A stretch of DNA of 32,472 bases from Candidatus Eiseniibacteriota bacterium (lineage in GTDB: Bacteria > Eisenbacteria > RBG-16-71-46 > CAIMUX01 > WJJG01), in contig JAGMBO010000103.1 of assembly GCA_023129715.1 (NCBI GenBank), positions 1 through 32,472 of the forward strand, given 5' to 3'. This document shows positions 1 to 32,472 of this stretch, in pieces. A program made the position numbers and the translations under genes. Numbering within the stretch: position 1 is the first letter of the stretch; each line of letters starts with the position of its first letter. Below the pieces are notes generated by a model. That model was not told where the DNA came from. It did no database searches and saw only the letters and a list, made by a program, of their open reading frames with translations.

Positions 1-161
1 TTCTGCTCTATCGGGAGGCCGAACAGGCGGCACGGCGGTTGGGCTACACGTCCTATGAGCTTTCCTGGAACCTCGAGGACAACGAGTTGATAAACCGCTT
101 TGATATGGCCATCGGCGCCAGGATCTACAAGAGATACAGAATCTATGAGATGCCATTGTGA
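1..161 (+). CDS. GNAT-like N-acyltransferase, C-terminal fragment (5' end outside window)
   Basis: The reading frame is open from base 3 and stops with TGA at 159-161, giving the last 52 residues of a protein that begins upstream. The visible tail contains ELSWNLEDNELINRF followed by ARIYKRYRIYEMPL. This resembles the C-terminus of YghO-like GNAT acyltransferases, where a 'SWILEDN...' strand is followed by an aromatic-rich 'YK.YRIYEK' ending. The gene runs in the same direction as the DUF2156 transferase that follows 120 bases later, so the two may be co-transcribed acyl or aminoacyl transferases. No catalytic region is visible, so the substrate cannot be stated. The family assignment rests on the tail alone and is moderate. 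Confidence 0.6.
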   Translation, partial: LLYREAEQAARRLGYTSYELSWNLEDNELINRFDMAIGARIYKRYRIYEMPL

Positions 162-281
162 TGAGTTGCCCGGAGCGCGACATGCGTCTCCACGGTGCCC
201 CCGGTTGATGGACATCCCGGTGCACCTCGCAGGCGACGAGATCACCTGTAGCATGGCTACGGAGAAGGAGAAGGATCCAGT

Positions 282-1334
282 ATGCGTACAGAGGCCGATA
301 CAGATCGGGTGCTGGAGCTCCTGAAGCGCTACGCCTATCAGTCCCAGTCGTACAGCATCCTCCGGAGGGACAAATCATACTTCTTTTCACCCTCCGGGAT
401 GGACGGCGTGATCGCATATGTGGTCCGCGCCAAGGTTGCGTTGGCTGCCGGTGACCCGGTGTGCGACGGCTCCAACCTCCGCAAGTTCGCCGCTGAGTTC
501 AGGGACTTCTGCAGTGCCCATAAGTGGCGGTGCTGCTTCCAGGCTGCCACCGATCCCTGCCGGGAGGCCATTGAAGAACTGGGCTTCGGCATGATCAAGA
601 TCGGCGAGGAGCCGATCTTCGAGCTGGACAAGCTGTCGTGGACTGGTGGCAAGTTCAAGGATCTTCGCAACGACACCAGAAGCGCCAAGAAGCACGGCTT
701 GACGGTGGTAGAGTATTGCCCCCTGGCAGAGCGAAGACCAGCCTGGGAGAGACAGATGGAGGAGCTCTCTGCCACCTGGATGAAGTTCAAGGGCTCGGGT
801 GAGTTCGCCTTCCTGATAGGTGAACCCAGTCTCGCTGACCCAGGAGATCGCAAGTACTTCCTGGTGCTGAACGACAGCCAGGTTGAGGCATTCGTCGTAT
901 GCACCCCCATCTATGCAAGAGACGGGATCTATTTCGATCTGATGCGCCGTAAGGAGCGGACGCTACGTGGCACGAACCAGTTGTTGATTGCCGAGTCATT
1001 CCGCCTCCTCAAGGAGCAGGGATACGCGATGGCCACACTCGGTACAGCTCCTCTCGCCAACGAACACGTGGATGATCCAGGCCAGAGCCGTATCATAGAA
1101 CTGGCATTGAAGCTCGCGTCTGACCATCTAGCATATTTCCATCGATTCAAACCTATCTACCAGTTCAAGATGCAATTCGGTCCCACTTCCTGGGAGGGCC
1201 GCTATCTGGCGTTGTGGCCGCAGCGCTTCAATCCCATTGTGCTATATGCTCTCCTGAAGGCCTATGATCCGAGCGGTGTGAGCGGAAAACTGTTGAGGCA
1301 GATTCAACGTGCGTGGCAAAGCATCCGAACATGA
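282..1334 (+). CDS. DUF2156 / phosphatidylglycerol lysyltransferase C-terminal-domain protein
   Basis: This 350-residue soluble protein looks like a stand-alone copy of the catalytic C-terminal domain of MprF-type aminoacyl-phosphatidylglycerol synthases (double GNAT fold). Visible family signatures are SILRRDKSYFF near residue 25, AAGDPV near 55-60, KIGEEPIFEL at 106-115, GKFKDLRNDTRSAKKHG at 123-139, the 'DLMRRKERTLRGTNQLL' block, the 'LGTAPLA' motif and the 'FHRFKPIYQFKMQF' to 'WEGRYL' ending. In MprF this domain moves an amino acid from aminoacyl-tRNA to a membrane lipid. Here the transmembrane flippase half is absent, as in many stand-alone DUF2156 proteins, so the acceptor is unknown. 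The ATG is preceded by a purine-rich GGAGAAGGAGAAGG ribosome site ending about 7 bases upstream, which supports this start. Family confidence is high; the reaction is inferred. Confidence 0.85.
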   Translation: MRTEADTDRVLELLKRYAYQSQSYSILRRDKSYFFSPSGMDGVIAYVVRAKVALAAGDPVCDGSNLRKFAAEFRDFCSAHKWRCCFQAATDPCREAIEELGFGMIKIGEEPIFELDKLSWTGGKFKDLRNDTRSAKKHGLTVVEYCPLAERRPAWERQMEELSATWMKFKGSGEFAFLIGEPSLADPGDRKYFLVLNDSQVEAFVVCTPIYARDGIYFDLMRRKERTLRGTNQLLIAESFRLLKEQGYAMATLGTAPLANEHVDDPGQSRIIELALKLASDHLAYFHRFKPIYQFKMQFGPTSWEGRYLALWPQRFNPIVLYALLKAYDPSGVSGKLLRQIQRAWQSIRT

Positions 1335-1748
1335 GCAGCCAATGACCGGTGCCTTCCCCCACCCCTGAACCGAGCCCCCCCCAACAACAGGGAGCACTCG
1401 CTGGGAGCAGGATCCATCATCCAACGATGAATCCAGCGTGGGTCAAATCTGATGAGCAGGAAGGGGTTCGTTCTCGTTAGCGGTGGGGACTCTTTTCAGC
1501 CCAAGGATCGCATGTTCATTCCCACGATCTCGCCCTTTCCGACTCGTAGCAGTGCGGACCCAATGGGGAGATGCTCTGGTCGCACCGGACTGTTCTCCAT
1601 TCCTGTGCCTCATCACGGCCGGCCAATCTGCTTTCGGGAATGTCGATTCCGACTTCCACGGCTGGCGCGGAGGATCGAGAAAAGGAATTGGCTACTCCAC
1701 AGACAATGGGCTATTATTGGGCCACTGTTCCGAGAAAGGAGTTGCGGA
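1335..1748. other. Intergenic stretch without a convincing gene
   Basis: About 410 bases lie between the DUF2156 gene and the preferred Fic start. The Fic frame stays open upstream to an ATG at 1452, but the encoded 99 residues are rich in Arg, Ser and Pro and show no resemblance to the Fic N-terminal region. I therefore treat them as untranslated. No terminator hairpin with a T-run and no confident promoter were seen. Confidence 0.5.
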
Positions 1749-2792
1749 TTGCTCACCCTCGACCCGCACAGTCTCCCGAGGAGAACGATCCCGGTTGGCA
1801 CAGGATGGTTGCTCGGCTCCTGCATGGAAGCGAAGGGCAAGCAAGACCTCTGGATCAGGCAAAAGCCCGAAGTCCTCAGAGTACTGCGCGAACAGGCCAT
1901 CATTCACAGCGTGGAATCCTCCAATCGAATCGAGGGAGTGACGGTCCCTGCGCATCGATTGCGCCCTCTACTCCTGGGAAAGGCCAGGCCCCGGGATCGT
2001 TCCGAGGAAGAACTCGCCGGTTATCGGCGGGCCCTCACTTGGATCTTTTCCCGCAAACGAGCCGTGCAGCCTACTCCTGATGTCATCAAGCGTCTCCACG
2101 CGTTGGCGCAAGGGGGTCAGTCCGGAGACGCCGGGGAATGGAAGCGAAGAGACAACGAGATCATCGAGATCCTCCCGTCAGTGGAACGGAAGATCCGCTT
2201 CAAGACGACTTCCGCCAAGGCAACCCCCAGGACCGTGGACACACTCTGCACGAACTACCAAACAGCATGCGAGGATGAGCGCATTCCTCCTCTGTTGGTC
2301 GTCGCCACATTCGTATTCGACCTTCTCTGCATTCACCCCTTTCGCGACGGCAATAGCAGGGTATCCCGCTTGGTCACCACACTTCTCTTGCAGTCTCATG
2401 GATTCCAGGTGGCGCGATACGTGAGCCTGGAGCGCCTCGTCGAGGAGACCAAGGAGGAGTACTACCATGTTCTGGCCGGGAGTTCACGGGGATGGCATGA
2501 GGACAAGAACGAAATCGTCCTTTGGTGGAACTACTTCCTGACCACATTGCGTCGGGCCTACAAGGAGTTCGAGCGACAGGTCCATTCCGTGGACGCTCGC
2601 CCAGCGAAGACCGACCTCGTGCGTCAGACCGCGCTCGCCCAGGTCGAGCAGTTCAGCCTGGCCGATCTCTCCGCTCAATTGCCGTCCGTCAGTTCTCAAC
2701 TCATCAAGAAGGTCCTCGCCGAATTGAAGAAGACGGGCAGGCTCAAACTCACGGGCAGGGGACGGGGTGCACGCTGGGAGATTGTCAGGTAG
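1749..2792 (+). CDS. Fic/DOC-family protein (putative nucleotidyltransferase) with C-terminal winged helix
   Basis: Fic proteins usually transfer AMP or another phosphate-containing group from a nucleotide to a hydroxyl of a target protein. From the proposed start the protein is 347 residues, the usual size for this subgroup. An N-terminal helix region (GWLLGSCMEAKGKQDLW) is followed by the self-inhibitory motif S58-x3-E62-G63 in SSNRIEGV. The conserved RDRSEEELAGYRRAL comes next, then the Fic active-site loop HPFRDGNSRVSR from His196, and a winged-helix-like C-terminus. The loop has Ser where Gly or Lys is usual (GNSR rather than GNGR). The start is a TTG at 1749, 7 bases after AAAGGAG at 1735-1741. 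A longer ATG start at 1452 is open, but its extra 99 residues look non-coding. With the inhibitory motif present, activity is expected to be autoinhibited. The target is unknown. Confidence 0.85.
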   Translation: MLTLDPHSLPRRTIPVGTGWLLGSCMEAKGKQDLWIRQKPEVLRVLREQAIIHSVESSNRIEGVTVPAHRLRPLLLGKARPRDRSEEELAGYRRALTWIFSRKRAVQPTPDVIKRLHALAQGGQSGDAGEWKRRDNEIIEILPSVERKIRFKTTSAKATPRTVDTLCTNYQTACEDERIPPLLVVATFVFDLLCIHPFRDGNSRVSRLVTTLLLQSHGFQVARYVSLERLVEETKEEYYHVLAGSSRGWHEDKNEIVLWWNYFLTTLRRAYKEFERQVHSVDARPAKTDLVRQTALAQVEQFSLADLSAQLPSVSSQLIKKVLAELKKTGRLKLTGRGRGARWEIVR

Positions 2793-2847
2793 GATCGGCC
2801 GCCACGAAGCGGACTGCGGCCGGGGAAACCAGGCAGCCACAGTGGGA

Positions 2848-3396
2848 CTACGACTGAACGCGCCGCTGCCCTTCCGGCTGCCCTTCCCCATGCCCTCCCG
2901 CCTCCACCTGCAGTTGCTGCCCACAGTGGGGACACAACTTCCAGTCGGGAGCCACTGGGGCCTGGCACTGAGGGCAATGAACCTCCTGGCGGTAGCCGCA
3001 GTAGGGACAGATGCGGAACTCGGCCTGCAGGGCGCGTCCGCACTTGGGACACTTGCGTCCCCAGGTGGAACGCACGACCAGATAGATCACGACACCGATC
3101 AGGGCGGGAACGAAGACCGCAATCGCGGCCCACAACCAAGGGTCCATCCCACGGCGTTCCGCGTCCCGGTAGACGAGGGTGCCGGCTACAGCCACATAGA
3201 TCGCAGTGAACAGCAGCGGCAGAATCATCAGCAGGGATCGGTCGAGGGTCGGGAACATGAACCAATGAGGCCCTGGCCCACTCCAGAAAACATGTCGCCC
3301 GAAACGCATCAGCCAGGGACCGAGGAAGCTCAGCACGACGACCAGCAGCAACCCCCAGAACAGGAAACGAAACGGTGAATTGCTCCCCTGCGACAT
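2848..3396 (-). CDS. Membrane protein with C-terminal double zinc ribbon
   Basis: This 182-residue protein has three predicted membrane segments (about residues 11-30, 55-75 and 86-108). They are followed by a cytosolic or periplasmic double zinc ribbon with four CxxC pairs: C116/C119, C130/C133, C141/C144 and C155/C158 (DZANK-type spacing). The ATG at 3396 is chosen because GGAGGAG lies 3 bases upstream on the minus strand. A longer in-frame ATG at 3477 has no comparable site. The gene lies 90 bases downstream of the small membrane protein and the ECF sigma gene on the same strand, so it is probably the third gene of that operon. Function is unknown. Zinc ribbons of this type usually mediate protein or nucleic-acid contacts, so a role in sensing or signalling with the sigma factor is plausible but inferred. 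Confidence 0.8.
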   Translation of the reverse strand: MSQGSNSPFRFLFWGLLLVVVLSFLGPWLMRFGRHVFWSGPGPHWFMFPTLDRSLLMILPLLFTAIYVAVAGTLVYRDAERRGMDPWLWAAIAVFVPALIGVVIYLVVRSTWGRKCPKCGRALQAEFRICPYCGYRQEVHCPQCQAPVAPDWKLCPHCGQQLQVEAGGHGEGQPEGQRRVQS

Positions 3397-3486
3397 ATTC
3401 TCCTCCAATCCCTCATGCTCACTGCCGTGTCGAGAGGCCCAGATCTTCACCCCCGACAGGACATGATCACATCTCATGCGCCTCTG

Positions 3487-3819
3487 CTACGAAGCGGCTC
3501 TCATGCTGGTCTCCAACCGCCTGAGAAAGGGAACCAGCGCGTTGCGCGCCGCCACCAGTCCGATCAGCGTGCCGCCCCACCCGGCCAGACTGCAGGACGT
3601 GAGGACCAGCTTGATCTGCGGCGAGACGTCGGGAGAGAGCAGGGCGACCATGACGGCAAGCCATCCGAGCGTCAGAACGCCCAGGCTGACGAAGAGACTC
3701 ACTCTCAGAAGCGGCGCGGCGTAGAGCCGTTGGCGCGTTCTCTGCAAGAGATCCGCCGAGGGGTAGAACTCCTCCCTGCTCATCTCCCCCAACAGCTTCT
3801 CGAGTTCCTGCTCACGCAT
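3487..3819 (-). CDS. Small two-helix membrane protein, candidate anti-sigma factor
   Basis: This 110-residue protein has a charged cytoplasmic N-terminus (MREQELEKLLGEMSREEF), two predicted transmembrane helices (about residues 40-62 and 75-95) and an arginine-rich tail (FLRRLETSMRAAS). It lies directly downstream of an ECF sigma gene, the usual place for its anti-sigma partner. The canonical HxxxCxxC zinc-binding anti-sigma motif is absent, so the anti-sigma role is inferred from position and topology only. Two starts are possible: ATG at 3819, or GTG at 3843, which overlaps the sigma stop as GTGA. I prefer 3819 because the bases around it are a duplicate of the sigma stop region, as if an original overlapping start had been displaced (see findings). 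Downstream lies the zinc-ribbon membrane protein. Confidence 0.65.
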   Translation of the reverse strand: MREQELEKLLGEMSREEFYPSADLLQRTRQRLYAAPLLRVSLFVSLGVLTLGWLAVMVALLSPDVSPQIKLVLTSCSLAGWGGTLIGLVAARNALVPFLRRLETSMRAAS

Positions 3820-3867
3820 GGCCGTGTCTCTCCACCCGTTCACGCATGGCCGTGTCTTTCCAAGTGA
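3812..3867. repeat. 28-base tandem duplication at sigma/anti-sigma junction
   Basis: The 18-base sequence tcacgcatggccgtgtct occurs at 3812-3829 and again at 3840-3857, 28 bases apart. Similarity extends a few bases on each side with single mismatches, so this is an approximate two-copy tandem repeat. One copy encodes the last residues and stop of the sigma factor (RHGHA-stop). The other contains the preferred ATG of the next gene. Confidence 0.85.
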
Positions 3868-4412
3868 GCGCCGATCTCTTGACGGGCATGGGCCAGTCGC
3901 GACTTGACCGTCCCCGCCGGGATTCCCATGATCTCTCCGATTTCGTCCATCGAGAGCCCCCGGCCGTAGTGCAGGAGCACGGGGATCCGGTAGCGATCGT
4001 CCAGGGCTTGCACCGCCGCTCTCACCGCGCCGCGCTGCTCCGCGCGACCGAGCTGCTCATCGGGGCCGGGATTCCGCGCGGGAACGCGCTCGACGATGCG
4101 CTCCTCTTCCTCCCGCGACTGCCACGGCCGTAGCCGCCGGTACCAGCGCTGCCGTTTGCGATAGTCATCCCGATAGCGGTTGACGCAGATGGCGAAGAGC
4201 CAGGGACGGAAGCGTCCTTCCGCAGAGAAGGTTCCGATCTTCTGCATGGCTGCCGCCCAGGTGTCTTGGAACAGGTCATCTGCATCTCCCGCATTGCGGG
4301 TCAGCTTCCGGCAGAGCGTGTAGAGGGCAACTTGGTAGCGATCGATCAAGACATCCATCAGCCGGATCTGGCCACACTGACAGCGTCGGATGATCTCTCG
4401 CTCTTCCAGCAT
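3840..4412 (-). CDS. ECF-type RNA polymerase sigma factor (sigma-70 family)
   Basis: This 190-residue protein has the usual ECF length and two-domain layout. Sigma region 2 covers roughly residues 20-90 and contains ADDLFQDTWAAAM and the -10-recognition helix around GRFRPWLFAICVNRYRDDYRKR. A charged linker follows. Sigma region 4 (about 130-185) has LDDRYRIPVLLHYGRGLS and the helix-turn-helix MDEIGEIMGIPAGTVKSRL. Such factors redirect RNA polymerase to a small regulon in response to an envelope signal. A strong ribosome site (GGGAGGGG) ends 1 to 2 bases before the ATG. The next gene on this strand is a small membrane protein, consistent with a membrane-sensing sigma/anti-sigma pair. Its regulon cannot be told from the window. 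Confidence 0.93.
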   Translation of the reverse strand: MLEEREIIRRCQCGQIRLMDVLIDRYQVALYTLCRKLTRNAGDADDLFQDTWAAAMQKIGTFSAEGRFRPWLFAICVNRYRDDYRKRQRWYRRLRPWQSREEEERIVERVPARNPGPDEQLGRAEQRGAVRAAVQALDDRYRIPVLLHYGRGLSMDEIGEIMGIPAGTVKSRLAHARQEIGAHLERHGHA

Positions 4413-4626
4413 GCCCCTCCCACCCTCACCTGGGACTACGCGCGGGAGAGGCGCCGGTTCAGACGGTCACTTCTTGGGCGCGCAATCCACTCGCTCGGCA
4501 GCCTGGCAGCCCGACACCCGCTGACGAGGAGTCTAGCAGCATGGAATGAAAGACAGAAGGCCGCAGGCGGGAGCCGGCGTGCCGGCGGGGGAAGGGCCAA
4601 GCGGCAAGGGCCAAGCGGGAAGGGGG
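4413..4626. promoter_or_regulatory. Upstream region of the ECF sigma operon / 3' flank of the intron
   Basis: This 214-base non-coding stretch must hold the sigma operon promoter. It contains a GC-rich inverted repeat (gccggcgtgccggc near 4573) and two copies of aagggccaagcgg at 4592-4604 and 4606-4618, immediately beside the intron 3' end. No confident -35/-10 pair was found, which would be expected if the operon is read by its own ECF sigma. Confidence 0.4.
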
Positions 4627-4671
4627 ATCGGGATAGGGGCCGCGGGTAGTTCCCCGCGGTTCCCCTCCCAC

Positions 4672-4703
4672 ACCACCGGACATGCGGGTCCGCATCCGGC
4701 GGT
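4672..4703 (-). ncRNA. Group II intron domain V (with domain VI at 4634-4666)
   Basis: On the minus strand, ACCGCCGGATGCG pairs with CGCATGTCCGGTGGT around a short loop, leaving a two-base bulge. This is the catalytic hairpin of the ribozyme. The basal strand carries CGC, the triad of class C introns, rather than AGC. It is followed by a second GC-rich hairpin that carries the likely branch-point adenosine at 4634. Confidence 0.8.
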
Positions 4704-4716
4704 TCGAGAATTGAGG

Positions 4717-6072
4717 TCACGCTCCCAGACGGGGCAAACCCATCTGGTCGAACAGACGGTTCGGGAGTGCGATGTGAAGGGCCATTGCCGCGTTCTTCCA
4801 CCATCGGCGCGTGTTAGCGGCGACCCGAGCCGCCAGTTCCGGGCCCAGTCCACGGGCGACCAGTTCCCGGAAGGCCGTTCGGCCCCGTTTCCACTGCTTC
4901 AGTTGGATCGCGCGTAGGCGATGACGGATCCACTCATTCAGTTCGCGGAAGACTTGGGGCGTGTCTGCCAGTCGAAAGTATCCCTTCCAACCGATCAGGT
5001 AGGCCCGTAGGTCCTGCACGATCTTTCCGAGACTCTGCCCACAGATGCGACGGGTTAGCCGTCGTACCCGTTCCTTCATCGCAGCCAGGGCTTTCTTGGC
5101 GACACGGATGCGGATCTGCTTTCCCGGGGCCACCCAGAAGGAGAACCCCAGGAACTTCCGATCCCATACGCGCGCGACCGCACTCTTCGCTTCGTTGACC
5201 TGGAGCCGGAGCCCGCTGTACAGGCGGCGTAGCAGTGCCATGACTCGTTCACCCGCCCGGCGAGATCGTACGTAGACGTTCCCGTCGTCGGCGTAGCGCA
5301 CGAAGGCGTGGCCCCGCTTCTCCAGTTCCTGGTCCACTTCGTCGAGGAGCACGTTGGCCAGCAGCGGCGAGATCGGCCCTCCTTGAGGGGTCCCCTCATG
5401 CCGCTCGATGACCACCCCGTTGACCATCACTCCTGCTTCCAGGTAGCGCCGAATCAATCGCAGCACCCGCTTCTCCTCGATCCGCTTCGACAGCCTTCCC
5501 ATCAGGATGTCCCAGTTGACACGGTCGAAAAATCGTTCCAGGTCAACATCGACCATCCAGCGTCGGCCTTCCTGGACATACCTGCGCGCACGCCGTACGG
5601 CATCGTGCGCCCGGCGACCAGGTCGGAACCCGTAGCTGTGCTCTGAAAAGGCTGGGTCAAAGATCGGCTGGAGGACTTGCAGCAGTGCATGCTGGATCAG
5701 TCGGTCTAGCACGGTTGGAATGCCAAGCTCGCGCTCGCCTCCACCCGGCTTCGGGATCGTCTGCCGTCGGACGGGAGCCGGCTGGTAGGTGGCCGCCAGC
5801 AGCTGCTCGCGAACGCCCTCCCAGTTCTCCTTCAGCCATGCAGGCAGATCCTCCACTCTCAGACCGTCGATCCCGGGGCTGCCCTTGTTCTTCCGAACTC
5901 GTCTGAGCGCGGCCAACATGTTCGGGCGGCTGACCACCCGTTCCATCAGGCCACTCGTCCCTGAGCCTTCCATCTCCCCGGGTGCCGTGGGGGCTTCCGC
6001 GCTCCGTTCTACGCTCGGGGCTTCACCCCTACCCTCAAACGGGAGCTCCAGTTGACTGGTCATCTGCGGCAT
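4717..6072 (-). CDS. ltrA: Group II intron-encoded reverse transcriptase/maturase
   Basis: This protein splices its host intron RNA (maturase) and copies it into DNA at the target site (retrohoming). Reverse-transcriptase motifs run in order: RKNKGSPGIDG, IPKPGGGERELGIPTVLDRL, FSEHSYGFRPGRRAHDAV, the metal-binding VDVDLERFFDRVN, EGTPQGGPISPLLANVLLDE and RYADDGNVYV (YADD catalytic box), then KFLGFSFW. The maturase domain X follows (LIGWKGYFRLADTP, IRHRLRAIQLKQWKRG). No HNH endonuclease follows, as usual for class C. The frame is open up to 6195, but I place the start at 6072 (MPQMTSQLELPF). GGAAGG lies just upstream, this N-terminus matches relatives, and about 400 bases are needed for ribozyme domains I-III. 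YADD is followed by G where C is common in relatives. Confidence 0.95.
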   Translation of the reverse strand: MPQMTSQLELPFEGRGEAPSVERSAEAPTAPGEMEGSGTSGLMERVVSRPNMLAALRRVRKNKGSPGIDGLRVEDLPAWLKENWEGVREQLLAATYQPAPVRRQTIPKPGGGERELGIPTVLDRLIQHALLQVLQPIFDPAFSEHSYGFRPGRRAHDAVRRARRYVQEGRRWMVDVDLERFFDRVNWDILMGRLSKRIEEKRVLRLIRRYLEAGVMVNGVVIERHEGTPQGGPISPLLANVLLDEVDQELEKRGHAFVRYADDGNVYVRSRRAGERVMALLRRLYSGLRLQVNEAKSAVARVWDRKFLGFSFWVAPGKQIRIRVAKKALAAMKERVRRLTRRICGQSLGKIVQDLRAYLIGWKGYFRLADTPQVFRELNEWIRHRLRAIQLKQWKRGRTAFRELVARGLGPELAARVAANTRRWWKNAAMALHIALPNRLFDQMGLPRLGA

Positions 6073-6474
6073 TGCCCTTCCGATCCCGAAGGCTTCCAAC
6101 TCTCTTCTCGTTCGGCCCTTCACCGCAACGCGGCTACTATGGCCTCTGCTGACTTCTCGCTCCGCTGGTTCGACCGGCGTTGCCCTTTCAGGCATAAGGC
6201 GAGATCTCCCCGGGTAAGAACACAGACCTTCCCCGCACGACCGCCGGATCTACGCCACTTCCCCTTGGCCACGGGAGCTTCGCGATCACTTGCTCGCTCG
6301 CCCCGGTCCGCAGCGCCTCTTATCCGGTTCTTGTTCATCGGCCCACGGGTTCGTTCCACGCTTCCTCCGGACGGTTGGTCACCCTTCCGCCCTTGCGCTT
6401 CTCTTCCCTCGCTGTGACCTGCTCAGGAGAGGACTTTCACCTCTAAGTCTGTGCCCATGCCGGGCGCACAAGGA

Positions 6475-6507
6475 GGAAGGGCCCCACCGGATTGGTGGGA
6501 CCCTTCC
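6475..6507 (-). terminator. Hairpin terminator of the vWA gene; group IIC intron target
   Basis: On the minus strand GGAAGGGTCCCACC pairs with GGTGGGGCCCTTCC (14 pairs including one G-U) around the loop AATCC, followed by TCCTT and then the first base of the intron. It lies about 80 bases after the stop of the von Willebrand A gene. The intron entry point has replaced the native T-run. Confidence 0.85.
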
Positions 6508-6587
6508 CCCGCGAGCACCAAACTACGTGGTCTCGCTCGCCATCGTTGCCGGCGAGAGCAAGCACTCGAGCCGGTTTCGAACTCGAT

Positions 6588-8168
6588 CTAGAACCCGGTC
6601 TCGAACTCGATCAGATCCCCCTGGGCGATCCGGATGCCATCCCCGACGGGCAGCGGTTCATCCATGCCGTCGAGATGGACCTGCAGGCTGTAGATGCCAG
6701 GCGCGACCGCGAACTTGCGCCACAGCGGCTCCTGATTGTCCCACCCCCGGCGCACCATCAGCGCGGGCTGATCGCCGGCGGCCGGGACCAGATCCCACCC
6801 GGTGACGCCTCCCGCGGCCGGCGGCAGCAGGGTGATCCCCGCGCCGAGCGCTACGGTGGTCTCCTCGCCCGGGCCGACCACGATATTCTCGGCGCACTGG
6901 GTCGCCTGCGGACTGCGGTAGTACTGGATCGCGAAGCGGTAGACGCCCGGCAGCACCGGCTTGGGCTTGAAGAGATAGTACCCGTTGTCGTGCTCTTCGA
7001 GAGTGATCGCCATCTCGGTGTTCTCGTTGTGGGAGAGCACGACCGCCTCGATCGACATGTCGTCGAGTTCGGGCGCCACATCAAAGGCTACCGCCCCGAA
7101 AACAACCTCGGTCGTCTCGCCGCCAACCACCGGCCAGGCGCCGCAAGAGACCTCGGTGGGCGGGCGGTAATTGGGATTGGCGTAGCCGAGGATGAGTTCG
7201 TACTCATCGGCCAGCAGGGGGTGCATGCTCTCGGCACCCGGATCGGTCACCGTCTTGACCGTCTGTCCGTCATTCGTGCGCACGATGCGGATCTGCGCCA
7301 GGCTGACCGTGCTCGTCGCGGGCAAGGTGATATGCAGCTTGCCGAGCCGGGTCGTCGCCGGTTTGGCGGTCATCCGCGCGTGCTCGACCTTCTCGATCAG
7401 CTCTTCCTCAACCGACTCGAAGGCGGCCAGCAAGGTCCCCGCATCCGGCGCCCCGAAGTAGCGTCCGCCGCCGGCCGCCGCGAGACAGGCCAGCTCGTCG
7501 CGCTCTTCCTCGGTGACATCGAAGCCAACGACGTGGAGGACGAACTGGATCCCGGTGGCCTTCAGATCGGCAACGACCGCGCAGGGATCCGCGTCACAGG
7601 TCTCCTTGCCGTCACTGATCAGGATGATCGTCGTCTCTGCCTCCCGGCTCTTGAGTGCCTCGACCACGGTTCGGATCGACGCCGCAATCGGCGTCTTGCC
7701 CTTCGGGGAGATCTCGGCGGCGCGCTCGATGAGCGCATCCCGGTCGGCGTTACCGGCGGGAAGGATGATCTCGACGTCTCCGCAATCCCCCTTGTGCCGG
7801 TGACCGTAGACGGTCAGGCCGGTCGTGATCTCAGCCGGTAGGGCGGGTACGATCTCGCCGAGCACACGGCGCGCGGCCGCAATCTTCGTCTCGCCGCCGG
7901 CATCGCCCCACATGCTGCCCGAGGCATCCAGGATGAACATCACCTCGGGAAACTCGCCGGCCCGATCCCCGTCACTCGTTGAGGCGCCCGTACTGGAAGC
8001 GCTCGCCTCCGGTGCCGTTGCCGGCATCGTTGCTGCCGCCACTGTCGCCGACGGCCCCGCCTCGTCAGCCAACGCCGCCTGGGCGGCCAGACCGGCTCCC
8101 AACAGGCCCCCGATGAGCAGGCCAGCCGCTCCCCAACGTCTTGACCGCATACCCAGTAACATGATCAT
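6588..8168 (-). CDS. Exported von Willebrand factor A (vWA) domain protein
   Basis: This 526-residue protein begins with a signal peptide (RSRRWGAAGLLIGGLLGAGLAAQAALA, cleavage near residue 35). A Ser/Thr/Ala-rich linker follows, then a vWA domain at about 74-255. The metal-ion-dependent adhesion site is intact: DASGS at 81-85, Thr159 in KGKTPIAAS and Asp186 in ILISDGKETCD. Such domains bind protein ligands through a metal. The remaining ~270 residues have no family I can name; they look like beta-sandwich repeats with PGVYRFAIQYY and PGIYSLQVHLDG. The domain layout matches a widespread family of periplasmic or surface vWA proteins of unknown function. AGGAGGG lies 7 bases before the first ATG, which sets the start. 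The gene lies 122 bases behind the beta-helix protein on the same strand and ends at a hairpin terminator, so the two may form one transcript. Confidence 0.85.
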   Translation of the reverse strand: MIMLLGMRSRRWGAAGLLIGGLLGAGLAAQAALADEAGPSATVAAATMPATAPEASASSTGASTSDGDRAGEFPEVMFILDASGSMWGDAGGETKIAAARRVLGEIVPALPAEITTGLTVYGHRHKGDCGDVEIILPAGNADRDALIERAAEISPKGKTPIAASIRTVVEALKSREAETTIILISDGKETCDADPCAVVADLKATGIQFVLHVVGFDVTEEERDELACLAAAGGGRYFGAPDAGTLLAAFESVEEELIEKVEHARMTAKPATTRLGKLHITLPATSTVSLAQIRIVRTNDGQTVKTVTDPGAESMHPLLADEYELILGYANPNYRPPTEVSCGAWPVVGGETTEVVFGAVAFDVAPELDDMSIEAVVLSHNENTEMAITLEEHDNGYYLFKPKPVLPGVYRFAIQYYRSPQATQCAENIVVGPGEETTVALGAGITLLPPAAGGVTGWDLVPAAGDQPALMVRRGWDNQEPLWRKFAVAPGIYSLQVHLDGMDEPLPVGDGIRIAQGDLIEFETGF

Positions 8169-8290
8169 GCCGCAACCCTCCTATCCGAGACCACGCTCGC
8201 CAAATCACTTCGCGCGCTTCGGCGCAGCCCAATGGGGCGAGACTCGTGCAAAGCCATCCAGAACGTCCTGCTCGACGATCCGAACGGCAA

Positions 8291-9673
8291 CTAGCGCGAC
8301 GCCATCCGTAGTTGCCAGATTTCATCAACTATGTCGGCCGTGGCCCCGTAGCCAGCCGCAGCGGAAAACGCCGGGAAGGGAGGCTCCTGCGGGTCGTAGG
8401 TCTGACGCGGCGCATAGTCACGGATCGCCACCGTGCCCCCCTGCAGGTTCATTCCCAGCATGCGGCGCACCTCGTTCGCCCAAGTATCCGCTGCCCGCAC
8501 GTTCTCGGAATCGACCATCGCTACGTCACCGAGCTGCAGGGGAATGCCGGTTGCCAACGAGACATTTCCCTCGGCCTCATCCACGGCGGGCACATCCTCG
8601 ATGTCTGCGACCGTCAGCGGGTGCTTGCGGCCGCCGGCGGTGACGATCATCGCCACCGCATCCGGTTCGCCGTCCCCGTGTAGGAACCCATTGCCGATGA
8701 AGTTGTTGTCGCTGATCGTCAACGCGGGCATGCGCCTGTTGAGTGCCAGAATCGCTCCGCCGAAGTTGCACTGGAACAGGTTGTTCGTGATCTGGATCTC
8801 ACGGGCCGCGTCGGCGGGGCCGATCTCGAGCGCGGCGGGATTTCCCGTGCCAGGATCGGGGTTGTATGCCCAGTTGAGGACAAAGCTACAATGGTCGACG
8901 GCGATCCGGGCCGGCTTGTTGCGGAAGCGGGCGCTGTCGAGTTTCAGCGGGATGCGGTTGTTGACGAACATGCAGTTCTGATAGCGGATCTCCGCCTGAT
9001 CGCTGGCAGCGCGAATGAGCGGTTCCATCACGCGGCTGGCCGAGTTCATGAACGTGCAGTTCTCGAAAGCCAACACCTCGGTCTCGAAGTAGTTGAACTT
9101 GAAGAAGGGATGCGTGCACGACCGTCCCACCAGGAGGCTGTTGGTCTTGCTGTCATAGCGATTCGACTGCCCTGTGTCGAAGAACATCCCATCGACGATG
9201 AACCCCTGGAGCTTCGAGTTGCGGGCAAATGCGACCAGGGGGGCGCTGCGCTCGGGAATCGTCGTGATCCAGCTCGGCGTGCTGAACGGATTGCGCAAGG
9301 CGAAGGCGGGGTCATAGCCCCCCTCGATGATCAGAACGCCTGCGGGATTGGTGAATTGGGGAAGCTGGTAGGCCCCCGAACCAAGATCGCCATCGTACTC
9401 ACCCTGGGCAACCTTGATGGTCACGGTGATCGCCCCACCCGCGTTGAGATCGTCGGCGGCCCGCGCAAAGGCCTTGCTCAGGTTCTTGACCCAGGCGCCC
9501 TCCCACTCCACCGCGGCTGTCTTCCCCAACGTCCGATCTCCGCCGACGAGATAAGTTATCTGACCGCTCTCGGCGCCTGCGGCCTGCGGCATGAACGAGC
9601 CGAGCGCGAGGGCCACACTGATCACCAGGGTGAGACGCTTCACTACCGAATTCGGATCGTAGTCCCTTCGCAT
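8291..9673 (-). CDS. Exported right-handed beta-helix-like protein
   Basis: This 460-residue protein has a signal peptide (VVKRLTLVISVALALGSFMPQAAGA, cleavage near residue 34). The body has the regular short-strand pattern of parallel beta-helix proteins: repeated 'N/D-C-x-F-x-x-N' turns such as FENCTFMNSASRV, YQNCMFVNNRIPL, VDHCSFVLNW, ITNNLFQCNFGGAI and ISDNNFIGNGF. The N-terminal part (VEWEGAWVKNLSKAFARA ... IKVAQGEYDGD ... IIEGGYDPAF) resembles the entry region of pectin-lyase-fold 'right-handed parallel beta-helix repeat' proteins found on surfaces of uncultured bacteria. No catalytic residues of a lyase or hydrolase could be assigned, so it may be adhesive or polysaccharide-binding. The start at 9673 is supported by GAGGAG 6 bases upstream; the open frame extends to 9925 without sense. 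It lies 285 bases downstream of the sugar transporter operon. Confidence 0.75.
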   Translation of the reverse strand: MRRDYDPNSVVKRLTLVISVALALGSFMPQAAGAESGQITYLVGGDRTLGKTAAVEWEGAWVKNLSKAFARAADDLNAGGAITVTIKVAQGEYDGDLGSGAYQLPQFTNPAGVLIIEGGYDPAFALRNPFSTPSWITTIPERSAPLVAFARNSKLQGFIVDGMFFDTGQSNRYDSKTNSLLVGRSCTHPFFKFNYFETEVLAFENCTFMNSASRVMEPLIRAASDQAEIRYQNCMFVNNRIPLKLDSARFRNKPARIAVDHCSFVLNWAYNPDPGTGNPAALEIGPADAAREIQITNNLFQCNFGGAILALNRRMPALTISDNNFIGNGFLHGDGEPDAVAMIVTAGGRKHPLTVADIEDVPAVDEAEGNVSLATGIPLQLGDVAMVDSENVRAADTWANEVRRMLGMNLQGGTVAIRDYAPRQTYDPQEPPFPAFSAAAGYGATADIVDEIWQLRMASR

Positions 9674-9958
9674 GTCGCTCTCCTCTTCTGATTGGGGAGG
9701 GTCGTGCCTTGACGACAGTTCCTGCGGGTCGTCGCGGCATGGGGGAGCAGCGCACAGGAGTTCACCGGGGCTCTTGGCCCTCAGCCGCACGCCTGCATGG
9801 GATTCCCCCCACGAGGTTTCCCGTCCTGCTCTCAAGGATCGCCCACTCGCCACCGGTCTGAAGGAGGGATGGAGTTGGCCGGCATTCAGGGCGCTGCGCC
9901 TACCGGCCCGGCCGGCAGGCGACATCCGCCGACTAGCAGGGCACTGGGGGCGATGATC
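9674..9958. other. Intergenic region between malG-like and beta-helix genes
   Basis: No gene is supported here. A GC-rich inverted repeat, cctaccgg (9899-9906) and ccggcagg (9912-9919), lies about 40 bases after the permease stop. It could act as a terminator or mRNA stabiliser for the transporter operon, although no T-run follows. Confidence 0.45.
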
Positions 9959-10801
9959 CTAACCCTTTACTCCACCAAGGGTTAGACCACCAACCAGGAA
10001 CCGATTGAGGATCAGGAAAAGCGCGACGACCGGGAGGGAAACGAGCAGGCTCCCAGCCGAGTAGGTCGCCCATTCGGTCTGGAAGGTTCCGGCAAGCCCC
10101 TCCAACCCGAGCGGCAGGGTGTAGAGCGACTGGCTGCTCAGGATCACCCGGGCGACGATGAACTCCGACCAGCCGGCCATGAAGGAGAAGAGCCCGGTGA
10201 TCATCAGGGCGGGGCGCGCCAGCGGCAGGACCACCCGCACGAAGGCGCCGATCTGGCTCGCGCCGTCGACCATCGCCGCCTCCTCGAGATCGCGCGGAAT
10301 CGTGTCGTAGTAGCCTTTCATCGTCCAGACGGTGAAGGGCAGCACGGTTGCCGTGTAGGCGACGACCAGTCCCATCAACGTGTCGACCAATCCCAACCCG
10401 CGCATCAGCACGAAGAGCGGCAGCAAAAGCATCGTCGCCGGGAACATCTGGGTCACCAGCAACCCAATCATGCCCGACCTACGCCCCGGGAAGCTGAACC
10501 GCGAGAAGGCATAGCCGGCGGTCGAGGCCAGGGTGACGCCCAGCAGGGTTACGGCGATCGCCACGATCAGCGAGTTGCGCATCCAGAGCAGGAAGGGCTT
10601 ATCGAGGAGGATCGAGACATAGGCACGCACGGTCGCATTCTCGGGAATCAGGCTCAGAGAGGTCGTGTAGAGCGCGTTCGATGGACGCAGCGACGTATTG
10701 ATCACAACCAGCACCGGATAGACGGTGATCGCCGTGATCGCGATGATCACGGCATAGAGTAGGATACGGCGCACGACACGCGACAACTTGTTGCTCTTCA
10801 T
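9959..10801 (-). CDS. ABC sugar transporter permease, MalG type
   Basis: One of two inner-membrane subunits that form the translocation channel of a type I carbohydrate importer (CUT1). About six membrane segments are visible in 280 residues. The cytoplasmic EAA loop, LEEAAMVDGASQIGAFVRVVLP, docks on the ATPase. LRPSNALYTTSLSLIP at the N-terminus and the 'GYAFSRFSFPGRR' segment are typical of MalG relatives. The ATG at 10801 overlaps the upstream permease stop as ATGA and has GGAGG 4 bases upstream, so the two permeases are translationally coupled. A longer open start at 10840 would overlap more and lacks support. The substrate is probably a maltooligosaccharide from context, but permease sequence alone does not prove it. 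Confidence 0.93.
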   Translation of the reverse strand: MKSNKLSRVVRRILLYAVIIAITAITVYPVLVVINTSLRPSNALYTTSLSLIPENATVRAYVSILLDKPFLLWMRNSLIVAIAVTLLGVTLASTAGYAFSRFSFPGRRSGMIGLLVTQMFPATMLLLPLFVLMRGLGLVDTLMGLVVAYTATVLPFTVWTMKGYYDTIPRDLEEAAMVDGASQIGAFVRVVLPLARPALMITGLFSFMAGWSEFIVARVILSSQSLYTLPLGLEGLAGTFQTEWATYSAGSLLVSLPVVALFLILNRFLVGGLTLGGVKG

Positions 10802-11682
10802 CGTGCCTCCGCGAGCACCCGGGTCGTCTTCATGTACCACAGGATGAACCCCAGCAGCACCAGGAAGATCATCACCGAGAAGGCGGCGGCATAGCCGTAG
10901 CGGTAGTAGCTAAAGGCCGCCTTGTAGACATAGGTCACCAGAATGTGGGTCTGATCAGCCGGCTCTCCCCCGCGCGTGACCAACCAGATGACATTCAGGT
11001 TGTTGAAGGTCCAGATCGTCCCCAGTGAGATCGCCGGCACCATGATGGGTTTCAGCATCGGAATCGTCACTCGGCGCAGCTTCTGCCAGGCCGAAGCGCC
11101 GTCGATCGAGGCGGCTTCATAGAGCTCATCGGGTATCGACTGCAGGCCTCCCAGGGCAATGATCATCATGAAGGGAAAGCCGAGCCAGATATTGGTGATC
11201 GTTGCGGCGGCGAAGGCCCCCGTCTCGTGCGAGAGCCAGGGTACCGGATCGATGCCGAACCGTTCGAGGATTAGATTGATCGCGCCATACTGGTAGTTGA
11301 ACATCCCGCGCCAGGTCAGGGCGACGATGTACTGGGGCATCGCCCAGGGCAGAATGAGCAGGGCCCGAAATATGCCCCGCCCGCGAACTTGCTGGTTGAG
11401 CAAAAGTGCGACACCCACACCGATCACGACATGGAAAAAGACATTGATTCCCGTCCAGGCAATCGTCTTCGCCAGCACGGTGTAGAGCTCGGACTCGAGG
11501 AAGATCTTGCCGTAGTTGTCGAAGCCAATCAGATGCGCATCGCGAACGTGATAGAGGCTCATGTTGGAGAGGGAAATCCAGAAGTTGTAGAGGAAGGGGT
11601 AGAGGATGACCGCGGCGATTACCAGCGCCGTGGGCAAGAGCAGCGCGTAGGGAAGACGGTATCGCACGGGAAGAATAGACAT
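10798..11682 (-). CDS. ABC sugar transporter permease, MalF type
   Basis: Partner permease of the CUT1-type importer, 294 residues. It is the short form without the long periplasmic loop of E. coli MalF. The first helix (LPYALLLPTALVIAAVILYPFLYNFWISLSN) carries the family 'P-x-x-Y-N-x-x-x-S' signature. Later come FDNYGKIFLE, LLNQQVRGRGIFRALLILPWAMP and the EAA loop YEAASIDGASAWQKLRRVTIP. It starts 12 bases after the binding-protein gene and its stop overlaps the MalG-type start (ATGA), so it is part of a four-gene operon. The protein sits in the inner membrane. Specificity is inferred to be alpha-glucan oligosaccharides from the surrounding amylase and glucan-binding genes. Confidence 0.93.
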   Translation of the reverse strand: MSILPVRYRLPYALLLPTALVIAAVILYPFLYNFWISLSNMSLYHVRDAHLIGFDNYGKIFLESELYTVLAKTIAWTGINVFFHVVIGVGVALLLNQQVRGRGIFRALLILPWAMPQYIVALTWRGMFNYQYGAINLILERFGIDPVPWLSHETGAFAAATITNIWLGFPFMMIIALGGLQSIPDELYEAASIDGASAWQKLRRVTIPMLKPIMVPAISLGTIWTFNNLNVIWLVTRGGEPADQTHILVTYVYKAAFSYYRYGYAAAFSVMIFLVLLGFILWYMKTTRVLAEAR

Positions 11683-11694
11683 CGCCCGGTCCGC

Positions 11695-12951
11695 CTACTG
11701 CCTCATCTCGGCGATCTTCTTGATTGCCCGGTCCTGCATCTCCTGAGCCGCCGCGGCGGGCGTCAGCGCTCCGTTCCAGACGCTCTGGACCGCCGGACGC
11801 ATCGCATCCCAAATCGCCCGCATCTCCACGACGACCGGCATGCGCCGTCCGACTTCGACCTGGGCGATCGAGGCGCTCAAGACCGGGTCGCCGGCAATGC
11901 GCACGTCGTCGTAGGCCGCCCGCCGCGTCGGCAGAGTCCCCAGACGGGTGGCGAATTCGATCTGCGATTCGGTCGAGGTCACGAAGCGCAGGAAATCGAG
12001 CACGCGTGCCAGATGCTCCCCTTTCACCCGCTCGCTCACCGAGTAACCCTTCGAGGAAATCATCGGCCCCGGCCAGCGCCCAGTCTCCTCGATCCAGGGA
12101 ATGCGGGTGATCGCGAAGGGAATCCCCGCCTTGCGGTAGGCCGACAAGGACCAGGGCCCATTGATGATCATCGCCGCCCGGCCTTCCTTGAACATCGTGT
12201 CGGCCAACTCGTAGTCGCATTCACGAGGGATGACGCCATGCTCGTTACGCAGCGACGAGAGCAGCTCGAGTGCGCGCACCATCGCCGGGCTCGCGAGTGT
12301 CGGCCGGCCGGCGGCATCTATCACCCAACCCCCATAACCGGTCAGGAACGGAATCAGCCAGAACGGCTCACTGACGTCGAAAACCAGGCCGTAACGCTCC
12401 GGCGTGCCATCGCCGTCGGCATCGAGCGTGGCGGCCTCGGCCGCAGCGAGAAACTCCGCCATCGTCGCCGGCGCGGCATCGATGAGATCCTGATTGTAGA
12501 GCAGCGTGAGATGGTTGCCGAGTTGATCGGGCAAGGCCCACACGTGGCCATCCAGCGTGTCGAACGCCTCGGGGCGAAAACGCGCCAGTTCGTCGGCGGG
12601 AAAGATCTCGTCGATCGGGTGGATGAGCTTCATTACCGAGAACGGTCCCACCTGATCCGAAGGGCCGAAGACCAGATCGGGCCCCCCGCCCCCCAGCGCT
12701 GCCGTCTGGAACTGGGTGCGCACATCTTCGGTGTTGTAGTGCGCGACCTCGACCCGCGTGCCGGGATGGGCCGCCTGGTACTCGGCCACCAGAACATGCA
12801 GGATCTCGCGCTCCTCAGGGTCCATCTGCTCCCAGAGGGTGATCGTCTGATCTCCCCCACCACCACAACCGCCCAACAGAACGGAGGTACCGAGCAGGCA
12901 AACCACCGCACAGCAGGGCAGTCGCCATCGAAACGCAGGCAAACTGATCAT
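11695..12951 (-). CDS. Sugar-binding lipoprotein of ABC transporter, MalE type
   Basis: Extracytoplasmic solute-binding protein (family 1) of 418 residues that captures the sugar and delivers it to the permeases. It has a lipoprotein signal ending LLGGC with Cys29 as the acylation site. A Gly-rich tether and the mature fold follow: ITLWEQMDPEER, GPDLVFGPSDQVG, HVWALPDQLGNHLTLLYNQD, a Ca-like DADGDGTPERYG loop and KEGRAAMIINGPWSLSAYRKAG. The two-lobe order matches maltose/maltodextrin- and multiple-sugar-binding proteins. Lipid anchoring of the binding protein is normal in Gram-positives and found in some diderm phyla. The ATG overlaps the ATPase stop (ATGA at 12951-12948), and the MalF-type gene follows 12 bases downstream. 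Confidence 0.92.
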   Translation of the reverse strand: MISLPAFRWRLPCCAVVCLLGTSVLLGGCGGGGDQTITLWEQMDPEEREILHVLVAEYQAAHPGTRVEVAHYNTEDVRTQFQTAALGGGGPDLVFGPSDQVGPFSVMKLIHPIDEIFPADELARFRPEAFDTLDGHVWALPDQLGNHLTLLYNQDLIDAAPATMAEFLAAAEAATLDADGDGTPERYGLVFDVSEPFWLIPFLTGYGGWVIDAAGRPTLASPAMVRALELLSSLRNEHGVIPRECDYELADTMFKEGRAAMIINGPWSLSAYRKAGIPFAITRIPWIEETGRWPGPMISSKGYSVSERVKGEHLARVLDFLRFVTSTESQIEFATRLGTLPTRRAAYDDVRIAGDPVLSASIAQVEVGRRMPVVVEMRAIWDAMRPAVQSVWNGALTPAAAAQEMQDRAIKKIAEMRQ

Positions 12952-14030
12952 GGACGGATCCTCTCCTCGGTCTGGGGGTCGAAGAAATGTGCCTGGGTGA
13001 GATTGAGGCAGAAACGCACCTGATCTCCGATCTCCAGCCGCACCGCCCCGCCCGCACGAGACACCAGCGGCGCGCCTTCGACCTGGGCGTAGACATAGGA
13101 ATCCCCGCCGGTTTGCTCGACGAGATTGGCGCGGGCCGTGACCTCGCCCTCCGGGCTCAGGTCGACGTGCTCCGGCCGCAGTCCCAGGATGACGCGCTTG
13201 CCGCGGTACCCCATCAGCAGGTCGCGGGCCTCCTCCGGCAGGACGAACTTGGCGCCTGCCGCCACGAGCTGTCCGTCTGTGCCTTCCGGAACCTGCGCGT
13301 CGAAAAAGTTCATGCGTGGGCTGCCGATGAACCCGGCCACGAAGAGATTGACCGGCTGCTGATAGATGGCCAACGGCTCACCGACCTGTTGGACGATGCC
13401 TTCGCGCAGCACGACGATCCGTTGGCCCATGGTCATCGCCTCGACCTGATCGTGGGTCACATAGATCGTCGTCACCTGGAGGCGGCGATGCAGCGCGGAG
13501 ATCTCGGCACGCATCTCGGTGCGCAGCTTGGCATCGAGATTCGAGAGGGGTTCGTCGAAGAGGAAAACCTGCGGCTGGCGAACGATCGCCCGCCCGAGAG
13601 CAATGCGCTGGCGCTCTCCGCCGGAGAGCTGCTTGGGCAGCTTCTCGAGCAGCGGCTCGACCCCCAGCATCTCGGCCGCCTCCCGCACCGCCTTGTCCAA
13701 CTCCTCCTTGGGCACCCGCCGGATGCGCAAGCCGAAGGCGATATTGTCGTAGGCGGTCATGTGGGGATAGAGGGCGTAGGACTGAAACACCATGGCGATG
13801 TCGCGATCCTTCGGCGCCACATCGTTGACCATGCGCTCACCGATCCAGACCTCGCCACGGGTCGCCTCCTCCAGGCCGGCGACGATCCGCAGAATCGTCG
13901 ACTTGCCGCAGCCCGAGGGACCGACAAGCACAACGAATTCCCTGTCATGGAATTCGAGGTCGAGACCCTTGAGGACCTCCTTGCCCCGCCCATAGACCTT
14001 GTCGACGTTTTTGAGAATCACAGTGGCCAT
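12948..14030 (-). CDS. ABC transporter ATPase, MalK/UgpC family
   Basis: Cytoplasmic ATPase that powers the sugar importer, 360 residues. All motifs are intact: Walker A GPSGCGKST (37-45), Q-loop Gln83 in FQSYALYPHM, signature LSGGERQR (135-142), Walker B VFLFDE (155-160), D-loop SNLDAKLR and H-loop His193 in VTHDQ. The C-terminal regulatory OB domain typical of MalK follows from about 240 (MNFFDAQ ... ILGLRPEHVDL ... HFFD). The start is set at MATVILKNV by homology. The frame is open to 14273, but the extension is Pro/His/Arg-rich sequence read from a hexamer repeat and is not real. It is the first gene of the operon ATPase, binding protein, permease, permease. The ribosome site before 14030 is weak. 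Confidence 0.95.
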   Translation of the reverse strand: MATVILKNVDKVYGRGKEVLKGLDLEFHDREFVVLVGPSGCGKSTILRIVAGLEEATRGEVWIGERMVNDVAPKDRDIAMVFQSYALYPHMTAYDNIAFGLRIRRVPKEELDKAVREAAEMLGVEPLLEKLPKQLSGGERQRIALGRAIVRQPQVFLFDEPLSNLDAKLRTEMRAEISALHRRLQVTTIYVTHDQVEAMTMGQRIVVLREGIVQQVGEPLAIYQQPVNLFVAGFIGSPRMNFFDAQVPEGTDGQLVAAGAKFVLPEEARDLLMGYRGKRVILGLRPEHVDLSPEGEVTARANLVEQTGGDSYVYAQVEGAPLVSRAGGAVRLEIGDQVRFCLNLTQAHFFDPQTEERIRP

Positions 14031-14116
14031 CTGACCCAGGATTAACACCGAAACGGGCGGCGCGAGCAAGCCCCGAGTCGGCCGGAGCGTCGGTTGCGCA
14101 AGAGCGTGGATCCGGA

Positions 14117-14180
14117 TGTGGGCATGGGCATGGCGTGGGCGTGGGCATGGGCATGGGCATGGCGTGGGCGTGGGCATGGC
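14117..14180. repeat. Hexanucleotide tandem repeat (gtgggc/atgggc)
   Basis: About ten imperfect units of gtgggc, atgggc and atggcg-type hexamers run through these 64 bases. They lie between the ATPase start and the palindrome. Read as protein on the minus strand they give meaningless His-Ala and Pro-Cys runs. A slippage-prone microsatellite upstream of an operon can vary in length, but no function is shown. Confidence 0.85.
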
Positions 14181-14261
14181 CGGGCCTTGGGCCGCAGGGG
14201 CGGAGCAGTCTAACGCTTGCCTCACCTGGACGTTGAGTCGACTGCGTGTTAGACTCTGTAT

Positions 14262-14277
14262 GGGTATTTGCATACCC
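14262..14277. promoter_or_regulatory. Palindrome, candidate operator
   Basis: GGGTAT and ATACCC form a perfect 6-base inverted repeat around the 4-base spacer TTGC. It lies 108 bases before the plus-strand gene and about 230 bases before the transporter ATPase. Its position in a shared divergent region suits a sugar-responsive repressor or activator site, but no regulator gene is present in the window. Confidence 0.45.
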
Positions 14278-14384
14278 GAACGAGATTCCTCTCGGGGCAG
14301 CGGGCACCGCGGGAGTCTTCACAGACAAGCAGGGAATGCCGTGGCCCGGCGGCGTGGCAAGGGCAGCGAAAGGGGAGACCACCT

Positions 14385-16409
14385 ATGAGACGCAGCCACC
14401 TTGTGTTGGCCCTCCTCTGTGCGGGCTTTCTCGCCTGGACGGGCAGCCCCCGTGCGGAAGGATTCGGAACACCGATCATCGACGGAGTGCTCGATGGAGT
14501 CTATGGCACCGCGGAGGCCAGCGATGCCAGCGGTGACGGCAACGGCAATGCCGTTATGGACTTGCTCGAACTCTACGTCTGCAATGACAACAACTTCTGG
14601 TACTTCTACTTCACTATCAATGCCGACGTCGGCGCGACCAACTGGGGCCATTATCGTCTCTACGTCGACACGACGAACGATGCCAATGGGGGGACGAGTG
14701 ATCCCTGGCTGCGCAATGTCGTCGTCACCGATCCGCACAAGCCCGAGTTCTCTGTGGGCTCGTGGGCCACTAGCCCTCCCTATGGTCCGGAGGACACGCA
14801 GTGGTGGATCTGGGATCAAGGTGGTGGATCCTGGAGCTCTCCGGGATCGATCGCTGATGCTGCTCTTCAGGCCGGAGCCGTGAGCGGAATCGAGTGGAAG
14901 GTCTCGAAGACGGCCCTTGGCAGCCCCTCGGTGATCTGGTGCGAAGTCTGGAGTACGGGCGGCGGCACGACCGACAACGCCCAGGACACCAGCAACGATC
15001 CGGCCGAGGACTGGAACGCGGTCGATTGGTCGACCCAGGCAGTGCTCGCCAACTCCACCGCCGTGACCGAGCAGTCCGGTGGCGACATCACGCCGCCGAT
15101 CGTCGTCTCGGCCAGCGGCCTCGGGCAAGATCCGGTGACCGAGATCGGGGTCCTCTTCAACGAGCCGGTCGAAGAAACCACCGCTGAAACGGTCGGTAAC
15201 TACGCGGTTTCCGGCGAGGCCACGGTCTTGACGGCCACGCTTCAGGATGACCCGACCGATGTGATCCTCGAGCTGGCGGGTGCACTGGATGTGGGCACTT
15301 GCTACTCGGTCACCGTCACCAACGTCGAGGACATCGCCGGCAACCCGATCGTCGATAATGGCGACACCAATGTCGACTGCTTCAAGCTCTTCGACCTGCA
15401 GATCAACACCCATATGAATCTCTGGCTGCGGGACCACAGCGCGGCACCCGATCCCGATACGGTCGCGGTCGAAGGCGGCATCGCGCCGCTGACCTGGGAT
15501 CCGACCTGCGACGATCTGCTCGCGGACCTCGACGGCGACAGCACCTACACGGCCAACTTCACCTTCTGCCTGCCCTGTAGCTGTGACAATGGGAACATCC
15601 CCTTCACGGCGCTGGAGTACAAGTTCACGCACCAGTGTGACACATGGGAGTCGAGCGGCAATCACTACTACGCCTTCGCCGACAGCGCGGCGGTCGACAC
15701 CGTGTATATCTGGTGGGAGGACAACGCGCCTTCGGATTTCACCACGCAAGACATCGACGTGATCTACTTCCTGAAGATGTCCTTTGTCGAGACTCCGCCG
15801 GTCGATGGTGTCGACACCGTCGGAATCAATGGCAGCGTACTGCCTTTGACCTGGAACGCCCCGCCGGATAACGAGCTGCGCGATGACGGGGTGCTGCCCG
15901 ACTCGGTGGCGAGTGACGGCATCTGGACGACCCGTCTGACCTTCCCCTCCGGGTCCTATGAGTACGTCGACTACAAGTTCCTGATCAACAGCGTCTATGA
16001 GTGCGAGGGCGAGGGCAACCGCAACGTCTTCCTCAACGACGAGCTTTATAGCACCACCGAACCTCTCATCATGCCAATGCTCTACTTCGATATCTGTCAT
16101 CCCTCCGGCTCTGTCGACCCGGAGCGGCCGCGGAGCGCGCTGCGGCTCGCGCTGCAGCCCAACCCCACGGGTCTCGGGACGCGAATCTCGTTCACGGCGC
16201 CGGAGAAGAGCCTGGGTGAGATCTCGCTGATCGATCCTAGCGGACGGCTCGTGCGCGAGATCGCCCGCCGGACGTTCGACGCCGGAACGCATACGATCGC
16301 CTTCGATGGGCGCGACGCCCGCGGCAATCTATTGCCGACGGGTGTCTACTTCATGCGCGTGAAGCTGAATGACCACAGCGAGACACGGCGCGTGACCTTG
16401 CTAAGGTAG
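14385..16409 (+). CDS. Secreted multidomain glucan-associated protein with FlgD-like C-terminus
   Basis: This 674-residue protein starts with a signal peptide (RRSHLVLALLCAGFLAWTGSPRA). The N-terminal domain (GTPIIDGVLDGVYGTAEASD ... DNNFWYFYFTIN ... GHYRLYVDTT) looks like a CBM9/DOMON-type sugar-binding sandwich. A bacterial Ig-like SbsA-type domain follows (DITPPIVVSASGLG ... VLFNEPVEETT ... VEDIAGNPI). Then come two starch-binding-like modules with ALEYKFTHQ and YEYVDYKFLIN, and a FlgD/Ig-like tail (LQPNPTGLGTRISFTAP ... GRDARGNLLPTGVYFMRVKL) of the kind used for surface attachment or sorting in FCB-group bacteria. GGGGAG lies about 9 bases before the ATG; earlier in-frame ATGs lack support. 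The gene is divergent from the transporter operon and probably acts on the cell surface. No catalytic domain was recognised. Confidence 0.8.
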   Translation: MRRSHLVLALLCAGFLAWTGSPRAEGFGTPIIDGVLDGVYGTAEASDASGDGNGNAVMDLLELYVCNDNNFWYFYFTINADVGATNWGHYRLYVDTTNDANGGTSDPWLRNVVVTDPHKPEFSVGSWATSPPYGPEDTQWWIWDQGGGSWSSPGSIADAALQAGAVSGIEWKVSKTALGSPSVIWCEVWSTGGGTTDNAQDTSNDPAEDWNAVDWSTQAVLANSTAVTEQSGGDITPPIVVSASGLGQDPVTEIGVLFNEPVEETTAETVGNYAVSGEATVLTATLQDDPTDVILELAGALDVGTCYSVTVTNVEDIAGNPIVDNGDTNVDCFKLFDLQINTHMNLWLRDHSAAPDPDTVAVEGGIAPLTWDPTCDDLLADLDGDSTYTANFTFCLPCSCDNGNIPFTALEYKFTHQCDTWESSGNHYYAFADSAAVDTVYIWWEDNAPSDFTTQDIDVIYFLKMSFVETPPVDGVDTVGINGSVLPLTWNAPPDNELRDDGVLPDSVASDGIWTTRLTFPSGSYEYVDYKFLINSVYECEGEGNRNVFLNDELYSTTEPLIMPMLYFDICHPSGSVDPERPRSALRLALQPNPTGLGTRISFTAPEKSLGEISLIDPSGRLVREIARRTFDAGTHTIAFDGRDARGNLLPTGVYFMRVKLNDHSETRRVTLLR

Positions 16410-16665
16410 GGTTCGTTCCTACAGGCCGGCCGGCGACGTGCCGGGCAGGCGTCACGCCCGGCAGTGCAGAGACGCAGACACATCAGTGGAAGTAAAGCGG
16501 CCATCCCCTGATCTCCGGAGGATGGCCGCTTCTTCGTCGCCTGAAATGCCGCCCCTCAAGCATCGGCTGAACGCCAGGATCAGCTCTACGTCTCGCTCGC
16601 TCGGTGGCTCCGCGGCCCCGTGACTCGCCGTCTCGCCGTCTCGGTACGGGCCCGAATCTTTCCCT
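16410..16665. other. Convergent intergenic region
   Basis: These 256 bases separate two genes that converge. They hold two hairpins: GCCGGGC (16440-16446) with GCCCGGC (16456-16462), and the stronger one listed separately. No gene is supported. Confidence 0.6.
16495..16531. terminator. Bidirectional hairpin terminator
   Basis: AAGCGGCCATCC (16495-16506) and GGATGGCCGCTT (16520-16531) form a perfect 12-base-pair stem with a 13-base loop. It lies between convergent genes. It is flanked by short pyrimidine-rich sequence on the plus side and TTTACTTCC on the minus side, so it could stop transcription from both directions. Confidence 0.75.
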
Positions 16666-19600
16666 CTACTCCTTCGGCGGCCGCTCAGCCTCGAGCTGCA
16701 CGATCCGGAAGGTTCGTGCCTGCTCATCGAGCTCGAAGCGGTAGTCCCCGGCAGCCGGGAAGGCGACACTGATTGCCGTGCCCGTACCGCTTTCGCCGCA
16801 GGTGGCACCCGAAACCTCCCCCCCTTCGAACTGGAAGATGAAGTCTTCCCCGCCGTAGCTGTCGCAAGAACCATAGTCCAGCGGAACGTCCCACCACTGG
16901 TTCGTGCGGAACTTGAACTTCTGGGTCGACGCCGTGGCGACCGTTACCGTGTCGGCCCAGGAGCATCCCTCGACAAGGGTCGCGACCGTATTCACCCAGC
17001 CATTGAAATCGCCCAGCACCTCGATCGCGTACGATGGTGTGCAGGTCTCGGAGACTTCCAGCGTGATGCTGCCGACATCAGTCTCCTCATCGGCGGCGAC
17101 CTGGACGTCCGGAACGCTTCCCGCCTCGTAGCCATCGGCCTCGATCGTCAGGTCATAGACGCCGGCGGCGATGGTGATGCTGAAGGCACCGGACGTATCT
17201 GCGGTCGTCTGCGCCGCTACCTGGCTAGTCCCATTCAGCAGCGCCTTGATCGTTGCTGTCGGCGGATCGTCCGGGTGGTCTTCATAGGCCACCGTGCCGG
17301 TGATCGTTCCGAGCACGGCATCCTCGAGCAAGGTCACCCGAAAGGTCCCCGACGCCTCGTCGAGCCGGAACTCGTAGTCCCCAGTCTCGTAGAAGCGCAG
17401 AGTGATCGCGGTGCCCTCTCCAGCGACCGGGCAGACGCTTCCCGCCACGATGCCATCGACGAACGGAAGCACATCCGACTCGGACGTGCAGGTGCCGAGG
17501 TCTTGCGGAGTGTCCCAGTTTCGATTCGTCCGGAATTTCATCCGCAGATCCGCCGAATCGCCGGAGACCGAAACGGTCAGGGTGTCCGCCCAGAGGCAGG
17601 CATCGATCTCCATCATCGCCTCGGTCGGGTTCCAACCGTTGAACTCGCCGGGAATATCCATCGAGGTGTAAGCCGAGCTGCATCCGAGGCTCAAAGTAAT
17701 CGTGCCGATATCGGTATCCTGGCCGTTGACGAACTCAGTACCCGGCACCATCTCGGCCACATAGCCGGAGGCGGAGACCTCGATGTCGTACGTGCCCGTT
17801 GCCAGACCGGTGATCTCGAATGCGCCCGTCGCGTCGCTCGTATCGATTGCCACGGCCGAGGTGCCTCCCGCGGGGAAAACGCGAACCGTTGCCGTCGGCA
17901 AGGGCGAGGGGGAGTCTGAGAAGGCTACGGTGCCTAGCAGTGCACCACTAGTCGCAACCACGTCAAGCGTCCCGAGATCTCGTACCTCCTCGTCGTCCAA
18001 ACTGACATTGCTAACATGGGTATCGAGGTACCCGTCTGCGCGAATGATGATCTCGTAGGTCCCCGCGGGAAGATTGTCGATCAAGAACTCACCTGTGGCA
18101 GCGCTCGATTGCGCGACCGGTGCATCCTCCTCGATCGCAATCAAGTAGGAGGCGGAGTTGGTGCCTTCGAAGAGCAGTGCATGGTAGGTGCCGTCCTGCA
18201 GGACATCCGCTTGCAGATTGTTCCCCTCTCCCGATCCGATCTGTGTACTCCCGCTCAAGCCCTCTGTGCCCGCCGTAACGTAGTCGTTGTCCCATCCGGT
18301 GTCCGTGACGAACTTCCATTCGATCGTTCCATCATCGATTTCAATCTCATCTACCCAGGTGCATCCGCCCAGGTTGATCATGCCCGGATCGCTTGTCCAG
18401 AGTCCTGTGTCCCAATCGTTGAAGCTCCCCAAAATGTGAATCGTGCTGAAACCGGACGTGCAGGAACTGTTGTACCCCGCCAAGGCATAGATGACGGCCG
18501 CGGGGAGGTTGGGTCCTTCCTGGCCATCAAAAGTCAGCGTGCCAAACAACTCCGAAGATCCGACCGTGGGCTTCAGGAGAACAACCACCCCGATATCAGT
18601 ATCCTGGCCGTTGACAAACGCGACACCAGTCACCATCGCACCCGTATAGCCGACGGCTGAAACCTCGATGTCGTACGTGCCCGTTGCCAGATCGATGATC
18701 TCAAACGCGCCCGTCGCATCAGTCGTATCGGTCGCTACGACCGAGGTGTCACCTGAGGGAAGGATTCGAATCGTTGCCGTCGGCAAGAGTGAGGGTGAAT
18801 CTGAATAGGCCACCGTGCCAGTGAGCGCGCCATAGGCGCTGGTCAGCGTAGTCGTGCCGATGTCGGTCTCCGCATCGCCAAAGACCTGGACGTCCGCGAC
18901 GCTCCCCGAATCGTAACCGTCGGCCTCGATCGTCAGGTCATAGACGCCGGCCGCGATGTTGATAATAAAGACGCCCGCGGCATTCGTGGTAGCCTCGGCC
19001 GCCACCTGGCTGGTCCCAACATGAAACGCCTTGATCGCCGCTGTCGGCGGGTCGGCCGGATCGTCCTCATAGGCCACGGTGCCAGTGACCGTTCCGGGAA
19101 CTACATGCTCTAGCAAGATCACCTGGAAAGTCAGCGACGCCTCGTCGAGCTGGAACTCGTAGTCCCCGGTCTCATGGAAGCGCACGGTGATCCGTGTGCC
19201 CTCACCGGTGGACGGACAGACGCTTCCCGAGACTACGCCATCGACGAACAGAAGCACATCCGACTCGGACGTGCAGATGCCGAAATCTTGCGGACTGTAC
19301 CAATTTCGATTCGTCCGGAATTGCATCCCAAGATCCGCAGAATCGCCGGTGACCGATACGGTCAGGATGTCAGCCCAGAGACAGGCAGCAATTTCCGTCA
19401 TCCCTCCGGTCGGATTCCAATCGTTAAACTCTCCAGGAATGTCCATGGAAGTGTAGTCCGAACCGGGGCTCAAAGTGATTGTCCCGACATTCGCAAGCTG
19501 TCCATTGATGATCTCAACACCGGCTACGACTTGGTCCCGATAGCAAAAGACTGATACCTCGATGTCGTATGTGTCCGTCGCCAGGCCCCCGATCTCGAAC

Positions 19601-21117
19601 TCGCCCGTCACATCGGTCGTATCGGTCGCTACAGCCGAGATCCCACCCGAGAGGTATACCCGAACTGTCGCCGTCGGCGGATCGGCCGGGTCGTCTTCAT
19701 AGGCCACCGTGCCGGTGATCGTTCCGAGCACGGCATCCTCGAGCAAGGTCACCCGAAAGGTCCCCAACGCCTCGTTGAGCTGGAACTCGTAGTCCCCGGT
19801 CTCGTAGAAGCGCAGAGTGATCGCGGTGCCCTCTCCGGCGACCGGGCAGACGCTTCCCGCCACGATGCCATCGACGAACGGGAGCACATCCGACTCGGAC
19901 GTGCAGGTGCCGAGGTCTTGCGGAGTGTCCCAGTTTCGATTCGTCCGGAACTTCATCCGCAGATCCGCCGAATCGCCGGAGACCGAAACGGTCAGGGTGT
20001 CCGCCCAGAGGCAGGCATCGATCTCCGTCATCGCCTCGGTCGGGTTCCAACCGTTGAACTCGCCGGGAATATCCATCGAGGTGTAAGCCGAGCTGCATCC
20101 GAGGCTCAAGGTAATCGTGCCGATATCGGTATCCTGGCCGTTGACGAACTCGACATCAGTCACCGTCTCGTTCTCATAGCCAGAGGCTGAGAGTTCGATG
20201 TCGTACGTGTCCGTTGCCAGACCGGTGATCTCGAATGCGCCTGCCGCATCGGTCGTATCGGTCGCCACGGCCGAGGTGCCTCCCGCGGGGAGGACGCGAA
20301 CCGTGGCCGTCGGCAGGGGCGAGGGCGAGTCTGAAAAGGCCATCACGCCGCGCAGCGCACCACTGGCGCTGGTCACATTGATCGTCGCGAGATCGACCGC
20401 CTGCTTGCCGTCCAGGGTGACATTGCTGACATGGGTGTCGAGATACCCGTCCGCGCGAATGATGAGCTCGTAGGTCCCCGCGGGAAGATTGGCGATCGCG
20501 AACGCCCCCGTGGCGGTGCCCGATCGGGTGACGGGCGCATCCTCCTCGGCCGCGATCAAGTAGGACGCAGGGCTGGTGTCTTCGAAGAGCAATACATGGT
20601 ACGCGGCGTCCTGCAGGACATCCGCTTGCAGATTGTTTCCCTCTCCCGATCCGAGCTGTGTACTTCCGCTCAACCCATCTGTACCCGCCGTGACGTAGTC
20701 GTTGTTCCATCCGCCGTCCGTGACGAATTTCCACTCGATCGGTCCCGCCTCGAGTTCGATCTCATCGACCCATGTACACCCGCCCAGATTGGTCATGCCC
20801 GGATCGGTTGTCCAGAGCTCGGTGTCCCAGTCATTGAAGGTCCCCAAGATATGGATCGTGCTGAAGTCGGTCGCGCAGGCACCGCTGTACCCCGCAAGGG
20901 CGTAGATCAAGGCCTCGGGGAGGCCGGGGCCTCCCCCGCCATCGAAGGTCAGGGTGCCGGTCAGCTCCGAGGATCCTCCCGGTGGTTGCAGGATCGTGTT
21001 CTCCTCTGACTCATCGCAGGCAAGCATCGTCAGGGAAATGGCGACGAGCAGGGCGAGGAACCCGATCTCCACTGCGCTCGCGCCCATGGGTCCCCAAGTC
21101 ATTCCCCGGCTCAACAT
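16666..21117 (-). CDS. Giant modular lipoprotein with FNGW/FNDW glucan-binding-like and carboxypeptidase-regulatory-like repeats
   Basis: This 1483-residue protein has a lipoprotein signal (FLALLVAISLTMLAC, lipid Cys34). The mature part alternates two module types. One resembles glycogen-binding E-set/CBM48 domains, with IHILGTFNDWD and EWKFVTD in one subtype (twice) and MDIPGEFNGWNP and MKFRTNRNW in another (three copies plus a final variant VLGDFNGWVN). The other resembles carboxypeptidase regulatory-like domains, with GTVAYEDDPADPPTA, ATDTTDATGAFEI, LATGTYDIEVSASGY and VNGQDTDIGTITL. The arrangement repeats after 805 residues. No catalytic motif was seen, so a surface glucan-binding scaffold is the best inference. 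GAGGAG lies 8 bases before the ATG. It is the last of six co-directional genes. Asp follows the lipid Cys, which in E. coli would favour inner-membrane retention; the rule may not apply here. Confidence 0.85.
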   Translation of the reverse strand: MLSRGMTWGPMGASAVEIGFLALLVAISLTMLACDESEENTILQPPGGSSELTGTLTFDGGGGPGLPEALIYALAGYSGACATDFSTIHILGTFNDWDTELWTTDPGMTNLGGCTWVDEIELEAGPIEWKFVTDGGWNNDYVTAGTDGLSGSTQLGSGEGNNLQADVLQDAAYHVLLFEDTSPASYLIAAEEDAPVTRSGTATGAFAIANLPAGTYELIIRADGYLDTHVSNVTLDGKQAVDLATINVTSASGALRGVMAFSDSPSPLPTATVRVLPAGGTSAVATDTTDAAGAFEITGLATDTYDIELSASGYENETVTDVEFVNGQDTDIGTITLSLGCSSAYTSMDIPGEFNGWNPTEAMTEIDACLWADTLTVSVSGDSADLRMKFRTNRNWDTPQDLGTCTSESDVLPFVDGIVAGSVCPVAGEGTAITLRFYETGDYEFQLNEALGTFRVTLLEDAVLGTITGTVAYEDDPADPPTATVRVYLSGGISAVATDTTDVTGEFEIGGLATDTYDIEVSVFCYRDQVVAGVEIINGQLANVGTITLSPGSDYTSMDIPGEFNDWNPTGGMTEIAACLWADILTVSVTGDSADLGMQFRTNRNWYSPQDFGICTSESDVLLFVDGVVSGSVCPSTGEGTRITVRFHETGDYEFQLDEASLTFQVILLEHVVPGTVTGTVAYEDDPADPPTAAIKAFHVGTSQVAAEATTNAAGVFIINIAAGVYDLTIEADGYDSGSVADVQVFGDAETDIGTTTLTSAYGALTGTVAYSDSPSLLPTATIRILPSGDTSVVATDTTDATGAFEIIDLATGTYDIEVSAVGYTGAMVTGVAFVNGQDTDIGVVVLLKPTVGSSELFGTLTFDGQEGPNLPAAVIYALAGYNSSCTSGFSTIHILGSFNDWDTGLWTSDPGMINLGGCTWVDEIEIDDGTIEWKFVTDTGWDNDYVTAGTEGLSGSTQIGSGEGNNLQADVLQDGTYHALLFEGTNSASYLIAIEEDAPVAQSSAATGEFLIDNLPAGTYEIIIRADGYLDTHVSNVSLDDEEVRDLGTLDVVATSGALLGTVAFSDSPSPLPTATVRVFPAGGTSAVAIDTSDATGAFEITGLATGTYDIEVSASGYVAEMVPGTEFVNGQDTDIGTITLSLGCSSAYTSMDIPGEFNGWNPTEAMMEIDACLWADTLTVSVSGDSADLRMKFRTNRNWDTPQDLGTCTSESDVLPFVDGIVAGSVCPVAGEGTAITLRFYETGDYEFRLDEASGTFRVTLLEDAVLGTITGTVAYEDHPDDPPTATIKALLNGTSQVAAQTTADTSGAFSITIAAGVYDLTIEADGYEAGSVPDVQVAADEETDVGSITLEVSETCTPSYAIEVLGDFNGWVNTVATLVEGCSWADTVTVATASTQKFKFRTNQWWDVPLDYGSCDSYGGEDFIFQFEGGEVSGATCGESGTGTAISVAFPAAGDYRFELDEQARTFRIVQLEAERPPKE
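17281..17736. repeat. Long direct repeat, copy A (pairs with 19696-20151)
   Basis: These 456 bases inside the giant lipoprotein gene match 19696-20151 with only about nine differences by eye, at an offset of exactly 2415 bases (805 codons). The match starts and stops sharply. It encodes one FNGW-type module plus the borders of its neighbours (about residues 1128-1279). Confidence 0.88.
19696..20151. repeat. Long direct repeat, copy B (pairs with 17281-17736)
   Basis: Second copy of the 456-base near-identical segment, encoding about residues 323-474. The flanking modules are clearly more diverged than these two segments. That points to recent gene conversion or a recent duplication within an older modular protein. 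Confidence 0.88.
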
Positions 21118-21162
21118 CTCTCTAGCTCCTCTCCCTGCGCGACCGCTTTCTGCGGTCGGCGG

Positions 21163-21666
21163 CTACTCGACGATGACGATTGAGTTGAAGCCGCCATATC
21201 CGTCATCGGTTCGCTGCGGGTTGTTGGGATCCTCTTTCCAGTTTTGCTCGTCGACGATGAACTTGTACTGATAGCGTCCCGGCGGTAGATCGACGACGAT
21301 TCCCCACAGCCCATCTCCGTCGTCGTCATTCATCTCACCGATCCGAAAACTGCCCGTCTCGGCCTGACCGCCGCACCAGTTGTTCTCTTCCCAGCTGCCG
21401 CACAGCTGGACAACATGGGCCGAGGGCGCAGAGAACTGAAAGAGCACTCCCTTCTCAGTGCGTTGTGGTGGCGGCAAGCGCTTCTTGACGAAGCCGAGAT
21501 TGCCGCAGCCCGCCAACGCGAGCGTGAAGATGAGTCCCCAACCCATGAGCAGAAGCATGCCATACCGGCATGGCCGGATCCATCCACGCCAAACTCCGGC
21601 CCGTCCGCTTGGCGGTGCATCCAACATCCTTCCGGCGGAACCTGTTTGCCTATTCGGTGAGTTCAT
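21163..21666 (-). CDS. Small lipoprotein with a glycogen-binding (CBM48/E-set) domain
   Basis: This 167-residue protein has a long basic N-region, a hydrophobic stretch and the lipobox LALAGC (Cys54). A single isoamylase-N/CBM48-like domain fills the rest (about 73-167). It shows VLFQFSAPSAHVVQLCGSW, a DDDGDGLWGIVVDLPPGRYQYKFIVD core and the ending DDGYGGFNSIVIV. The last part is nearly the same as the C-terminal strand of the three CBM48 domains in the GH13 enzyme (DDGFGGQNSV). In this family the Trp of W-x-x-x-N-W and the KF-x-x-D-x-x-W strand stack against alpha-1,4-glucan. GGAGG lies 3 bases before the ATG at 21666. The gene lies 45 bases upstream of the giant lipoprotein and 140 bases after the CBM48-barrel gene, in one apparent operon. 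A surface glucan-binding role is inferred. Confidence 0.85.
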   Translation of the reverse strand: MNSPNRQTGSAGRMLDAPPSGRAGVWRGWIRPCRYGMLLLMGWGLIFTLALAGCGNLGFVKKRLPPPQRTEKGVLFQFSAPSAHVVQLCGSWEENNWCGGQAETGSFRIGEMNDDDGDGLWGIVVDLPPGRYQYKFIVDEQNWKEDPNNPQRTDDGYGGFNSIVIVE

Positions 21667-21806
21667 TGTCCTCCATCCTGCTTCCCGATCGAGTCCGTCT
21701 GCGGATCTCTGGAGTCGGCATCGATACGCATTCGCCGCAGCCGTGAAGGTAACGCCCGCGAAGACCGCTCCCCCCAGGGGAGATGATCGCCGGAACGCCG
21801 GCGGCT

Positions 21807-24047
21807 CTAGAAGCGCAGCACGGCCTGGAGTTGAATGCGGCGTTCCTCCTCGAGGGCCTGCTCGGCCCTCTGGATCAGCCGGCCCAGGTTGCGGAAGTTG
21901 GTCTCCGTCAGCCCAGCATGGGCGCCCTCCGCGAAGAGGAACGCGTCGCGGCCGACATAGGCGTACTCATTGACAGGATCATCGATCACATAAGGAGCCA
22001 CCCCGTAACCGAGCGAGAGCTCCACGCCCTCGGCGGGGGCATAGGCCAACTCGACGAATGAACACCGGAACGTGTCGTGCAAGTCGAGCACTGGATCGTC
22101 GTAGCGAGCGAGGCGGGTGTCGATCGACAGGCGCCATTCGGTTCCGACGTCGGTTCCGAGCTGGAAGATCGATTCGAAGTATTTTGGCTTCCGGTCGAAC
22201 CCCTCCCCTCCAAGAGTCGCCCGATAGCGGAAGTCGGCGTCGCGACGCTCGTTGAGTACGACAGAGACCTCCGGACGCCAGAGCAGCGCATCCCGCCCAC
22301 CGAGCAGGGTCATCCGTTCGAAGGAAACCTCGTGCTCGCCGTTCTCCAGCCAGAAGTTGCGCGTATCGAACCAGAACTGCGTGTCCCAGGGGGCGTTCTC
22401 GTCATAGTCGAAGTCGTGGTACTCGAGGGAGACGCCTGCCTCCATGCGACGACCGGACAAGGGACAATGGAATGCGCGCGGACGGAACTCGCCGCGCCAG
22501 ATCGAGGCCCGGTTCTCGATCGTCACATCGGCCTTGGTGGCCAGGGGATCGAGGTCATGCTTCTGGTATTCCCATGAGGCGGACCACCGGGCGCCGAGCA
22601 GGCCCCGCTCCCAGTCGAGACCGAGCCAGGCGCGCCGGCTGCAGTCCAACTCGAGGTCGAGCGAGATCTCACCGATCTCCTCGCCGTCGGTCAGGCGCGT
22701 AATCGACCCGATCAGGGAATCGCCGACCGAGGTGCTGGTAAGTTCGGCGTCCGTGATCGTGCCCGAGAAGCTCTCGATCGCCACCCGGCCATAGAGATAC
22801 TCGGCCGTGATAGTGAACCCCTCGGCCGGCTCGAAGAGGAGATCGCCACCATAGGCTTGCATGCGTTCGAAGGATGAACCATATTCGTAGAGCTTGCCCC
22901 GACTGCGTGTCGTATCGGCGGGATCGACCTCGAATATCGTCAGGGCACCTGAGTTGAACCCGCGATTGAGACGGTACGAAACCCCAACGCGCCAATGCCT
23001 ACCCCGGAAGTCGAAGGGCCGCTTCAGGCGTAACCCAAGCACATCCATCGCGTTATCCGTATTGTTCCACATGTAGTGGAGGATCCGCCCCCGGGAGAAC
23101 CCGAGACTGTCTTCCCCCGTGATCAGCGTGTTCTCGGGAGTCACGATCAGATCGGCGTCGATCGATGGATGCTCGCTACCGCCGGTGGCGAAGTCGTCAC
23201 TGTAGAACACCTCGCCCTCGACACCATAGAACTGCTTGCGAATCCTAGCACCCACCGTTTCGTAACCGTATTGATGATGGTAGATCCCAACATCTCCGAC
23301 CAAATGGAGAGGATCATCCCAGGTTCCAATCGCCTCGTTGTCCCAGGCTTTGACGTTGATCGTCGGATTGTCTAGGGTCAATGAGCCGCGATCGAAGTTC
23401 AGACGCGTTTCATAGAATTCCACATTCTCCGCTTCGTTGCTGATGTTCGTCAGGATATGCGCCTGCAGGTCCTCGTTGATCCGGATCTGAAAATCGATGT
23501 CCACGTCCAGGCTTGGACGCTGTAGCTCGTAGCGCCCCTCGCGAGACTCCATCTTCTCGGAAATGTAAAGACCGATCGCCCGTCCACTGATCCACATTTT
23601 GGGACTCAATGCCGTATTCGACGTTGCCCGCATCTGCTGCAGAGTTCCCCCGGCCGCCACCGTAACGGCCGAGTTTCCATAATCCCCGACTGTCACCGGA
23701 TTATCCGGATCACCGATCCACTGACCGTCGACGATGAACTTGTACTCGTACTCGCCTGCTTCCAGCGCAACGGTCACCGACCAAGTATCGCCCGCACGTG
23801 TCATCTGCGCGGCGGTCGTCGACCAATCGTTGAAGCTTCCTGCCAAGTAGACCTGTCGGGCGGTAGCGTCGACATAGGTGAAGCGGATACCCTCTTCCGT
23901 CGCATCCGGGGGGGCGGCAGAAGCCATGGAGGCTCCCAGCAGGATCCCCATTCCGGCGGCCATCAAGAGATCGCCCCACCGGCGCAGAGGCCACCGGCCG
24001 GCGCCGTGGATCCGCCTATCGGACGGATGTCGCTGAGGCGTTTTCAT
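21807..24047 (-). CDS. Outer-membrane beta-barrel with N-terminal glycogen-binding (CBM48) domain
   Basis: This 746-residue protein has a signal peptide (LLMAAGMGILLGASMASA, cleavage near residue 44). A CBM48/E-set domain follows at about 50-131 (VYLAGSFNDWSTTAAQM ... YEYKFIVDGQWIGDP). The remaining ~600 residues alternate short amphipathic strands with aromatic girdles and charged turns, and end in aromatic Phe (QLQAVLRF), as outer-membrane barrels do. The combination suggests a pore or surface protein that binds alpha-glucan. The domain could lie in the periplasm or outside; topology cannot be read from sequence. The ATG shares a base with the stop of the upstream barrel gene (TGATG), with AGGGGA 7 bases upstream, so the two are translationally coupled. 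It is not related to SusC/TonB receptors: no plug domain or TonB box is visible. Confidence 0.85.
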   Translation of the reverse strand: MKTPQRHPSDRRIHGAGRWPLRRWGDLLMAAGMGILLGASMASAAPPDATEEGIRFTYVDATARQVYLAGSFNDWSTTAAQMTRAGDTWSVTVALEAGEYEYKFIVDGQWIGDPDNPVTVGDYGNSAVTVAAGGTLQQMRATSNTALSPKMWISGRAIGLYISEKMESREGRYELQRPSLDVDIDFQIRINEDLQAHILTNISNEAENVEFYETRLNFDRGSLTLDNPTINVKAWDNEAIGTWDDPLHLVGDVGIYHHQYGYETVGARIRKQFYGVEGEVFYSDDFATGGSEHPSIDADLIVTPENTLITGEDSLGFSRGRILHYMWNNTDNAMDVLGLRLKRPFDFRGRHWRVGVSYRLNRGFNSGALTIFEVDPADTTRSRGKLYEYGSSFERMQAYGGDLLFEPAEGFTITAEYLYGRVAIESFSGTITDAELTSTSVGDSLIGSITRLTDGEEIGEISLDLELDCSRRAWLGLDWERGLLGARWSASWEYQKHDLDPLATKADVTIENRASIWRGEFRPRAFHCPLSGRRMEAGVSLEYHDFDYDENAPWDTQFWFDTRNFWLENGEHEVSFERMTLLGGRDALLWRPEVSVVLNERRDADFRYRATLGGEGFDRKPKYFESIFQLGTDVGTEWRLSIDTRLARYDDPVLDLHDTFRCSFVELAYAPAEGVELSLGYGVAPYVIDDPVNEYAYVGRDAFLFAEGAHAGLTETNFRNLGRLIQRAEQALEEERRIQLQAVLRF

Positions 24048-25645
24048 CAGAACGTCCCCTTGATGATGAACTTGAGGAGGTCGCGATTGTCTTCGCTTCC
24101 TGCCAGGTCGCCGTCCTCCACGGGGTTTGGCGAATCCCCGATCCAGCTGGGACCATACTCCAGGAAGACCTCCATGTTGCCCTGCGGGCGATACTGGAGC
24201 TGCGCGAAGAGCCCCTTGCGGAGGCGTGCCGGGTCGTTGCCGAACGCGTAACGCCCGTAGAGCTTCAGCTTGTCGGTCAGGTTAAGCGTGCTTTCCAGCG
24301 ACGCCAGGTCTTTGCGTCGGGACGAGTTGAAATCCTTGAGCTTGACTTGAACTCGCATCCAGGCGAGCTGGCTCTCTACCTGGATTTCGAGGAAGAGATC
24401 GCGATTTACTTCGATGAGAACCTCCCTGGGATCCCACCGATTGCGATCCTTCCGATCCGAGTAGAAAACCTTAGAAGTGAAACCATTGACATATTCAGTA
24501 TAAACTTCTGCGTACACTTCTGTTGAATGTCGGCTCTGATACACGAGATTCTCCGAACTCGTGTAGTTGAGCGTGAGGGTAATTGCTCTCTGAGGAAGAA
24601 GGTACCAGGTGTTGATCCACACTCCCTGTTGATCACGCGATGCCTCACCAAGTCGGTTGGCGAAGTTCGGCCCGAAATACCAGAAGGTCGGCACTATGTT
24701 GTAGTAACCGAGTCTCGGCGTTCCCAAAGTGAGGGAGCGAATCTCTCCCTTCAGTGCACCATCTCGCGGCAGCCAGCGGTACAGGCGATGAAGGTTGAAG
24801 TCCTTCAACCTGAGGCCACTCTCTTCGTGATCAGGATTCTGGTGGGAGTACGTATCGGCGTACTCGAGGAAGATGTCAGTCATACCAATCGAGTAGCGCG
24901 CATCGACGGCAAGCACACCCAGATGGCGCGGCTCACCTTCCGGAAGTTCGACCAAGCGGTTGTACGTCATCCCCAGGCGTAGATGATTGCCGAAGAATTC
25001 CTTCCGCAATCGCGCGACATAGGCATCGTCCGTCCGGGCAGTCTCTCCCCCCTCACCAGGATTCCAGCTCTGACTACTGAAGTCGCTGGCAATACATGTC
25101 AGTTTCGCACCGCCAAGTCCCCAGATGTCTACGCGAACCCCCTGGGCGTTGCCGTTATCGGTAAGTTCCCCTGCCTCAACGACTCCAATGAGATGATTCT
25201 CTACCCAGAAACGGTCCTGGCGATGGAACAAGTAGGTGTCAGCGCCGGAGTTCCCACGATCCCAACGGTAGCGGAGGTGGCTCTCACGATACTGATAAAA
25301 CGGCCTCCGGCCGCTATTGTGGTCTTTGTTCCAGCCGGCTTCGAATTTGGCGAACACCTCTGTATTCGGATACGGCACTGAGAATAGGCGGAAGTGGTTT
25401 CCCAACCAGGTCTCAGGGTGATTCGAATCGTAATTCCATTCGTACTTGCGATCGTCCTCCCGGCGGATGTCGAGCATGAGTTGATACTCGCCTTCGAGCT
25501 TGGTCAATCCATAGGCGGCCGTCGGCTCAGTGAGAGTCAGCGCTATCACCCAGAACAGCAGTCCGGGCAAAGCCAGTTTTGCTAGCCCCCGGCGCACGAT
25601 GTCACCGAAAAGACGCGCCGGCCTCCTGCGTCTTCGTCCCGCCAT
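24047..25645 (-). CDS. Outer-membrane beta-barrel protein, family not recognised
   Basis: This 532-residue protein has an Arg-rich N-terminus (AGRRRRRPARLFG), a hydrophobic signal (LALPGLLFWVIALTLTEPTAAYG) and then only beta-strand-like sequence. Examples of the alternating aromatic strands are EGEYQLMLDIRRE, HFRLFSVPYPNTEVFAKFEAGW, TDIFLEYADTYSH, MEVFLEYGPSW and the ending KFIIKGTF with C-terminal Phe. It is probably a barrel that partners the CBM48 barrel, since their genes are coupled by a TGATG overlap. Both may form pores, or this one may be an assembly partner. I do not recognise a named family. The start at 25645 is 4 bases after the stop of the PorV-like gene; the frame is open further upstream but overlaps that gene. 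The ribosome site is weak. Confidence 0.75.
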   Translation of the reverse strand: MAGRRRRRPARLFGDIVRRGLAKLALPGLLFWVIALTLTEPTAAYGLTKLEGEYQLMLDIRREDDRKYEWNYDSNHPETWLGNHFRLFSVPYPNTEVFAKFEAGWNKDHNSGRRPFYQYRESHLRYRWDRGNSGADTYLFHRQDRFWVENHLIGVVEAGELTDNGNAQGVRVDIWGLGGAKLTCIASDFSSQSWNPGEGGETARTDDAYVARLRKEFFGNHLRLGMTYNRLVELPEGEPRHLGVLAVDARYSIGMTDIFLEYADTYSHQNPDHEESGLRLKDFNLHRLYRWLPRDGALKGEIRSLTLGTPRLGYYNIVPTFWYFGPNFANRLGEASRDQQGVWINTWYLLPQRAITLTLNYTSSENLVYQSRHSTEVYAEVYTEYVNGFTSKVFYSDRKDRNRWDPREVLIEVNRDLFLEIQVESQLAWMRVQVKLKDFNSSRRKDLASLESTLNLTDKLKLYGRYAFGNDPARLRKGLFAQLQYRPQGNMEVFLEYGPSWIGDSPNPVEDGDLAGSEDNRDLLKFIIKGTF

Positions 25646-25649
25646 CGCC

Positions 25650-26591
25650 CTACCACCGCCTCTTCCCAAATGGCACTCGCAAAGAAACCTCATAGGAAGC
25701 GCCCAGGTCGTCGTGCGTAATGAAGGCAACATCCACAAGATAGTGTCTGGTCCGTAATCCGGCGCCTCCGGAGAACTGTCCTGCCGAGAACCCCGTACGC
25801 AGCCCGAAGACTTCAAAGAACCAGACTTCCGTCCCGGCATGCAGTGCCCAGTCACCCCGGAAGTCCCGATCCGCCGAGAGCGCAAACAGCGCCGCCGGCT
25901 TCCACTGGTATGCCAGGCCGAAATCATGAGTCCGTCGAATCTGCGTACCGCCACCACCGTCCACGAACTCGAAGCTCGGCTGATTCACGTTTCGGACGAC
26001 ATAACTCCACGCCATCTTCCGCGTTGGATTGACAAGAACTCCAATGTCACCAGTGAGATGGTATTCCCGGCCATAGTCCTGCTCTGCACGGGCAACATAA
26101 CCTACATGTGCCAGCTTGAGAGCTCCCCCGATCGCCACCGCGAAAGAACTTCCCGGGGGCAGCAGGTCCCGGGCAATGCCTAACGACACCATGTCCTCTC
26201 CGACAACATCTGCAACGCCAGTATGGTGCCAGCCGAGGCCGAGAGAAAACGCATCGCGCGGAACGGCCAAGGCGACGTAGTTCTCCTGAAGATTCTCGAT
26301 CAGAAAAGGCTTGGTGTACATGAAGAGTACCTCGGACCGGGGCAGGGTGACCAAGGCAGCAGGATTCCAGTGTGTGGCCGAGGCATCACTTGCGATTGCA
26401 GAATAGGCTTTCCCCAGTGCCGTGCTCCGTGCACCGGCCTGAGAGCGCTCGAAGTAGGCAAACGCTGGCGACACCAATCCACGAATGCCCAGAACGCACA
26501 TCAGTGCAATGGCAATACCACAACGGTTCCAGAACCCGTGCGGAACCAGTGCTACCCTCACCGAGCGTGATTCCCGCAGGTTCTCTCCCAT
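25650..26591 (-). CDS. PorV/PorQ-like outer-membrane protein
   Basis: This 313-residue protein has an exported N-terminus (IAIALMCVLGIRGLVSPAFA) followed by ERSQAGARSTALGKAYSAIASDASATHWNPAAL. This is the signature of the PorV/PorQ (UPF0164) family, FadL-like barrels that in Bacteroidetes work with type IX secretion. The remainder is regular barrel sequence (FSLGLGWHHTG, SFAVAIGGALKLAHVGY, HDFGLAYQWKPAALFALSAD, ASYEVSLRVPFGKRRW). In FCB candidate phyla these proteins are abundant and may shuttle FlgD-tailed proteins, such as its neighbour at 26612-27898, to the surface. The start at 26591 has AAGGA about 9 bases upstream. The gene lies 20 bases after the FlgD-tailed gene. Family confidence is good; the secretion role is inferred. 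Confidence 0.82.
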   Translation of the reverse strand: MGENLRESRSVRVALVPHGFWNRCGIAIALMCVLGIRGLVSPAFAYFERSQAGARSTALGKAYSAIASDASATHWNPAALVTLPRSEVLFMYTKPFLIENLQENYVALAVPRDAFSLGLGWHHTGVADVVGEDMVSLGIARDLLPPGSSFAVAIGGALKLAHVGYVARAEQDYGREYHLTGDIGVLVNPTRKMAWSYVVRNVNQPSFEFVDGGGGTQIRRTHDFGLAYQWKPAALFALSADRDFRGDWALHAGTEVWFFEVFGLRTGFSAGQFSGGAGLRTRHYLVDVAFITHDDLGASYEVSLRVPFGKRRW

Positions 26592-26611
26592 CTTGCCATT
26601 CCTTCGTCGCA

Positions 26612-27898
26612 CTAGCGTACCACCGAAAACGCCCGTGAATAGCGATCGAGATTCGGCCCAGAGACAACGCTCAGAATGTAGATGCCTCCTGGGACCATCC
26701 GCCCGCGCATGTCGCGCCCGTCCCACTGATCCTCTTCCCAGCGTCGGCCCGACAGAATCTCAAGCACATTCCGCATTTGGTCACGGTAGAGTACGCAAAC
26801 CAGATTCCCCAAGCTATCATAGATGCGGGCAGTCAACTTGACCGTACGGAAATCCTGGCTCGCCGAGATCTTGGGGCCCATGTTCAGAGCGAACCGCAGC
26901 GGTATGCTTTCTTCAGGAGAGACAACCGGAGAATCGAAAACGAGGTCCTCGAATTCAAAGACAATCCCCTTGATCGGTGGCCGTCGCTTGAAACCTAATC
27001 GCGCCCGGGGCTTGATGCCGAAGTCGGGCACGTGGTCGACCGCGTCCCCCCCATCGAGCGGCAGGATCACGAAATTGTCGATCAACACTTGCTCCGAACC
27101 CTCAACCACGTGACCGCTGAAGTTATCGGGCGCAGAATCTGGCCCTCCGGTCCCGTCATCGCCACCGGTGATCACCGCGGCGAATCGCAGCGTATCCATG
27201 CCTTCGGGAACTCCCCAGACATCCGCGCGTAGCGTCTCGCTGGCCACTTGTTCAGATTGTTCGAAGAAAAGGATCCCCCAGGGGATGGCTGCTTCCATCG
27301 CGCGCCGCGAGGCTGTCTGCCGGAAGGTGGCCACAGCGCTGAACTGATCGGACCCGATCTGTTCCAAGACTGGATCTCGATTGGTGGCATAACGCCAAAG
27401 CTGGGGAAGTGAGTTCCCATCCCAGGTCGCCAGGAAGAGGTCGGGGGTGAAATCGCTACTGAAAACGAAATTCCTTCTCCAAGAAGTTAGCTCGGTCATG
27501 CCCCCCATACCGTCATCAGCGCTCGAAGTGGGACTCCAGTTAGTGACATCGAAGAACAAGATCACATTGTTGCCGTGGTCGCCGTCTCCGATGTAGCCAT
27601 CCAAGGCGACATAGAGAAAGTCCTTGTCCCAGGTGATCTTGATCTGATTGACGTCGTTGAACGGGCCCCACTTGGAATCCTGGGTGGACTCCTCGAGCAG
27701 GGCACGCTCTTCATTGAGGAAGAAGACGGCTTCACTATCGGCGAAGTCGGCCGAGAAACCGTCGATTTGGATGCGGTTGGAGAGATCCAGATCGGTCGCG
27801 CCGAATGCCGGTAGACCGAGGCTGCCGGCTAAGATGAGCAGGCCCAGCAGCAGGCCCCCGGCGCGTAGCTTCCTCATCCCTGATCCCGCCTCTCCCAT
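26612..27898 (-). CDS. Secreted protein with CBM9/DOMON-like domain and FlgD-like C-terminus
   Basis: This 428-residue protein, first gene of the six-gene envelope operon, has a signal peptide (RKLRAGGLLLGLLILAGSLGLPAFG). The body (IQIDGFSADFADSEAVFF ... NQIKITWDKDFLYVALDGYIG ... NVILFFDV) resembles CBM9/glucodextranase-type carbohydrate-binding sandwiches. The C-terminus (TARIYDSLGNLVCVL ... WDGRDMRGRMVPGGIYILSVV) is a FlgD/Ig-like tail that probably anchors or sorts the protein. Both domain types also occur in the protein at 14385-16409. The ATG at 27898 is chosen because GGAGG lies exactly 7 bases upstream; the frame is open to 27958, and a shorter start at 27877 is also possible. The promoter upstream is good. 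No catalytic residues were identified, so a binding role is inferred. Confidence 0.8.
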   Translation of the reverse strand: MGEAGSGMRKLRAGGLLLGLLILAGSLGLPAFGATDLDLSNRIQIDGFSADFADSEAVFFLNEERALLEESTQDSKWGPFNDVNQIKITWDKDFLYVALDGYIGDGDHGNNVILFFDVTNWSPTSSADDGMGGMTELTSWRRNFVFSSDFTPDLFLATWDGNSLPQLWRYATNRDPVLEQIGSDQFSAVATFRQTASRRAMEAAIPWGILFFEQSEQVASETLRADVWGVPEGMDTLRFAAVITGGDDGTGGPDSAPDNFSGHVVEGSEQVLIDNFVILPLDGGDAVDHVPDFGIKPRARLGFKRRPPIKGIVFEFEDLVFDSPVVSPEESIPLRFALNMGPKISASQDFRTVKLTARIYDSLGNLVCVLYRDQMRNVLEILSGRRWEEDQWDGRDMRGRMVPGGIYILSVVSGPNLDRYSRAFSVVR

Positions 27899-28167
27899 TC
27901 CTGCGCCTCCAGGACCGCCGACCAATCCCACCTTGCGGCTTCCGTGGCACGGGAGCATGCGGGTACTATAGGGGCCGCATCAGGCCATCGCAAGCCTGAC
28001 CGTCACGAGAGCACCAGAAGGAGGGGCTCGGCCGCGGGGCTGCTGGTGCTGGTAGCGACATGAGGGTCTAGCGCGGGGTTCTCGAGCCCCACGGCGCCGC
28101 ATGCCCAAGATGCACGCAGGGAGACCTCCCGGCGGTCTGCCGGGGCAAAGGGAAGGAGAACGTCAAG
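27899..28167. promoter_or_regulatory. Divergent control region between envelope operon and GH13 gene
   Basis: These 269 bases carry the minus-strand promoter listed separately. They also hold an inverted repeat AGCACCAG (28010-28017) with CTGGTGCT (28043-28050), and a short hairpin gggagacctccc just before the GH13 ribosome site. A shared regulator for the two divergent units is plausible. No clear plus-strand -35/-10 pair was found. Confidence 0.6.
27965..27993 (-). promoter_or_regulatory. Sigma-70-like promoter of the six-gene envelope operon
   Basis: On the minus strand TTGCGA (27993-27988; four of six match TTGACA) is followed after exactly 17 bases by TATAGT (27970-27965; five of six match TATAAT). 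It lies about 65 bases before the first ATG of the operon, a normal leader length. Confidence 0.7.
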
Positions 28168-31100
28168 ATGCAATCCTTCGATATCGCACGACGGAGCTGG
28201 GGCCTCACCTCCACGAAGCCGCCCCGCGGGAGAGCCGCCCGTGGAGCGACATCGATCTCGGCGGGTCTCCTGACCGTGGCGCTCGTCGCCTGGGTGCTGA
28301 CGCCGGCCAGCCCCGCCCATGCGGATGAGGTCACCTTCATCTTCGAACCCCCTCAGACTGCGAGCAGCGTCTTCCTGGCCGGAAGTTTCAACGGTTGGTC
28401 TTCCACCCAAGACCGGATGAGCGATGCAGACGGCGACGGGGTCTACGAACTCACCCTCGATCTCGCCCCGGGACGCTATGAATACAAGTTCGTCGCCGAC
28501 GGCAACTGGCAGACCGACGAGTCGGCCCAAGAGTTCTCCGACGACGGGTTCGGCGGACGCAACGCCATCGTCTGGGCCGGCGAGAAGCCGGCCGATGCCG
28601 CGCCGCCACCGATCACCCAACCCACCAGCACCGCGACGGGGGCGGGTGTGGCGGTGACCTTCTCCCATCGCCCGAGCGGATCGCCGCAGAATATCTACCT
28701 TGCCGGCACCTTCAATGCTTGGGCGGCCGATCGCGATCGGATGACCGATGCTGACGGCGACGGTACGTTCGAGTTGACGCTCGAGCTGGCTCCCGGACGC
28801 TACGAGTACAAGTTCGTCGTCGACGGTAACTGGACCACGGACATGAAGGCGGGCGCCTTCGGGCCCGACGGCTTCGGTGGCCAGAACTCGGTCGTCGTGG
28901 TCGGGGAAGGCGGCGTGATCCCCGCCGCGGGCGCTGGAGCTGGAGCCGCAGCCGGAGCCGAGGAACCCGAGGGGCCGCCGGCCGAGGGCCTCTTCCAGGT
29001 AACCTTCTCCCACCGGCCGGGAGCCACCCCGGGAAATATCGTGCTCGCCGGAACGTTTAACGACTGGTCGACGACCGCAACACCGATGAGCGACGCGAAT
29101 GGAGACGGCACCTACGAGACCACTTTGATTCTGCCGGGCGGCACATATCAGTACAAGTTCGTCATCGACGGCAACTGGACACCCGATCCGCAGGCGACCC
29201 GCACAGCGGATGACGGCTTCGGCGGACAGAACTCGGTCATCCGGGTCGACGGACGCTTCGACAAGATCGATCTCGCCGTCGGCGACGGGAAGATCTCGAC
29301 GAAGGGCATCGTCCACTCCCAGACGATTGCCGAGCGCAACATGCTCTCCGATTCGGAAGTCGTCTTCCGCACGCGCGCCTACCGCGGCGACATCGAGGCG
29401 CTCGAACTCGCCTGGAGCTCCAATGGCGACTGGACGCGCATCCCGATGCACAGCCTCACTCACGATGCGGCCTTCGACTACTACGAAGGACGCATCACGG
29501 CCGACGGCCCGCTGCCGGCCCTCGAGTACGCCTTCATCTACCAGGATGGTGATCGCGAGCTATGGTTGACCCCTGCGGGGTTCGGAGAGCCGGGCGGCGC
29601 GGTCCGTGGATTCGAGCTCGATCCCGCCACTGTCGAGCGCATCCACGCGCCGGAATGGGTCCGTGACGGGATTTTCTACCAGATCTTCCCCGAGCGCTTC
29701 GCCAACGGAGAGAGGTCGAACGATCCCGACTTCAAGGAGTGGTACTACGAAGGTCACACGCGGCTGCCGCGCGTGGGAACATTCGATGGAGAGTACTACC
29801 ATCTGATCAAGGACTGGTACGACGTGGCGGGCCTGAGCAAGAGCCCCTACCGCTCCGACGGCAAGCCCGATTGGTTTTCCTTCTACGGCGGCGACATCCA
29901 GGGGGTGATGGAGAATCTCCCCTATCTACGCGACCTCGGAATCACGATCATCTACTTCAATCCGATCTTCGCGGCCCGCTCGAGCCACAAGTATGACGCG
30001 GCCGACTACCGCAAGGTCGACCCGCACTTCGGCGGCAACGAGGTCTTCACCCGCTTTGTCGAGCGCGCCCACGAGGAAGGCATCCGGATCGTTGTCGACG
30101 TCGTCTTCAATCACTGCGGCGACACCCACTGGGCGTTCCAGGACTGTGTCAAAAACGGGCCCGACTCGGAGTACTGGCATTGGTTCGAGTGGAAGCGCTG
30201 GCCGCTGCCCGACCCCACCCCACCCGACTACAAACCTGATCAGTACTATGCCTGCTGGTGGGGCTTCGGCAGCCTGCCCGACTTCAACCTCGATCTTTCC
30301 CGTCCCAACCCGGACGAGAATGCAATTCGTGACATCGCCCAGGCACAGCCGAACATGGATGTCGTCGACTATCTGCTTGAGACGACCCGCTTCTGGCTCG
30401 AGACTTTCGATGTCGACGGGTTCCGACTCGATGTGCCCAACGAGTGTCCTCCCTGGTTCTGGAAGCTCTTCGTCGAGGAGGTGCGCAAGACCAAGCCCGA
30501 CGCCTACATCGTCGCCGAGCTGTGGGGCGACGCCTCGGCGGAGATCGGGCCTGAGATGTACGACGCTACGATGAACTACCGCTACTTCCGCGACCCGGTC
30601 CTCGAGTGGATCGCGCGTGGCCAAGGCACGGCGCACGACTTCGACCTCGCCTTGGCGCCCGGGCGCTCGGTCTACGCGCCGCAGTCCCAGCAGGTGATGA
30701 TGAACCTGATGGGCAGCCATGACACCGAGCGGGTCCTGACGGTCGCCGCGGGAGACACTCGGCGCCTCAAGCTGGCCGCCCTCTTCCAGATGACCTATGT
30801 CGGCACGCCTCACATCTACTACGGAGACGAGATCGCCATGGCGGGAGGCGGAGACCCGGATTGCCGGCGGCCCTTCTACTGGAAGTGGGAGAAGGAGGAT
30901 CCGCGCCGGGACGTCCACGACCACTACCGCAAGCTGATTGCCCTGCGCCAGGAACTGCCGGCACTGCGCCGGGGCGCCTTCCAGACCCTGCTCGCCCAGG
31001 GCCAGATCTATGCCTATCTACGCACATACCGGGACGAGCCGGTCCTGGTGGTCATGAACAACTCCGCCCGGGCGGTCGAGACCGAGATCTCCTTGGCCGA

Positions 31101-31230
31101 CGCCCCCTGGATGGATCCGCAAGTTACGTTCGTAGACCAACTTGACGGGACCGTCCTGCGCACCGCGCGGGATGCTCTGCGCGTGCCCTTGGGGCCGTTC
31201 ATGGGACGGATCCTCAAAGTGGAGGAGTAG
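28168..31230 (+). CDS. Secreted GH13 alpha-amylase-family enzyme with three tandem CBM48 domains
   Basis: This 1020-residue enzyme is predicted to hydrolyse alpha-glucans; its GH13 core is closest to neopullulanase/cyclomaltodextrinase sequences. After a signal peptide (to about residue 52) come three CBM48/E-set domains at about 54-137, 160-247 and 276-361. Each carries an FNGW/FNAW/FNDW motif and a YKFV-x-DGNW strand, and Ala/Gly/Pro-rich linkers separate them. A CBM34-like domain (375-490) and the barrel (FYQIFPERFANGERSNDP onward) follow. Catalytic signatures are complete: DVVFNH from 644, nucleophile Asp755 in DGFRLDVPNE, acid/base Glu784 in IVAELWGD, and His851-Asp852 in MGSHDTER. AAGGAG lies 9 bases before the ATG. 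It is divergent from the envelope operon and probably digests polymer outside or in the periplasm for the MalEFGK-type importer. The exact product specificity cannot be read. Confidence 0.95.
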   Translation: MQSFDIARRSWGLTSTKPPRGRAARGATSISAGLLTVALVAWVLTPASPAHADEVTFIFEPPQTASSVFLAGSFNGWSSTQDRMSDADGDGVYELTLDLAPGRYEYKFVADGNWQTDESAQEFSDDGFGGRNAIVWAGEKPADAAPPPITQPTSTATGAGVAVTFSHRPSGSPQNIYLAGTFNAWAADRDRMTDADGDGTFELTLELAPGRYEYKFVVDGNWTTDMKAGAFGPDGFGGQNSVVVVGEGGVIPAAGAGAGAAAGAEEPEGPPAEGLFQVTFSHRPGATPGNIVLAGTFNDWSTTATPMSDANGDGTYETTLILPGGTYQYKFVIDGNWTPDPQATRTADDGFGGQNSVIRVDGRFDKIDLAVGDGKISTKGIVHSQTIAERNMLSDSEVVFRTRAYRGDIEALELAWSSNGDWTRIPMHSLTHDAAFDYYEGRITADGPLPALEYAFIYQDGDRELWLTPAGFGEPGGAVRGFELDPATVERIHAPEWVRDGIFYQIFPERFANGERSNDPDFKEWYYEGHTRLPRVGTFDGEYYHLIKDWYDVAGLSKSPYRSDGKPDWFSFYGGDIQGVMENLPYLRDLGITIIYFNPIFAARSSHKYDAADYRKVDPHFGGNEVFTRFVERAHEEGIRIVVDVVFNHCGDTHWAFQDCVKNGPDSEYWHWFEWKRWPLPDPTPPDYKPDQYYACWWGFGSLPDFNLDLSRPNPDENAIRDIAQAQPNMDVVDYLLETTRFWLETFDVDGFRLDVPNECPPWFWKLFVEEVRKTKPDAYIVAELWGDASAEIGPEMYDATMNYRYFRDPVLEWIARGQGTAHDFDLALAPGRSVYAPQSQQVMMNLMGSHDTERVLTVAAGDTRRLKLAALFQMTYVGTPHIYYGDEIAMAGGGDPDCRRPFYWKWEKEDPRRDVHDHYRKLIALRQELPALRRGAFQTLLAQGQIYAYLRTYRDEPVLVVMNNSARAVETEISLADAPWMDPQVTFVDQLDGTVLRTARDALRVPLGPFMGRILKVEE

Positions 31231-31556
31231 CGGGGCCTATGCCCCCCCGGGATGGATGCACCCGGCAACCACCCCGCGGAGCGAACGCATGCCGCAACAG
31301 CCCCCCGGGACGAATGCACTCGTCCGGCCGGCCCCCCGGAGCCGGCTAGGCCCCCCCCGAGCCGGCCGGCTCCGGGGGAGGGCTCGTACAAGCCCCGGCC
31401 GACTAGTCCTCGCTTTGTAAGCCCTCGCCTGGTATCATGTTAAAGGCATTACAGCAGGCAACCCATCGCGGGTTCCATGCATCGTGGATGTGCCAGAGAG
31501 GCAGCGTCGTATCGGCACCTGCGTGCGCTCTGGTCGCAGTTAGAGGAGGAGGCATC
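31231..31556. other. Intergenic region after the GH13 gene
   Basis: This 326-base region holds the terminator below and the leader of the next gene. Highly skewed C- and G-runs fill 31241-31400. No gene is supported. Confidence 0.5.
31333..31378 (+). terminator. Strong GC hairpin, probable terminator of the GH13 gene
   Basis: CCCCCGGAGCCGGC (31333-31346) and GCCGGCTCCGGGGG (31365-31378) form a perfect 14-base-pair stem about 100 bases after the GH13 stop. No T-run follows, so it may be factor-dependent or a barrier protecting the mRNA end. Confidence 0.55.
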
Positions 31557-32472
31557 ATGAGGTTCGCTACGGTCATGTTGGGGGTGTTCGGATTGATCGT
31601 CCTGCTCACCTCCCCGGTTTCTGCACAGTACTACGCGCGGGGCGGCCACTATGGCGACGGCTGGCCGGCCGACGCCGGCAACCAGCTCAATGACGATGGT
31701 CTCAATGGTGACGCGATGGCCGGCGATGGCATCCACTCCGGCTATGTAACCTCGGACAAGGTGGCCGGGGACTATGAGTTCAAGATCGCCGTCGAGGATT
31801 GGTCTGAGAACTACCCGGCCAGCAATGTCCCCATCCGCCTGACCTCGGACAACCAGGTCATCTTCTTCAGCCTCAATACCAATCTCATCGAGGATGGCTG
31901 CGTCCCGACGCAGTACATCGTCTGGTCGGACGCCATCCGGGTGGGAACGACCTGGAGCGTGGTCGGCAGCGCCGCGGAGCTGGGTGGCTGGGATCTTCCA
32001 TCGGCCCCCCAAGCCTCGGAGGACGGTGGTCTCTGGACACTGAGTGTCGACTTCGCCGCCGGCGGTGACTACGAGTACAAGTGGGTCGCCGATCTGGACT
32101 GGGGATTCCAGCAAGTCGGTAGCGACGGTTTCGGCAACAATACATGGGGCATCCAACTGCACCTCGATGACGCTGCCACCGTCGTCTTCACCCTCGATCT
32201 CTCCGTCCCGCGCGCCTGCCATGAGGCTCTCGTGCCCACCGAGATGAGCCTGTGCGAGGCGACGTTGCTCGACGGCGACTACTTCCCGGTCCACTACGAC
32301 GAGTGGGTGCACATCACCTCGCCGCTGTTGATCCTCAACGATGACGGCACGTTCTCCTCGGGCAACGTCGATGCCGGCGCGACCGACGGTGAGTGCTGCG
32401 TTTGTCTGTTCGACTTCAATGTCACCGACGTGCTGATGGCGGGTGACCTGGTCGACGTCATCGGAACGGTCG
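31557..32472 (+). CDS. Secreted protein with pullulanase X25-like and starch-binding modules (3' end outside window)
   Basis: The frame is open from ATG 31557 to the window end (305 residues seen). A GAGGAGGAGG ribosome site ends 4 bases before the ATG. The signal peptide is RFATVMLGVFGLIVLLTSPVSA. Residues after about 25 form a first module (GLNGDAMAGDGIHSGYV ... GDYEFKIAVEDWSENYP) that resembles the X25-type module of amylopullulanases. A second module (TWSVVGSAAELGGWDLP ... GDYEYKWVADLDWGFQQVG) is another starch/glycogen-binding-like domain. Unusual Cys pairs (ECCVCLFDF) appear near the end of the visible part. The downstream part, and any catalytic or sorting domain, are outside the window. 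It follows the GH13 gene on the same strand and fits the same alpha-glucan locus. Confidence 0.8.
   Translation, partial: MRFATVMLGVFGLIVLLTSPVSAQYYARGGHYGDGWPADAGNQLNDDGLNGDAMAGDGIHSGYVTSDKVAGDYEFKIAVEDWSENYPASNVPIRLTSDNQVIFFSLNTNLIEDGCVPTQYIVWSDAIRVGTTWSVVGSAAELGGWDLPSAPQASEDGGLWTLSVDFAAGGDYEYKWVADLDWGFQQVGSDGFGNNTWGIQLHLDDAATVVFTLDLSVPRACHEALVPTEMSLCEATLLDGDYFPVHYDEWVHITSPLLILNDDGTFSSGNVDAGATDGECCVCLFDFNVTDVLMAGDLVDVIGTV

Follow-up and report, generated by a model that had tools for sequence, protein, structure and literature searches.

A CBM48 domain fused to an outer-membrane barrel belongs to a conserved, SusD-free and probable alpha-glucan uptake locus of uncultured bacteria

The protein examined here, in which a CBM48 domain precedes a large outer-membrane barrel, is encoded in a conserved glucan locus with several barrels that occurs far beyond its own phylum. 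This locus probably serves many uncultured bacteria for the uptake of starch-like glucans, in place of the SusC/SusD machinery known from gut Bacteroidetes. The window, by which we mean the whole stretch of DNA analysed (32,472 nucleotides from a Candidatus Eiseniibacteriota bacterium), is one entire contig of a draft genome. Most of what is understood about glycan uptake across the outer membrane comes from SusCD and small sugar porins. The locus brings together parts whose joint occurrence we have not found reported, and it recurs in numerous families of bacteria beyond the window's phylum. The architecture, its conservation, the order of the genes, the absence of SusD and the plug-free nature of the barrel, as given below, were each computed directly.

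The protein and its two domains lie in the window as follows.

21807..24047, minus strand: CBM48-barrel protein, 746 aa (from the ORF call, Pfam and AlphaFold2)
23649..23906, minus strand: CBM48 domain, residues ~48-133
21810..23600, minus strand: barrel region, residues 150-746

From its N-terminus the protein passes from a presumed signal peptide (residues ~1-44) to the CBM48 domain, a linker and the barrel, and it ends in a C-terminal Phe. The N-terminus is signal-peptide-like as judged by eye, with a hydrophobic stretch followed by an AxA site; the CBM starts only a few residues past it, and the linker between the CBM48 and the first barrel strand is also short (~16 residues). The FNDW and YKFIVDGQW motifs by which the initial annotation had recognized a CBM48-like domain were located at residues 72-75 and 102-110. 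Two Pfam families match this region above their gathering cut-offs, namely AMPK1_CBM (PF16561, residues 62-126, E=1.3e-16, 61 bits against a cut-off of 26.8) and CBM_48 (PF02922, residues 50-112, E=1.8e-8, 35 bits against 22.4), and a CBM match is present in 16 of 16 homologues as well. The nearest solved structures are the glycogen-binding domains of AMPK beta-1 and beta-2 (E=1.5e-13). Across 35 aligned homologues the CBM is the best-conserved portion of the protein; W75 is found in all 35, K103 in 94%, N125 in 91% and W110 in 89%, and these four we take, from established knowledge of AMPK beta, to be the residues of AMPK-type glucan contact. On this sequence evidence, the domain is probably a binder of alpha-1,4-glucan.

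The barrel region itself (150-746) has no match in Pfam, NCBIfam or the sequences of the PDB. An AlphaFold2 model calculated from a 16-row homologue alignment (mean pLDDT 78.5, pTM 0.68) shows a beta domain resembling a CBM and, after it, ~22 antiparallel strands that reach residue 745; when this model was used in a fold search of the PDB, the top 50 matches were all outer-membrane barrels. Most of them are TonB-dependent transporters, and the TM-scores are low (0.23-0.36). By these models the fold class, that of an outer-membrane barrel, is secure, and the assignment to any family is not. The hallmarks of such a barrel are present together: a signal peptide, an even number of antiparallel strands and a C-terminal aromatic residue, the terminal Phe column being invariant across the alignment of 35 homologues. 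The earlier claims of a barrel-like C-terminal part of about 600 residues ending in Phe, and of a CBM48 fused to a true outer-membrane barrel, are thus borne out by the Pfam matches, the AlphaFold2 model and the PDB fold matches. We read the strand count by hand as 22 (range 22-24), because the short strand at 321-327 was counted as loop; on the register of the alignment with the neighbouring barrel described next, it falls in a loop.

Directly around the barrel gene lie genes whose products would be expected in the cell envelope, and beyond these lie genes for glucan breakdown and import.

21163..21666, minus strand: small CBM48 lipoprotein, with a lipobox LAGC and then an FVKKRLPPP motif
24047..25957, minus strand: second large barrel, 24 strands modelled (likely start 25645, 532 aa)
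25650..26726, minus strand: PorV/FadL-like barrel (likely start 26591; NF033709)
26612..27958, minus strand: 448-aa secreted protein of a conserved family, with a weak C-terminal FlgD-like Ig match
16666..21117, minus strand: 1483-aa secreted protein with a putative lipobox MLAC and CBM48/X25-like domains alternating with carboxypeptidase-regulatory repeats
28168..31230, plus strand: secreted GH13, neopullulanase/maltodextrin glucosidase-like, with three N-terminal CBM48
31407..32472, plus strand: further secreted glucan-binding protein with X25 and CBM20 matches, cut by the contig end
12948..14273, minus strand: MalK/UgpC-type ABC ATPase
11695..12951, minus strand: MalE-like maltodextrin-binding protein
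10798..11682, minus strand: MalF-type ABC permease
9959..10840, minus strand: MalG-type ABC permease

The order in the window is thus the 448-aa secreted protein, the PorV-like barrel, the 24-strand barrel, the CBM48-barrel and the CBM48 lipoprotein, beyond which come the CBM48/carboxypeptidase-regulatory protein and, farther off, MalK-E-F-G; the GH13 gene is divergent to the barrel operon. An association with alpha-glucan had been suspected from the sequence, and it is strengthened by the GH13 or GH57 enzymes with CBM48, the MalEFGK importer and the CBM48 lipoproteins that adjoin the barrel. The 24-strand barrel is a distant paralogue of the CBM48-barrel (hhalign probability 92%, E 7.6e-7, over the N-terminal ~200 columns), and the two genes overlap by 1 nt. 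Like the CBM48-barrel, it belongs to no Pfam family. Its AlphaFold2 model (pLDDT 83.0, pTM 0.75) was read as 24 strands in which connections of 2-4 residues alternate with mostly longer ones, and its best PDB fold matches are the 24-strand ushers (TM 0.51). The PorV/FadL-like barrel scores 48.8 bits (E=7.1e-13) against NF033709, which is under the curated cut-off of 90 bits and denotes a relative of that family rather than a member. For the 448-aa protein, Pfam yields nothing beyond the weak FlgD-like Ig match, and a CBM9/DOMON-type resemblance was seen by eye only. In the 1483-aa protein the CBM48/X25-like and carboxypeptidase-regulatory blocks are nearly duplicated. Between this gene and the Mal genes, an ORF called at 14319-16292 (minus) is probably spurious, as the opposite strand (14268-16409, plus) codes for a protein of 713 aa that carries Big_5 and FlgD-like Ig domains and relatives of which recur at a similar place in other loci. 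To the left of the glucan locus, and outside it, the window also holds a group II intron (4627-6388, minus) with a reverse transcriptase/maturase ORF (4717-6195) and RNA domains matching RF02001, RF01998 and RF00029, as well as genes for a Fic-domain protein (1452-2792, plus) and for a secreted protein with a von Willebrand A domain (6588-8168, minus).

The homologue search for the full-length architecture that the initial annotation had proposed as a check found it in dozens of genomes. Within the window's phylum, of which 47 genomes were covered, full-length relatives share 35-52% identity, and there is one divergent clade besides. A profile of the barrel was also built without the CBM and searched against 385 genomes; it matched in 36 of these, 19 of them outside the phylum, in 14 families, and every match outside the phylum carries an N-terminal CBM48. 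Because the query held no CBM, the fusion is an independent result of this search, in which no relatives of the barrel without a CBM were seen except the 24-strand paralogue. Mostly one CBM48 copy stands ahead of the barrel, with two in L133 and L136 and four in L142. The carriers include Candidatus Hydrothermota bacterium B29_G16, with a protein of 608 aa (L145), in a group of which 11 of 60 genomes carry the CBM48-barrel. Several trivial explanations can be set aside: chance similarity is ruled out by the E-values together with the recurrence of the full architecture across dozens of genomes, the presence of the same architecture in dozens of independent genomes rules out a fusion through misassembly or frameshift, and the idea of an oddity confined to one genome is rejected. 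An origin in Bacteroidota was likewise rejected, as CBM48 matches there were found only on three-CBM proteins or amylases, and the barrel profile came back empty in the searched Bacteroidota genomes behind them; mobile spread was rejected as well, since phage and plasmid collections gave no match.

The gene block is conserved along with the protein, in the core order PorV-like barrel, 24-strand barrel, CBM48-barrel and CBM48 lipoprotein. The barrel protein bears its CBM48 in 35 of 35 loci, and a CBM48-coding gene lies immediately downstream in all 34 loci with sequence on that side (31 by automatic call, with those of L071, L130 and L131 in merged or longer ORFs). Upstream, the 24-strand barrel was called automatically in 31/34 loci, the ORFs overlapping in two of the three loci without a call (L070, L073), and a PorV-like gene is present in 26/29. 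Of the 20 loci that span 18 kb or more, 17 have GH13, GH57 or Mal genes; in 9/35 loci, several of which are on short contigs, no amylase and no Mal genes were found. Several lineages have GH57-CBM48 in place of GH13 and keep the barrel block (L074, L075, L076, L067, L129, L130 and L136). When the 24-strand barrel served as the query, 38 genomes matched, and 33 of these are among the 36 genomes with the CBM48-barrel; in four further genomes with strong matches (G014, G118, G259 and G316) a CBM48 ORF adjoins the 24-strand barrel, that of G014 being cut by the contig end, and the fifth is a marginal match. The two barrels are therefore nearly inseparable in the genomes sampled.

Both modelled barrels read as having an even number of strands and their short connections share the side of the C-terminus, and because of these two features the CBM would be placed on the periplasmic side, within ~16 residues of the pore. 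The initial annotation had pictured the CBM as an externally exposed gate, and this placement, drawn from the loop pattern and the even strand counts, speaks against that picture; its further suggestion that the domain concentrates or threads glucan at the pore may still hold, from the periplasmic mouth rather than as a gate at the surface. An outward CBM48 that collects glucan before it enters a porin has some attraction, in that surface glycan-binding proteins are standard in Sus-type systems (PMC7618045), the CBM is conserved for binding, and the aromatic-rich loops at residues 548-585, which are conserved and on the presumed outer side, could cooperate with it; we nonetheless regard it as unlikely, since the short turns on the C-terminus side and the even strand counts put the N-terminus in the periplasm. 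About equally improbable, in our estimation, is a CBM48 that occupies the lumen of the barrel in the manner of the N-terminal plug of TonB-dependent transporters. Twenty-two strands with an N-terminal globular domain is indeed the layout of those transporters, which are the top fold matches, and the short linker would suit such an arrangement, but neither the plug family PF07715 nor the TonB-receptor Pfam family is matched in 16 homologues, and two or four CBM48 repeats (L133, L136, L142) would be hard to fit in a lumen.

The periplasmic CBM48 is the basis of the scheme that we favour, in which a conserved locus acquires alpha-glucan with the CBM48-barrel as its CBM-bearing channel, and we hold this scheme as a whole to be rather more probable than the alternatives taken together. 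Either or both of the large barrels would let alpha-glucan (starch, glycogen or maltodextrin) cross the outer membrane, and there the aromatic-rich outer loops could guide the chain. The CBM48 on its ~16-residue linker at the periplasmic mouth would bind the emerging alpha-1,4-glucan and so favour inward movement, a ratchet-like capture which, like the direction of transport and the formation of a complex, we infer from the arrangement of domains and genes. The CBM48-barrel, its 24-strand paralogue, the PorV-like barrel and the CBM48 lipoprotein probably form one envelope complex, to which the lipoprotein would supply extra binding sites. Chains would then be cut by the secreted CBM48-GH13 or CBM48-GH57, of which the GH13 could be either surface-released or periplasmic, and the resulting maltodextrins would be imported by MalEFGK. 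An unplugged barrel of 22-24 strands would leak, and so some factor must close it. A bolder form of the proposal, which we put forward only tentatively, is a TonB-independent importer in which long chains pass through paired barrels of 24 and 22 strands and are drawn inward through binding by periplasmic CBM48s, of which each channel has one to four, with the lipoprotein in addition, and in which digestion takes place inside the envelope. The locus would then fill the place of Sus in many uncultured phyla. Transport in the opposite direction, in which the locus would secrete or display proteins or alpha-glucan with the CBM48 as recognition tag or chaperone, is the least probable reading and we give it little credence: the neighbouring barrel's closest fold is that of the 24-strand pilus ushers, the PorV-like gene recalls the role of such proteins in type IX secretion and CBM48 occurs on many proteins of the locus, but the MalEFGK importer and amylases are co-located, the CBM48 ligand residues are retained, and the usher likeness is only one of strand number, at ~10% identity.

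Should the proposed function be true, it would explain how these uncultured bacteria feed on starch or glycogen, and it would raise the question of whether binding domains alone can drive polymer import without TonB energy. As to novelty, our literature search covered open-access work, and in that scope we found no account of a CBM48-barrel fusion or of the locus that contains it; a paper on Fibrobacter mentions CBM48 only on GH9 enzymes. The barrel is also without a Pfam, NCBIfam or PDB match, in agreement with the initial annotation, to which no described family of this architecture was known, and the conserved, SusD-free locus around two large barrels is apparently undescribed.

The system most nearly comparable is the Sus/SusCD utilisome of Bacteroidota (e.g. 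for levan or dextran), in which a barrel, glycan-binding lipoproteins and a glycoside hydrolase are likewise brought together in one uptake locus, and in which surface glycan-binding proteins are the rule (PMC7618045). Unlike it, the locus described here has an unplugged barrel, a CBM48 fused to that barrel and its own MalEFGK ABC importer, and SusD was found in none of 27 carrier genomes, with a positive Bacteroides control. Plug domains occur elsewhere in the genomes of most carriers, none lie inside the carrier loci among the matches listed, and in the whole draft genomes of two carriers (G075 and G358, 94% and 88% complete) no TonB plug domain was detected. Other large outer-membrane barrels are present in these two genomes. 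Maltoporin LamB and the sugar porins resemble the CBM48-barrel as outer-membrane channels proposed for maltodextrins alongside MalEFGK, but LamB has 18 strands whereas the CBM48-barrel has ~22 and bears a CBM48, and neither it nor its 16 homologues match the LamB family in Pfam at E<=0.1. Membership in the SusCD or maltoporin systems was rejected on these grounds (no SusD, no plug and no LamB match). TonB-dependent transporters such as Fiu, OprC and BtuB share the large barrel with an N-terminal globular domain and provide the best fold matches (TM to query 0.26-0.36, which is low), but in the protein described here CBM48 replaces the plug, and there is no family match. The chaperone-usher pores FimD and PapC have 24 strands, as does the neighbouring barrel at 24047-25957 (TM 0.51), but that barrel has no usher family match and ~10% identity, and no chaperone or pilin genes were seen. 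PorV-like proteins, to which the third barrel is related, serve secretion in type IX systems. The CBM9-DUF5916 proteins of Bacteroidota also place a carbohydrate-binding-like N-terminal domain before an outer-membrane barrel; they differ in CBM family, and the Pfam scans gave no DUF5916 match. Finally, the N-terminal domain is akin to the glycogen-binding domain of AMPK beta, and to CBM48 generally, in its sequence and its ligand residues, but whereas the usual partner of such a domain is a kinase subunit or a GH13 enzyme, here it is an outer-membrane barrel.
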